DNA from: Bacteroidales bacterium
GTDB taxonomy: Bacteria; Bacteroidota; Bacteroidia; Bacteroidales; Bacteroidaceae
DNA: 50,974 nucleotides
Assembly (NCBI GenBank): GCA_015060835.1
Contig: SUXT01000008.1
Location: forward strand, 1 to 50,974
Direction: 5' to 3'
Numbering within the stretch: the first letter of the stretch is position 1; every line of letters begins with the position of its first letter. Under the pieces are notes generated by a model. It was not told the DNA's origin, made no database searches, and worked only from the letters and a program-made list of their open reading frames with translations. Positions 1 to 50,974 of this stretch are shown here, in pieces. A program made the translations under genes and the position numbers.

Positions 1-40
1 TAGCAAAATATAAAAACTGAAAGATGTGTCCAAAGATTAG

Positions 41-130
41 CTTAAAGTGGGACAACTTTTCAAGTTACTTATTTCCACCGACATTGCAATGCAACGTTGC
101 ATTTTAGGTAATATATTTGATAATCATAAA
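41..130. repeat. Family 3 interspersed repeat, right-end fragment (3a)
   Basis: About 90 bp closely match 34642-34721 (the shared stretch starts GGGACAACTTTTCAAG and ends ATATTTGATAAT), with scattered substitutions. This is the right end of the family 3 element seen complete at 34421-34721. The first 40 bases of the window do not match that copy, so this one is truncated or diverged. Like the copy at 34421, it directly abuts a stem-loop terminator. Confidence 0.7.
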
Positions 131-173
131 AGTCAACCGACCAAAAGCCTGGCTTTTGGTCGGTTGACTTTTT
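131..173. terminator. Stem-loop terminator after the PpiD-like gene
   Basis: A 19-nt arm (131-149) is the exact reverse complement of 151-169, rich in G+C near the middle, and is followed on the plus strand by a T run. On the minus strand it lies 20 bp beyond the stop codon of the gene ending at 192. Its T tract there is broken (TTTATGATTA), so it probably works in both directions, better on the plus strand. Confidence 0.75.
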
Positions 174-191
174 GTAATCTTCTATCAGATA

Positions 192-2321
192 TTAGAAGTA
201 GATGTATCTGTTGTCTTCGATTTCTGCTTTCTCGTAGAGGTCGTTCATGAAGCGTGATGCTCCGCGCTGACCGAAGATCTTGAGAGCATCCTGCTCTTTC
301 TTAGCATTGTATTCGCCGCCTTTGGCGTTCTTTGCAATGAGACGTACTACGTATACACCTGCGTTACCTTTGATGGGTGCGCTTACGGCGCCATTCTCCA
401 TACCTGTAACAACTGCGCTGATTACGGGCTCGCTTGCAGCTGTGAGGCTGATGTATGCGGGTGCGCTGAATGTGATATGCTTAACAGTGTCGCACTTTAC
501 GTTTGCTGTGCTTGCTACTGCCTCGAACTTCTTGCCTGCAAGCTCGCTCATGATTTTCTCAGCTTTCTTGTCGACAATAATCTGGTTGCGGAGGAACTCT
601 GAAGTCTCGTCCATAGGCATGTAACCTTTCTCGCGGATGTTTGCGAGAGATACTACAAGGAGGTTGTCGTTCTCGCCACACTCGTAGAGGGGTGAAACGT
701 TACCGGGCTGTGCAGCTGTGAATATCCATTTGATAGCTTCGCGTGTACCGTTCTGACCTGCAATCTTGTGTGTAGATGTGTGGATGTTGTTCTGTGTGAG
801 TACGCGGTAGCCATATTCTTCTGCGTTGTTTACAAGGTCATCTGTTGTCTTGCACTTTGTTACAAATTCGCTGAACTTGTTGTATGCAGCATTGTATGTT
901 TCGCTGCTGAACTCTGCCTCGCGCTTGATGACTACAGCCTGATATTTCTCTACTTCGTTCTTCTTCTCTGTTACCTGGAAGATGATCTTTACAGGTGAGC
1001 CTTCCATTTCAAGGAGAGTGTATTCGCCCTTCTTGGCATCGATGATCTTTGTGAGGAATGTAGCGTTCATGCCGTCAACCATCATGCCTTCGTACTGTGC
1101 TGAAGTGAGCCAGATTTCATTGCCGTCCTGCTCGTATTTCTTTGCTATCTCTGCAAAGTCGCTGCCTGCCTTGAGGACACCCATGATGCTGTCGGCAAGA
1201 GTTGCTGTTGCCTCGGGAGTTGCTGCTGCAAATGCTACCTGACGGTATTTGATTGAGTCGGCTACTGCCGCTTTACCGAGGAGCTTGAAGGTTGTGTATG
1301 AGTCGTCTGCCTGATTGTAGATGGGAGCTACAACTGTGTTGATAGCTGTCTCATCGAGACGTACTGCTACCTCTTCGGGATAGCTCTCCTTCTTCCATGC
1401 TACAGCAGAGTAGGGTATCATGCTGCTTGCCTGACGGAGGATAGTTGCGTAGTCGGCATCATCTGCTTTGAGCATTTCTGCATACTCGTTCATCTCCTTG
1501 TTGAGTTCTGCACGGTCGGCATCGCTGGGAGTTACACGGTAGCTTACATAATTGATGTCGCGGCTCTCTGAGTATTGTTTGTACTGCTCCTTGTTCTTGT
1601 TGTAAAGGGCTTTTACCTCGTCGTCGCTTACAGTAATCTCTGTATCTTTAAGTGCTGTGTAGGGGTAGGCTGCGATTTCAACGTCGTATGATGCGTTGTT
1701 TGCTTCGAAGTTGTTCTGTGCAGCTACAGGGTTAGAGAGGTATGTGTTCTGGATAAGTGTCTGGTACTTGTATGCAAGAGCGTTGTCTGTGATTGTCTTT
1801 TCAACGAACTTCCAGAGCTCGTAAAGGTCTCCGTACTGCTGTACGAAGTTAGCATCGTCCTTTTTCTGGTCGTACTCTACGAGGAAGTTGTTAAGACGGT
1901 TCTTGTCGAACTGGCCCTGCTCGTTCTTGAAGGGTGTCTGCTGGAGGATGGGATCCTGACCTGCGTTCACAATGTCCTGAAGCTCGGCTGCTGAAACTGT
2001 AAGACCGATTTTCTCTGCTTCTGTCTTGATGATGTAGTTGCGAACATAGTTCTGCCATACTTCATCCTTTACCTGATTGAGCTCATCTTCGCTGAGTGAG
2101 TTTGTCTGACGAAGGAATTTAACTACGTTTGAGTATTCCTCATACATTTTCTGGTAGTCTGTTGCGAGAAGTTCTTCGCCGTTAACGCTACCTACTGTCT
2201 GTGAGCCTTGATGAGGCTGGAGAATTTTCCATGCATCACCGGCAATGAATGCAAACAATGCGACTCCCACGAAGATGATAAGCATGGGGCCCATGTTGCG
2301 TAGCTTTTGTAATGTTGCCAT
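192..2321 (-). CDS. PpiD-like membrane-anchored periplasmic peptidyl-prolyl isomerase/chaperone
   Basis: The 709-aa protein has a short cytoplasmic start (MATLQKLRNMGP) and one membrane helix at about residues 12-30. A SurA/PpiD-type N-terminal chaperone region follows (about 40-260), and a parvulin-like segment lies near residues 345-450. This is the domain order of PpiD, an inner-membrane-anchored chaperone that assists folding of secreted and outer-membrane proteins; in Escherichia coli PpiD the parvulin domain is inactive. I cannot judge catalysis here. The gene is last in a minus-strand run of envelope genes but is separated from the CBS-domain gene by 289 bp containing a terminator and a candidate promoter, so it is probably transcribed separately. 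It could also be described as a SurA N-terminal domain protein. Confidence 0.9.
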   Translation of the reverse strand: MATLQKLRNMGPMLIIFVGVALFAFIAGDAWKILQPHQGSQTVGSVNGEELLATDYQKMYEEYSNVVKFLRQTNSLSEDELNQVKDEVWQNYVRNYIIKTEAEKIGLTVSAAELQDIVNAGQDPILQQTPFKNEQGQFDKNRLNNFLVEYDQKKDDANFVQQYGDLYELWKFVEKTITDNALAYKYQTLIQNTYLSNPVAAQNNFEANNASYDVEIAAYPYTALKDTEITVSDDEVKALYNKNKEQYKQYSESRDINYVSYRVTPSDADRAELNKEMNEYAEMLKADDADYATILRQASSMIPYSAVAWKKESYPEEVAVRLDETAINTVVAPIYNQADDSYTTFKLLGKAAVADSIKYRQVAFAAATPEATATLADSIMGVLKAGSDFAEIAKKYEQDGNEIWLTSAQYEGMMVDGMNATFLTKIIDAKKGEYTLLEMEGSPVKIIFQVTEKKNEVEKYQAVVIKREAEFSSETYNAAYNKFSEFVTKCKTTDDLVNNAEEYGYRVLTQNNIHTSTHKIAGQNGTREAIKWIFTAAQPGNVSPLYECGENDNLLVVSLANIREKGYMPMDETSEFLRNQIIVDKKAEKIMSELAGKKFEAVASTANVKCDTVKHITFSAPAYISLTAASEPVISAVVTGMENGAVSAPIKGNAGVYVVRLIAKNAKGGEYNAKKEQDALKIFGQRGASRFMNDLYEKAEIEDNRYIYF

Positions 2322-2382
2322 AATTTTTTAGTGTATTTTTATTTTGTTTTTTTTATTTCTTTCAGTTTGAACAAAACGCCGA

Positions 2383-2390
2383 CAAAGTTA
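2383..2390 (-). promoter_or_regulatory. Candidate Bacteroidota -7 box for the PpiD-like gene
   Basis: The minus strand reads TAACTTTG, matching the Bacteroidota -7 consensus TAnnTTTG, about 62 bp before the ATG at 2321. No convincing -33 TTTG is seen at the expected distance, so this is tentative. The rest of 2322-2610 is AT-rich and holds only this box and the terminator at 2546-2588. Confidence 0.45.
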
Positions 2391-2545
2391 ATAAATTGCT
2401 TTGATATTTCCTCTTTTTTGTTGCATTAAGTTGTGTCTGTTTGCTGATTTTTTTTACCTTTTTTGACTTTTTGGGGATGTTGTTGCTGTAATTGCGCCCA
2501 TTTGCAATATATGGAACTGTTTTTTGTGTGTGTTTCTTGCAATAG

Positions 2546-2588
2546 AAAAAGCCTGTTTGGATTTTGCGGAAATCAAAACAGGCTTTTT
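2546..2588 (-). terminator. Rho-independent-type terminator after the CNNM/CBS gene
   Basis: Arms AAAAAGCCTGTTT (2546-2558) and AAACAGGCTTTTT (2576-2588) form a 13-bp stem with a 17-nt loop. On the minus strand the stem lies 23 bp past the stop codon at 2611 and ends in a T run. Confidence 0.8.
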
Positions 2589-2610
2589 GTAATGTATGGA
2601 ATTTGAAATT

Positions 2611-3873
2611 CTAAATTATTTTGAGCGTTACCTCTTCTATACGGGTGCTGCGGGTTTTTTGTATCTTGAACTGGAATTTGTCAATGGTTATTGTTTCGTT
2701 GACCTTTGGGAAGCTTTGGTGATAGGAGAGTATCATGCCTCCGATGGTCTGGTAGTCGTCGGATTCGGGGAGTTCGAGATCGAAAAGTTCGTTGATTCTT
2801 TCAATTTCGAGACGGCCTGATAACTTGTATTCGTTTTCACCTATTTTTTTTGCTTCGTAGTTTGTGTTGTCGTGCTCATCCTCTATTTCGCCGATGATCT
2901 CTTCGAGCAGGTCTTCGAATGAGATTATTCCCAATGTTCCACCGAATTCATCCACTACTGCTGCGAGGGTCTTTTTCTCTTGCATGAGCTTGTGCATGAG
3001 CTTTTGCGCCGAGAGGGTTTCGGGGACAATCGGCATCCTGCATATCTGTTTTTGCCATTGGCGGGCATTGCGGAAGAGCTCAGACGAGTGTATGTAGCCG
3101 ATGATGTTGTCGATGTTGTCTTTGTAGACTATGATTTTGGAGTGTCCCGATTCGATGAACTGTTTTTTGAGTTCTTCGAGTTTGGTGGTTACGTCGACCG
3201 CGCAGATTTCTGTGCGGGGCACGACGCAGTCGCGTACCTTTATTTCGGAAAAGTCGAGGGCGTTCTGGAATATTTTTACATCGTTGTCGATGGTCTCTTC
3301 ATCATCCTTTGCGTTTTCTATGGAACTTTGGATGAGGTGCGTCAGCTCCATTTTGCTGAATGTGGTGTCGCGTGTCTCCTTGTTTATTTTTACATTGAAC
3401 ATGCGCAGTATCTGGCATGATATCCATGTGGTGAATTGTGCAAGAGGGTATAGTATTACGTAGAATAGGAACGCGGGGATAGCGAGGCTTTTAACCGTGC
3501 TGTTGGGGTCGATGCGAAAAAGGGTTTTGGGGATGAATTCGCCGGTGATTATGATTACGATGGTGGATATGATGGTTTGTAATGTCAGTTGCGCTGAGGG
3601 GGTATCGTTCAGTGTCGCGAGAATGGTGTGGTTGAGGAGGTTGGCCATCAGGATACCGTAGATTACAAGCACGATGTTGTTGCCTACGAGCATACTGGAT
3701 ATGTAGTTGTTGCTGTTGCGGTAGAATCTGTCGAGTATGCGCGAGGTTATGGTGTTGTTGTTTATATCAATCTCCATGCGGAATCTGTTGGATGCCACAA
3801 ATGCTATTTCCATACCAGAGAAAAAGGCGGAGAAGATAACTACTATGATGATTTGTATGATGATGGTTGTCAT
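2611..3873 (-). CDS. CNNM/CBS-pair/CorC-HlyC domain membrane protein (hemolysin-related family)
   Basis: The 420-aa protein begins with a DUF21/CNNM transmembrane domain (about residues 1-190, with helices at the N-terminus and near 55-160). A pair of CBS domains follows (about 212-335; VRDCVVPRTEI opens the first), then a C-terminal CorC/HlyC domain (about 345-420). Proteins of this build are inner-membrane, nucleotide-sensing ion-transport proteins. CorC-type members are linked to magnesium and cobalt efflux, and the name hemolysin is historical. The start codon directly follows the lptC stop codon, so the two are cotranslated. In Bacteroidales this family is often found beside lptC, as here. 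The transported ion cannot be told from sequence. Confidence 0.92.
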   Translation of the reverse strand: MTTIIIQIIIVVIFSAFFSGMEIAFVASNRFRMEIDINNNTITSRILDRFYRNSNNYISSMLVGNNIVLVIYGILMANLLNHTILATLNDTPSAQLTLQTIISTIVIIITGEFIPKTLFRIDPNSTVKSLAIPAFLFYVILYPLAQFTTWISCQILRMFNVKINKETRDTTFSKMELTHLIQSSIENAKDDEETIDNDVKIFQNALDFSEIKVRDCVVPRTEICAVDVTTKLEELKKQFIESGHSKIIVYKDNIDNIIGYIHSSELFRNARQWQKQICRMPIVPETLSAQKLMHKLMQEKKTLAAVVDEFGGTLGIISFEDLLEEIIGEIEDEHDNTNYEAKKIGENEYKLSGRLEIERINELFDLELPESDDYQTIGGMILSYHQSFPKVNETITIDKFQFKIQKTRSTRIEEVTLKII

Positions 3874-4464
3874 TTATTTTCGGTCTTCGATTGTGTAGAT
3901 GCCTTCGGTTGAGAGGATTTCCCAGTTGGTGAGGGCTTGGTTGGAGCGGAAGCCTATGCCTGTTGTTACTTGGTCTTCTTGCTCTATCTTTATGTATTTG
4001 TCGGAGTAGATGTCTCCTTTTTCCTGATCCCAATAGAGGAGGTCGGTGAAGAATCGTTCGTTCTTCTGGTTTCTGATGTTTACATTGCCTATGAGTTTCC
4101 ACAGCTTCATGTCGCTGAAGAAGTAGGCTGTGTCGCTTTTGATGGTTGCTTCAATGTGCAGGCTGTCGTCGTATTTTTCGAGATATGCGCCCTTTTCGAA
4201 TGCCCAGTATTTGGGGTTGCGCTTTTCGTATATGTGCCACTCTTCGGCTTCTATCTTGTAGCTGATGCGTCCGGAGTCGCTGATAAGAGTGGTTACACCG
4301 TAGGTGCTTAAATAGGATATGGAGTCGGGTTCTTCTATCGGGCTTTCGACATTTATTTTGTCGTTGCTGCACGAAAGAAGCATAAACAGTACAACAATCG
4401 CAAGCATTGCGATTGTTGTACTATAGTGTTTGTAGGATATGTTAACGTATTGTTGTTCTTTCAT
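3874..4464 (-). CDS. lptC: LptC, LPS export periplasmic bridge component
   Basis: The 196-aa protein has an N-terminal hydrophobic segment (about residues 17-32) ending in LLSC, followed by a beta-rich domain. It carries the LptC/OstA-like pattern of repeated strands (SYKIEAEEWHIYEK, YLEKYDDSLHIEATIKSDTA). LptC joins the inner-membrane LptBFG transporter to the periplasmic LptA bridge that carries lipopolysaccharide to the outer membrane. The LLSC motif could make this a lipoprotein rather than a single-pass membrane protein. The first 23 nt overlap the end of the TPR gene and its stop abuts the next start, showing tight coupling in an envelope operon. Confidence 0.88.
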   Translation of the reverse strand: MKEQQYVNISYKHYSTTIAMLAIVVLFMLLSCSNDKINVESPIEEPDSISYLSTYGVTTLISDSGRISYKIEAEEWHIYEKRNPKYWAFEKGAYLEKYDDSLHIEATIKSDTAYFFSDMKLWKLIGNVNIRNQKNERFFTDLLYWDQEKGDIYSDKYIKIEQEDQVTTGIGFRSNQALTNWEILSTEGIYTIEDRK

Positions 4465-5869
4465 TTATCCATCCGCCAATTGTGATTGCCTGACCTTTGC
4501 TGTAACCCAAGAAGAAGAGGTCTTCGATTTTGGGTGTGTGTGTGCTGTATGCGCTGTACATCTTCTGTACCTCTTTTGCTACTGAGGGGTCAACAGCTTT
4601 TGCCTTGTTGAGCTTGTCGAGCACTGCATAGTATGTACACTTGTTGAGTGTTGCGTTGTCGTTCCAGTTGGGAGCGGCTGCGTAGCACTGTGCAATGAGG
4701 ATGTAGGGTGCTCCGTATGTTGAGTTCAGTGAGATGGCTTTCTGTGCGTATTCGCGTGCCTTTGCATATTTTTTGATGCTGTAGTTTGCTACGCCTGCCT
4801 TGTAGCACATTTCTGCTTTGTTGGTTACACTGGTCTCAAGCTCGATTGCCTGGTCGAAGAGTTCGAGTGCCTTGTCTGTCTCGCCTTTCTTGAAGTAGCG
4901 GAAACCTACACCCATTGCTGCCTTTGCTGTGGGGTTGATTGCAAGGGCATACTCTGATGCTGTAAGGTATGCGTCTTCGTTGGTACACTTGAGCATACTC
5001 ATTACGTTGATGACTTTGTTGAGGTAATCGATGTTGTCCTTGTTAGCTTCGATTTTGGGAGCATAGATGGTGTCGAGGTCCTGACATGAAGCTGCACCGC
5101 TGTTGATGAAGTATGCGTCGATGTTGCTACGGGCTACACGAGCTGCACCAATCATCTTGCCGAAACCGTCTGCACGTACGCTGTCCTTGGGATCGCTTGT
5201 CTCCTTGTATCTCTTCTCATAGAAGTCGATTCTCTCGTTGTATTTGTCGAGGACTTCAACTACGTAAGTAGAAGCATCGAGGTAGTCCTGGATAATCTGC
5301 TCGCCGTGGGTAGCCTTGTTGGCTTTGTACTTCTGTGCAGACATCTTCATGAACTGCTGTGTGATGATGTACTCTGAGTTTCCTTTTTCCATGTTCACTG
5401 ATTTTGAGAGCATGTTGTAGGCTGAGTCGAGTGATGCTTTGGGTACATATGAAATGTATGCGAGAGCGCGCTTGCCGAGCACTGTTCCTTCAGAAAGGGG
5501 AGTCTTGGTGATTTCCTGAAGCTTGTCGATGTATTTCATCTGCTGGTCGTATACGCTCAAGAGTTCGTTTACATATTCAGCTTTCTTCGCTTCGTCTGTT
5601 GTTGCTGCGATAAGTGCTTTGAGGAGCTGCTCGCCTTTGGTGTAGGTGTCTACACGTGCTACGGGGTAGTTGGTGAAGACTTTTTTCCATTCGGGGTAAG
5701 CTGCTGCGTAGTTCTTGTTCTGAAGGTTCACGTTGTAGAGTGAAATTGCTTCAATACACTTGATGCTGTCTTCGCCTTGTCCGAATCGGAATGCGTTTGT
5801 GATACCATTTTGGGCAAATGTGCCAATTGCAATGAAAAGCGATGCAATTAATAGGATTTGTTTTTTCAT
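4442..5869 (-). CDS. Periplasmic TPR-repeat protein
   Basis: The 475-aa protein has a clear signal peptide (MKKQILLIASLFIAIGTFAQ). Helical tetratricopeptide repeats are best seen near residues 315-400 (FKKGETDKALELFDQAIELE, then YSIKKYAKAREYAQKAISLN). TPR domains hold other proteins together, and this one would act in the periplasm. It lies between a predicted beta-barrel protein and lptC and overlaps lptC by 23 nt, which suggests a role in assembly of the outer membrane. That role is inference from position; no enzyme motif is seen. The same neighbourhood is common in Bacteroidales. Confidence 0.85.
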   Translation of the reverse strand: MKKQILLIASLFIAIGTFAQNGITNAFRFGQGEDSIKCIEAISLYNVNLQNKNYAAAYPEWKKVFTNYPVARVDTYTKGEQLLKALIAATTDEAKKAEYVNELLSVYDQQMKYIDKLQEITKTPLSEGTVLGKRALAYISYVPKASLDSAYNMLSKSVNMEKGNSEYIITQQFMKMSAQKYKANKATHGEQIIQDYLDASTYVVEVLDKYNERIDFYEKRYKETSDPKDSVRADGFGKMIGAARVARSNIDAYFINSGAASCQDLDTIYAPKIEANKDNIDYLNKVINVMSMLKCTNEDAYLTASEYALAINPTAKAAMGVGFRYFKKGETDKALELFDQAIELETSVTNKAEMCYKAGVANYSIKKYAKAREYAQKAISLNSTYGAPYILIAQCYAAAPNWNDNATLNKCTYYAVLDKLNKAKAVDPSVAKEVQKMYSAYSTHTPKIEDLFFLGYSKGQAITIGGWINERTTIR

Positions 5870-5889
5870 GGTGTTGGTTTATAATTTGA

Positions 5890-7176
5890 TTAGTTTACTT
5901 TTGACTTGAAGAACCAGAATTCGTTGAAAGTTACACCTATGTTGATTCTGAGGTATGTTTCTGTAATCATGCCTTCTGTCTTGGGGTTGATGCGGACGAA
6001 TTGTCCCGATATGTTCAGGAGGCTGCGGTTGTTGTTCATGTTGTTGGTGCTGTTCATGGGCATGGTGAAACCTGCGCTGACACCGAACTCTTCACAACCT
6101 TTGCTGCCATTGAACTCCGTGTAGGGCTGCGCGTAGTAGAGACCTGCACGGTAACGGCTGCGTTTGAGAATGTTGCGCGATATTTTTGAAGGGGAAAATT
6201 CTGCTCCCAATGATACTTTGCTGCGGTCGCAACCTTTGTTGTCGCCGAAGAATGAGGAGTCGCTCCATTTCTGGAAGGTGTAGTCGGCACCGAAAGTCCA
6301 TTTGCCTGTGGTGTATGTGAAACCTGCTCCTATGGTGTGGGGGAGTTTGAAGGCATTGGCAAATGTGGTTGTATCGCTGTATTCGGCTGTGCCGCTTGTC
6401 GTTTTGCGCTCTATCATGCGAGCTTCGGCATCAAGGTCGTGGCCCAATGAGTAGACTGCTCCGATGGTGAAACTGCGCTTTTCGGATATGATCTTGCTGT
6501 ATTGCACACCGAAGTCTGCCTTGTAGTTTGATACATTGAGGTTGTATTGACGCGATGTGCTGCTTATGTTGTTGTCAGTGAAGTTGTTGCTGATGTTATG
6601 GGTGATTTCTCCGTAGAGGTATGATGCGGTTACGCCTATAGAGAAATTGTCTGTTATTCCCCAACCGATTGATATGAAGGGTTGTGTAAGTCCGCCGGTG
6701 CCGTTGTATTTGTAAATGCTGCTGAACGAGCCGTTCGAGTCGCCGTCGGGGCTGAGGATCGTTTCGTTACGGCTGAATGAATAGCCTACGTTGGAGTAGG
6801 GAAGCATACCTAATGCTATTCCGAGGTTACGGCGTAGTCTGAAACTCATTGCGAGATAGTCGAAACTTGCGTTTTTGGCGTTGATTTTTATGCCGTTTTC
6901 CTTGAAATTGCCGTTCTGCAGCGAGAATCCGCCCTCGAATATCATTGTTGTGCTGTCTGCTGCTGACATTGCTGCGGGGTTTAGCAGATTTATGTAGCTG
7001 TTGTCGCGCAGGGCATAGCCTAATCCTCCCATCTGTCGGTTGACGGCAAGGTTCTGGTCAGAGAGTGTGCCGAGGCCGAAGCGCGAGTAGGGAGAGTTGA
7101 TTCCGTTTTCGGCTTGTGAAATGTATACGGTTAAAAGGGCTAATACTGTGAATAGTAGTCTCTTATATATTGTCAT
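5890..7176 (-). CDS. Outer-membrane beta-barrel protein of the coaX-lptC operon
   Basis: The 428-aa protein has a signal peptide (residues 1-22, ending YISQAE). It continues with NGINSPYSRFGLGTL, a start shared by a group of Bacteroidota outer-membrane proteins that resemble FadL-type barrels. Long alternating polar/aromatic strands run to a C-terminal aromatic strand (NEFWFFKSKVN). It is probably an outer-membrane channel or transporter; the cargo is unknown. The start overlaps the end of coaX by 14 nt, and the TPR gene starts 20 bp downstream, so it belongs to the same transcript. Confidence 0.82.
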   Translation of the reverse strand: MTIYKRLLFTVLALLTVYISQAENGINSPYSRFGLGTLSDQNLAVNRQMGGLGYALRDNSYINLLNPAAMSAADSTTMIFEGGFSLQNGNFKENGIKINAKNASFDYLAMSFRLRRNLGIALGMLPYSNVGYSFSRNETILSPDGDSNGSFSSIYKYNGTGGLTQPFISIGWGITDNFSIGVTASYLYGEITHNISNNFTDNNISSTSRQYNLNVSNYKADFGVQYSKIISEKRSFTIGAVYSLGHDLDAEARMIERKTTSGTAEYSDTTTFANAFKLPHTIGAGFTYTTGKWTFGADYTFQKWSDSSFFGDNKGCDRSKVSLGAEFSPSKISRNILKRSRYRAGLYYAQPYTEFNGSKGCEEFGVSAGFTMPMNSTNNMNNNRSLLNISGQFVRINPKTEGMITETYLRINIGVTFNEFWFFKSKVN

Positions 7177-7891
7177 GGTGTGTTAAAATGCGGTTGAGTC
7201 CTTTTAGGACTAAAAATTCGTCTGCAAAGATGCAACTTTTTATCTTATAAATCAAAGATTTTTGGTCTCCACCAGTTAAAAAAACCAAAAGTTCGGGATG
7301 TTTTTTCTTCAATTCGGCAATGTAGCCTTCGATTTCGTATATTATTCCGTTGATTACTCCGCTGCGGATGGCAGTTTCTGTGTCGTATCCCAATGTAGGG
7401 ATTTCGCCTTCTTTGCCTATATGTGGCAACCTGTTGGTGTGTTCGTGCAGTGCGGCGAGTCGCATCTCTATTCCGGGGGCTATGTTGCCTCCATGGTAAT
7501 TGCCCTCCGCATCGATGAAGTCGTATGTGATGGCGCTTCCTGCATCAATTACAAGCAGGTCTTTGCCTGGGGCTTCGCTTTGTGCGCCCATTATTGCTGC
7601 AAGGCGGTCGGCTCCAAGTGTGTGCGGTGTCCTGTAGAGTACATTGATGGGAAGTGGGGTGCGGTTGCTGAAATGTGTTGTGATACAGGGAAGTGTACTG
7701 AGTTGCTCTTCTATTCTTTGGGGAATGGTTATTACTGATGAAACAATGGTTTTTTCGATTTTAAAACTCCTGTTCCATTTGTCGAGAATTTCTATTTCGC
7801 TGTTGCTGCCTTTATGAAATTCTTTTAATTGTCCTTTTTCGTAAAGGGCCGATTTGCAACTGCTGTTTCCTATGTCTATAATTAAATTCAA
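7163..7891 (-). CDS. coaX: Type III pantothenate kinase
   Basis: The protein carries the CoaX signatures: an N-terminal phosphate-binding IIDIGNSSCK, then TLGADRLAAIMGA, VIDAGSAITYDFI and GGNIAPGIEMR. The enzyme phosphorylates pantothenate in the first step of coenzyme A synthesis. The open frame extends to an ATG at 7924, but I chose the TTG at 7891, giving 242 residues starting MNLIIDIGNSS, the usual CoaX start. The 11 extra residues are not typical of the family, and a -7 promoter box (7912-7919) lies inside that extension. The gene heads the envelope operon and overlaps the next gene by 14 nt. Confidence 0.9.
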   Translation of the reverse strand: MNLIIDIGNSSCKSALYEKGQLKEFHKGSNSEIEILDKWNRSFKIEKTIVSSVITIPQRIEEQLSTLPCITTHFSNRTPLPINVLYRTPHTLGADRLAAIMGAQSEAPGKDLLVIDAGSAITYDFIDAEGNYHGGNIAPGIEMRLAALHEHTNRLPHIGKEGEIPTLGYDTETAIRSGVINGIIYEIEGYIAELKKKHPELLVFLTGGDQKSLIYKIKSCIFADEFLVLKGLNRILTHHDNI

Positions 7892-7911
7892 TTTCAGATG
7901 TGAATTTTTTG

Positions 7912-7919
7912 CAAAAATA
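7912..7919 (-). promoter_or_regulatory. Candidate -7 box for the coaX operon
   Basis: The minus strand reads TATTTTTG, an exact TAnnTTTG. Transcription would start near 7905, between the ATG at 7924 and the TTG at 7891. That decides for the TTG as start codon. No clear -33 element is visible. Confidence 0.5.
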
Positions 7920-7978
7920 GACATATTTTTTGATTTTTCTTTCTGAAATTGCTTTTATTGTTACTCTGTTGCAATTTT

Positions 7979-8377
7979 TTATTCACCGAACAGCCATCGC
8001 ATGATGCCGGTTCTTTTTTTGCGGGGCGGGATGTATTCGTTGTAGTATGTATCGAGCAGTGAGTATTGTGTGGTGCCCGAAATGAATCTTTTTACATATT
8101 CTTCGGGTGTTATGCTAAGCATTAATTTATCAACGGGGTCGATTCTGAGTCTTATATCAGTGAGCTTGCTTTCTATTGAATTTTTGATTCTCATCATCTC
8201 TTCTGTGTCAATGTACATCATGCAGAAGCCTTCAAGTTTATCGGTCATTACGAATCCTTTGTATTTTCCTCCCATGTTGTGCAATTTTTCACAAAAATCT
8301 TCAACGCTTGATACGGTAATGCACTTGTGACCGTGGTTTTGCATACATTCCTTGAATGTTTTCAGTAATTCTTCCAT
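7979..8377 (-). CDS. Uncharacterised 132-aa cytoplasmic protein
   Basis: I do not recognise this protein. It has no signal peptide or membrane segment, is mixed alpha/beta, and has several cysteines (four in the first 52 residues). It ends in a basic, aromatic tail (PPRKKRTGIMRWLFGE). The ATG at 8377 fits the frame, and codon use looks like its neighbours. The gene stands alone: coaX begins 88 bp downstream on the same strand with its own promoter box, and upstream is a long repeat-filled gap. It is probably a real gene. Confidence 0.7.
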   Translation of the reverse strand: MEELLKTFKECMQNHGHKCITVSSVEDFCEKLHNMGGKYKGFVMTDKLEGFCMMYIDTEEMMRIKNSIESKLTDIRLRIDPVDKLMLSITPEEYVKRFISGTTQYSLLDTYYNEYIPPRKKRTGIMRWLFGE

Positions 8378-8595
8378 GATTTTTTGTTGTTTGGTTTCAA
8401 TTATTTGAGACTGTTTTATACGGAATCCAACAGAATGTGTATATTATATCCGAAATTTGTCGTTTATTGGCAAACCCTTCTATTTTATATAACATTCTCG
8501 GATGATATTTTGTTCGCGCAAGTGTAAAGATTTAATATTTTTTAACCACTCCTCGCAGGCTGTTCCTTTTTGCATCGATTATGCTTTTATTGTTT
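8378..8595. other. AT-rich intergenic stretch without a recognisable gene
   Basis: This is the first 218 bp of an 826-bp gap before clpB. It must hold the promoter of the gene ending at 7979, but no clean TAnnTTTG box is visible. The rest of the gap (8596-9203) is two nested repeat elements and the clpB upstream region. Confidence 0.5.
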
Positions 8596-9098
8596 AGAAG
8601 CTGTTTGAATTTTATTGGAAAATATTACTGTCCGGTAAACGTATTTAAGTCGTTTAAAATTCAATATTTAAGTAGCTACAAGCCACATTCTTTATGAAGA
8701 CAAATTTAAGTCAATGATTGGAACTCCCTCGCCCTGCTAAGCCTCACAAGCTCGGCACTCCTTCTATATAACAAAATGCTAAACCGCTGTGCTATAGAGT
8801 TTTTCGTTAAGCATATTCAATGTTCATTTTTGTTATTTTCTATTCATTTTGAGGCACGGCAATTCGGTACTTTGGAAAGCTAAAGCTTTCGTCGTCGCAA
8901 ACATTGCTTATTACGCAATGTCCCTCTTCAATAGAGGGAGAATGTCGTATATTAGTAATTTTCAGGAATTTACATTCCTCCTCTTGAAGAGGAGGTGGAT
9001 TCAAAAACTTGTTTTTGAAGACGGAGGAGTTCAAAACATAAGCAGAATAAAAATTAACCGGACACTAATAATTCCAAAATAAAATTCAAACAGCTTCT
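8596..9098. repeat. Family 2 foldback remnant (2a) split by a family 1 element
   Basis: The left arm AGAAGCTGTTTGAATTTTAT (from 8596) and right arm ATAAAATTCAAACAGCTTCT (ending 9098) are the two ends of the family 2 element seen whole at 14330-14518 and 23846-24034. Removing the family 1 element and one copy of its 9-bp flank leaves a roughly 46-bp palindrome. So the target was a minimal, end-to-end form of family 2 and the insertion hit the tip of its hairpin. Confidence 0.7.
8623..9070 (+). mobile_element. Family 1 MITE-like element, copy A (448 bp)
   Basis: The ends are inverted: TATTACTGTCCGGTAAA at left and the reverse complement of TATTAGTGTCCGGTTAA at right. It has no coding capacity worth calling. 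The interior is a chain of small palindromes: GAAAGCT/AGCTTTC, ACATTGC/GCAATGT, CCTCCTCTT/AAGAGGAGG and TTCAAAAAC/GTTTTTGAA. The 9-bp flanks are ATTGGAAAA (8614-8622) and ATTCCAAAA (9071-9079), a 7/9 match that looks like an aged or altered target duplication. This is the longest of the six copies. Confidence 0.82.
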
Positions 9099-9114
9099 TA
9101 AATTTTTCTTTTGT

Positions 9115-9149
9115 GTCAAAATGGCGCACAGTGAGACAAAATGGCGTAC
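9115..9149 (+). promoter_or_regulatory. Paired direct repeats upstream of clpB (candidate heat-shock control site)
   Basis: GTCAAAATGGCGCAC (9115-9129) and GACAAAATGGCGTAC (9135-9149) match at 13 of 15 positions and start exactly 20 bp apart, two helical turns. They end 54 bp before the clpB ATG. The spacing suits a dimeric regulator or a duplicated promoter element. No sigma-32-like site or CIRCE element is seen. The function is inferred from position only. Confidence 0.5.
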
Positions 9150-9203
9150 AAAACCTTCGCGGTACACTATTTGTTGGTAATTTGTCGAAAGGAGATATAA
9201 TTT

Positions 9204-11792
9204 ATGAACTTCAACAATTTTACAATCAAAGCACAGGAAGTTGTGCAGACTGCTCTCAGCAGAGTGCAGTCATTGGGACAGCAGGTTATAGAGCCTGTTC
9301 ATGTTTTGAATGCTATTCTTGCAGTAGGCGAACAGATGGCCTCTTTTATTATAAAGAAGGCCGGTGCAAATATGCAGCAGTTGAAAGTGGAGGCAGAGAG
9401 GATAGAGAGAACTTTGCCGAAAGTTTCGGGCGGCGAGCCATATCTCAGCCGCGAATGTAACGAGGTATTCAGCAAGGCAACGGATATTTCCAAAGGGTTT
9501 GGTGATGAGTTTACTTCTGTCGAGTCGTTGTTGCTGGCGCTGCTCATGGTCAACAGTCCCGCTTCGAAGATTATGAAGGAGGCAGGGCTTTCCGAAAAAG
9601 AGCTCAAGGCGGTCATTGCCGAATTGCGTAAGGGTGAGAAGGTTACTTCGCAGACAGCCGAGGAGAGCTATCAGTCTTTAAGCAAATATGCCATCAATCT
9701 GAACGAGGCGGCACGCAGTGGCAAACTCGACCCTGTTATCGGACGCGACGATGAGATACGCCGCATTTTGCAGATTCTCAGTCGCCGTACCAAGAACAAT
9801 CCTATACTTATAGGTGAGCCGGGTACGGGAAAGACTGCGATTGTAGAGGGGCTTGCCCACCGTATCGTGCGTGGCGATGTTCCCGAAAATCTCCGCGACA
9901 AGCAGATCTATTCGCTCGACATGGGCGCTCTTGTGGCTGGTGCAAAGTATAAGGGTGAGTTCGAGGAGAGATTGAAGGCTGTTATCAGTGAGGTGCTCAA
10001 ATCCGAGGGTAACATTATTCTTTTCATCGACGAGATTCACACACTTGTAGGTGCCGGCAAGGGCGAGGGTGCGATGGATGCAGCAAACATCCTGAAGCCT
10101 GCGCTCGCACGTGGCGAACTGCGTTCTATCGGTGCGACCACTCTCGATGAGTACCAGAAATATTTTGAGAAGGACAAGGCGCTTGAACGTCGTTTCCAGA
10201 CTGTGATGGTGAATGAGCCGGACAGGATGAGTACAATCTCCATCCTTCGAGGACTTAAGGAGCGCTATGAGAACCACCATAAGGTGAGCATTCAGGATGA
10301 TGCTCTTATTGCAGCTGTAAATCTCAGTGACAGATACATTACAGAGCGTTTCCTGCCCGACAAGGCCATTGACCTTGTAGATGAGGCTGCTGCAAAATTG
10401 CGCATGGAACGCGATACTTTGCCAGAAGAACTTGACGAAATATCGCGCCATCTGAAGCAGTTGGAGATTGAGCGCGAGGCTATCAAGCGCGAAAATGACG
10501 AGGCGAAACTTTCGCAACTTAACAAAGAGATTGCCGAACTTAAGGAGCAGGAACAGGAGCGTCTTGCCAAATGGCAGCACGAAAAGGAACTTGCCAACAG
10601 CATACAGAATGACAAACAGCGCATCGAGGAGCTGAAGCGCGAGGCCGAAAAGGCGGAGCGTGAAGGTTATTATGGGGTTGTTGCTGAAATCCGTTACGGT
10701 AAACTGAAGGAGATTGAGGCGCGAATTGCCGACACTGAGCGTCAATTGCATGAGACGCAGGATGGCGATGCCATGATAAAGGAGGTTGTTACTGCCGAAG
10801 ATATTGCAGATGTTGTATCGCGTTGGACGGGCATCCCTGTGAGCAAGATGATGCAGAGCGAGAGCATGAAACTGCTTACTCTTGAGGATGAACTGCACAA
10901 ACGCATCATAGGACAGGATGAGGCTATCAGCGCTGTGAGTGATGCTGTGCGCCGCAGCCGTGCAGGACTTCAGGATCCTAAGCGTCCCATCGGTTCGTTC
11001 ATATTCCTCGGTACCACAGGAGTGGGAAAGACCGAACTTGCAAAGGCGCTGGCAGCCTACCTTTTCAATGACGACACTATGATGACTCGAATAGATATGA
11101 GCGAGTATCAGGAGAAATTCTCGGTGTCGCGTCTCATTGGTGCCCCTCCGGGGTATGTGGGATACGACGAGGGTGGCCAGCTTACCGAGGCTGTGAGACG
11201 GAAACCCTATTCAGTGGTGTTGTTCGACGAGATTGAAAAGGCTCACCCCGATGTATTCAACATACTGTTGCAGGTGCTCGACGATGGTCGTCTCACAGAT
11301 AACAAAGGTCGCGTGGTGAACTTCAAGAATACCATTATAATTATGACAAGCAATCTTGGCAGCGGCTATATTCAGGAGCAGTTCGAGAAAATCAATTCCG
11401 GAAACCGCGAGGCTGTAATTGAGGAGACGAAGATGCACCTGATGGATATGCTGAAGAAGACCATCCGTCCAGAATTTCTCAACCGCATTGACGAGACAAT
11501 AATGTTCACCCCTCTCAACCGCGAGGAGATTGAGCAGATTGTGCGCTTGCAGGTATCGGAAATCAGCAACCGCCTTTCAGAGGGTGGTGTAACACTGAAG
11601 GTTACTGATGCAGCTGTGGCACTTCTTGCCGATGCCGGCTTTGACCCGCAGTTCGGTGCGCGACCTATCAAGCGTGCCATACAGCGCTGTCTGCTCAACG
11701 ACCTTTCGAAGCAGATTATTGCAGGCACAATCGACCGGACACGTCCGGTGACGGTTGATGGCCGCGATGGTGAGATTGTATTTTCGAATTGA
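9204..11792 (+). CDS. clpB: ATP-dependent disaggregase ClpB
   Basis: The 862-aa length is typical of ClpB. In order it has the Clp N-domain (about 1-145), the first AAA+ module with Walker A GEPGTGKT near residue 205, and the long coiled-coil middle domain (about 405-525). The second AAA+ module has Walker A GTTGVGKT near residue 605, and a C-terminal D2-small domain follows. The middle domain separates ClpB from ClpA and ClpC. The hexamer threads aggregated proteins out for refolding with DnaK/DnaJ/GrpE. A GGAG lies about 10 bp before the ATG, a stronger ribosome site than most genes here. The stop codon lies inside a 9-bp duplication made by the element inserted right after it; the frame is intact. 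Confidence 0.98.
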
Positions 11793-11795
11793 AAA

Positions 11796-12010
11796 TATTG
11801 CTGTCCGGTAAATTTATATTCTGCTGATCTTTTGGAACTCCTCCGTCTTCAAAAACAAGGCAAACAACTCTCCCTCTTGGATAAGAGGGAGTACCCAAAG
11901 GGCGAGGGAGTTCCAATCATTGACTTAAATTTCTTAATAACGAATTGGGGCTTGTAGTTACTTAAATATTGAATTTTAAACGACTTAAATACGTTTACCG
12001 GACACTAATA
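11796..12010 (-). mobile_element. Family 1 MITE-like element, copy B (215 bp), perfect 9-bp target duplication
   Basis: The terminal inverted repeats are TATTGCTGTCCGGTAAA at left and the complement of TATTAGTGTCCGGTAAA at right, in the opposite orientation to copy A. It is flanked by AATTGAAAA at 11787-11795 and again at 12011-12019. The duplication contains the clpB stop codon, so the insertion left clpB intact and placed 224 bp (element plus duplication) between it and the next gene. This is the shortest complete copy; the interior keeps the CTCCTCCGTCTTC module and one CCCTCTT hairpin. Confidence 0.9.
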
Positions 12011-12027
12011 AATTGAAAAAGATACTG

Positions 12028-12471
12028 ATGATGGAATTTTGCAAATTGGCCTTTAAGTCGGCGCTGTGTGTTATGCTCCTGATAGGATGCAGACCATCCG
12101 AACCGGAACTTGACTTTTCGTTTGAACAACAGGAGATTGGGCAACCATTTTCGTTTGCTGAGTATTGCGACGAGGCTTACGATAGTCTGTATGTGATATA
12201 TCCGTATGATGATGAAGATTATGTATGGTCGTTGCCCTACAAAATGTCCCGTGCATTGAGAGAGGAGTGCTCTTATACATTGAATGATACATATTCAACC
12301 ATTCTGTTTATCAGCGATGGTACTGTTAAAGCATACTCCAAAATCACTTACGATAAAGCAGTGTTTTCCCCTCCCACGATGCCTGAGAATATACATCTTT
12401 TCCCATTCGGGCAGTTGTTTGTCTTTTTGGATAAAGAGAATAAAAGAGCTGCGTTGTTCGGTGGTAACTGA
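12028..12471 (+). CDS. Small uncharacterised lipoprotein downstream of clpB
   Basis: The 147-aa protein starts MMEFCKLAFKSALCVMLLIG and has a lipobox (LLIGC), so it is probably anchored to a membrane in the envelope. The mature part is acidic and rich in tyrosine and has no domain I recognise. The frame also opens at a TTG at 12013, but that TTG lies in the target duplication of element B, so the ATG at 12028 (or the next ATG at 12031) is preferred. Removing element B puts this ATG 11 bp after the clpB stop, implying an ancestral clpB-lipoprotein operon. It now sits between copies B and C. Confidence 0.75.
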   Translation: MMEFCKLAFKSALCVMLLIGCRPSEPELDFSFEQQEIGQPFSFAEYCDEAYDSLYVIYPYDDEDYVWSLPYKMSRALREECSYTLNDTYSTILFISDGTVKAYSKITYDKAVFSPPTMPENIHLFPFGQLFVFLDKENKRAALFGGN

Positions 12472-12488
12472 AAAAGTCCATAAAAAAG

Positions 12489-12823
12489 TATTAGTGTCCG
12501 GTAAATTTCTTCTGCTTGTGTTTTGAACTCCTCCGTCTTCAAAAACAGTGTTTTTGAATGACCTCGCAAGCTCGGCACTCCTTGGGAAAGCTAAAGCTTC
12601 CGTCGTCGCAAACATTGCTTATTACGCAATGTCCTCTTCAAGAGGAGGAATATAAATCATTGAAAATTATTAATATATGACATTCTCCCTCTTGAAGAGG
12701 GAGTGCCCGCAGGGCGAGGGAGTCCCAATCATTGATTTAAATTTGTCTTAATAAAGAATTGGGCTTGTAGTTACTTAAATATTGAATTTTAAACGACTTA
12801 AATACGTTTACCGGACACTAATA
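12489..12823 (-). mobile_element. Family 1 MITE-like element, copy C (335 bp), perfect 9-bp target duplication
   Basis: The ends are TATTAGTGTCCGGTAAA at left and the complement of TATTAGTGTCCGGTAAA at right. The flanking duplication is ATAAAAAAG at 12480-12488 and 12824-12832. The orientation is the same as copy B. The interior has hairpins TTCAAAAAC/GTTTTTGAA (12538-12558), ACATTGC/GCAATGT and CTCTTGAAGAG-type palindromes. The insertion lies between the lipoprotein stop codon and its terminator, whose A-rich shoulder was duplicated. Confidence 0.9.
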
Positions 12824-12825
12824 AT

Positions 12826-12873
12826 AAAAAAGCGGGACGACAGATTGATGAATGTCTGTCGTCCCGCTTTTTT
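12826..12873. terminator. Bidirectional terminator between the lipoprotein gene and the YggS gene
   Basis: Arms of 19 nt (12826-12844 and 12855-12873) are exact complements, with GCGGGACGACAGA as the G+C core, an A run on one side and a T run on the other. It can stop both the plus-strand clpB/lipoprotein transcript and the minus-strand YggS transcript. Confidence 0.9.
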
Positions 12874-12900
12874 GTTGTATGCAGAGGAATTTCCTTAAAT

Positions 12901-13563
12901 TTACCCCTCGAAAATGCTTGAACCTATGCGCACGCAGGTGCTTCCGCACTCCATTGCCATGAGGTAGTCGCCGCTCATTCCTGCCGACAGTGTGTCAAAC
13001 TCCTTGTCGTCGGCGAACCATCTGTCGCGTATTTCGTCGAACAATGCTCTTACGGCTCTGAATTCAGCTGCTACGCGGCTGTTGTCGTCGGTGTTGCTCG
13101 CCATGCACATCAGACCTCTGATTTTTACATTTTCGAGTTTCTTCCACTCCTCTTGTTTCAGCATGGCCAAACACTCTTCGGGAGTGAATCCGAATTTTGT
13201 CTCCTCCTCGGCTATGTGTATCTGCAACAGGCAGGGGATTGTGCGGCCGGCCTTTGCAGCATGCTTGTTTATCTCCTCCAGCAGTTGGTAGGAGTCTACG
13301 CTGTGTATCATGTAGATGAACGGCGCAATGTATTTTATCTTGTTGCGCTGCAGGTGTCCTGTGAAGTGCCACCTTATATCTTTGGGCAGGCTCTGTTGTT
13401 TGACTACAAGGTCTTGTGCCTTGTTTTCGCCAAAATCCAACTGTCCAGCATTGTAGGCCTCTGCAATGGCTTCTGCGGGGTGGTATTTCGATATTGCAAC
13501 CAACCGCACACCTTCGGGGATGGTGGCGAGTGTCGCTTTCAACCTTTCTGTGATGCTGCTCAT
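12901..13563 (-). CDS. YggS-family pyridoxal-phosphate homeostasis protein
   Basis: The 220-aa protein is an alanine-racemase-fold PLP carrier. VAISKYHPAE (about residues 21-30) holds the PLP lysine. DFGENKAQDL, WHFTGHLQRNK and the C-terminal phosphate-binding region (MSGDYLMAMECGSTCVRIGS) are all family landmarks. These proteins buffer free PLP and influence amino-acid and vitamin B6 balance in the cytoplasm; they lack racemase activity. It is 15 bp downstream of the DUF4494 gene, a pairing common in Bacteroidales, so the two are probably cotranscribed. Confidence 0.93.
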   Translation of the reverse strand: MSSITERLKATLATIPEGVRLVAISKYHPAEAIAEAYNAGQLDFGENKAQDLVVKQQSLPKDIRWHFTGHLQRNKIKYIAPFIYMIHSVDSYQLLEEINKHAAKAGRTIPCLLQIHIAEEETKFGFTPEECLAMLKQEEWKKLENVKIRGLMCMASNTDDNSRVAAEFRAVRALFDEIRDRWFADDKEFDTLSAGMSGDYLMAMECGSTCVRIGSSIFEG

Positions 13564-13578
13564 CTTTGATTGTTGTTC

Positions 13579-14019
13579 TTAAATAGCCTCGTATTGGAAG
13601 ATGTCTACAATGGGGCTGTTGTTCACCGATGTAAGCTCGTAATCCATCACTGATGACTTCATGTGTATGTTCAGGCGGCTGATGGCATCGGGCACGCTCT
13701 CGGCCTTAACCAGCAGGAGTACGGGAGTCTTCTTCTCCTTTGCGCTTGCCTCGTCGATGGTTACAAGCACTATCTTGCATTTGTACCATTTGTCGGCAGT
13801 CTCGTCCTGTGTGTCAACAATTTCGCCGTACTTCACACGCTTCATTTCGTTGATGTTGAACTCGCCTGTAACGAAAGGCTGAAGCTCCAATGTGAGGCGC
13901 TTCTCCACGCTCTTGAAGGTAAAATCCTTCATCAGGTACGATTCGTTTACTTTGGTATTTGTTCCTTTGTCGCCGGGGCGCTCGTATGTTACTTTACATT
14001 CAAACCAGCTTTCTAACAT
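13579..14019 (-). CDS. DUF4494 family protein
   Basis: The 146-aa protein opens MLESWFECKVTYE and matches the small DUF4494 family that is widespread and almost confined to Bacteroidota. It has no signal peptide or membrane segment. The function is unknown. The conserved pairing with the YggS gene hints at a link to PLP or amino-acid metabolism, but that is inference. Transcription may come from its own -7 box (14058-14065) or from the promoter inside the family 2 element upstream. Confidence 0.88.
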   Translation of the reverse strand: MLESWFECKVTYERPGDKGTNTKVNESYLMKDFTFKSVEKRLTLELQPFVTGEFNINEMKRVKYGEIVDTQDETADKWYKCKIVLVTIDEASAKEKKTPVLLLVKAESVPDAISRLNIHMKSSVMDYELTSVNNSPIVDIFQYEAI

Positions 14020-14057
14020 TTTATTTTTGTTTTTGTAGATTATTGTTTACTGAACCG

Positions 14058-14065
14058 CAAAGTTA
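14058..14065 (-). promoter_or_regulatory. Candidate native -7 box for the DUF4494-YggS operon
   Basis: The minus strand reads TAACTTTG, 38 bp before the ATG. The family 2 element 2b begins at 14077, only 11 bp further upstream, so the native -33 region has been replaced by element sequence. No TTTG is present there at 19-21 bp spacing. Confidence 0.5.
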
Positions 14066-14076
14066 GTAAGAAATTT

Positions 14077-14329
14077 AGAAACTGCTTTAATTTTATTTCG
14101 GATTTATTTGAGAACTGTTATTAAGTAGATTTTCTTTCGCATTTTGCAGGTAATAGTGGGCTATTCCCAAAAAATAAGAAAGAAAAGATGCCAAAGTTGC
14201 GATTAAACGAGCGCAATGTGAACTTGTTCACAAATTGCTAAGCGAGTGAAAGCAACTTCAATAACATTAAAACAGACTCAAAGAAACCGAAATAATCTCG
14301 CAAACATAGATACATTTTCCAATAAAATT
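14077..14329 (+). mobile_element. Family 2 foldback element 2b with an internal palindromic insert
   Basis: The left end AGAAACTGCTTTAATTTTAT and right part TTTTCCAATAAAATT match the family 2 ends, but the last ~12 bp at right are missing where copy 2c begins. The central hairpin is slightly imperfect (GGTAATAG against CTATTCCC). About 65 bp not found in 2c or 2d sit inside it, bounded by AAGTTGC and GCAACTT and holding GCAATGTGAAC/GTTCACAAATTGC. The minus-strand -7 box survives (TATGTTTG, 14301-14308), but its -33 partner was lost at the 2c junction. Confidence 0.75.
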
Positions 14330-14518
14330 AGAAGTTGTTTGAATTTTATTTCGGAATTATTTGAGAGGTATTTTGAGTAGATTTTTTTTATTGTTTTGCA
14401 GGGAATAGCAGGCTATTTCCAAAAAACAAGAAATAAAATATGCCAAAATAGACTCAAATAAGCCGAAATGAACATCGCAAATATAGAATTATTTTTCAAT
14501 AAAATTCAAACAGCTTCT
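14330..14518 (+). mobile_element. Family 2 foldback element 2c (189 bp, complete)
   Basis: The 189-bp length is identical to copy 2d at 23846-24034, which is its near-exact reverse complement. The ends are AGAAGTTGTTTGAATTTTAT and ATAAAATTCAAACAGCTTCT. The whole element folds on itself around GGAATAGC-AG-GCTATTTCC. It lies head-to-tail with 2b. It has no coding capacity, and it carries a promoter on the minus strand (see 14478-14510). Confidence 0.85.
14478..14510 (-). promoter_or_regulatory. Complete promoter inside element 2c, reading toward DUF4494
   Basis: On the minus strand TTTG (14507-14510) is followed after exactly 21 bp by TATATTTG (14478-14485). This is a textbook Bacteroidota -33/-7 pair. 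The -33 is part of the terminal inverted repeat. The transcript would run through 2c and 2b into the DUF4494 gene at 14019. Confidence 0.65.
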
Positions 14519-14619
14519 TAAAACAGTTTCTTATCTTTCCGTTTCTCTTTTTACTATTTTTTGCCGATTTTTTCCGAGATATTTTCCTCTGCCGCTCTTT
14601 TGCTGTATCTTCGCGGATG

Positions 14620-14637
14620 AAAATTTAAACAGCTTCT
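14620..14637. repeat. Solo family 2 end just before the permease start codon
   Basis: AAAATTTAAACAGCTTCT matches the right end of family 2 with one change and stops one base before the ATG at 14639. The stretch 14519-14619 is AT-rich, not repeated elsewhere in the window, and contains TATCTTCG (14606-14613), a possible weak -7 box for the permease gene. Confidence 0.55.
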
Positions 14638-14638
14638 A

Positions 14639-15877
14639 ATGAGTTTCGAATTTTTTGTAGCGCGTCGTCTCTTTGTTACCCAAAAGGGTGAGAAGAGAAT
14701 TTCCAAACCTGCTGTGCTTATTGCGCAGTGGGGTGTTGCTGTCGGTATATTGGTAATGATTCTTTCGGTGTGCATCGTCGTGGGCTTCAAGCATAGCGTC
14801 AGGGAGAAGATAGTCGGTTTCGGACAGCACATTCAGGTGCGCAACTACGAGGGTACCATGTATGGCGAATCGCCTGTTACGGCCCGCGATTCTCTGCTTG
14901 CCGCTCTTGCAGCACTTCCCGGAGTGCACAATGTGCAGAAGTATGTGCAGAAACCTGGGCTTATTGCCGTCGGCGATGAATTTGACGGCATTATGCTGAA
15001 GGGAGTGGGTGCAGATTACGACTTTTCGTTTTTTGCAGAGTACTTGAAAGAGGGAGAGATTCCACAGTTCGGCGACACTGCCGCGTCGGGTAGTGTGCTT
15101 CTCTCCAAGGCTCTTGCCGACAGAATGCAGATAAAGACCGGCGACAAGGTCAATGTCTACTTTGTGCAAACGGGAGTGAAGGCCCGCCGTTTCACTGTCA
15201 AAGGGTTATACGAGACCAATCTGTCGGAAATGGACAATGTGATTGCCCTGACCGATATTTACACCGTCCGCCGCCTGAATGGTTGGGAAAGCGATAAATG
15301 TACCGGAATAGAGGTCTCTGTCTCCGACTATGAATCGTTGGAGAGTGTGCGCGACACTGTGGCTGCGGTGATGGATGCCGAGGCTGCAATGAATTACGAA
15401 AAACTTTATGTGCAGACGGTGGAGGAGATGAATCCCGCCCTTTTTGCCTGGCTCGATATTCTCGATGGCACTGTGTGGGTGATTCTTGTGCTTGTGCTTG
15501 GCGTTGCGGGTTTTACAATGATTTCGGGACTGCTTATCCTTATTCTCGAAAAGAGCAACCTCATTGGTGTGCTCAAGGCTGTCGGTGCCGGAGATGCTTC
15601 CATTCGCGGCATATTCCTCTATTATGCAATGCTCATCATAGGGCGTGGAATGTTATTGGGCAATTTCATTGCCCTCGTGCTCTGTTTGGTGCAACACTAT
15701 TACGGTGTTGTGAAACTCGATGCCGAAATGTATTATATGGATAGGGTACCTGTGGAGTTTACATGGTGGCTGGTGCCGCTGAATATTGCCATGTTTGCGC
15801 TATCTACGGCAATGCTTGTGTTGCCCTCGATGCTTATTGCGAGGATTGAGCCTACTAAGGCTATCAGGTTCGAGTAA
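14639..15877 (+). CDS. LolC/LolE-type ABC transporter permease (FtsX family)
   Basis: The 412-aa protein has the MacB/LolC layout: an N-terminal membrane helix (about residues 26-50), a large periplasmic domain (about 50-270), and three C-terminal helices (about 280-305, 330-355 and 375-400). An IEPTKAIRFE-type tail is usual for LolC/E. These permeases extract lipoproteins from the inner membrane for transport to the outer membrane. The ATPase (LolD) is not adjacent, so assignment to lipoprotein release rather than another FtsX-type role is likely but not proven. In Bacteroidota the subunits are often scattered. Confidence 0.88.
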   Translation: MSFEFFVARRLFVTQKGEKRISKPAVLIAQWGVAVGILVMILSVCIVVGFKHSVREKIVGFGQHIQVRNYEGTMYGESPVTARDSLLAALAALPGVHNVQKYVQKPGLIAVGDEFDGIMLKGVGADYDFSFFAEYLKEGEIPQFGDTAASGSVLLSKALADRMQIKTGDKVNVYFVQTGVKARRFTVKGLYETNLSEMDNVIALTDIYTVRRLNGWESDKCTGIEVSVSDYESLESVRDTVAAVMDAEAAMNYEKLYVQTVEEMNPALFAWLDILDGTVWVILVLVLGVAGFTMISGLLILILEKSNLIGVLKAVGAGDASIRGIFLYYAMLIIGRGMLLGNFIALVLCLVQHYYGVVKLDAEMYYMDRVPVEFTWWLVPLNIAMFALSTAMLVLPSMLIARIEPTKAIRFE

Positions 15878-15892
15878 AGGGGAATTGTATGT

Positions 15893-16267
15893 TTATATGT
15901 GGAATATATTTCTAGTTATTCCCCATAAAAAATAGATTGCTATATATGAGTAGATGGAGTACCTGTTAAGCAGAAATTTTTCCAGTGTCTCTGCTATTTT
16001 CCCGTTGAAGCATTTTGCATAAATAATTCCGGAAAAATAGGGTATTGCGAATGCAAGGAAAGGATTGTAATGGAATGCTTTGACAAATTCGCCATTAAGA
16101 ACAGAATGCAATGCCCTCTGCGTTCCGCATGAGGGGCATTGCAAACCTGTTAAATTAAAGAATAAACATTTTGGAAACCATGCATTCGTTTCAGGATCGG
16201 AAATTACATATATTGTCAATACAATCGCTAAAGCCGAAATAGTAAGGATTTTCCACTTTATATTCAT
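15893..16267 (-). CDS. DUF2752 family small membrane protein
   Basis: The 124-aa protein has the DUF2752 signature: a first helix, then LQCPSCGTQRALHSVLNGEF with its C-P-x-C-G motif and conserved arginine, then FHYNPFLAFAIPYF. Two more hydrophobic segments follow. The function is unknown; it is an inner-membrane protein. I prefer the ATG at 16267 (MNIKWKIL), 20 bp after the stop of the upstream gene; an in-frame ATG at 16291 would overlap that gene by 4 bp. It ends convergently 15 bp from the permease gene with no clear terminator between them. Confidence 0.85.
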   Translation of the reverse strand: MNIKWKILTISALAIVLTIYVISDPETNAWFPKCLFFNLTGLQCPSCGTQRALHSVLNGEFVKAFHYNPFLAFAIPYFSGIIYAKCFNGKIAETLEKFLLNRYSIYSYIAIYFLWGITRNIFHI

Positions 16268-16287
16268 CTTAGAAAGGGTTATTATAG

Positions 16288-16908
16288 TCAAATTTCTGCG
16301 TATATGGTGATACCGGTATTAGCCTTAATCAAATATTTAGCATCATCAAATATGTAGATATTATATTTTTTATCTTCTTCGTCGTAGTATTCTGAAAAAT
16401 CCTCGCTTCCTGCAAATGTGCCGTCAATCATGTAATATCTGATTTTGTAATCATATTTTTCGTAATCATTCTCACGACTGTATTCGTAATCTATACGGTA
16501 ATCGGTATTTACAAAAAATTCGGCCCCTTGTTTATTGATTCCTATATACCAGGATGGGTCATAACCGGATTTCACCAATGCTTGTCCGGTATTATCGTGT
16601 ACTCCCCAGTTAGATGATATAATATATCCGTTGTTATACGACCGGAAATTGAATCTATAAGATTGTATGCCAAATGATGCAATCAGACTTAGAATACATG
16701 GAGCAATTATACTGAAACGTATATATTTGTCATCTGTTGCCAAATTAGTTATTAATATTACAATTGCAATTAGTGTTAGTCCAATTACAATTGACAACAT
16801 TGTAGGGGATGCATCAAAGAATGATGCAATCAACGGATATATGAATATGCTTAGAATAATTCCTAATATTGATATAATGACCGTGAATATTAAAATTGCA
16901 ATCTTCAT
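16288..16908 (-). CDS. Uncharacterised membrane protein between CD225 and DUF2752 genes
   Basis: I do not recognise the family. The 206-aa protein has three predicted membrane helices in the first half (about residues 4-28, 38-58 and 66-84). A soluble second half follows, rich in tyrosine, aspartate and glutamate (about 85-206), with no cysteine motif. Base composition is more AT-rich than the flanking housekeeping genes. Its place between a CD225 and a DUF2752 gene on one strand suggests a joint membrane function. Confidence 0.75.
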   Translation of the reverse strand: MKIAILIFTVIISILGIILSIFIYPLIASFFDASPTMLSIVIGLTLIAIVILITNLATDDKYIRFSIIAPCILSLIASFGIQSYRFNFRSYNNGYIISSNWGVHDNTGQALVKSGYDPSWYIGINKQGAEFFVNTDYRIDYEYSRENDYEKYDYKIRYYMIDGTFAGSEDFSEYYDEEDKKYNIYIFDDAKYLIKANTGITIYAEI

Positions 16909-16956
16909 AAGGATAAAAAAAATACGTGTGTTTTTGTAGACTTAAGTTCAACTCTA

Positions 16957-17433
16957 TCATCCAAGGAATCCGCCAATAAAGCCAATAATGAAACTGACTA
17001 TACCGAGTCCCAATGAAATGATGCACCATGTTTTGGCTTGTTCCGAACTCTTTATAGCTCCGGCTTTGTCGCCTTGTGCCCACAACTTCTCTACTTTGCT
17101 GGAATATATAATTGCAGCAATACCTGTGGGCAAACAGCATAACAAGGTGGATAGTATGGCAGGAATCATATAGTTTTGTGGACATTGATTGCCTGCAAAA
17201 TTTGGATTATAGGGTGTTGATGGCGATTGAACAGGAGTTACAGGCGGAACCGGTGGATTATTGTATGTATTAAACAATGGTTTCAATTCTTGAACATCTC
17301 CGGCTTTTTCCCAATTTCTCATTCCCTTGCACCATACATAAGTGTCTTTTGTTACTCCTACATTTATAAGGTTATCTTTTGTGGTAGGACCTGATTGCTG
17401 TCCGGCAGCATTTAAATAATAATAAGAATTCAT
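16957..17433 (-). CDS. GYF_2-CD225/dispanin two-domain protein
   Basis: The 158-aa protein starts with a GYF_2 (DUF4339) domain, about residues 3-55 (YYYLNAAGQQSGP, then YVWCKGMRNWEKAGDV). A proline-rich linker follows (VPPVTPVQSPSTP), then a CD225/dispanin domain with two membrane helices (about 82-105 and 130-155; YMIPAILSTLLCCLPTGIAA). CD225 is the domain of interferon-induced transmembrane proteins, and bacterial members have no settled role. GYF_2 domains are thought to bind proteins. The gene heads a small minus-strand cluster and has a -7 box at 17463-17470. Confidence 0.9.
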   Translation of the reverse strand: MNSYYYLNAAGQQSGPTTKDNLINVGVTKDTYVWCKGMRNWEKAGDVQELKPLFNTYNNPPVPPVTPVQSPSTPYNPNFAGNQCPQNYMIPAILSTLLCCLPTGIAAIIYSSKVEKLWAQGDKAGAIKSSEQAKTWCIISLGLGIVSFIIGFIGGFLG

Positions 17434-17462
17434 GTGTAGTTGTTTTATAATAATAGTTTCTG

Positions 17463-17470
17463 CAAAAATA
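17463..17470 (-). promoter_or_regulatory. Candidate -7 box for the CD225 cluster
   Basis: The minus strand reads TATTTTTG, 29 bp before the ATG at 17433. A TTG lies 22 bp further upstream (17493-17495), slightly beyond the usual spacing for the -33 element. Confidence 0.5.
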
Positions 17471-17582
17471 TAAAATAATGATTTATAATCTCCAATATTT
17501 CATTAAATTTTCACCAAAATTTTTAAAAAAAATCGATAATGGTTTTTGTATATTATTTCTTTAACCCCTCGGCATTGATTAT

Positions 17583-17942
17583 ATGCGCCGTTATAGATTC
17601 GACGACAGCGATACGATAGAGAGAATAACCGGTGTGCCTTGCCCCGAGTTTAGGGTTGTCGAGTATGAAATGGGTGGTAGCAGTTTCAATGGCGACTATG
17701 ATGATTTTCTGATTGTGGAATTTGAGCAGATGCCGACGAAGGAGTTTTATCAGGTATTGGACAGTCTTGTAAAAGCAGAAGGCAGTTATTGGAACTGTAA
17801 TAATGGGGAGTATCATTACAGCCGAATGTGGGGCAATGGCATGCCGGCTCCCGAGGGTGAGGATGACAATGAGGATATGTCGTTGAGTTTCACAATGAAG
17901 AGAGGAGAAAATAGAGCGGAGATCAGATATGGGGCATGGTGA
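17583..17942 (+). pseudogene. Probable C-terminal remnant of an unidentified protein
   Basis: There is an open frame of 119 codons from ATG 17583, but the frame stays open only back to a stop at 17562. There is no signal peptide or promoter box near the start, and the protein begins abruptly inside what reads as a domain (RRYRFDDSDTIERITGVPCP). Composition is protein-like (acidic, aromatic, balanced), unlike chance frames. It is most easily explained as the end of a larger gene whose beginning was lost, though a short real gene cannot be excluded. The flanks 17471-17582 and 17943-18023 are AT-rich with no other feature. Confidence 0.45.
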
Positions 17943-18023
17943 TATTTGTGTGTAGCATAGGGTTACAACACACTTATGCAAAAAAAAGTTTTCAAAAGGG
18001 GGCATTTATTCGATATTTTGTTT

Positions 18024-18031
18024 TATTTTTG
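18024..18031 (+). promoter_or_regulatory. Candidate -7 box for the porin-pot operon
   Basis: TATTTTTG is an exact TAnnTTTG, 127 bp before the porin ATG at 18158. The leader is long (about 120 nt) and could carry regulation, but I see no riboswitch I can name. No -33 match is visible. Confidence 0.45.
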
Positions 18032-18157
18032 TCCGCGAAATTGTGGTTGTGAGTTCGTTGTTAAGCGAGTCTTGTAGCCGCATTTTTTTTACAAAAACCG
18101 CAAATTAAAGTGAAATATTAAAATATACTCTTATGTAATTAAACTTTTTACTGCTTA

Positions 18158-19303
18158 ATGAAGAAACTCTTAACCTTTTTGGGGGTCATATTTTTTATGG
18201 CCGGTTCCACAGTTTGGGCGCAGGAAGTTAATAGTAGTGCGACGCTGTCCGGAACCTCTTCCGTAGAGGATATAACTGTGAAAAATGATGCGGAAGGAGG
18301 AACTCAGATTTCTCTTGATACGCGATTTGGTTATGAACATCAGTCATCCGGTAAAAGGGCCGGGTTTGGTGGTGATAGTTTCCTGTTGAACATTGACGGT
18401 AAAATAGGCAAGCGATTTTCGTATAGTCTTAATCACTCTCTTGTGTCGCCTGCCGGTGAAAATTCAACAATTTTTGATGCTACAAGATGGCTTACGCTGA
18501 GCTACGAATTGGGCAACTTTACCTTTACTGCTGGTAAGGATGCACTGATGGTGGGTAGTTTCGAGTACGACGCCTATGAACTTGATTGTTATTACGAGAT
18601 GGGCTCCATGTTCAACTACAATATGAACTGTTGGCTGTGGGGCGCGTCGGCTATGTGGACCAACAATGCCGAGACTTCGTCGTTTGCTTTCCAGGTGGCC
18701 AATTCTCCATTTGCATTTGTTCCTAAGGATGATAATCTCTTCGCATACGGCCTGGGGTGGTATGGCATGTGGGATAACTACGAGTCTATCTGGACGGTGA
18801 ATATGATGGAGTATGAGCCGGGTAAGTTCGTCAAGATGCTGGCATTGGGCAATATGTTCTACTTGGGTGATTTTGAACTTATGTTAGACTACATTGCCCG
18901 TACATCTGATTTGAGCAAAGGCTTAGGCAAGGATTATACTCTCACTGTGCAGCCTGCATATAACTTTGGCGAGTCGTTGCGTCTGTTCGGTCGTTTCGGT
19001 ATTGAGAAAACAGATGATGATGTTCCGTACGACTTTCTTGGCGAGTATCTCTCTGTAGAGGATAAAGTGCTTGCCAATGAGGAGAATGAGTATGTTATGC
19101 CTGCATATATAGCCAATGGCAAGGAGTATATCTACTATGGCGCAGGTTTGGAGTATTTCCCATTGAAAGAGAATAAAGGTATTCGCATTCACGCAGCGTG
19201 GGCATCGAACAACTATACTAAGCGTCATATGATAAACGTAGGACTTACTTGGAAATTCGATGTGGTAGGTGCCATCAGATTTTTGGCCAACGAGGCAAAA
19301 TAG
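18158..19303 (+). CDS. Outer-membrane porin linked to the polyamine transporter genes
   Basis: The 381-aa protein has a signal peptide (residues 1-21, ending TVWAQ) and a long run of alternating beta strands with aromatic girdles (DTRFGYEH, FSYSLNHSLV, WLTLSYELGNFTFTAGKDAL). It resembles the phosphate-selective porin O/P type of barrel. The stop is 39 bp before potA on the same strand, with no terminator in the gap. This suggests it is the outer-membrane entry pore for the substrate of the PotABCD system; that link is inference from the operon. Confidence 0.82.
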   Translation: MKKLLTFLGVIFFMAGSTVWAQEVNSSATLSGTSSVEDITVKNDAEGGTQISLDTRFGYEHQSSGKRAGFGGDSFLLNIDGKIGKRFSYSLNHSLVSPAGENSTIFDATRWLTLSYELGNFTFTAGKDALMVGSFEYDAYELDCYYEMGSMFNYNMNCWLWGASAMWTNNAETSSFAFQVANSPFAFVPKDDNLFAYGLGWYGMWDNYESIWTVNMMEYEPGKFVKMLALGNMFYLGDFELMLDYIARTSDLSKGLGKDYTLTVQPAYNFGESLRLFGRFGIEKTDDDVPYDFLGEYLSVEDKVLANEENEYVMPAYIANGKEYIYYGAGLEYFPLKENKGIRIHAAWASNNYTKRHMINVGLTWKFDVVGAIRFLANEAK

Positions 19304-19342
19304 TTAACAGTTTTATTTATCCCGATTTATTTAGATTAAGAA

Positions 19343-20725
19343 ATGAAAGATTCAAATTTCATCATCGAGTTAAGTCATATTTCAAAGAGTTTTGACGATA
19401 AACAGGTTTTGGATGATGTTAGTTTGTTTGTGAAGAAGGGCGAGTTTGTAACTATTCTTGGTCCTTCGGGTTGTGGTAAGACTACGTTGTTGCGTATCTT
19501 GGCCGGATTTGGCACTGCCAACAAGGGTGAGATAAAGATTGCGGGCGAGGATATTACTATGGTTCCGCCGCACGAGCGTCCTGTGAATACTGTCTTCCAG
19601 CGATATGCGCTCTTCCCACACCTTAATGTATACGACAATATAGCCTTTGGCCTGAAATTGAAAAAGGTGAAGGAGGATGAGATTGAGGCGCGTGTGAGAA
19701 AGGCATTGAAGATGGTGGGTATGACCGACTATGAGTGGCGCGATGTGAACTCTCTCTCGGGTGGTCAGCAGCAGCGTGTGGCTATTGCGCGTGCCATCAT
19801 CAACCGTCCGCAGGTGTTGTTGCTGGACGAGCCGTTGGCTGCGCTCGACCTGAAAATGCGCAAGGATATGCAGATGGAACTTAAGGATATGCACAAGACG
19901 CTGGGTATCACTTTTATATATGTAACACATGATCAGGAGGAGGCACTCACGCTCAGTGACACCATTGTTGTAATGAGCGAGGGACGTGTTCAGCAGATTG
20001 GTACGCCTACCGATATATATAATGAGCCTGTAAACTCTTTCGTAGCCGACTTCATTGGCGAGAGTAACATCTTGAACGGTATTATGGTGCATGACCGCTT
20101 GGTTCGTTTTATGAATCGCGACTTCGAGTGTGTTGATGCCGGTTTTGGCGAGAATGCTCCGGTGGATGTCGTTATTCGCCCGGAGGATGTTTACATAATG
20201 GCGAAGTGTGCTTCGGGTATGTTCGAGGGCGTTGTGCAGTCGTGCATATTCAAAGGTGTGCACTATGAGATGATTGTGCTTACTCCCGATGGTTATGAGA
20301 TTATGATTCAGGATTATAATGCCTTCGAAGTGGGACAGGAGGTGAGCCTCATTGTAAAGCCTTCGGATATTCATGTAATGCAGAAGGAGCGCATTACAAA
20401 TACCTTCGAGGGTACTATGGTCGATGCTACCCATATAAATATTCTCGGTACGCAGCTTGTATGCAACGAGCAGCCTGATGTGACGGGCGGCGAGAAGATA
20501 GAGGTTGAGGTTGACTTCGATAAGATTGAGCTTATGGACAACAAGGAGGATGGTATGTTGGTTGGCGACGTGCGCTTTATCCTCTATAAAGGCGACCACT
20601 ATCATTTGACTGTGCGCACAGAGGGTGGTGACAATATCTATGTAGATACACACGATGTGTGGGATGACAGAGATATTGTGGGTGTGAAGATTCAGCCCGA
20701 CGATATGCGGATCAAGAGAGTATAA
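19343..20725 (+). CDS. potA: Spermidine/putrescine ABC transporter ATP-binding protein
   Basis: The 460-aa protein has an N-terminal ABC ATPase: Walker [10 protein letters not shown] (about residues 40-48), signature [14 protein letters not shown], Walker B VLLLDEP and switch histidine THDQEE. TOBE-type regulatory domains follow (about 240-460). It is longer than typical PotA (about 380 residues) because of an extended C-terminal part with what looks like a second TOBE unit (about 355-460). It powers uptake through PotB and PotC. The Q-loop region reads [10 protein letters not shown], with R where most PotA have S. The next gene starts 21 bp downstream. Confidence 0.95.
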
Positions 20726-20746
20726 CAACTTAACAGATAGTGTGAT

Positions 20747-21544
20747 ATGAAGTGGTTGTTAAGGTATTTTATGAAGAGAAGTAATTGGAGTATTCCTTAC
20801 TTTATATTCTTGATAATTTTTGTGGCGGTGCCGTTGGTGCTTATCTTCCTGTATGCATTTCAGGATGCTGACGGTAACTTCACTCTCTCCAATTTTGCTA
20901 AATTTATTTCAAGCCCCGAGGCGGCCAATACCTTTGTCTATTCAATAGGTGTGGCCATAGTAACCACGGTGCTCTGTATTCTGCTGGGTTACCCTGCGGC
21001 TTATATTCTGAGCAACTCGGAACTGTGTCGATCTAAGGTGATGGTTGTGCTCTTTATCCTTCCGATGTGGATTAACATCCTTGTGCGTACGCTGGCTACA
21101 GTGGCATTGTTCGACTTCTTGCGTCTGCCGCTGGGCGAGGGTGCTTTGATATTCGGTATGGTGTATAACTTCCTGCCTTTTATGATTTACCCCATCTACA
21201 ATGTTATGCAGAAGATGGATCATAGCTACATTGAGGCGGCGCAGGACTTGGGTGCCAACCCTATGACGGTGTTCCGTAAGGTTGTGGTGCCGTTGTCGAT
21301 GCCCGGTGTGATGAGTGGAGTGATGATGGTATTTATGCCAACAATCTCTACATTCGCCATTGCCGAGTTGCTGACAATGAACAATATAAAACTGTTTGGT
21401 ACAACCATTCAGGAGAATATAAATAACGGAATGTGGAACTATGGCGCTGCCTTGTCGCTCATTATGTTGGTGATTATCTTTGCCACCAACCTGTTTAGCG
21501 ATGACGGCGAGGAGGGTGCTTCAAATGAGGGAGGAATCATCTGA
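20747..21544 (+). CDS. potB: Spermidine/putrescine ABC transporter permease PotB
   Basis: The 265-aa protein has six predicted membrane helices and the permease EAA motif that docks on the ATPase (YIEAAQDLGANPMTVFRKVV, about residues 161-180). It partners with PotC in the inner membrane. Its TGA stop shares a base with the ATG of potC (TGATG), so the two subunits are translationally coupled. The 39-residue N-terminus includes a basic stretch (MKRSNWS) usual for this subunit. Confidence 0.94.
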   Translation: MKWLLRYFMKRSNWSIPYFIFLIIFVAVPLVLIFLYAFQDADGNFTLSNFAKFISSPEAANTFVYSIGVAIVTTVLCILLGYPAAYILSNSELCRSKVMVVLFILPMWINILVRTLATVALFDFLRLPLGEGALIFGMVYNFLPFMIYPIYNVMQKMDHSYIEAAQDLGANPMTVFRKVVVPLSMPGVMSGVMMVFMPTISTFAIAELLTMNNIKLFGTTIQENINNGMWNYGAALSLIMLVIIFATNLFSDDGEEGASNEGGII

Positions 21545-22341
21545 TGAAAAGATTTTTTGCTCAGGCCTATTTGTGGCTTCTTTTGGCTATGCTCTATGCG
21601 CCGATTCTTATTATTGCTGTATTCTCTTTTACTGAGGCGAAGGTGCTTGGTAACTGGACGGGCTTCTCGACCAAGTTATACACCTCCCTGTTCTCAGGCG
21701 GTGTGCATCACTCTCTGTTGAGTGCCATAGAAAATACGCTCATAATTGCTTTTGTGGCTGCTGCTGCATCTACTATGCTGGGTAGCGTTGCTGCTGTGGG
21801 AATACATAAACTGTATGGTCGCAAGAAGATGGTAATGAATACTTTGAATAATCTTCCGATGCTTAATCCCGATATTATTACAGGTATATCATTGTTCCTT
21901 TTGTTCGTGAGTATTGGAGTTACTCAGGGTTACACGACTGTTATCCTGGCACATATCACATTCTGCACCCCATACGTTGTGCTGTGTGTCTTGCCGCGTC
22001 TGCAACAGATGAATCCCAATATCTATGAGGCTGCATTGGACTTGGGTGCCACTCCTGCGCAAGCGCTGCGTAAGGTTATCATCCCTGAGATTAAGCCGGG
22101 TATGATCAGTGGCTTCATCCTTGCTTTCACTCTCTCTATTGACGATTTCGCTGTAACTATTTTTACCATTGGAACTGAGGGACTTGAAACCCTTTCGACA
22201 TACATCTATGCTGATGCCCGCAAGGGTGGTCTCACTCCTGAGTTGCGCCCGCTGTCGACGATTATCTTCGTTACGGTGCTGGTGTTGTTGATTGTAATAA
22301 ATGTGCGCTCACAACGCGCTAAAAATAATAAACAAGCATAA
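21544..22341 (+). CDS. potC: Spermidine/putrescine ABC transporter permease PotC
   Basis: The 265-aa protein has six predicted helices and an EAA loop (YEAALDLGATPAQALRKVII, about residues 161-180). The start of the mature fold (LLAMLYAPILIIAVFSF) and the DDFAVTIFTIG segment are typical of PotC. It overlaps both neighbours by one base (TGATG before, TAATG after), giving near-equal synthesis of the transporter parts. Confidence 0.94.
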   Translation: MKRFFAQAYLWLLLAMLYAPILIIAVFSFTEAKVLGNWTGFSTKLYTSLFSGGVHHSLLSAIENTLIIAFVAAAASTMLGSVAAVGIHKLYGRKKMVMNTLNNLPMLNPDIITGISLFLLFVSIGVTQGYTTVILAHITFCTPYVVLCVLPRLQQMNPNIYEAALDLGATPAQALRKVIIPEIKPGMISGFILAFTLSIDDFAVTIFTIGTEGLETLSTYIYADARKGGLTPELRPLSTIIFVTVLVLLIVINVRSQRAKNNKQA

Positions 22342-23654
22342 TGAAACAACTGTTTTATATACTCTTTGCGGTATTTGCCGTGATTTGTACGGGCTGTTCG
22401 CATGACGATTCCCGAAAGTCAATACTCAAAGTATACAATTGGGCCGACTATATCGACGAGTCGCTGCTGTCCGAGTTTGAGAAATGGTACTACGAACAGA
22501 CCGGCGAAGAGGTTACTGTTGTATATCAACTATTTGATATCAACGAGATTATGCTTGCCAAGATTGAGCGCGGCAAGGAGGATTTCGATGTGGTATGCCC
22601 CTCGGAGTATATCATTGAGCGTATGCTCAAGAACGATTTGCTGTTGCCTATAAACAAGGATTTTGGCAATACTCCCAACTATTTGGGCAATGTCTCGCCA
22701 TTTATCCACGATGTCTTCGACAAGATTGACGGCGGCGGTAAGAATGCCAATGACTACTCTGTCGGTTATATGTGGGGTACCACAGGTTTCCTTTATAATA
22801 CGAAGTATGTTACACGCGAGGAAGCAAGCACATGGACATCGCTGTGGAATAAGAAGTTCGACAAGAAGCTGCTTATCAAGGATGCTTTCCGCGATGTATA
22901 TAGTCCGTTGTTGATTTACGCCAATCAGGAGCGTATTGCTGCGGGTGAGGTTACATTGGATGAACTGATGCACGATGCTTCGGACGAGTCTATCGCTGTT
23001 GTGGAGGCTCTTTTGAAGAAGGCGAAGCCTTACGTTGCCGGCTGGGAGGCTGACTTCGGCAAGGAGGTTATGACCAAGGAGAAGGCGTGGCTAAACCTCT
23101 CATGGAGCGGAGATGCTGCGTGGGCTATCGAAGAGGCCAATGCGGTGGATGTGAAGTTGGACTATGTTGTCCCCAAAGAGGGTAGTATCATGTGGTTCGA
23201 CGGCTGGGTTATCCCTAAGTATGCAAAGAATATCAAGGCTGCATCGTACTTCATTAACTTTATGTGTATGCCCGAGAATGCCATCCGCAACATGGACGAG
23301 ATAGGCTATGTGAGTGTAATCGGTACTGAAGATGTAATGGAGTATATGTCCGAGTCGGCTGTGGAGGCCGGTTATAAGGAGCCTATGGATCTTACCTACT
23401 TCTTTGGTGAGGGTGCCGATAGCGTGGTAATAAACTCTGTGATGTATCCCGACCGCGAGGTTATCGAGCGCTGTGGCATGATGCACGACAGCGGCCCGCG
23501 TACCGAGGCTATGCTGGCTATGTGGTCGAGAGTAAAGGGCGACAACCTCAATAACTGGATGGTGGTGGTGATTTTTGCGGCCTTTGGTTTGCTGTTGGTT
23601 GCGGGCGTTATGCGCAAGATGAAAAAACGTCGCCAGCGTTGTCGCAGATGGTAG
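22341..23654 (+). CDS. potD: Spermidine/putrescine-binding lipoprotein PotD with an extra C-terminal membrane helix
   Basis: The 437-aa protein has a lipoprotein signal peptide (lipobox ICTGC at about residue 19). A PotD-type solute-binding domain follows (KVYNWADYIDESLLSEFEKW at the start; aromatic pocket residues such as WSGDAAW). Polyamine-binding PotD proteins are about 350 residues. Here the domain is followed by a hydrophobic helix at about 405-422 (WMVVVIFAAFGLLLVAGVM) and a very basic tail (KMKKRRQRCRRW). The protein would therefore be tethered to the inner membrane at both ends. The substrate (putrescine, spermidine or another cation) is not determined by sequence alone. Confidence 0.93.
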   Translation: MKQLFYILFAVFAVICTGCSHDDSRKSILKVYNWADYIDESLLSEFEKWYYEQTGEEVTVVYQLFDINEIMLAKIERGKEDFDVVCPSEYIIERMLKNDLLLPINKDFGNTPNYLGNVSPFIHDVFDKIDGGGKNANDYSVGYMWGTTGFLYNTKYVTREEASTWTSLWNKKFDKKLLIKDAFRDVYSPLLIYANQERIAAGEVTLDELMHDASDESIAVVEALLKKAKPYVAGWEADFGKEVMTKEKAWLNLSWSGDAAWAIEEANAVDVKLDYVVPKEGSIMWFDGWVIPKYAKNIKAASYFINFMCMPENAIRNMDEIGYVSVIGTEDVMEYMSESAVEAGYKEPMDLTYFFGEGADSVVINSVMYPDREVIERCGMMHDSGPRTEAMLAMWSRVKGDNLNNWMVVVIFAAFGLLLVAGVMRKMKKRRQRCRRW

Positions 23655-23678
23655 GATGTAAGCAGATATAATTTTAGT

Positions 23679-23718
23679 ACATGGGAACTTTTGATGATAT
23701 TTCATAAAGTTCCCATGT
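23679..23718 (+). terminator. Stem-loop terminator after potD
   Basis: Arms ACATGGGAACTTT (23679-23691) and AAAGTTCCCATGT (23706-23718) form a 13-bp perfect stem, starting 25 bp after the potD stop and followed by TTCTTA. It separates the transporter operon from the glutamine-synthetase-family gene. The stretch 23719-23845 is AT-rich with no recognisable feature. Confidence 0.75.
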
Positions 23719-23845
23719 TTCTTATAATGGTTTTGCAATAATTTTACTCCTCTTCTCTGTTACTTACAAAAATTATTATATCTTTGTCGTTTGACTTGCA
23801 ATTTGTATTGTAGAATTGCAGTTGTTTTTACATAATGATAAATTT

Positions 23846-24034
23846 AGAAACTGTTTGAATTTTATTAGAAAATAATACTATATTTGCGATGTTCATTTCG
23901 GCTTATTTGAGTCTATTTTGGCATCTTTTCTTTCTTATTTTTTGGAAATAGCCCGCTATTCCCTGCAAAATAATAAAGAAAATCTACTCAAAATATCTCT
24001 CAAATAATTCCGAAATAAAATTCAAACAGCTTCT
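23846..24034 (-). mobile_element. Family 2 foldback element 2d (189 bp, complete)
   Basis: This is a near-identical, inverted copy of 14330-14518. The ends are AGAAACTGTTTGAATTTTAT and ATAAAATTCAAACAGCTTCT, and the central hairpin is GGAAATAGC-CC-GCTATTCC. It ends 16 bp before the start codon of the glutamine-synthetase-family gene, so it forms that gene's whole upstream region. It carries a plus-strand promoter (23854-23886). Confidence 0.85.
23854..23886 (+). promoter_or_regulatory. Complete promoter inside element 2d, reading into the glutamine-synthetase-family gene
   Basis: TTTG (23854-23857) is followed after exactly 21 bp by TATATTTG (23879-23886). These are the same bases and spacing as in copy 2c. 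The predicted RNA starts near 23893 and would carry the element's hairpin as a roughly 155-nt 5' leader. No other promoter is visible between the potD terminator and the gene. Confidence 0.65.
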
Positions 24035-24050
24035 TAATAAAATTAGTAAT

Positions 24051-25553
24051 ATGAATTGTGAATTGGATATGAACCCTAATAGGGTGGTGGCTTTCCTTGG
24101 CAAACCTTGCAAGGAATTTACTAAGGCCGACATTGTGCGTTACATCAGAGAGAATGGAATAAGAATGGTGAATTTCATGTATCCTGCGGGTGACGGCCGT
24201 CTGAAGACTCTTAATTTCGTGATAAACAATGCAGCGTACCTCGATGCTATACTCACCTGCGGTGAGCGTGTCGACGGTTCGAGCCTTTTCCCCTTCATTG
24301 AGGCGGGCAGCAGTGACCTTTATGTGTTGCCGCGTTTCAGCACAGCATTCCTCGACCCGTTTGCTGAGATTCCTACGCTTTCGATGCTCTGTTCTTATTT
24401 CAATAAGGATGGCGAGCCGCTTGAAAGTTCTCCCGAAAATACTTTGCGCAAGGCCTGCAAGGCATTCAATGAGGTTACCGGTATGGAGTTCCAGGCAATG
24501 GGCGAGCTTGAGTATTATGTGATTGCACCAGATGAGGGTACTTTCCCCGCTACTGACCAGAAGGGTTACCATGAGTCGGCTCCCTATGCCAAATTCAATG
24601 AGTTCCGCACACAATGTATGGCTTATATTGCTCAAGCAGGCGGACAGATAAAATATGGACACTCAGAGGTTGGTAATTTTACTATCGATGGTCTTATCTA
24701 TGAGCAGAATGAGATTGAGTTCCTGCCTGTTGCGGCTACCGATGCAGCCGACCAGCTGATGGTAGCCAAGTGGATTATACGCAATCTGGCATACCGCATG
24801 GGTTACGATATTACTTTTGCTCCCAAGATTACTGCGGGAAAGGCCGGTTCGGGATTGCATGTGCATATGCGCATTGTGAAGGATGGCAACAATCAGATGC
24901 TCGACGGTGGTGTGCTCTCTGCAACCGCACGCAAGGCTATTGCAGGTATGATGGAGCTTGCTCCTTCGATAACAGCCTTTGGAAATACCAATCCTACATC
25001 ATACTTCCGCCTTGTTCCTCATCAGGAGGCTCCCACAAATGTCTGCTGGGGCGACAGAAACCGTTCGGTGCTTGTCAGAGTTCCCCTCGGCTGGGCTGCC
25101 AAGAGCGACATGTGCAAGATTGCCAACCCGCTTGAGGCTGAGAGCAATTATGATACAACACAGAAGCAGACTGTGGAGATGCGTTCTCCCGATGGCTCGG
25201 CCGATGTTTATCAGTTGATAGCCGGTCTTGCGGTTGCTTGTCGTCACGGCTTTGAGATTGAGAATGCACTGGAACTTGCCGAAAAGACTTATGTAAATGT
25301 GAATATCCACAAGAAGGAGAATGAAGACAAACTGAAGACACTTGCCCAGCTTCCCGACAGTTGCGAGGCTTCGGCCGATTGCCTTGAGCGTCAGCGTGCT
25401 GTCTTTGAGCAGTATAATGTCTTCAGTCCTGCGATGATTGATGGTATTATCAAGCGTCTGCGCTCATACGGCGACAGGACTTTGCGCAGCGAGATTGAAG
25501 GCAATCAGGAGGAGATGCTCAAATTGGTGAACAAATATTTCCATTGCGGATAA
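24051..25553 (+). CDS. Glutamine synthetase family protein (GlnA or gamma-glutamyl-polyamine synthetase type)
   Basis: The 500-aa protein has an N-terminal beta-grasp domain (about residues 25-110). The catalytic domain shows metal-site glutamates in GELEYYV and EIEFLPVAA, the ATP-site motif GSGLHVHM, NPTSYFRLVPHQEAP, the arginine-rich NRSVLVRVP and EMRSPDGSADVY. These enzymes join ammonia or an amine to the gamma-carboxyl of glutamate using ATP. It could be an ordinary type I glutamine synthetase. It follows the polyamine transporter genes, and PuuA-type enzymes of this family glutamylate putrescine, so a polyamine role is possible. Sequence alone does not decide. Its promoter appears to come from element 2d. 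Confidence 0.87.
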   Translation: MNCELDMNPNRVVAFLGKPCKEFTKADIVRYIRENGIRMVNFMYPAGDGRLKTLNFVINNAAYLDAILTCGERVDGSSLFPFIEAGSSDLYVLPRFSTAFLDPFAEIPTLSMLCSYFNKDGEPLESSPENTLRKACKAFNEVTGMEFQAMGELEYYVIAPDEGTFPATDQKGYHESAPYAKFNEFRTQCMAYIAQAGGQIKYGHSEVGNFTIDGLIYEQNEIEFLPVAATDAADQLMVAKWIIRNLAYRMGYDITFAPKITAGKAGSGLHVHMRIVKDGNNQMLDGGVLSATARKAIAGMMELAPSITAFGNTNPTSYFRLVPHQEAPTNVCWGDRNRSVLVRVPLGWAAKSDMCKIANPLEAESNYDTTQKQTVEMRSPDGSADVYQLIAGLAVACRHGFEIENALELAEKTYVNVNIHKKENEDKLKTLAQLPDSCEASADCLERQRAVFEQYNVFSPAMIDGIIKRLRSYGDRTLRSEIEGNQEEMLKLVNKYFHCG

Positions 25554-25573
25554 TATATCTTTTAATTTAAATC

Positions 25574-25610
25574 AGATGGGGTTGCACTTTTTGGTAACCC
25601 CATCTTTTTT
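25574..25610 (+). terminator. Rho-independent terminator after the glutamine-synthetase-family gene
   Basis: Arms AGATGGGGTT (25574-25583) and AACCCCATCT (25596-25605), with a 12-nt loop and a T run to 25610, lie 21 bp past the stop. The rest of the gap to 25800 is AT-rich; it must hold the efflux operon promoter, but I see no exact box. Confidence 0.88.
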
Positions 25611-25800
25611 ATAGTTATGTCTATTATTTCATATTATTTTTTTTGTTTTTTCAGGTGCTTGTAATTCTAATTTTTACTAAATTTGCTCGTTAAACTTAGT
25701 ATAAAATTGTATGTGTTAAATTTTATTTAAGATTTTAATCTTTAACCATTGTATAGGTGTCCAATTAAGCGTAATATAAGAAAATAATATATCACACACT

Positions 25801-26883
25801 ATGAACAAATACGTCAAATGGGGTATAGTAACAGTTGCAGTTGCAGGTCTTGCGACTGTATTGGGTATACGCACCTTCACCCCACAGGTAAACGAAGAGA
25901 TTAAGGAGAAACCGGTTGCTGCAAAGGGAAAGCAGAGCCGCGACTTGAATGTGAAGGCCATTGTGCTTGAAGAGACTGAAATTTCGGACGAGTTTTTCGT
26001 CAGCGGCAGTATCCTGCCCGATGAAGAGGTGGATCTCTCGTTTGAAACATCAGGTAAGATTACAGACATTTTCTTTAAGGAGGGTACGCGCGTTTCCGAG
26101 GGCGATCTTCTGGCAAAAATCAACGATGCTCCCTTGCAGGCCGAACTGAAGAAGTTGAAGTCGCAGTTGAAACTATATACCGACCGTCTCTACCGTCAGA
26201 ATGCTTTGCTTGAAATTGAGGCTGTCAGTCAGGAGGCTTTCCAGGAGGCTGAGACCAATCTTGCAACCCTTCAGGCTGAGATTGACAAGGTTACAGCAAA
26301 TATTGAACTTACAGAGCTTCGCGCGCCGTTTGACGGTATCATTGGTCTGCGACAGGTGAGTCAGGGTACTTATGCATCGCCCACCACTGCTGTTGCCAAA
26401 CTGACAAAGACCAATCCTCTGAAAATTGATTTTGCAGTGCCCGAAAGATATGCAGGTACACTGAAGGCGGGTACTCCCCTTACATTTACAGTTGAGGGCG
26501 ACCTTAAAGAAAAAAAAGCTGAAATCTATGCGGTGGATTCTCATGTGAACAGCGAGACACGTACATTCGGAGTGCGTGCACTGTATGACAATTCCGATGG
26601 CCGTCTCTACCCGGGACGATATGTAAGCGTGGCGCTAACCACCCAGACTTTCGAGAAGACACTTGCAATTCCCAGTCAGGCTATTGTTTCGGAAATGGGT
26701 ATCGACAAGGTATTCCTCTACAAGAGCGGAAAGGCTGTGCCTGTGGAGATAAAGAAGGGTGTTCGCACTGAATCGCTCGTGCAGGTAATAGATGGCCTCT
26801 CTGTGGGCGATACTGTAATTACCACCGGTACTATGCAGCTTCGCACAGGACAGAAGGTTATCCTCGACAGTGTTAACAAATAA
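25801..26883 (+). CDS. RND efflux pump periplasmic adaptor subunit
   Basis: The 360-aa membrane-fusion protein has an N-terminal membrane anchor (about residues 7-25). A lipoyl half-motif follows (EEVDLSFETSGKITDIFFKE, about 75-95), then an alpha-hairpin coiled coil (about 110-165), the second lipoyl half (LRAPFDGIIGLRQVSQGTY) and the beta-barrel and proximal domains. It links the inner-membrane pump encoded next to the outer-membrane channel. It starts a three-gene operon. No TetR-type regulator is adjacent, unlike many such pumps. Confidence 0.94.
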   Translation: MNKYVKWGIVTVAVAGLATVLGIRTFTPQVNEEIKEKPVAAKGKQSRDLNVKAIVLEETEISDEFFVSGSILPDEEVDLSFETSGKITDIFFKEGTRVSEGDLLAKINDAPLQAELKKLKSQLKLYTDRLYRQNALLEIEAVSQEAFQEAETNLATLQAEIDKVTANIELTELRAPFDGIIGLRQVSQGTYASPTTAVAKLTKTNPLKIDFAVPERYAGTLKAGTPLTFTVEGDLKEKKAEIYAVDSHVNSETRTFGVRALYDNSDGRLYPGRYVSVALTTQTFEKTLAIPSQAIVSEMGIDKVFLYKSGKAVPVEIKKGVRTESLVQVIDGLSVGDTVITTGTMQLRTGQKVILDSVNK

Positions 26884-26888
26884 AATTC

Positions 26889-26895
26889 AAGGAGG
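26889..26895 (+). promoter_or_regulatory. Full Shine-Dalgarno sequence before the RND pump gene
   Basis: AAGGAGG ends 6 bp before the ATG at 26902. Most genes in this window have no such site, as is usual in Bacteroidota, so this exact match stands out. Confidence 0.7.
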
Positions 26896-26901
26896 AAGAG
26901 T

Positions 26902-29900
26902 ATGAATATTTCCGAACTTAGCATACGGCGTCCGGTACTTGCAACCGTGTTGACGCTGATAATAGTGCTTTTCGGCCTTATCGGATATGCGAGCCTTGGT
27001 GTGCGTGAGTATCCGTCGGTCGACAACCCTATTATCTCTGTATCCTGCTCCTACCCCGGAGCCAATGCCGATGTTATCGAGAATCAGATAACCGAGCCGC
27101 TCGAACAGAATATCAACGGTATTCCCGGTATCCGTTCACTCACCAGTGTGAGCCAGCAGGGACAGAGCCGCATCACTGTGGAGTTTGAACTCTCTGTGGA
27201 CCTTGAAACTGCCGCCAACGACGTGCGCGATAAGGTGTCGCGTGCACAGAGATACCTGCCTCGCGACTGCGACCCTCCTACAGTCTCAAAGGCAGATGCT
27301 GATGCTATGCCTATCCTTATGGTGGCGATACAGAGTGAGAAGCGTTCGTTGCTCGAAATAAGCGAAATTGCCGACCTTACTGTAAAGGAGCAGTTGCAGA
27401 CTATCCCTGAGGTAAGCAGCGTTTCCATCTGGGGTGAGAAGCGTTACTGTATGCGTCTGTGGCTCGACCCTGTGAAGATGTCGGGTTATGGTGTTACGCC
27501 TATGGATGTAAAGAATGCGTTGGATAAAGAGAATGTGGAGTTGCCGTCGGGTAGCATCGAGGGCGACAATACTGAACTTGCGATACGTACACTGGGACTT
27601 ATGCACACTACCGATGAGTTCAACAATATTGTTATCAAGCACAACGAGGGTAGGGTGATACGCTTCAGCGACATTGGCCGTGCCGAACTTAGCGCACGCG
27701 ACCTCAAGAGCTATATGAAGATGAACGGTGTGCCTATGGTGGGTGTTGTAGTGATTCCCCAGCCGGGTGCCAACCACATTAACATTGCCGAGGCTGTCTA
27801 CGACCGTATGGAGAAGATGAAAAAGGACTTGCCCGATGATGTTACGTATAACTACGGATTCGACAATACACGCTTCATCCGCGCCTCAATCAACGAGGTT
27901 AAGAGCACTGTTTACGAGGCATTCATCCTTGTGATTATCATCATTTTCCTCTTCTTGCGCGACTGGCGTGTTACGCTTGTTCCCTGTATTGTTATTCCTG
28001 TATCGCTTGTGGGAGCCTTCTTCATCATGTATGTGTGCGGATTCTCTATAAACGTGCTTTCGATGCTCGCCATAGTGCTTTCTGTGGGACTTGTGGTGGA
28101 TGATGCGATTGTGATGACCGAGAATATTTACATACGAATAGAGCGCGGTATGCGTCCGATTGCGGCCGGAATCGATGGTGCGAAGGAGATTTTCTTTGCA
28201 GTAATTTCTACGACAATCACCCTGCTCGCGGTGTTCTTCCCCATTGTCTTCATGGAGGGAACAACAGGTCGCCTTTTCCGCGAATTCAGTTTCGTGGTTG
28301 CCGGTTCGGTGATAATTTCTTCATTTGCGGCGCTTACCTTCACTCCCATGCTCGCTACAAAATTGCTTGTTCGTCGTGAGCAGCAGGGATGGTTCTACCG
28401 CAAGACAGAGCCTTTCTTCGAGGGTATGAACCGCTATTATGCACGCAGTCTCAACTGGTTCTTGCGTCGTCGCTATGTCTCTATCGTGATTATGGTGCTT
28501 GCGTTCATCGGCATCGGATGGTTGTGGAGCACTATCCCTTCGGAAATGGCACCGCTTGAGGACCGTTCGAGCATCACCATTCGTACAATGGGTGCCGAGG
28601 GTGTAACATACGAATATATGCGCGACTACACTGAAGATATTACCCTGATGGCCGACTCTTTGATGCCCGATGCAGCGTTCATTACATCGCGTGTGTCGAA
28701 CGGTGGCGGTAACATTCAGATTACACTAAAGGACTTGCAGCAACGAGATTATACTCAGATGGAGGTTGCCGAAAAGCTTTCAAGGGCTGTGCGTAAAAAG
28801 ACTGATGCGCGTGCATTCGTGCAGCAGCAATCCACATTCGGAAGCCGTCGCGGAGGTATGCCTGTGCAGTATGTGCTTCAGGCTACCAGCATAGAGAAAT
28901 TGCAGGAGGTGCTTCCTAAATTCATGGCAAAGGTTTATGACAGCCCTGTTTTCCAGATGGCCGACGTCGACCTTAAATTCAGTAAGCCTGAGTTGCGCAT
29001 TGAGATTAACCGCGAAAAGGCTAACCTTATGGGTGTGAGCACAAGAGATATTGCGCAGACACTGCAATATGGGCTTAGCGGCCAGCGTTTGGGTTATCTT
29101 TACCTCAATGGCAAGCAGTATGAGATTGTTGGCGAAATTAACCGTCAGCAGCGTAATACTCCTGCCAATCTGAAATCTATTTATATGCGTAGTACTGATG
29201 GCGAAATGATACAGATGGAGAATCTTGTGGAGCTTATCGAGGGTATTGCGCCTCCGAAGCTCTACCGTTACAACCGCTTCGTGTCGGCTACCATCTCTGC
29301 CGGATTGGCAGAGGGAAAGACCATCGGCGACGGACTTGACGAAATGGACAAGATTGCTGCAAACACTCTCGATGATACCTTCCGTACGGCTCTTGCCGGT
29401 GACTCCAAAGAGTTCCGCGAAAGCTCGTCGAGTCTTATGTTTGCATTTGCGCTGGCGCTTGTACTCATTTATCTGATTCTTGCCGCACAGTTCGAGAGCT
29501 TCAAGGATCCGTTCATCATCATGCTCACTGTGCCTCTCGCCATCTGCGGAGCACTTATATTCATGTCGTTCGGCGGACAGACGATGAACATCTTCAGTCA
29601 GATTGGTATAATCATGCTCATTGGTCTTGTGGCAAAGAACGGTATTCTTATTGTGGAGTTTGCCAACCAGAAGCAAAAGGCGGGTGTAGACAAGATGATG
29701 GCGATTCGTGACGCAGCGGTACTCCGTCTGCGCCCCATCCTCATGACAAGTGCATCGACCATCCTCGGACTTCTGCCGCTGATGTTTGCCACAGGCGAAG
29801 GATGTAACGGCCGCATAGCAATGGGTACTGCAGTTGTTGGAGGTCTGCTTATCTCTACAATGCTTACCATGTATATAGTTCCTACAATATATTCATTCGT

Positions 29901-29934
29901 ATCAACCAACCTCGTTAATAAAAAACAGCAATAA
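26902..29934 (+). CDS. RND efflux pump inner-membrane transporter (HAE1/AcrB type)
   Basis: The 1010-aa length and twelve-helix plan fit AcrB-type drug pumps. It begins ISELSIRRPVLATVLTLIIV with the first helix, then the large periplasmic loop. The proton-relay pair is in VGLVVDDAIVMTENIY (helix 4, about residues 395-412), followed by the second-half helices (about 530 and 850-1000). It exports hydrophobic compounds in exchange for protons through the TolC-type channel encoded next. Its stop overlaps the next ATG by one base. The substrate range is not predictable. Confidence 0.96.
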   Translation: MNISELSIRRPVLATVLTLIIVLFGLIGYASLGVREYPSVDNPIISVSCSYPGANADVIENQITEPLEQNINGIPGIRSLTSVSQQGQSRITVEFELSVDLETAANDVRDKVSRAQRYLPRDCDPPTVSKADADAMPILMVAIQSEKRSLLEISEIADLTVKEQLQTIPEVSSVSIWGEKRYCMRLWLDPVKMSGYGVTPMDVKNALDKENVELPSGSIEGDNTELAIRTLGLMHTTDEFNNIVIKHNEGRVIRFSDIGRAELSARDLKSYMKMNGVPMVGVVVIPQPGANHINIAEAVYDRMEKMKKDLPDDVTYNYGFDNTRFIRASINEVKSTVYEAFILVIIIIFLFLRDWRVTLVPCIVIPVSLVGAFFIMYVCGFSINVLSMLAIVLSVGLVVDDAIVMTENIYIRIERGMRPIAAGIDGAKEIFFAVISTTITLLAVFFPIVFMEGTTGRLFREFSFVVAGSVIISSFAALTFTPMLATKLLVRREQQGWFYRKTEPFFEGMNRYYARSLNWFLRRRYVSIVIMVLAFIGIGWLWSTIPSEMAPLEDRSSITIRTMGAEGVTYEYMRDYTEDITLMADSLMPDAAFITSRVSNGGGNIQITLKDLQQRDYTQMEVAEKLSRAVRKKTDARAFVQQQSTFGSRRGGMPVQYVLQATSIEKLQEVLPKFMAKVYDSPVFQMADVDLKFSKPELRIEINREKANLMGVSTRDIAQTLQYGLSGQRLGYLYLNGKQYEIVGEINRQQRNTPANLKSIYMRSTDGEMIQMENLVELIEGIAPPKLYRYNRFVSATISAGLAEGKTIGDGLDEMDKIAANTLDDTFRTALAGDSKEFRESSSSLMFAFALALVLIYLILAAQFESFKDPFIIMLTVPLAICGALIFMSFGGQTMNIFSQIGIIMLIGLVAKNGILIVEFANQKQKAGVDKMMAIRDAAVLRLRPILMTSASTILGLLPLMFATGEGCNGRIAMGTAVVGGLLISTMLTMYIVPTIYSFVSTNLVNKKQQ

Positions 29935-31256
29935 TGAAATTAAATAGATTTATATATACAGCCGCGCTTCTGTTTGCGGCAATGTACGCTTCGGCTCAAG
30001 AGGCCAACAGCCTGAAGGCTTGTCTCGAAAAGGGATTGGAAAACAACTATTCGCTCCGCATAATCCGCAACAAACAGCAGGTGGCGGAAAATAATGCTAC
30101 ATGGGCCAATGCGGGAATGTTGCCTAAGGCCGACATAAGTGCAGGGTACAGTGGTACGCTCGACAACAGCAACAGCACTGCGCGTGAGGATGGCTCTGTC
30201 AGCAAGATGCGCAATATAAACGACAACACTTTGCGTGCGGGAGTTGATGTGCAGTGGAAGATTTTCGATGGATTCAAGATGCAGGCCGATTACAACCGTT
30301 TGCGCGAACTTAAATTGCAGAGTGAGACTCAAACCCGTTTAGCAATAGAGGATTATGTGGCTAAGTTGACTGCCGAGTATTACAATTTTGTGCAGCAGCG
30401 TGCCCGTATGCGTAACCTTAATCATGCTGTGCAACTTTCGCGTGAACGTCTGCGAATAGTGCATGCAAGATATGCGATTGGTGACAATTCGCGCCTCGAT
30501 CTTCTTCAGGCACGCGTGGACTTCAATGCCGACAGTGCCGAGAGTGTGAAGCAGAATGAGCTGCTTGCAACTTCGCGCATACGCTTGCAGGAACTTATGG
30601 CGGAGCGTAACATAGACAATGCTTTTGTCGTTGCCGACACTTTGGTGGATGTCAATCGTCCGCTTAACTTCGATAAGTTGTGGGAATTGACCATGCGTAG
30701 CAATGCTTCGTTGCTTATTGCTGCACAGGACAAGAAGATTGCAGAATCGGAATTGAGAAGCATCCGCTCGCGCGACTATCCCTATTTGAGCCTTAATGCA
30801 GGATACGGTATAACACAGAACAAATATGAGACCGGTGCAACAGAGAAGCGCAAGCAGTGGGGTGCCGACTTTGGTGTAACCATGGGATTCAAACTGTTCG
30901 ACGGCAACAGAGGCCGCGAACGCCGAAATGCGAAGATTGCCATACAGAATGCCGAGCTGGCCATGCAGGAACTTGAACTTACGCTGTATGCCGACCTCTG
31001 CGACTTGTGGCAGGCTTACGAAAATAACAAGAAATTGCTTGCGCTTGAAAAGATGAATGTGATTGCAGCACGCGAAAACTACGCTATTGCACATGAGAGA
31101 TACCTCTTGCGCGACCTTTCCGGTATTGAGATGCGCGAGGCTCAGAAGAGCCTTCTCGATGCAGAGGAGCGTATTCTTGTAGCTGAATATAACACCAAAT
31201 TGTGTGAAATTTCACTGCTTCAGTTGAGCGGTACCATAATGGTATATTTGGAATAA
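29934..31256 (+). CDS. TolC-family outer-membrane efflux channel
   Basis: The 440-aa protein has a signal peptide (residues 1-22, ending AMYASAQ) and the two-fold repeated helical barrel of outer-membrane efflux proteins. YNFVQQRARM (about 141) and the later YENNKKLLALEKMNVIAARE segment are the matching long helices. It completes the tripartite pump with the two preceding genes and is coupled to them by TAATG overlap. Cytidine deaminase begins 3 bp after its stop. Confidence 0.92.
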   Translation: MKLNRFIYTAALLFAAMYASAQEANSLKACLEKGLENNYSLRIIRNKQQVAENNATWANAGMLPKADISAGYSGTLDNSNSTAREDGSVSKMRNINDNTLRAGVDVQWKIFDGFKMQADYNRLRELKLQSETQTRLAIEDYVAKLTAEYYNFVQQRARMRNLNHAVQLSRERLRIVHARYAIGDNSRLDLLQARVDFNADSAESVKQNELLATSRIRLQELMAERNIDNAFVVADTLVDVNRPLNFDKLWELTMRSNASLLIAAQDKKIAESELRSIRSRDYPYLSLNAGYGITQNKYETGATEKRKQWGADFGVTMGFKLFDGNRGRERRNAKIAIQNAELAMQELELTLYADLCDLWQAYENNKKLLALEKMNVIAARENYAIAHERYLLRDLSGIEMREAQKSLLDAEERILVAEYNTKLCEISLLQLSGTIMVYLE

Positions 31257-31259
31257 ACT

Positions 31260-31745
31260 ATGAAGGAGATTGTATTGCATACAACCGTCAAGGTGTGCAA
31301 ATATGAGGATTTGAGCGAGGAGGACCGATTCCTTGTTGATATGGCTCGCAATGCTGCCAAGAGCAGTTATGCGCCCTATTCGCGTTTCAATGTGGGTGCT
31401 GCGGTGAAACTCGATTGGGGTACGATAATAACCGGTAGCAATCAGGAGAATGCAGCCTATCCTTCGGGCCTCTGTGCCGAACGTGTGGCGCTTTTCAGTG
31501 CCGGGGCGCAATATCCTGCAAGAGCTGTGGATACGTTGGTTATTGCAGCCCGCAATGCCGATGGTGAACTGTCGCGTCCTATAGCCCCTTGCGGTGCGTG
31601 CCGTCAGGTGATGCTGGAAGTGGAGTCGCGACATAAGCGTGCCATGCGTGTAATTCTTTTTGGAACGGATTGTTGTTATATTATTGAGGGTGGTGCAAGG
31701 GAGTTGTTGCCTCTCTCTTTCGATTCGGGATTTTTGGAAGGGTAG
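31260..31745 (+). CDS. cdd: Cytidine deaminase
   Basis: The 161-aa protein has the homotetrameric cytidine-deaminase zinc site: CAERVALFSA (cysteine and catalytic glutamate) and APCGACRQVM (the two other zinc cysteines), preceded by YAPYSRFNVGAAV. It converts cytidine and deoxycytidine to uridine and deoxyuridine for pyrimidine salvage. It lies 3 bp after the efflux channel gene, so it is read on the same transcript although the roles are unrelated. A terminator follows. Confidence 0.96.
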   Translation: MKEIVLHTTVKVCKYEDLSEEDRFLVDMARNAAKSSYAPYSRFNVGAAVKLDWGTIITGSNQENAAYPSGLCAERVALFSAGAQYPARAVDTLVIAARNADGELSRPIAPCGACRQVMLEVESRHKRAMRVILFGTDCCYIIEGGARELLPLSFDSGFLEG

Positions 31746-31769
31746 TCATACCTTGATGTGTTGATAAAT

Positions 31770-31818
31770 ATTTCGCCCTCATTGCTACTCATCGAGTCAG
31801 TAATGAGGGCGAAATTTA
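31770..31818 (+). terminator. Terminator after cdd
   Basis: Arms ATTTCGCCCTCATT (31770-31783) and AATGAGGGCGAAAT (31802-31815) form a 14-bp perfect stem with an 18-nt loop, 24 bp past the cdd stop. The T tail is short. The remainder of the gap to 32454 is the two family 1 copies. Confidence 0.8.
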
Positions 31819-31830
31819 TGGTTGCGGAAA

Positions 31831-32100
31831 TATTGGTGTCCGGTAAACGTATTTAATTCTTTTAAAATTCGATATTTAAGTTTGTATAAGCCCCAATTCA
31901 TTATTAAGACAAATTTAAGTCAATGATTGGAACTCCCTCGCCCTGCGGGCACTCCCTCTTCAAGAGGGAGAATGTCGTATATTAATAATTTTCAATGATT
32001 TACATTCCTCCTCTTGAAGAGGAGGTGGATTCAAAAACTTGTTTTTGAAGACGGAGGAGTTCAAAACATAAGCAGAATAAAAATTAACCGGACACTAATA
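31831..32100 (+). mobile_element. Family 1 MITE-like element, copy D (270 bp)
   Basis: The ends are TATTGGTGTCCGGTAAA and the complement of TATTAGTGTCCGGTTAA. The interior matches copies A and C: the CCCTCGCCCTGCGGGCACTC module, a CCTCCTCTTGAAGAGGAGG palindrome and the TTCAAAAAC/GTTTTTGAA hairpin. The 9 bp before it (TTGCGGAAA) do not recur after it or after D'. So the original target duplication has been lost by recombination or deletion. Confidence 0.85.
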
Positions 32101-32453
32101 TTTTAAAATTCGATATTTAAGCTTGTATAAGCCCCTATCCCTTTTTTGATACAAATTTGAGTGCAATGGTTTAAACTCCTCCTCTTGGATAAGAGGAGGT
32201 GGATTCAAACGCAAAAGCGTTTGAAGACGGAGGAGTTTGAAACTATTGCTTGTGTTATTATTCAAACTCCCTCCCCCGTTCTAAGCCTCACTTTACGTTC
32301 GGCACTCCTTTGGGGAGCTAAAGCTCCCGTCGTCGCAAACATTGCTTATTACGCAATGTCCCTCTTATCCAAGAGGGAGAGTTGTTAACCTTGTTTTTGA
32401 AGACGGAGGAGTTCCAAAACATCAGCAGAATAAAAATTTACCGGACAGCAATA
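32101..32453 (+). mobile_element. Family 1 MITE-like element, copy D' (353 bp), left end deleted
   Basis: It begins at TTTTAAAATTCGATATTTAA, which in copy D lies about 29 bp inside the left end, so the left terminal repeat is missing. The right end is intact (TTTACCGGACAGCAATA). It holds the changed but still pairing hairpin TTCAAACGC/GCGTTTGAA (32204-32225). It ends one base before the stop codon of the minus-strand DUF2147 gene. Confidence 0.8.
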
Positions 32454-32454
32454 A

Positions 32455-32913
32455 TTATTTTATCTTCTGCCAGTAGATTGTTGTACCTATACCGAATACT
32501 GTACCGCGGAGTTTGAGTTTCTTCTCGCTTTCGAATTCTGCTGTAACGTTTACGCGTATACCTTTTGAGGGGTCGTAGATTTTTGCGTCGCCCCACTGCT
32601 TGTCGCTTTTGAGGTATTTGAGACCTTTGACAATCACAACCTTGTCGATGTCTGTGTTGCGGAGCTTCTTGTCGGGGTTTTTTACATCCTTGCGTTTTTT
32701 GCCGTTTGCATCGTTGGGGTTCTCTACCCAAAATATTTGGGCTGTGTATGTGCCATCAGCAGCCTTTGTTACTCTAACTTTACTCTTGCTGCCGCCGCGG
32801 TCGGTGAGATATTCACCTACAATGTTGTCGGCTTTGCTGTTGAGTGTACTTTGCGCAAATGTGGGCAATGTCATTGCAATTGCGCAGAACAGTGTCATGA
32901 TGAGACTTTTCAT
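32455..32913 (-). CDS. DUF2147 family secreted protein
   Basis: The 152-aa protein has a signal peptide (residues 1-20, MKSLIMTLFCAIAMTLPTFA). A DUF2147 domain fills the rest: NIVGEYLTDRGGSKSKVRV, IFWVENPNDANGKKRKD, IYDPSKGIRVNV and a closing LRGTVFGIGTTIYWQK. It is a periplasmic or exported beta-rich protein of unknown role. The stop codon is one base from element D', so the gene has lost any native terminator. A -7 box lies at 32943-32950. Confidence 0.9.
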   Translation of the reverse strand: MKSLIMTLFCAIAMTLPTFAQSTLNSKADNIVGEYLTDRGGSKSKVRVTKAADGTYTAQIFWVENPNDANGKKRKDVKNPDKKLRNTDIDKVVIVKGLKYLKSDKQWGDAKIYDPSKGIRVNVTAEFESEKKLKLRGTVFGIGTTIYWQKIK

Positions 32914-32942
32914 TTTTTCTCTTTAAATTGGTTAATTTTGCA

Positions 32943-32950
32943 CAAAAGTA
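32943..32950 (-). promoter_or_regulatory. Candidate -7 box for the DUF2147 gene
   Basis: The minus strand reads TACTTTTG, 29 bp before the ATG at 32913. A TTTG occurs 14 bp upstream (32965-32968), which is closer than the usual 19-21 bp. Confidence 0.45.
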
Positions 32951-33018
32951 GATATAATTCTGCACAAAGTATGTGTCTGTGTGTAAAAAACATCGCGACT
33001 TGTTTTCAAAATGTACTC

Positions 33019-34380
33019 TTATTTTGTAATTTTATGTACTGTGTGCATCTTTATCTCTTTTCTGAATCGGGTGTAGTAGAGCAGTGCTGCCGCTGTAAGT
33101 CCGAACGGTAATCCCAACGCTACGCCTATTGCTCCCATCTTCAATGTAAATCCAAACAGATAACTTACAGGTAATGAAATGGAGATGTAGGCTATAAACG
33201 CATATCTTATCAGTGGCTTTGTTACTGCTATTCCGCGCAAGGCATTTGCGTAGTTTATCTGTATGCCGTCGCTCACTTGGTATGCGAGCATGGGGATGAG
33301 CAGGGCAGCAAACATTGTCTGTATGCTCTTGTCTGTAGTGAAGAGCATTGCCAGATGGTTTTGACTCAGTGCAATTGTTATTGACAGTATGGCTGCAACC
33401 AGCATTATGATGTGGAATGCAGCTGTTGCTGTAATGCGTATGTTTTCCCATTCTCCACGTCCGTAGTGATGGCTTATGCGTATGGAGGCGGCTGCTCCTA
33501 TACCATAGTATACAAGGAAGCAGAGTGAGCCGGTGATGCACATCACCTGGAAAGCTGCAAGTTCGGTCGCACCCAGCCACCCCATGAGCAAAGATGCGAG
33601 TGAGAAGGAGGCTGTCTCCATGCCCATCTGCAGGGCAAGAGGGGTACCTATCTTGCATAGTTCCTTTATTTCCTTTTTAGCTATACCTCTTTCGTGGAAG
33701 CCTTTGGAGTAGTTCTTGAAACGACTCTCGCGCTTTATGAGTATGACGAAAAGTGCGATCATTGCCACGCGTGCGATGAGTGTTGCGACTCCTGCTCCGG
33801 TGAGCCCGAGTTCGGGGAATATTCCTATGCCGTAAATGAGCAGGTAATTGAGCACGATGTTTATGATGTTTCCGCTCATTATCACCCACATTGCTACTTT
33901 GGTGGCTGCTACTGTGTCTGTGAACTGCTTGAAGGTGTTGAACATTACTGTCAGTGGCAGTGCGAGCAGCAGTATGAGGAAGTAGGGGCGCATGAGAGGG
34001 AGCAGTTCCTCGGGCTGCCCCATGTTGTGGAGGTTTAGGAAGAGCAGGGTATATATTGCGCATATGATTACTCCGGCAATGGCATTTGCGAAGATGCTGT
34101 CCTTGAACGATGCACCGACATTGTCATTTTCTTTGCGACCGAAGTGTGCTCCTATCACAGGGGTTGCTCCGTAGCTGAAGCCGAGCAGTGCTATTATTCC
34201 GAGGTTGAAGATGTTGTTTACGAATCCTGATGCTGATAGGGCTTCGGCGCTGTAGTGGCCTACCATTATGGTATCGATGAATCCGAGGATGATGTTTCCC
34301 AACTGTCCTATTACTATGGGGGTGCCCAGGCGGATTATCTTTTTGTAGTTTGTTATGTATTTTTCGTTTATGGTGTGCAT
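33019..34380 (-). CDS. MATE-family efflux transporter
   Basis: The 453-aa protein has twelve predicted helices. MATE landmarks include an opening LGTPIVIGQLGNIILGFIDT and the IDTIMVGHYSAEALSASG loop. A second-half repeat begins at about residue 240 (GTPLALQMGMETASFSLASL). These pumps export cationic drugs or metabolites using sodium or protons. It is the NorM/DinF-like type common in Bacteroidales. The gene stands alone, and its upstream region starts 40 bp away with the family 3 element 3b. Confidence 0.93.
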   Translation of the reverse strand: MHTINEKYITNYKKIIRLGTPIVIGQLGNIILGFIDTIMVGHYSAEALSASGFVNNIFNLGIIALLGFSYGATPVIGAHFGRKENDNVGASFKDSIFANAIAGVIICAIYTLLFLNLHNMGQPEELLPLMRPYFLILLLALPLTVMFNTFKQFTDTVAATKVAMWVIMSGNIINIVLNYLLIYGIGIFPELGLTGAGVATLIARVAMIALFVILIKRESRFKNYSKGFHERGIAKKEIKELCKIGTPLALQMGMETASFSLASLLMGWLGATELAAFQVMCITGSLCFLVYYGIGAAASIRISHHYGRGEWENIRITATAAFHIIMLVAAILSITIALSQNHLAMLFTTDKSIQTMFAALLIPMLAYQVSDGIQINYANALRGIAVTKPLIRYAFIAYISISLPVSYLFGFTLKMGAIGVALGLPFGLTAAALLYYTRFRKEIKMHTVHKITK

Positions 34381-34420
34381 ATCTGCTCTTCTTTGCGAGG
34401 TTTTGCGGTGTAAAATAAAA

Positions 34421-34721
34421 ATGATTATGCGATATTATACCTAAAAGTACGACCCCGTCCTTCAATGGATAAAAAACTATTCTAAAAAGTTCCTGCCCTT
34501 AAAGGGGAGGTGGATTCAAAAACAATAGTTTTTGAAGACGGAGGGGTTCTCCTTCGTAGCATGGGCTATTGCTATTATATGTGTAAAGAACCCCCTCCGA
34601 ACTTTTTCTATAGAAATAGTTCTCGTCCCCCTTAAAGAGGGACAACTTTTCAAGTTACTTATTTCCAACAACATTGCAATGCAACATTCTACTTTATGTA
34701 ATATATTTGATAATAATAAAA
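34421..34721 (+). repeat. Family 3 inverted-repeat element 3b (301 bp)
   Basis: The left end ATGATTATGCGATATTATAC resembles the complement of the right end (ATGATTATCAAATATATTAC in copy 3a, slightly changed here), giving imperfect terminal repeats of about 20 bp. The interior has the core shared with family 1: GGAGGTGGATTCAAAAAC, AATA, then GTTTTTGAAGACGGAGG. It lies between the MATE gene and the rpiB terminator and fills the 401-bp gap. Copies 3a (41-130) and 3c (50563-50803) also lie against terminators. Confidence 0.75.
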
Positions 34722-34728
34722 TACAAGA

Positions 34729-34754
34729 GTGCGCCAAAAACGCATTTGGCGCAC
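34729..34754 (-). terminator. Terminator after rpiB
   Basis: Arms GTGCGCCAAA (34729-34738) and TTTGGCGCAC (34745-34754) form a 10-bp stem with a 6-nt loop, 27 bp beyond the rpiB stop on the minus strand. T-rich sequence follows on that strand. Confidence 0.78.
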
Positions 34755-34781
34755 CCTTTATTGTCAGTCTATTGTAATACT

Positions 34782-35222
34782 TTACTTGACAGGAATAGCT
34801 TCGATTCTTCTAATGTGTCTTCCGCCTTCAAATTCGGTATCAAGGAAAGTGGTTACACACTCTTTTGCGGTTGCCTCTTCGATGAAGCGTCCGGGCATTA
34901 CAAGTACATTGGCATCGTTGTGCTGTCTTGCGAGAGATGCAATCTCGGGCTGCCAGCAGAGGGCGCTTCGTATACCTGCATGGTGGTTGAGTGTCATGTT
35001 TATTCCGTTACCGGTGCCGCAGATTGCGATTCCTTTCTCCATTTCACCCTGCTCGATTGCTGTTGCAAGTGCATGGGCGAATGTGGGGTAGTCGCAACTC
35101 TCTGTGCTGTATGTTCCGAAGTCTTTATAGTCGTAACCTTTTGCTGTGAGCCACTCCTTTACCTGTTCCTTAAGGGGGAAGCCTGCGTGGTCGCTTGCAA
35201 GTCCTATTATCGTCTTCTCCAT
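34782..35222 (-). CDS. rpiB: Ribose 5-phosphate isomerase B
   Basis: The 146-aa protein has the RpiB/LacAB fold with GLASDHAGFPLKE at the start, catalytic cysteine in ICGTGNGI, and GRHIRRIEAI at the end. It interconverts ribulose 5-phosphate and ribose 5-phosphate in the pentose phosphate pathway. Its ATG overlaps the stop of the transketolase gene (TAATG), so the two pathway enzymes are coupled. Confidence 0.95.
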   Translation of the reverse strand: MEKTIIGLASDHAGFPLKEQVKEWLTAKGYDYKDFGTYSTESCDYPTFAHALATAIEQGEMEKGIAICGTGNGINMTLNHHAGIRSALCWQPEIASLARQHNDANVLVMPGRFIEEATAKECVTTFLDTEFEGGRHIRRIEAIPVK

Positions 35223-37234
35223 TATAACATCTCTTTTACCTGTTTGTAAACGTTCTGTGCTGTGAAGCCGAGTTTTTCGTCAAGCACTTTGTAGGGAGCT
35301 GAGAATCCGAATGATTCGAGTCCGTATACTTTGCCGTTGTGGCCTACGAGACCTTCGAGGTTTACGGGCAGACCGGCTGTGAGACCGAATATCTTAGCGC
35401 CACAGGGGAGTATGCTCTGCTGGTACTCTTTGGGCTGTGAGCGGAAGAGTCCGTCTGAGGGAACTGATACGATACGTGTCTTTATGCCGTCCTCTTTGAG
35501 AAGTTTAGCTCCTTCGACAAGTGTAGAAACCTCTGAACCTGATGCGAGAAGAATTACATCGTACTCTTCGTCTGAACCTGCTACAATGTATGCTCCCTTT
35601 TCAGCCTGTTTGTAGTCGTTGCCTGCGGGGAGGTTGTTTACATTCTGGCGAGAGAGGATGAGGGCTGTGGGGCTGTCTGTGTTCTCCATTGCCAACTTCC
35701 ATGCCTGTGTTGTCTCGTTTACATCGGCGGGACGCATTACAAGCATTGAGTTCTTGCCGTGGTGGTTCTTCAGTTTCTCCATCAGGCGAATCTGTGCCTC
35801 CTGCTCAACGGGTTCGTGTGTGGGGCCGTCCTCGCCTACGCGGAATGCATCGTGTGACCAGATGAATTTAACGGGAAGCTCCATGAGGGCTGCCATACGT
35901 ATTGCGGGCTTCATGTAGTCGCTGAACACGAAGAATGTGCCGCAAGCTGCGAGTACACCGCCGTGGAGTGTCATACCTATGCAGAGACAAGCCATTGTAA
36001 GCTCTGATACACCGGCGTGGAGGAATGCTCCGCTGAAGTCGCCGGGTACTATTGCATGAGTCTTTTTGAGGAAGCCGTCGGTCTTGTCGCTGTTGCAGAG
36101 GTCGGCAGATGAACAGATCATGTTCTCGTATTTCTCGGCAAGGATACCGAGGATTGTTGCCGATGCGTTGCGGGTAGGAGAGTCTGCCTTCTGCTCTATT
36201 GAATCCCAATCGATAACGGGTTTCTTGCCGCCGAACCACTCAGCCTCTTTTATTGCAAGGTCGGGATTCTGTGCTGCCCACATAGCTTTTTTCTGTTTAC
36301 GCTCGGCTACGATTGATTTCAACTCTTCGAGGCGTGCATCATACATTGCCTTTACTTCGGGGAAGTACTGGAAGGGGTTCTCTACATCGCCGCCGAGGTT
36401 TTTGATGGTGTTGATGTAGGCATCGCCACCGAGAGGTGCACCGTGTGTGGCGCAGTCGAATTCGTAGCTGCTGCCATCGGCACGGCGTGCCCCCTTACCC
36501 ATTACAGTGTTACCGATGATGAGGGTGGGGCGCTTGCTCTCTGCCTTTGCTTCTGTGAGTGCTGCGCGTATTGCGTCGCTGTCGTTGCCGTCGATTGTAA
36601 TTACTTTCCAACCCCATGCCTCATACTTCATAGCTGTGTTTTCAGCCATTACCATGTCGCAGGGTGTTGAAAGCTGTATCTTGTTTGCGTCGTAGAACAT
36701 GATGAGGTTGTCGAGACCGAGGAAACCTGCCATGCGGCCTGCACCCTGTGAAATCTCCTCCTCTACGCCACCGTCAGAGATGAATGCATAGATTGTCTGG
36801 TTCATTGTCTCTTCGCCCAAGCGTGCTTTGAGGAATTTTGCTGCGATGGCTGCACCTACTGCATATACATGACCTTGTCCGAGAGGTCCTGAAGTGTTTT
36901 CGATTCCGTGCTTGAGGTCTACTTCGGGGTGACCGGGTGTGCAACTTCCCCACTGACGGAACTGTTTGAGTTCGTCAAGAGTGTATTTGTCGCAGAGCGA
37001 GAGTACCGAGTAGAGCATGGGCGACATGTGACCAGGATCGAGGAAGAAGCGGTCTCTCTCTTCCCATGTGGGGTTCTCGGGGTCGAATACCATAAACTCG
37101 GAATATAGTACGTTGATGAAGTCTGCACCTCCCATAGCGCCGCCGGGGTGGCCTGATTTTGCTTTTTCTACCATGGCTGCCGTCAGTATTCTAATGTTGT
37201 CGGCTGCTTTGTTCATCAGTTCTTTGCTGTTCAT
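35222..37234 (-). CDS. tkt: Transketolase
   Basis: The protein is 670 aa from the ATG at 37234 (MNSKELMNKAADNIRILTAA). The frame opens further upstream, but the extra 18 residues are not transketolase-like. It has KSGHPGGAMGGADF, the thiamine-diphosphate motif with SDGGVEEEIS and MFYDANKIQLS, GEDGPTHEPVEQ and the C-terminal domain from about residue 530. It moves two-carbon units between sugar phosphates. It is followed by rpiB with overlapping codons and preceded 87 bp upstream by galM on the same strand. Confidence 0.96.
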   Translation of the reverse strand: MNSKELMNKAADNIRILTAAMVEKAKSGHPGGAMGGADFINVLYSEFMVFDPENPTWEERDRFFLDPGHMSPMLYSVLSLCDKYTLDELKQFRQWGSCTPGHPEVDLKHGIENTSGPLGQGHVYAVGAAIAAKFLKARLGEETMNQTIYAFISDGGVEEEISQGAGRMAGFLGLDNLIMFYDANKIQLSTPCDMVMAENTAMKYEAWGWKVITIDGNDSDAIRAALTEAKAESKRPTLIIGNTVMGKGARRADGSSYEFDCATHGAPLGGDAYINTIKNLGGDVENPFQYFPEVKAMYDARLEELKSIVAERKQKKAMWAAQNPDLAIKEAEWFGGKKPVIDWDSIEQKADSPTRNASATILGILAEKYENMICSSADLCNSDKTDGFLKKTHAIVPGDFSGAFLHAGVSELTMACLCIGMTLHGGVLAACGTFFVFSDYMKPAIRMAALMELPVKFIWSHDAFRVGEDGPTHEPVEQEAQIRLMEKLKNHHGKNSMLVMRPADVNETTQAWKLAMENTDSPTALILSRQNVNNLPAGNDYKQAEKGAYIVAGSDEEYDVILLASGSEVSTLVEGAKLLKEDGIKTRIVSVPSDGLFRSQPKEYQQSILPCGAKIFGLTAGLPVNLEGLVGHNGKVYGLESFGFSAPYKVLDEKLGFTAQNVYKQVKEML

Positions 37235-37321
37235 GTCTTTACAATTATATATATTATAATGTGTATTATCTCTCTGTTTTAATAACAACGGTTGAGTTGT
37301 CGTATTGTTTTTCTGTCTTTA

Positions 37322-38476
37322 TTATTTTTCTACACCGAACTTGAAGATGCAGTGGCTTGTGTATTTCTCACCGGGTTTCAAGATTGCTGAGGGCCACTCG
37401 GGTTTGTTGGGTGTGTCGGGGTATTTCTGTGTCTCAAGACAGATTGCCGAACGCTGGGGATAAGCAATGCCTTTCTTTCCTTTTACTTTGCCGTCGAGGA
37501 AGTTGCCGGTGTATATCTGTATGCCGGGTTCGTCGGTGTATACTTCGAGAGTGATACCTGTTTCGGGGCAAACTACCTTTGCTGCTACCTTAGTGATGTC
37601 GCCTGCTGTGTTGAGTACCCAGTTGTGGTCGTATCCGTTACCGTTCTTCAGCTGTACAAAATCGTAGTTGTTGATCTCCTTGCCTATTTCTTTTGCTGTG
37701 CGGAAGTCCATGGGGGTGTTCTCTACGGGGAGAATCTCGCCTGTTGTCATGAATGTGCTGTCAACGGGTGTGTAGTTGTCGGCGTTGATTGTGAGCAGAC
37801 ACTCTGTGATGGGCTTTGATGCATCACCGGTGAGGTTGAAATATGAGTGGTTTGTCATATTGATGACTGTAGTCTTGTCGGTTGTAGCCTCGTATGCGAT
37901 GTCGATTGCATTTTCATCGGTAAGGGTGTATGTTACTTTTGCTACTACGTTGCCGGGGAAGTTGGCATCTCCGTCGGGTGAGTTGAGCACAAGTGTGAGC
38001 TTGTTGCCTGTTACCTGCTCTACATCGAATACTTTGTACTGCCATCCTTCGGGACCGCCGTGGAGGCAGTGGCCGTAGTTGTTCTGGGGAAGTTGGTATT
38101 CTACGCCTTCCACTGTTATCTTGCCCTGGTTGATGCGGTTGGCATAACGGCCGATGCATGCTCCGAAGTCTGATGATATGTTCTTGTAGTCATCTACATT
38201 GTCAAAGCCTAATACAATGTCTCTTTTCACTCCGTCCTTGCCGGGTACCATTATTGATGCGATGCGGCCGCCGAGGTTGGTGATGCATACTTCTACACCA
38301 TTCTTGTTGGTGAGAGTGTAGAGTGCTGTCTTTTTGCCGTCGAACTCCTTAACGAATTTTTCGGGGGTGAGACCTGATTCTGTCAAAGTGCAATTCTGTT
38401 GTTTTTCGCCACCGCATGAGCAGAGTGCCAATGCGATAAGTGCAATGCCAAAAAGGCCTTTTGTAAACTTTTTCAT
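37322..38476 (-). CDS. galM: Aldose 1-epimerase, lipoprotein form
   Basis: The protein is 384 aa from the ATG at 38476 (MKKFTKGLFG). It starts with a lipoprotein signal peptide (lipobox ALCSC), so it is exported and anchored. The frame runs 55 codons further upstream but that part is basic and not signal-like. The GalM fold shows GRYANRINQGKI, NYGHCLHGGPEGW (catalytic histidine), MTNHSYFNLTG, and the catalytic glutamate region near the end (SAICLETQKYPDTPN). It interconverts alpha and beta anomers of free sugars. Its outside location suits sugars released from polysaccharides. It is likely the first gene of galM-tkt-rpiB. Confidence 0.94.
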   Translation of the reverse strand: MKKFTKGLFGIALIALALCSCGGEKQQNCTLTESGLTPEKFVKEFDGKKTALYTLTNKNGVEVCITNLGGRIASIMVPGKDGVKRDIVLGFDNVDDYKNISSDFGACIGRYANRINQGKITVEGVEYQLPQNNYGHCLHGGPEGWQYKVFDVEQVTGNKLTLVLNSPDGDANFPGNVVAKVTYTLTDENAIDIAYEATTDKTTVINMTNHSYFNLTGDASKPITECLLTINADNYTPVDSTFMTTGEILPVENTPMDFRTAKEIGKEINNYDFVQLKNGNGYDHNWVLNTAGDITKVAAKVVCPETGITLEVYTDEPGIQIYTGNFLDGKVKGKKGIAYPQRSAICLETQKYPDTPNKPEWPSAILKPGEKYTSHCIFKFGVEK

Positions 38477-38637
38477 TATGTGATGAGTTTGGTTTATAAT
38501 TCTGTTATTGTAATTTTTTGTAAAATTACTACAATTTGTCCGATTAAAGGGTATTTTTCTCCAAAAACATTCTCTTTTTTTTAAAATTCTTGTCTTGCGA
38601 CCTCTTTTTATAGTTTTTTTACCGGATACCTTATAAT

Positions 38638-38666
38638 ACAATAAGGCTGCAATGCAGCCTTATTGT
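38638..38666 (-). terminator. Stem-loop overlapping the end of the hydrolase gene
   Basis: Arms ACAATAAGGCTGC (38638-38650) and GCAGCCTTATTGT (38654-38666) form a 13-bp stem with a 3-nt loop. The stop codon of the minus-strand hydrolase (38660-38662) lies inside the stem. The T tail on the minus strand is weak. 38477-38637 otherwise holds only AT-rich upstream sequence of galM. Confidence 0.7.
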
Positions 38667-39301
38667 AGATATATGTTACTCATTTTTTCAGTTTCAATAG
38701 TGGTGGCAGGACCGTGTCCGGGGTAGACTATGGTGTCGCCGGGCAGGGTGAGCATCTTCTCTTTTATATTCTTTATGAGTGTAGAGTGGTCGCTGTCCGC
38801 AAAGTCGGTGCGGCCGATACTGCATTGGAACAGTACGTCGCCCGAAAAGATTGCCTTTTCTTCGGGGATGTAGTATCCGAGACTGCCGGGTGAGTGCCCG
38901 GGCAGATGGAGCACATTGATGGTGTATTTGCCGAAGGTGATTGTGTCGCCCTCGTTGAGTATGCGCCCCAATGCGGGGACTTTACCTGTGTAGCGTATGC
39001 CGAAGCGGGCAAGACGCTCGCCGATTGTTTCTGCCCAGGGCCAGTCTGCATCATTTGCTTCGCTCTTGAGCCCGAACTCTTTCTCTATGAATGCATTGCC
39101 GAATACGTGGTCGAAGTGCAGATGGGTATTGAGGCTGTGTGTCAGTTTAAGCCCGTTCTGCTTTACGAAATCCTTCAGTTCCTCCTCTTCGTCGGAATAA
39201 AAGGTGGCAGGGTCTATGATGATTGCTTCAAGGCTATCTTCGTCCCACAAAAGGTATGTGTTGACGGCTATGTCGTTGAATACAAATGTCTTTATTCTCA
39301 T
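38660..39301 (-). CDS. Metallo-beta-lactamase-fold hydrolase (glyoxalase II-like)
   Basis: The 213-aa protein has the metal motif THLHFDHVFGN (H-x-H-x-D-H, about residues 59-68), LPGHSPGSLGYY, FSGDVLFQCSIGRTD and YPGHGPATTIETE. These residues bind two metal ions, usually zinc. The fold matches the YcbL/GloB-like group that hydrolyses thioesters such as lactoylglutathione-type compounds; the real substrate is unknown. It follows rsmG by 6 bp, so the two are cotranscribed. Confidence 0.9.
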   Translation of the reverse strand: MRIKTFVFNDIAVNTYLLWDEDSLEAIIIDPATFYSDEEEELKDFVKQNGLKLTHSLNTHLHFDHVFGNAFIEKEFGLKSEANDADWPWAETIGERLARFGIRYTGKVPALGRILNEGDTITFGKYTINVLHLPGHSPGSLGYYIPEEKAIFSGDVLFQCSIGRTDFADSDHSTLIKNIKEKMLTLPGDTIVYPGHGPATTIETEKMSNIYLQ

Positions 39302-39307
39302 TGTATA

Positions 39308-39931
39308 TTAGTTTATAGGTACGTATACCACTTTTTTCTTTTTAAAGAATTCATCCTCGAAGTAGTTGTGCAGGTCTATCATATCCACGCAGTTCTTGAA
39401 GGGGCGTATCTCCTCTTGCAATTCACCTCCTTTAAGGCATATTATGCCGTTGGGGAGTGCATTCTTCTGATCTTTGTCAATGTTTTTGCGACAGATTTTC
39501 ACTACATCGGGCAGGGGCATCACTGCGCGGCTTACCACGAAGTTGAACTTCTCCTTTATCTCTTCGCCACGGCTGTGGGCGAAGGTGATATTCTTTAGTC
39601 CTATGGCTTCGGATATTTCGCGGGCTACCCTTACTTTCTTTCCTATGCTGTCCACGAGGTGGAATTTCACTTCAGGGAAGAGAATTGCGAGGGGTACGCC
39701 GGGGAAGCCTCCGCCGCAGCCGAAGTCCATAACAGTTGTGCCGTCGCGGAAGTTTATCATCTTGGCGATGCCCAATGAGTGGAGTACGTGGTGGAGGTAG
39801 AGATTCTCAATATCCTTGCGCGAGATTACGTTTATCTTGCTGTTCCAGTCGAGGTAGAGGTCGTACAGTGCAGCAAACTGTTCTTTCTGCTTGTCGCTCA
39901 GGTTGGGGAAGTATTTAAGTATGTGTTCCAT
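39308..39931 (-). CDS. rsmG: 16S rRNA (guanine-N7) methyltransferase RsmG
   Basis: The 207-aa length is usual. It has the S-adenosylmethionine site VMDFGCGGGFPGVPLAILFP (about residues 68-87), followed by HLVDSIGKKVRVA and VVSRAVMPLPDVV. It methylates G527 (Escherichia coli numbering) of 16S rRNA; loss gives low-level streptomycin resistance in several bacteria. It begins 4 bp after the DUF3298 lipoprotein stop and is followed by the hydrolase gene. Confidence 0.96.
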   Translation of the reverse strand: MEHILKYFPNLSDKQKEQFAALYDLYLDWNSKINVISRKDIENLYLHHVLHSLGIAKMINFRDGTTVMDFGCGGGFPGVPLAILFPEVKFHLVDSIGKKVRVAREISEAIGLKNITFAHSRGEEIKEKFNFVVSRAVMPLPDVVKICRKNIDKDQKNALPNGIICLKGGELQEEIRPFKNCVDMIDLHNYFEDEFFKKKKVVYVPIN

Positions 39932-39935
39932 AATT

Positions 39936-40727
39936 TTATTTCATTATTTCTGATAGTTCGTCGTATGTGAATCCGAGGGTTGTCGTGCCCATGCTGTAGG
40001 GGGCAATGTCGTATGTGTTGTAGAAGAAGAGTATGCTGTCCTTCTTCAGCATGAAGTTTTCTGTTGGGTAGATGTCGTTGAATGTCAGATACCCTTTCTC
40101 CTTTATATCTTTGCGACTGGTGGCACCTGTCTTTTCGGCGAGGGCATCAGTCAGTCGGTTGCAAAGATACTCTTCATATCCCTCTTTGAAGATGTCGGCG
40201 AGGTATATTTCGTTGCCGCTGTCGGGATTGAAGTTGATGTAGGTGTACATGGTGTGTGGGTGTGCACCTCCGTTGTAGGTGTAGTTGTATATTTCATATA
40301 TGACAGTTCCGCCGCGACCGTATTCTACGTTTGTCTTGAGGTCGTAGCTGAAGTTGAACCACGGGGCGTTTTCGTTTATGTGTTTCTCGTTGAGGTATTC
40401 GGGGAGCAGGTCGTAGTAGTCGCTGCGGATGTTTGCCATGAAGGTGTCGACGGTGGCTGTGAGGTCGCCATTTTCACTGCCGAAGATGGTGGCGATAATC
40501 GAGTTGTTTATCTTGTCCATGCGTTCCTTGTTATCGGACTCTATGGTCTTTATCGAGATGTTGCATTCGTATTTGGGCGAATTGTTGCTTGCGGTGTCGA
40601 GCAGTAGGGTACAACTGCTGTTGTGTTCAATGAATTTGTCATTGTTTCTGCGGCCGTCTCCCGGGGTGGTGTTGCAGGCTGTGATTATGCCGGCAATTAA
40701 AATTATGTAAAGTGCGCACTTTTTCAT
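39936..40727 (-). CDS. DUF3298-domain lipoprotein (RsiV-like)
   Basis: The 263-aa protein has a lipoprotein signal peptide (lipobox IITAC at about residue 18). A DUF4163-like N-terminal part follows, then a DUF3298 domain (about 160-262; NYTYNGGAHPHTMYTYINFN, DIAPYSMGTTTLGF). The same domain forms the outer part of the anti-sigma factor RsiV, which binds lysozyme, but this protein lacks the sigma-binding and membrane parts. A role in sensing or binding at the cell surface is possible. It is first gene of a run with rsmG. Confidence 0.87.
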   Translation of the reverse strand: MKKCALYIILIAGIITACNTTPGDGRRNNDKFIEHNSSCTLLLDTASNNSPKYECNISIKTIESDNKERMDKINNSIIATIFGSENGDLTATVDTFMANIRSDYYDLLPEYLNEKHINENAPWFNFSYDLKTNVEYGRGGTVIYEIYNYTYNGGAHPHTMYTYINFNPDSGNEIYLADIFKEGYEEYLCNRLTDALAEKTGATSRKDIKEKGYLTFNDIYPTENFMLKKDSILFFYNTYDIAPYSMGTTTLGFTYDELSEIMK

Positions 40728-40781
40728 AGGTCGTTTGTTATATTGTTACCTTTCGGATGTTTCTTCTTTTGCAGTTTACCG

Positions 40782-40789
40782 CAAAGATA
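40782..40789 (-). promoter_or_regulatory. Candidate -7 box for the DUF3298-rsmG-hydrolase operon
   Basis: The minus strand reads TATCTTTG, a very common form of the Bacteroidota -7 box, 55 bp before the ATG at 40727. No -33 TTTG is clear. The divergent YtxH gene starts at 40886, so its promoter must also lie in this 158-bp gap. Confidence 0.55.
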
Positions 40790-40885
40790 GTGATTTTTGT
40801 TCGATATTGTTGTGATTGCGGTCTATTTTCAGCTTTTGAGGATTTATTGCCGTTGGTATTATTAATTTTAAAATTTTACAAGATT

Positions 40886-41113
40886 ATGAAACTTGGTTAT
40901 TTGTTGGCTTTCGGTGGCGGTGCTATTGTTGCCGGTGTTGCAATGATGCTGCTTGCTCCAAAATCGGGCGAGGAGGCATGTGTTAACTTCAGAAGAAGAA
41001 TGGAGGATATGAAGAGATGTGTGGGCGATGCTGTCGAGGAGGCTCTGAAGAAGCACCATGAGCAGCATGGCAAGGTGAATGTAGAGTCCGAGGTTGTATC
41101 CTTCGAAAAGTAG
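40886..41113 (+). CDS. YtxH-like small envelope protein
   Basis: The protein is 75 aa from the ATG at 40886 (MKLGYLLAFGGGAIVAGVAM); the frame opens earlier at 40757 but that extension is not conserved-looking and overlaps the promoter region. It has a glycine-rich membrane helix, then MLLAPKSGEEAC, the typical YtxH turn, then a charged helix. YtxH proteins are linked to general stress in other bacteria. It is the first of three small genes on the plus strand, 11 bp before the next. Confidence 0.82.
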   Translation: MKLGYLLAFGGGAIVAGVAMMLLAPKSGEEACVNFRRRMEDMKRCVGDAVEEALKKHHEQHGKVNVESEVVSFEK

Positions 41114-41124
41114 TTGTCGAAGCT

Positions 41125-41484
41125 ATGAACATAGGGCTTGATATTGATGCTTTATCTGATAGTATGCGCGAGTTTGCCACTGCGAAGTTCGATTCTCTTA
41201 AACTTTATGCAGTGGAGTGGCTCGCGCTGCTTTCGGCAGAGTTGGTCTCGGTGCTTTTGGCGGCTTTGCTGATGTTAGGGGCTGTTATGTTTTTCTTGTT
41301 CGCGTTGCTGGTTGTCCTTGCTGATATTATCGGGCTGTTATACTCTTGCCTGATAGTAGGCGGGGTGCTGCTTTTATTTTCGTTTGCCGTTTGTCTTTTC
41401 GGACAGCGGTTGTTTGCCGATGTTTTTGTCGGCCGCTTTTGTAGGATTTTATTTTCGTTAGATGCAGAAGATGAGAAGGAGTGA
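41125..41484 (+). CDS. Phage-holin superfamily III-type membrane protein (DUF1469-like)
   Basis: The 119-aa protein has an amphipathic N-terminal helix and two strong membrane segments (about residues 36-60 and 66-93). This layout fits the Actinobacteria/phage holin family often found beside YtxH genes in Bacteroidales. It is chromosomal, not part of a phage here. The role in the cell is unknown, probably envelope stress. Its last 23 nt overlap the next gene. Confidence 0.78.
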   Translation: MNIGLDIDALSDSMREFATAKFDSLKLYAVEWLALLSAELVSVLLAALLMLGAVMFFLFALLVVLADIIGLLYSCLIVGGVLLLFSFAVCLFGQRLFADVFVGRFCRILFSLDAEDEKE

Positions 41485-41713
41485 TTATTCGAAAATCGTC
41501 AGTTTGAGTGAGCTGAGGCTTGCGCGTCACGAAAATGATAGGGAATTAAAGTCTATTATGGTGGTGGTTATGGGAGAGTATGAAACTTTGCGACGAAGAT
41601 TCTCGTTGGGCGTGCTTCTCGTCGATGCTCTTTCTTCTTTTATGTCGATGTTTGCGAAGTTTGCTATCTTGCGGAGAGTTCTTTTGTGGTTGCGGGTGTG
41701 GGGAGGAAAATAG
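41462..41713 (+). CDS. Third small protein of the YtxH/holin-like operon
   Basis: The 83-aa protein is basic, with many arginines (RLARHENDRELKS, YETLRRRFSLG) and a weakly hydrophobic helix at about 50-65. It resembles the conserved small partner that usually follows the YtxH and holin-like genes in Bacteroidales; I cannot assign a function. It overlaps the previous gene by 23 nt, supporting coupled translation. A strong bidirectional terminator follows at once. Confidence 0.7.
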   Translation: MQKMRRSDYSKIVSLSELRLARHENDRELKSIMVVVMGEYETLRRRFSLGVLLVDALSSFMSMFAKFAILRRVLLWLRVWGGK

Positions 41714-41719
41714 CAATAG

Positions 41720-41763
41720 AAAAACACAAATCATCAAGGAACTCCTTGATGATTTGTGTTTTT
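41720..41763. terminator. Bidirectional terminator between convergent operons
   Basis: Perfect 21-bp arms (41720-41740 and 41743-41763; core CACAAATCATCAAGGA) are separated by 2 nt, with A runs on one side and T runs on the other. It ends both the YtxH operon and the minus-strand secreted-protein operon. Confidence 0.93.
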
Positions 41764-41783
41764 GATTAGTTTGTTAAGGTTGG

Positions 41784-43058
41784 TTACTTCTTTCTAACAA
41801 CCACTTTCTTTGTCTCTGTTTTACCACTTTCGTATGTGATTATTACAATATTCACACCTTCGCGTGGCGCTTCGATTTCCACTCCGGCCTCGGTGTAGTA
41901 TTTGCGAGAGATTACTTCGTCTGTAATACCTCCTATACCGGTTCCTGTAATGTCGAATGTCGATTGCTCGCTTGCAAGCATAGCATATGCAATTACAGTG
42001 CAATCTTCTTTTATCTCAACCGGTGCTGTGTACTCTTTTCCATTCTCGATACTGCCATCGAGTGTGTAGAATATCCTTGCGCCTTGAAGTGCACACGTGA
42101 TGCTCATCATTCCGTCGTTGAAACTTATTTCGGGGGCAGGAATTTCTGTAATTTCGGCAATGAAAATTGTATCAGTTTCAATAGTTTCAATTTCTATTGT
42201 GTCTGTTACAACTTTTACAATCTCCAATGTATCTACTTGGATGAGAGTGTCTGTTACAACTTTTACAATCTCCAATGTATCTATTTGGATGAGTGTGTCG
42301 GTCTGCACCTTGATTACTTCTACAGTGTCGGGGACAATTTCTTCGAATGTTACGTTGAATGCAGCATCGTTGGTCATTTCCTCCACTTTGTAGATGTTGT
42401 TCTTGATTCCAACAGGAGTGTCGTTCAGCAGCAGTTGTGATACCTTGTAGCCGTCGTAGGGGGCAATGAAGAGTGTCAGTGGTGAACCTATTTCAACTTG
42501 TTCTGCACTGAGCATCGCTGTGCCGCCGTATCCGCATGTTACACTTGCGCTTGCAGTGGTTAATATTTCTGCTTTTGCAGTGATGTCGCCAAATTCATCC
42601 TCTACGCCGTTGGGGGCTGTAAAGAAAATGTTACTTACTCTGATTTCTGTGTCGCCTGAGACTGATTCGTCGTCGAGAGTTGTAACCTTAAAATATACAA
42701 TGGCGCCGTTTGTGCCACGGAATCCGGCATTGCTGCTTGAGTAGGAGATTACCCTAACGGCGTTGTCAGTAAGCTCGTTGTATGCTATTGTGTGCGAACT
42801 TCTTATACGTTCACCGTTGAGTGTGATGTCTTTTTCAATTTCGCCAGTCTCTGTTACGATGGTTGCGAAAGTCAAACCTTTTCCGAGTGTAATATCCATT
42901 TGCAGGGCAGTGTACTCAGTGCTGTTGTTAAGTTCCACAGCAATTTCTTTTGTCTCTCCCTTACGTATGGTGAAGTCGGAAATATTGATTGTGTTTTGTG
43001 CATTTACTGCTATGGTGCCGAGCACCATAGCAATAAATGATATTAAATGTTTTTTCAT
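41784..43058 (-). CDS. Secreted protein with cohesin-like domain, tandem-repeat linker and CHB_HEX-like domain
   Basis: The 424-aa protein has a signal peptide (residues 1-20). A cohesin-like beta domain follows (about 22-155; TKEIAVELNNSTEYTALQMD), then a bacterial-repeat (InlB-B-like) segment (about 160-235). Next comes a Thr/Asp/Val-rich linker with 16-residue repeats (about 240-300; KVVTDTLIQVDTLEIV), a chitobiase-type CHB_HEX_C-like domain (about 305-370; IPAPEISF, RIFYTLDGS), and a short basic tail (ETKKVVVRKK) like many T9SS-type or related sorting tails. No catalytic domain is seen. It is 12 bp downstream of the 1612-aa gene, so it is its operon partner. A surface-binding or scaffold role is inferred. 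Confidence 0.8.
   Translation of the reverse strand: MKKHLISFIAMVLGTIAVNAQNTINISDFTIRKGETKEIAVELNNSTEYTALQMDITLGKGLTFATIVTETGEIEKDITLNGERIRSSHTIAYNELTDNAVRVISYSSSNAGFRGTNGAIVYFKVTTLDDESVSGDTEIRVSNIFFTAPNGVEDEFGDITAKAEILTTASASVTCGYGGTAMLSAEQVEIGSPLTLFIAPYDGYKVSQLLLNDTPVGIKNNIYKVEEMTNDAAFNVTFEEIVPDTVEVIKVQTDTLIQIDTLEIVKVVTDTLIQVDTLEIVKVVTDTIEIETIETDTIFIAEITEIPAPEISFNDGMMSITCALQGARIFYTLDGSIENGKEYTAPVEIKEDCTVIAYAMLASEQSTFDITGTGIGGITDEVISRKYYTEAGVEIEAPREGVNIVIITYESGKTETKKVVVRKK
42199..42294 (-). repeat. Two 48-bp tandem repeats coding for a beta-rich linker
   Basis: Units 42199-42246 and 42247-42294 differ at only a couple of positions; a partial third follows. Each unit encodes 16 residues (one reads KVVTDTLIQVDTLEIV in the protein). 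The unit is a whole number of codons, so gain or loss of copies keeps the frame. Confidence 0.85.
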
Positions 43059-43069
43059 AAGCTTTAGGG

Positions 43070-46000
43070 TTACTTAATGGTTACTTTTTTGCCATTTACG
43101 ATATATAATCCCTTTTCGAGAGTATTGAAGATATTCTTGCCTGAGGCTATCTGCAATCTTTCTACAAGTCGTCCGTCGGTTGAGTAGAGCGGGAGTGTAG
43201 TCTCGACGCTGCTTTCTACAACGAGTGCGCCTTCTGAAGTGTAGATCTTGATGCCGTCGGCCTGTGTACCTGTGATACCTGTTGTACCGTTGATGTCGAT
43301 AGTTGAACCGCAACCGCCGATAGCTGTTTCATTGCCTTCTGCGTCTGCCATTACCACGTTGTCAACTACCAGAGTACCGTTTACTGCATCTTCTGCATCA
43401 ATAGTGATGTTGAGCAATTCTCCTGCATTGCCTGCGAAGTTGCTGTTTGCAATAGAGTATGCTACGATACGTACCTTGTTCTCTCCAATGTTGCTCCATG
43501 CAATAGAGTGGCTTCCGGTAGCGCGTTCGCTGAGTGCAGCACCTGCGAATGTGGTTCCTTCGGGTATTGTTACATCCATCTGGAATGATGTGTAGTTTGT
43601 GCTGTTGTTCAACGACAGAGGTATTGTTGCTTCGCCTGTGCTCTTGACATCTGCTGCTGTGAGTGTTTCGCTGCTCATTGTTCTGATGCCGGGTTTAGCG
43701 TTGCGTGTGTACTTTGTTGAAGTCTTGCCGAGGATTATGTTGACAATTCCTACAACATCGCCCATTCTGATGTTGCCGTCACCGCTGACATCAGCTGCTG
43801 CAAAGTCGAATTTCGCAGGATTTCTTTCGAGTATGTAGTTTACAACTGCAACGACGTCGCTGATGTTCACTTTCTCGTCCATGTTTGCGTCACCCATAAT
43901 ATTTGCAACAGTGATTTTAGATGTCTGAATATCTGTGTAGTATTCATTCTCTGTAGCGTCGGCAAGGGTTATCTCTTTCAATGTAAGAGTGTAATCCTTC
44001 AGTTCCATGTTTGAAGGAACATTGATGGTTATATTAACCACTGTTCCGTCGTTGTTTGCGAAGAGTTTGTTGCCTGATGAGTATGCTACGATGCGTGTTG
44101 CTCCGTCTGCAAGTTGCGATGAACTTACAGAGTGTGAACTTGTCTTGCGTGCAGCATCGAGTTCTATCATGGGTTCACCGTCTTCTTCTGCTATAGTCAT
44201 TCCTTCGGGCAGATAGAGGTCGAACTGGAAGGCTGTGATTCCTGTCTTGTTCTTCATGTTTACGGGAATGACAAGCTTACTTCCGGGAGCACATCTGAGA
44301 TCCTTAACATTCATTGTGTACTCTATTGTTGCTTGCTTGTAGAATTTTGCAGTGATGTTCAATGATTTTTCTACAGTGAAGCTGTATTCGGTCTTATTGC
44401 TGAGAAGCACTCCGTCTAAGTACCAGCCCGCAAAAGCATACCCTGTGTTGGGTGTGGCTGTTATCTTGGCTTCAGTACCGATGGTGTATGTTCCGGCTCC
44501 GGTAAGTGTTCCGTTTTCGCCATCAAGGGTTATGGTGGCAATGCTCGGTGTTGTGCTGTCTATTTTGCGGAGTCTCCACTGAGAAGGCTCTGCTGTGCCA
44601 TACCAGTATACCAGACCACCGTTTGCGCCTGCACCATTGCTGTGACTCTCCATGTGGAGTGACCATGCGCTGTTGTCAGGATTCCAGATGTCGAATTTGC
44701 CGGGGAGTTGCTGACGGAGGATGTAAACAGCTTCGGGTTCTGTTGTTGTGCCCATGCGTTTAGACATACCGTCCTGAGCGCCGATATAAACATTGTAGTA
44801 AATATTCTTGATGTAGTATGCGTCATTAGCCAGCTCAGGTGTGATGGTATTGTTTGCAATCCACTGCTGTACCTTGTCGCTCTTCTTAGCTGATTCGAGC
44901 TGGAAGTGGTAAACCGCAGAAGCGTTTTTGTAATCACCATCGGGAGCGTCACCCCAGAAGAGTTTCTGTTCTGAAGTAACCATAGCGTCATCGTTATTGG
45001 GATATACATAGAGTGCCTTGTGAGTACCCTGTATTCCGAAGAATCTGTCGTCAGCAGCTTCTAATACGTATGTACCCTCTACAATGGGGTTGGGAGAAAC
45101 AGAATTTAAGTTTGCAATAGCATCGTTAAGCCCGGCAATAAGTGCTTTACATGCTGCGTCATCCTTGGACTCAACGGCAGCCTGTGCTGCAGCGAGTGCT
45201 TCGGGGAATGTGCCGAGCTCCTTGTAGAACCCGGGGTCGTTACTGCAAACGAAGCCCATGGATTCAGCGGCTGATACAAGGTTCTTCAACCAGTAGTAAT
45301 AAGGAGTATCCATGGTCATCTTGTAGATGTACCACTCACCTTCGCCGTCTTTGTCATTATCTTTGAGATCCTTTACAGAGTATGTTCCGATGTTGTTACC
45401 CCAATCCTGGAAAACAATGTAGGGATGAGGTTCGCCCTCGCGCATCAATGTATCGTTATAAATATATAATACAAACGAATTGGGAAGACCGTCATTATTG
45501 TTGGGTACAATAGAAACCTTTGCTGCTGAAGATTTGTAGAGTGTAGTTGCACCGGCGCCCCATCCGTCCTCGTCAACCTGTCCTGACCAATATGAACCGT
45601 CAGCAAGGCTCTGGATTGTGAACTTGCCATCCTCTGTCTTAGCTATGTTGAAAGCACAGAGTGAACTGAAACCATCGTAAGCGTTGCCGGCTGAGTAGTA
45701 GTGGGGTTCGCGGAGGTCATCCTCGAAATGGTTGACAGGGTCGCAACTGATAAGACCTGCGATGGCATAGATACCGTCGTCTGTTATCTGTGAAATATCT
45801 GTAACCTTTTCGCCGAGAACTGCATTGAATTCATCGGGGTACCCAACAGTTGCAGGTTCTACAGTTTCGCCATGGTAACCGAATACGAAGTCTGTGGGAA
45901 CATCGTCGTAGCCGTTTCCGCGACCATACTGGATGTATTTGAAGCCGCTGATGGGTTCAGGAAGTGTAATATCGAGGTAAACATACTCGCTGCCGTCGTA

Positions 46001-47908
46001 GCCAAATCCGGCACCCCATGCCGAGTGGAAGTGGTAACCGTTGTTTGTGTTACCGTCGCAAAGGCCGGGAATACCACCGGAATTACCATCGTTGGGTGCT
46101 ACAGAGTTTGTAACGAAACTGTTTTCTGTCAATTCAATCTTTTCTCCTGAAATGTCGTAAAGTTCAAACTCATTGATACAAACAAAAGGTTTGTCGCCAT
46201 AGCAACGTCCTGCCTTTGTCTTGAAGACCGTGAAACGTAGCTGTTCAATCTCCTCTGTGAGATAGTATGTGGGAGATTCCCATCTCCAGACGCTGTTGGT
46301 GTTAACACCGGGAAGTCCATCTTTCGCTTGACCTACGCGGATGGGGAGCGACATTACACCGTTGATCTCAGAGGCCCAGAAAGTAGCAATTGCGGCCTTG
46401 ATGTTGTCAAGTGCAGCATCGACATCAGCAATACAGGTATAAGAATCCATTGCTATCATAGCTTCGTCAGCAGCGTTTCTTAAAAACTCATCTGAACCTT
46501 CGGGGTAAGTACCATTTCTAAAATTATCTGCTTCAGAAATTTCAATGTCACCGTTCTCGATGTTTTCGATAATATACGCTATAGAATCTACATATTGATA
46601 AATGCTTGATGCTACAACGGGAGGCAATAATTCGTATATGCTGTATCTGGAGTTAATGATTTGTACAGCTGTCGGATTGTTGTCAGCAAGGAGCTCTTCT
46701 GCCATTGTCAATGCTGCTGACAATTCTTTATATCCATTGATGCAATCATCGTATGGAAAGTCTGCGAGACGAAGTTTTGCTTCATTAACTGCCTCTTCGA
46801 GCATGAACTTCATGCCATTGGCATTTACGTTTGCTTTCCAAATGGTGAAGTTTGTCTTGTATGGGCTTGACAGTTCTTCGAAATAGTCGTATTGACAATA
46901 AAATGCTTTGCCGATTGCGTCGAAATAGATTATACGCTCACAACTATCCTCCTTGTTTATATTGGTCAAACAGAAGTCTCCTTCTGCTTCATCGCTGGGA
47001 GTGAAAGTTATTTCAGCAGCTTCATCTTCTTTGTCTGTCCATTGAAGCCATGCCCATCTGCTGTGCGTAACCATGTCGTTGATGTAGTGGCCGTTGTTCA
47101 ACCATGCTACTTTGTATGTATTATCCTTCTCTGTGGGGATAAAGTACACCAATGATGCAGCGTTGGCTGTTACGTGTGCTCCGTAGGGAGAGTGGAGGTA
47201 ACCGCCGCCGGGGATTACGCGAGTATCTGAGTATTCATACTCCTCAGTGTTAGCCTCGATAAGGAAAAGTCCGCCTTCGCCGAGTTCTTCTACTGAAGTA
47301 ACCTGTGTGCCGATTGTAAACTCCTGCTCGGGATAGGGAAGATACTCTGTGCCGGGAGTAAGACCTACGTATGTAGGCATGTTCTTGGTGTAGTTTGCAC
47401 GGGAAACAGTCTTGATTTTGAACTCGCTGATGGGTTGAGCAAATTCAAGGTCAATGTAGTGGTACTCTTGCGGGCATGGGCCGACATTTCCGTACACTGA
47501 ATGGAAGTGTGTGTTGTACTTGCCATCGTTGAGGTTTGCAAGTGAGCCGTCGCCTTGTGCGAGTGCATTTGTTGTAGCAATGTATTCGACAGGGTTACCG
47601 TTTGCATCAATAATAGTCAGTTCGCCAAGTGCGAAGAAGGGGAAACCGGGACCATAATTGGCTGACAGACCATCATGTGAGTTTGATGTAAGTGCGTCTA
47701 CGGTGTTTGTTGAAACAACCGTGTAACGAAGTATTGAGATTGCTTCGTCGAACTTAAAGAGTTCAGTCTCATAAATGTAGTTCTGAGGCTCTTTCTTACC
47801 GGGAAGGCCATCCGCTGTTGTGAGCGTGATTGGCCATGTTGTTGCTTGTGCCATACCTATGGCAGAGACTAGCAACAACAATGTTGTTAGTAATAAGTTC
47901 CTTTTCAT
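43070..47908 (-). CDS. Giant secreted multidomain protein with cohesin-like domains and a dockerin
   Basis: The 1612-aa protein has a signal peptide (1-20). Two F5/8-type-C-like (discoidin) regions lie at about 25-180 and 520-690; both contain HFHS before an aromatic Y-x-D pattern (YIDLEFAQPISEF, YLDITLPEPISGF). Helical spacers are at about 365-510 and 895-940, and a ricin/lectin-like region at about 945-1113. An InlB-type repeat (about 1123-1186; YAFAGWYLDG), a cohesin-like domain (1197-1333) and a two-EF-hand dockerin (1335-1393) follow. A second cohesin-like domain (1410-1545) and a sorting-like tail (GLYIVNGKKVTIK) end it. No hydrolase domain is seen. It probably binds glycans or proteins at the cell surface. 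Confidence 0.82.
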   Translation of the reverse strand: MKRNLLLTTLLLLVSAIGMAQATTWPITLTTADGLPGKKEPQNYIYETELFKFDEAISILRYTVVSTNTVDALTSNSHDGLSANYGPGFPFFALGELTIIDANGNPVEYIATTNALAQGDGSLANLNDGKYNTHFHSVYGNVGPCPQEYHYIDLEFAQPISEFKIKTVSRANYTKNMPTYVGLTPGTEYLPYPEQEFTIGTQVTSVEELGEGGLFLIEANTEEYEYSDTRVIPGGGYLHSPYGAHVTANAASLVYFIPTEKDNTYKVAWLNNGHYINDMVTHSRWAWLQWTDKEDEAAEITFTPSDEAEGDFCLTNINKEDSCERIIYFDAIGKAFYCQYDYFEELSSPYKTNFTIWKANVNANGMKFMLEEAVNEAKLRLADFPYDDCINGYKELSAALTMAEELLADNNPTAVQIINSRYSIYELLPPVVASSIYQYVDSIAYIIENIENGDIEISEADNFRNGTYPEGSDEFLRNAADEAMIAMDSYTCIADVDAALDNIKAAIATFWASEINGVMSLPIRVGQAKDGLPGVNTNSVWRWESPTYYLTEEIEQLRFTVFKTKAGRCYGDKPFVCINEFELYDISGEKIELTENSFVTNSVAPNDGNSGGIPGLCDGNTNNGYHFHSAWGAGFGYDGSEYVYLDITLPEPISGFKYIQYGRGNGYDDVPTDFVFGYHGETVEPATVGYPDEFNAVLGEKVTDISQITDDGIYAIAGLISCDPVNHFEDDLREPHYYSAGNAYDGFSSLCAFNIAKTEDGKFTIQSLADGSYWSGQVDEDGWGAGATTLYKSSAAKVSIVPNNNDGLPNSFVLYIYNDTLMREGEPHPYIVFQDWGNNIGTYSVKDLKDNDKDGEGEWYIYKMTMDTPYYYWLKNLVSAAESMGFVCSNDPGFYKELGTFPEALAAAQAAVESKDDAACKALIAGLNDAIANLNSVSPNPIVEGTYVLEAADDRFFGIQGTHKALYVYPNNDDAMVTSEQKLFWGDAPDGDYKNASAVYHFQLESAKKSDKVQQWIANNTITPELANDAYYIKNIYYNVYIGAQDGMSKRMGTTTEPEAVYILRQQLPGKFDIWNPDNSAWSLHMESHSNGAGANGGLVYWYGTAEPSQWRLRKIDSTTPSIATITLDGENGTLTGAGTYTIGTEAKITATPNTGYAFAGWYLDGVLLSNKTEYSFTVEKSLNITAKFYKQATIEYTMNVKDLRCAPGSKLVIPVNMKNKTGITAFQFDLYLPEGMTIAEEDGEPMIELDAARKTSSHSVSSSQLADGATRIVAYSSGNKLFANNDGTVVNITINVPSNMELKDYTLTLKEITLADATENEYYTDIQTSKITVANIMGDANMDEKVNISDVVAVVNYILERNPAKFDFAAADVSGDGNIRMGDVVGIVNIILGKTSTKYTRNAKPGIRTMSSETLTAADVKSTGEATIPLSLNNSTNYTSFQMDVTIPEGTTFAGAALSERATGSHSIAWSNIGENKVRIVAYSIANSNFAGNAGELLNITIDAEDAVNGTLVVDNVVMADAEGNETAIGGCGSTIDINGTTGITGTQADGIKIYTSEGALVVESSVETTLPLYSTDGRLVERLQIASGKNIFNTLEKGLYIVNGKKVTIK

Positions 47909-48002
47909 AATTGGATGGTTTAAAAGGTTTGTGATTTGTTGAAAGTTTCTATTCGAAATTAGAGTTTGTAATTACTATTATAAATATTTAACCTTTTTTT
48001 GG

Positions 48003-48010
48003 CAAATATA
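48003..48010 (-). promoter_or_regulatory. Candidate -7 box for the two-gene secreted-protein operon
   Basis: The minus strand reads TATATTTG, 95 bp before the ATG at 47908. No clear -33 match. The leader would be about 88 nt and AT-rich. Confidence 0.45.
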
Positions 48011-48050
48011 TTGAATATTTTTAATTGTGCTAATAAATATTGTTATTTTT

Positions 48051-48070
48051 TTATATAATATCGCATAATC
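48051..48070 (-). repeat. Solo family 3 end
   Basis: The minus strand reads GATTATGCGATATTATATAA, sharing 16 consecutive bases with the left end of the family 3 elements at 34421 and 50563. It directly abuts the family 4 element, with no family 3 interior present. Confidence 0.55.
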
Positions 48071-48267
48071 TTAAGGGAGGTTCTATAAATTAGGTCGCGA
48101 CGATTTTGAGTTTTATTTTTAGTAGATTTATGATATTTGTAAGGGCGCGATGCGGGCATCGCAACCGAGGAAATATCAAAAAGATGCAAAAATAAAGCCA
48201 AAAGCGGCCGAAACCGAACCCACTCTACTAAGAATATTGAATTACTAATTTATAGAACCTCCCTTAA
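48071..48267. mobile_element. Family 4 MITE-like foldback element (197 bp)
   Basis: There are perfect 22-bp terminal inverted repeats: 48071-48092 (TTAAGGGAGGTTCTATAAAT and two more bases) against 48246-48267. The interior also folds back around GCGATGC-GG-GCATCGC, so the whole element can form one long hairpin. The terminal TTAA could be part of the repeat or a duplicated target. It has no open frame. It lies between two divergent transcripts. The stretch 48268-48384 after it is AT-rich and must hold the promoter of the lipoprotein gene at 48385. Confidence 0.85.
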
Positions 48268-48384
48268 TATTGTCGATGTCTAAATGTTGCCAAGTGCCCA
48301 TATTTTTCTTTTTTAACATTCTAAACAGAACCCGATAATTACCGAGAGTGTTATTCTGCATGTAACCTAAAATTTATAAGCGGA

Positions 48385-48888
48385 ATGAAAAAAAATGTTT
48401 TTTTTGCAGCAGTGGCTGCGTTTGCTTTTATGACTGCACTTTTGTCTTCGTGCAGTTCTTGTACCGACAAAAAGCCTAAGGGCTTGGTTATTGAGACTGA
48501 GACGGATAGTCTATTCATGCTCAACGATTCTACACCGGCTGACTTGCAGACGGTTGTGTATGAAGGGTTTATGCCTATGGATGATGGCAATATTGCAGAG
48601 TGTACGCTGACTATCACCAGTTTAGGCTGGGACCAGAATGGTACGTACACCATACTGAGTACTTTCAGCGTTGACACTGCTACCATCAGAGAGAGGGACA
48701 ATGGCAAAAAGATTGTTAAGAAGGGTACACCTAAGGATAGCACCGCTGTGCTCTATCATCTTGTCTCGGACAATAAGAAGCCTCAGATTACTCTGATGGC
48801 GCATGGCGATACGGCGCTTACCAAGTTGAACAATCAGATGATGCCTGCTTCGAATAATCCCAAGCATAAACTTTTGCGCAAGAAGTGA
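48385..48888 (+). CDS. NlpE-like lipoprotein
   Basis: The 167-aa protein has a lipoprotein signal peptide (lipobox LLSSC at about residue 23). The mature domain resembles the NlpE N-terminal domain: VVYEGFMPMDDGNIAECTLT, then DQNGTYTILSTF and a later ILM-type strand (QITLMAHGD). Escherichia coli NlpE is an outer-membrane lipoprotein that signals surface contact and copper stress, but it has a CxxC that is not obvious here. It is the first of three envelope genes spaced 46-51 bp apart. Confidence 0.72.
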   Translation: MKKNVFFAAVAAFAFMTALLSSCSSCTDKKPKGLVIETETDSLFMLNDSTPADLQTVVYEGFMPMDDGNIAECTLTITSLGWDQNGTYTILSTFSVDTATIRERDNGKKIVKKGTPKDSTAVLYHLVSDNKKPQITLMAHGDTALTKLNNQMMPASNNPKHKLLRKK

Positions 48889-48934
48889 GGTTGTCCGTTT
48901 CCTGCAAATCAAATAATCTTTAAAACATACAATC

Positions 48935-49558
48935 ATGAGAACCAAATTACTGTTTTTACCGCTCATGCTGTTGATGTTGGTGGCTTGTGAACAAACTCCC
49001 GACACTGACAAGCTCGATAATGATTATCTTGTCTACACCAATTACGATAAGGGTACGGACTATAATCTGATTGAAAATTTTTATGTGATTGACAGCATTT
49101 TGCTTATCAATGACCAGAGTACACCAAAATATTGGAACGATGCAGCTTCGCAGAAGATTATAGCAGAGTTTGCCAACAATCTTGATGGTTATGGATACAA
49201 CCGGGTGGATACTCCCGATGAGGCTGATGCGATAATGCAATTGAGTTATGTGAGCAGCACTTACTATTATTACGATTATGTGAACGGTAATCCGTGGTGG
49301 GGCAGTTATCCCGGGTATTGGAACTGGAATAGTTATGGATGGTACTATCCTTTCTTTGTGCCTTACTCGTTCAGCACGGGTTCCATTATCTGTGAACTTG
49401 TCGACATGAGAGAGCGTTCTGTTGATACGAATAAATATCCGGTTGTGTGGAATGCCTATATTTGCGGTCTGCTGAATGGTAATTCTTTGAGTATGAGCAA
49501 AACGCTTGATGGTATCAATCAGGCATTCAAGCAGTCGAAATATCTGTTAAGGGAGTAG
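48935..49558 (+). CDS. DUF4136 family lipoprotein
   Basis: The 207-aa protein has a lipoprotein signal peptide (lipobox MLVAC at about residue 18). A DUF4136 domain follows (about 30-205), with conserved NYDKGTDYNLIENFYVID near the start and a C-terminal ISQAF-like helix (DGINQAFKQS). The centre is very rich in tyrosine, tryptophan and glycine (YYYYDYVNGNPWWGSYPGYW), a feature common in this family. It is anchored in the envelope; the role is unknown. Confidence 0.87.
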   Translation: MRTKLLFLPLMLLMLVACEQTPDTDKLDNDYLVYTNYDKGTDYNLIENFYVIDSILLINDQSTPKYWNDAASQKIIAEFANNLDGYGYNRVDTPDEADAIMQLSYVSSTYYYYDYVNGNPWWGSYPGYWNWNSYGWYYPFFVPYSFSTGSIICELVDMRERSVDTNKYPVVWNAYICGLLNGNSLSMSKTLDGINQAFKQSKYLLRE

Positions 49559-49609
49559 TATCTTTCTTGAATGTGATGTTTTAGTATTAATTTAAAAGAA
49601 TCAATCATT

Positions 49610-50230
49610 ATGAGAACTTTAAGATATATTTTGCTTGCGTCGGTAATGCTGGTGGCTGCATTTTCTCCATCGAAATCGGTGGCGCAGGTTTCGCTTAACA
49701 GTTATTTCAATGTCGACTGGCAGTTCAATATTCCTCTTGGCAACAGTTTTTCGAATGGTGCCAGCGGGTGGGGTATGAACTTCGAGGGTGGTTATTACGT
49801 TACGCAGGATATTGCGTTGGGTGGTTTTCTCAATTTCCATACCAACAACGAGTATTTCCCCCGTCAGACAATTTCGCTTACCGAGACTCTTTCCATGAAC
49901 AGCCGTCAGCAGCATCAGATGTTTACTATGCCTTTCGGTGTATTGGCCCGTTACCGATTGATGGAAGCTGATTTTCAACCTTATGTGGGCATGAAGTTAG
50001 GTGCATGTTATGCGGAGTTCAACAATTATTACTATATTTTTGAGAAGAGTCAGGATAGGTGGGGCTTTTATATGTCTCCGGAAATTGGTTTCAATTATTA
50101 CCCGTGGCCCAATGGCATCGGATTCCATATGGCTCTTTATTACAGCTTTGCCACAAACAAGTGTAATCTGATGAGTTATAAGCAGAGTATTCTCAATAAT
50201 ATAGGATTCCGTTTGGGTATTGCTTTCTAA
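49610..50230 (+). CDS. Small outer-membrane beta-barrel protein
   Basis: The 206-aa protein has a signal peptide (residues 1-25, ending SVAQ). It then has about eight alternating strands with OmpA/OmpW-like girdles (WGMNFEGGYYVTQDIALGGF, LARYRLMEADFQPYVGMKLG) and a C-terminal strand ending in phenylalanine (GFRLGIAF), the usual signal for barrel assembly. It follows the DUF4136 gene, a pairing I believe is common in Bacteroidales. A terminator follows. Confidence 0.87.
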   Translation: MRTLRYILLASVMLVAAFSPSKSVAQVSLNSYFNVDWQFNIPLGNSFSNGASGWGMNFEGGYYVTQDIALGGFLNFHTNNEYFPRQTISLTETLSMNSRQQHQMFTMPFGVLARYRLMEADFQPYVGMKLGACYAEFNNYYYIFEKSQDRWGFYMSPEIGFNYYPWPNGIGFHMALYYSFATNKCNLMSYKQSILNNIGFRLGIAF

Positions 50231-50253
50231 GGATGATTCAATGTGTTATTTTT

Positions 50254-50280
50254 CGGGCAGCTTCACGGCTGCCCGATTTT
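50254..50280 (+). terminator. Terminator after the beta-barrel gene
   Basis: Arms CGGGCAGC (50254-50261) and GCTGCCCG (50268-50275) with a 6-nt loop and ATTTTAT tail, 23 bp after the stop. The following stretch to 50373 is AT-rich with no other feature. Confidence 0.85.
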
Positions 50281-50373
50281 ATAGTTCTGCCGAATAGAGG
50301 ATTCTTTTTCATTGGTTTTGTTTGCAGTTTTATTCGTTTTCATAAGTCGTTGCGATTTTTTTTATAGTAAAAA

Positions 50374-50404
50374 TTGCATTATTGATTTTTTATCCCTACC
50401 TTTG
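50374..50404 (+). promoter_or_regulatory. Promoter of the tRNA-His gene
   Basis: TTG (50374-50376), a 20-bp spacer and TACCTTTG (50397-50404) fit the Bacteroidota -33/-7 pattern. The tRNA starts 40 bp after the -7 box. Confidence 0.65.
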
Positions 50405-50443
50405 CATCGCTTTTCCGCAAGGAGGGGCATGAAAATAAAATAT

Positions 50444-50518
50444 GGAGGCTATAGTTCAGCTGGTTAGAGCGTCAGATTGTGGTTCTGAATGTCGTGGGTT
50501 CGAATCCCACTAGCCTCC
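50444..50518 (+). tRNA. tRNA-His (anticodon GTG)
   Basis: A complete cloverleaf. The anticodon loop TTGTGGT is closed by TCAGA/TCTGA, and the T arm GTGGG-TTCGAAT-CCCAC is standard. The extra 5' G (50444) pairs with C73 (50518), the identity mark of tRNA-His. CCA is not encoded. Confidence 0.97.
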
Positions 50519-50520
50519 CT

Positions 50521-50561
50521 AAATCAAAAGGACAATCAGTGATGGTTGTCCTTTTGATTTT
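50521..50561 (+). terminator. Terminator after tRNA-His
   Basis: AAATCAAAAGGACAATCA and TGGTTGTCCTTTTGATTT form a stem with a GTGA loop and T-rich end, just after the tRNA. Family 3 copy 3c begins 2 bp later. Confidence 0.85.
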
Positions 50562-50562
50562 A

Positions 50563-50803
50563 ATGATTATGCGATATTATACCTAAAAAGTAAACCCCAT
50601 CCTTCAATGTATAAAAAACTATTCTAAAAAGTTCCTGCCCTTAAAGGGGAGGTGGATTCAAAAACGACAGTTTTTGAAGACGGAGGGGTTTTCCTCGCGT
50701 AGTATGGTTTATTGTAGTAGGATGGGTAAAGAACCCCCTCCGAACTTTTTTCTCGGAAAAAAGAGGAAGACCTCACATGCGTTCGGCACTCCTTTGATAA
50801 TAT
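50563..50803 (+). repeat. Family 3 element 3c, right part rearranged
   Basis: It starts ATGATTATGCGATATTATAC like copy 3b and stays closely similar for about 185 bp, including the core hairpin TTCAAAAAC-GACA-GTTTTTGAA. It then diverges and ends TTTGATAATA without the usual right end. A CACATGCGTTCGGCACTCCTT segment of the kind found in family 1 elements is joined here, showing exchange of modules between families. Confidence 0.7.
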
Positions 50804-50805
50804 CG

Positions 50806-50863
50806 AAACTATAGCAAGCGAGTGAATGGAAGTAAACTTCCATTCACTCGCTTGCTATAGTTT
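50806..50863. repeat. 28-bp perfect inverted repeat (hairpin)
   Basis: Positions 50806-50833 and 50836-50863 are exact complements over 28 bp with only 2 bases between; the arm contains AGCAAGCGAGTGAATGGAAG. It could be a bidirectional terminator for a gene beyond the window or another foldback repeat. It lies between a family 3 and a family 1 element. Confidence 0.85.
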
Positions 50864-50876
50864 TGGGAATATAAAT

Positions 50877-50974
50877 TATTAGTGTCCGGTAAATTTTTAT
50901 TCTGCTTATGTTTTGAACTCCTCCGTCTTCAAAAACTGTGTTTTTGAATCCACCTCCTCTTCAAGAGGAGGAAT
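50877..50974 (-). mobile_element. Family 1 MITE-like element, copy E (cut by the window edge)
   Basis: It opens TATTAGTGTCCGGTAAATTT, followed by the CTCCTCCGTCTTC module and the TTCAAAAAC/GTTTTTGAA hairpin, as in copies B and C, and runs off the end. The 9 bp before it are AATATAAAT (50868-50876). Confidence 0.85.

Follow-up and report, generated by a model that had tools for sequence, protein, structure and literature searches.

Two 187-bp repeats in a DNA stretch of 50,974 nucleotides from a Bacteroidales bacterium, probably a gut-dwelling one (contig SUXT01000008.1 of assembly GCA_015060835.1; the whole stretch is called the window), are probably foldback MITEs mobilised by an IS5-family transposase, with a promoter-like pair of boxes auxiliary to older host promoters and a likely effect on the leader of a glutamine-synthetase-family (GS) gene. 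In these elements, the strictest evolutionary conservation is that of a long hairpin and not that of the promoter. The original prediction stands in that the elements are mobile, bear promoter-like boxes and have a long foldback just after these, whereas its statements on box conservation, orientation toward genes and rewiring were not supported in the form given.

Identity and spread of the elements

The following elements were located in the window:
23847..24033, plus strand: 187-bp foldback MITE with its promoter side on the left, recognised by its terminal repeats, TTA on both sides and an empty site in the sister genome G175
14331..14517, minus strand: second full 187-bp copy, flanked by a TTA duplication and nested in the end of an older one
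14078..14530, minus strand: older copy of the same family, with TTA at 14075-14077 and 14531-14533
8597..9097, no strand assigned: third element, alike in its ends and TTA duplications, with an interior swapped for another repeat family

The two full copies are 93% alike and inverted relative to each other, and the exact box coordinates given below confirmed that each carries TTTG, 21 bp and TATATTTG. The length of 189 bp initially proposed includes one flanking base per side, the true length being 187 bp. The ends, GAAR...CTTC, belong to 20-bp terminal repeats and the target duplication is TTA. In the own genome, equal 3-bp TNA flanks were found for 32 of 40 copies and were lacking in the other 8, after 8 of 48 terminal-repeat pairs had been dropped beforehand as overlapping or misread. 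Short, non-coding and bounded by terminal inverted repeats, the element is a MITE. The older copy is interrupted twice, once by the 14331-14517 copy and once, at about 14193-14269, by a palindromic module; its -33 box has been removed by the nested insertion and its -7 box reads TATGTTTG. In the third element, neither a match to the hairpin core nor a strict promoter was found.

Matches to the hairpin core numbered 66 in the own genome, 76 in the sister species and 0 to 5 in each of 42 other members of the genus; within the genus, the burst is confined to the own and sister species. At the level of the family, 16 of the 30 genera sampled had matches to the hairpin model. A search for the exact pattern GGCATCTTT-N16..24-TAGCYCRCTA detected it in one of 395 genomes of the phylum, the own genome, but this count is too strict and silent on spread outside the family, since the set holds only five genomes of the same family, one of which (G013) has model matches. 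Among 80 Bacteroidales loci around GS, two weak matches were obtained (E 0.003 and 0.009). No element match was present in the plasmid collection, and one record of the phage collection matched (MT836387, 68% identity). None of the top literature matches listed, in the open text covered, names the element.

In none of the 126 copies of the two species did a called gene span the hairpin core, as expected if harmful insertions are lost. This result and the restriction of the burst to two sister species are compatible with a neutral genomic parasite, in which boxes and hairpin would be by-products inherited from a foldback ancestor that was AT-rich, and host genes would experience no selected effect. 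Against this, the cross-genus covariation and nearly fixed apex described below exceed what neutral drift should keep; we hold this explanation to be possible but somewhat less than even.

Relation to IS5-family transposases

An autonomous 0.9-kb element of genome G070 has the ends GAAGCTGTTTAAATTT and GAAACTGTTTAAATTTTATT, is flanked by TAA on either side and encodes an IS5-family transposase (NF033580, E 5e-65; PF01609, PF13340). Open transposase frames were also found in three more elements (two of G149, one of G013), whose ends are GAAACTGTTTTGAATT and GAAGCTGTTTTGATTT; the flanks are TAA and TGA for the G149 elements and unequal for the G013 element. Ends of this last type were looked for in the fragment L115 and none were present. 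A 213-bp deletion derivative was found in G119, whose first 30 bp are common to own-genome copies such as C140:8255. The ends of the present element match those of an IS5-family element of related genera (transpos_IS5_3 type), and the TNA target duplication agrees with autonomous IS5-family elements. Insertion sequences of this type thus have ends and TNA target in common with the present element and occur in the same taxonomic family; unlike them, the present element has no transposase, and in the 0.9-kb G070 element the transposase gene leaves no space for the hairpin core. These data are in agreement with a non-autonomous foldback MITE that would be mobilised in trans by a TNA-duplicating IS5-family transposase of the transpos_IS5_3 type. 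The own draft genome yielded no match to PF01609 and none to the G070 transposase; the own transposase was presumably lost, although the draft is 86% complete and the gap could hide one. A cognate transposase in the same genome is no requirement for MITE status.

Promoter-like boxes

Sequence matching placed one pair of boxes in each full copy:
23854..23886, plus strand: promoter-like pair, TTTG at 23854-23857, 21 bp, TATATTTG at 23879-23886
14478..14510, minus strand: promoter-like pair, TTTG at 14510-14507, 21 bp, TATATTTG at 14485-14478

The element contains a putative promoter pair of host type. As anticipated, the -33 TTTG lies inside the terminal repeat, and starts predicted near 23893 (plus) and 14471 (minus) fit the box coordinates. 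Transcription from these boxes, as from the host boxes described below, is presumed from their motifs. Of 3000 trials with dinucleotide-shuffled elements, 35 produced such a motif on the plus strand. The whole window contains three strict motifs, two of them in these elements, and one window shuffle gave two, so that the motif alone means little outside the repeat.

Of the 42 own-genome copies that were aligned, 28 have strict boxes; for the two species together, strict boxes occur in 61 of the 97 copies that bear the left end (29 of 126 lack it). By contrast, none of 41 inspected relatives outside the two species had the strict pair, four of them being cut short upstream, and four had the -7 box alone. 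In the left-end count, which omitted 23 of the 97 copies because they were gapped or belonged to a different type, 14 of 296 cells deviated in the -33 box versus 41 of 1184 in the remaining terminal repeat, which rules out a special conservation of this box: it is kept because it sits in the terminal repeat. The -7 box deviated in 29 of 592 cells versus 202 of 1628 in the unpaired flanks (Fisher p 7e-8, a value to which non-independent copies contribute and in which few columns make much of the difference), and the hairpin centre was kept best (98.3% versus 94.6%). The expectation that the boxes are more conserved than the rest is consequently upheld for the -7 box against the unpaired flanks; this box remains below the hairpin centre, and for the -33 box no advantage over the remaining terminal repeat was seen.

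Neighbouring genes and orientation

The genes next to the elements, with their older boxes, are:
24051..25553, plus strand: glutamine-synthetase-family gene (Gln-synt_N, Gln-synt_C), downstream of the plus-strand copy
12901..14019, minus strand: DUF4494 and YggS-like genes (DUF4494; Ala_racemase_N for YggS)
23779..23786, plus strand: older -7-like box TATCTTTG of the GS gene, 60 bases upstream of the insertion
14058..14065, minus strand: older -7-like box TAACTTTG, belonging to DUF4494 and lying in the stretch that separates this gene from the elements

The end of the plus-strand element (24033) is separated from the GS start codon (24051) by 17 bases. The box TATCTTTG, which has no clear -33 TTTG, is also present in G175 and G170, and at the GS empty site of the sister genome it stands 60 bases upstream of the insertion point. 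At the DUF4494 empty site of the sister genome, TAACTTTG is found just downstream of the insertion point; it is also present in G175, and similar boxes were seen there by eye in many other genus members. Because -7-like boxes stand at these empty sites, both genes had candidate promoters before the insertions, the boxes being recognised by motif and conservation only and the junctions coming from one sister genome. In view of these boxes we reject the idea that the two window genes depend on the elements alone for a promoter, and the proposal that the elements rewire these genes is not supported in the form given. The window elements would add to the older host promoters without replacing them. 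As the plus-strand element sits in the 5' leader of GS, any transcript begun at the older promoter would include the full hairpin; we infer an effect on GS mRNA, likely through leader structure, stability or translation, with the element providing an auxiliary start at most. In the case of DUF4494, the older promoter stands downstream of the elements, which may be without consequence there.

For orientation, genes were called with a home-made ORF scorer based on hexamers, for which 22 ORFs of the window served as the training set; 60 of the 76 sister-species copies were fetched, and a called gene was found within 600 bp on both sides in 61 of 126 copies. The downstream gene was codirectional for 61 of 94 copies (p=0.005) and for 30 of 41 strict copies (p=0.004), counts that are confounded by an excess of divergent sites. 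At tandem sites, 25 of 39 copies were oriented toward the gene (p=0.11), or 13 of 18 strict copies (p=0.10), and all these p-values are optimistic since the two species may share ancestral insertions. The claim that the elements face genes is thus reduced to a weak trend. In half of the codirectional copies (30 of 60), the gap from element to start codon contains another -7-like box (TAnnTTYG), versus 145 of 1200 shuffled gaps.

These results bear on a portable promoter, in which the promoter would be the selected function and insertions would rewire the genes that they face. The strict boxes of the own-genome copies, the better kept -7 box and the codirectional counts are consistent with it, as is BrickBuilt of Porphyromonas gingivalis, a MITE for which promoter activity measured in E. 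coli reporters is described (PMC4596501). Nevertheless, the tandem sites, the older boxes retained at both window genes, the intervening -7-like boxes, the relatives devoid of the strict pair and a -33 conservation accounted for by the terminal repeat all argue against it, making this explanation unlikely.

The long hairpin

The foldback of the plus-strand copy was delimited by folding and covariation:
23895..24016, plus strand: long hairpin, apical loop near 23952-23955

The predicted start, 23890-23893, falls at the base of this hairpin. The long foldback leader that had been foreseen was recovered, the sequence after the predicted start having a folding energy of -34.4 kcal/mol, a value that none of 200 shuffles reached (z -6.4). 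Since transcription, if active, would start at the hairpin base, the RNA would begin as a stem-loop of about 120 nt. The amplified subfamily of the own and sister species bears the -33/-7 promoter-like pair, and its -7 box is in the only stretch left unpaired between the two arms.

Changes on both sides were observed in 15 of 33 pairs (0 of 500 shuffles), and across genera 79 double-change cells were counted versus 17.7 in shuffled data (0 of 500 shuffles). The apex TAG..C.CTA is exact in 37 of 41 inspected relatives, which were found with a model that contains it, and is missing in L317, L322, L394 and L106. It is exact in 31 of the 32 rows of alignment A3, made of 31 of the 41 relatives and one own copy; three of the ten relatives left out (L317, L322 and L106) have no apex. 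The hairpin occurs, by eye, on elements with at least two types of ends.

A conserved hairpin that is itself functional, as structured RNA or folded DNA, and that the lineage promoter merely expresses would explain these observations, its role being putatively that of an RNase III or RNA-protein site or of a transposition fold. The covariation, the apex, the model matches across genera, the differing ends of the carrier elements and the lack of mutual complementarity between two inner-loop stretches (GGCATC and TCTACTC) point to such a module. On the other hand, arm correction between inverted repeats could also yield paired changes, the relatives were retrieved with a model that includes the apex, and exact copies of the inner-loop words occur in no more than 18 and 12 of the 41 relatives. 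Moreover, G-U versus A-C cells favour RNA in one alignment (18 versus 8) and not in the other (11 versus 15, by eye). The window copies have no Rfam family match either, in a scan of the window whose sole match was a tRNA; around the plus-strand copy only two matches appeared, both with E about 0.8. We regard a functional hairpin as quite possible, if short of even. The more specific proposal that a module of about 120 nt, with the apex TAG-NNCN-CTA, covarying stems and inner loops (GGCATC / TCTACTC) retained in part, spreads within a single large Bacteroidales family on MITEs with different terminal repeats, and is selected as RNA or folded DNA, is doubtful; different terminal repeats would probably mean different transposases, and the promoter of the window subfamily would be one means of expressing the module.

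Comparison with known elements and significance

Three known repeats were compared by description. Correia repeat enclosed elements of Neisseria have inverted repeats and over 120 copies, and they can carry promoters and be bound or cut by RNase III (PMC2649163). The present element resembles them in its inverted repeats, multiple copies and promoter-like boxes and differs in its boxes of Bacteroidetes -33/-7 type and its hairpin covarying across genera. BrickBuilt, a Bacteroidota MITE described as always intergenic and with reported promoter activity, has 23-nt tandem repeats and bidirectional promoters (PMC4596501), whereas the present element, a foldback of 187 bp, has a single promoter side. 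PINSR of Prevotella intermedia, a 188-bp repeat with 177 and 184 intergenic copies in two strains, is of the same length class and likewise lineage-limited, but unlike the present element it is reported by its authors to lack terminal inverted repeats (PMC4755523).

As promoter-bearing MITEs are already known, the promoter alone is a modest addition. The hairpin core yields a covariance model and pairs of empty and filled sites for tests. If the module proposal is true, it would define a widespread unnamed structured element with a paired-change core, reaching from window copies that match no Rfam family into more than half of the sampled genera. Many copies are located in gene leaders or promoter regions, and they may therefore bear on how the transcripts of these genes are read.

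Architecture of the element

Both repeats proved to be copies of one 187-bp element (GAAR...CTTC):

14331-14517, minus strand: element copy 1, TTA on each side
23847-24033, plus strand: element copy 2, TTA on each side

The strict pair TTTG-21-TATATTTG (-33 and -7 boxes) was seen in both copies. The MITE itself is real and its boxes had been correctly recognised; the element coordinates and, relative to the boxes, the putative transcription starts of the original prediction were right to within about 1 base. The -7 box is located in a stretch unpaired with the opposite arm, the remainder of the element being one long hairpin (z = -7.7 for the DNA fold of the whole element, -6.4 for the RNA fold from the predicted start).

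Copy 1 is nested inside an older copy (14078-14530). At 8597-9097, ends identical to those of the element, with TTA duplications, enclose an interior that lacks promoter boxes and has been replaced by family-1 (TGTCCGGTAAAC) modules; this points to recombination or nesting between ends and interior. Longer family-2 copies (window 14193-14269; loci L057, L051, L046 and L044) contain palindromic modules of ~60-75 bp, three in tandem in L046; at apparently fixed places, they look like small elements nesting in the MITE and amplified with it. A leftover terminal-repeat end (14606-14640; L268) lies directly before a MacB/FtsX-like gene at 14639, and the sister genome carries a longer element at that place. 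Across the window, the space between genes is taken up by several additional repeat families, of which many are palindromic (e.g. 8933-9078, 31963-32108, 34420-34553).

Relation to IS5-type elements

The host genome (2.64 Mb, 158 contigs, 86% complete) contains 209 terminal-repeat matches (≤3 mismatches; reversed control, 0). After 8 of 48 candidate pairs were dropped, 32 of the 40 located copies had equal 3-bp flanks (TTA 21, TAA 10, TCA 1). TNA duplications mark certain IS5 subgroups, and in this analysis target duplications were observed directly on autonomous elements. Genome G070 harbors a 0.9-kb autonomous element with the same ends, an IS5-family transposase and TAA flanks. Similar ends are present on two G149 elements with equal flanks (TAA, TGA) and one G013 element with unequal flanks, all with open transposase frames, and absent at the fifth locus (five of ten loci were examined). 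G119 carries a 213-bp deletion derivative whose first 30 bp are common to host copies such as C140:8255. No such IS5-type transposase was found in the 86% complete host draft. Because ends and flanks are common to autonomous elements with a transposase and none was found in the host draft, the element is, on these sequence features, a MITE of an IS5-type element.

Recent movement

The glutamine-synthetase-family (GS) gene is 99.6% identical between the window and the sister species G175, which has an empty site (...GATAAATTTA followed directly by ACAAAAG...) where the window carries the plus-strand copy. Ahead of the DUF4494 gene, G175 likewise lacks the nested pair and shows an empty site, with another family copy further upstream. 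Hairpin-core matches number 66 in the host (control, 0), 76 in G175 and 0-5 in each of 42 other genomes of the genus (at least one match in 10 of them). Two relatives (14-143 and 1526-1717) were seen on MT836387.1, a human faecal scaffold entered in GenBank as "Bacteriophage sp."; it may represent bacterial DNA or the border of a prophage.

Conservation of the promoter boxes

Whether the boxes are more conserved than the rest had been named as a test of the original prediction. Among 42 aligned host copies, 28 keep the strict pair intact. The -7 box agrees with the majority base at 94.6%, above the unpaired flanks (86-87%), but the -33 box (95.8%) is on a par with the left terminal repeat (96.0%) and the hairpin centre is highest (98.3%). 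Of 97 left ends in the two species, 23 were set aside; in the 74 gapless ones, 29/592 cells deviate in the -7 box versus 202/1628 in the flanks; among 52 distinct sequences the counts are 27/416 and 168/1144. Since the copies are related by descent and flank variation is driven largely by columns 21, 22, 43 and 48, this is moderate evidence that the -7 box is better kept than its flanks. Outside the two species, 41 relatives were inspected (4 of them with <62 bases upstream): none has the strict pair and 4 have a -7 box alone.

Neighbouring genes

Rewiring of the adjacent genes is not supported in the form proposed, for both keep -7-like boxes that are older than the insertions:

23779-23786, GS side: -7-like box TATCTTTG, identical in G175 and G170
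14065-14058, DUF4494 side: -7-like box TAACTTTG, same place in G175, counterparts in many genus members (by eye)

The insertion point lies between TATCTTTG and the start codon at GS, and upstream of TAACTTTG at DUF4494. As both boxes are kept in G175, each gene owned a candidate promoter before the insertion.

The copies placed number 126, comprising 66 from the host and 60 of the 76 from the sister species, and none lies inside a called gene. As to whether the elements face genes, the downstream gene is codirectional in 61/94 cases (p = 0.005; strict copies 30/41, p = 0.004), but both figures mix in an excess of divergent sites. Where both flanks were called (61 copies), 25 are tandem with the promoter along the genes, 14 tandem against, 17 divergent and 5 convergent; the informative tandem contrast is 25/39 (p = 0.11), or 13/18 for strict-promoter copies (p = 0.10). 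A second -7-like box (TAnnTTYG) stands between element and start codon in 30/60 codirectional copies versus 145/1200 shuffled gaps.

The -7/-33 consensus is given in PMC7366714 and PMC9330008, and promoter-carrying MITEs are already known, as in Correia elements (PMC2649163) and BrickBuilt (PMC4596501) and from a review (PMC10969869). PINSR of Prevotella intermedia, compared by description, is similar in length and copy number, but PMC4755523 reports no terminal repeats, whereas the present element has them. A promoter function of the element is plausible; the promoter is not its main conserved feature.

The hairpin core

A covariance model of 33 pairs was built from 20 sequences. Changes on both sides occur in 15 of these pairs (0/500 shuffles; slid controls 2-4), and matches (E ≤0.001, E-values being rough and ≤17 candidates scored per genome) were obtained in 53/201 family genomes and 16/30 genera. 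In a second alignment, 31 relatives retrieved with the model were combined with one host copy; the structure, predicted on that same alignment, has three helices totalling 14 pairs, and 96.1% of the cells are paired. This alignment holds 79 double-change cells (17.7 in shuffles, 5-18 in slid controls) and 10 pairs with any double change, a number matched by 3/500 shuffles. Arm-to-arm correction could imitate such covariation, but it predicts complementary inner loops, and the inner loops are not complementary. The exact apex TAG..C.CTA is found in 37/41 relatives, the inner-loop words GGCATC and TCTACTC in 18/41 and 12/41. No Rfam family matched the window copies. At locus L095 (genome G032, 1505-3648), a pair of inverted-repeat elements of a different type, with GAAACTGTTTAAATTT as outer ends, flanks two open frames; the elements are inverted relative to each other and separated by ~2.1 kb.

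Since members of some genera carry, by eye, AGGTATGTTCTA.../...TAGAACATACCT or similar ends instead of GAAGCTGTTT..., the hairpin core seems to outlive the exchange of ends. It is the part of the element worth pursuing.
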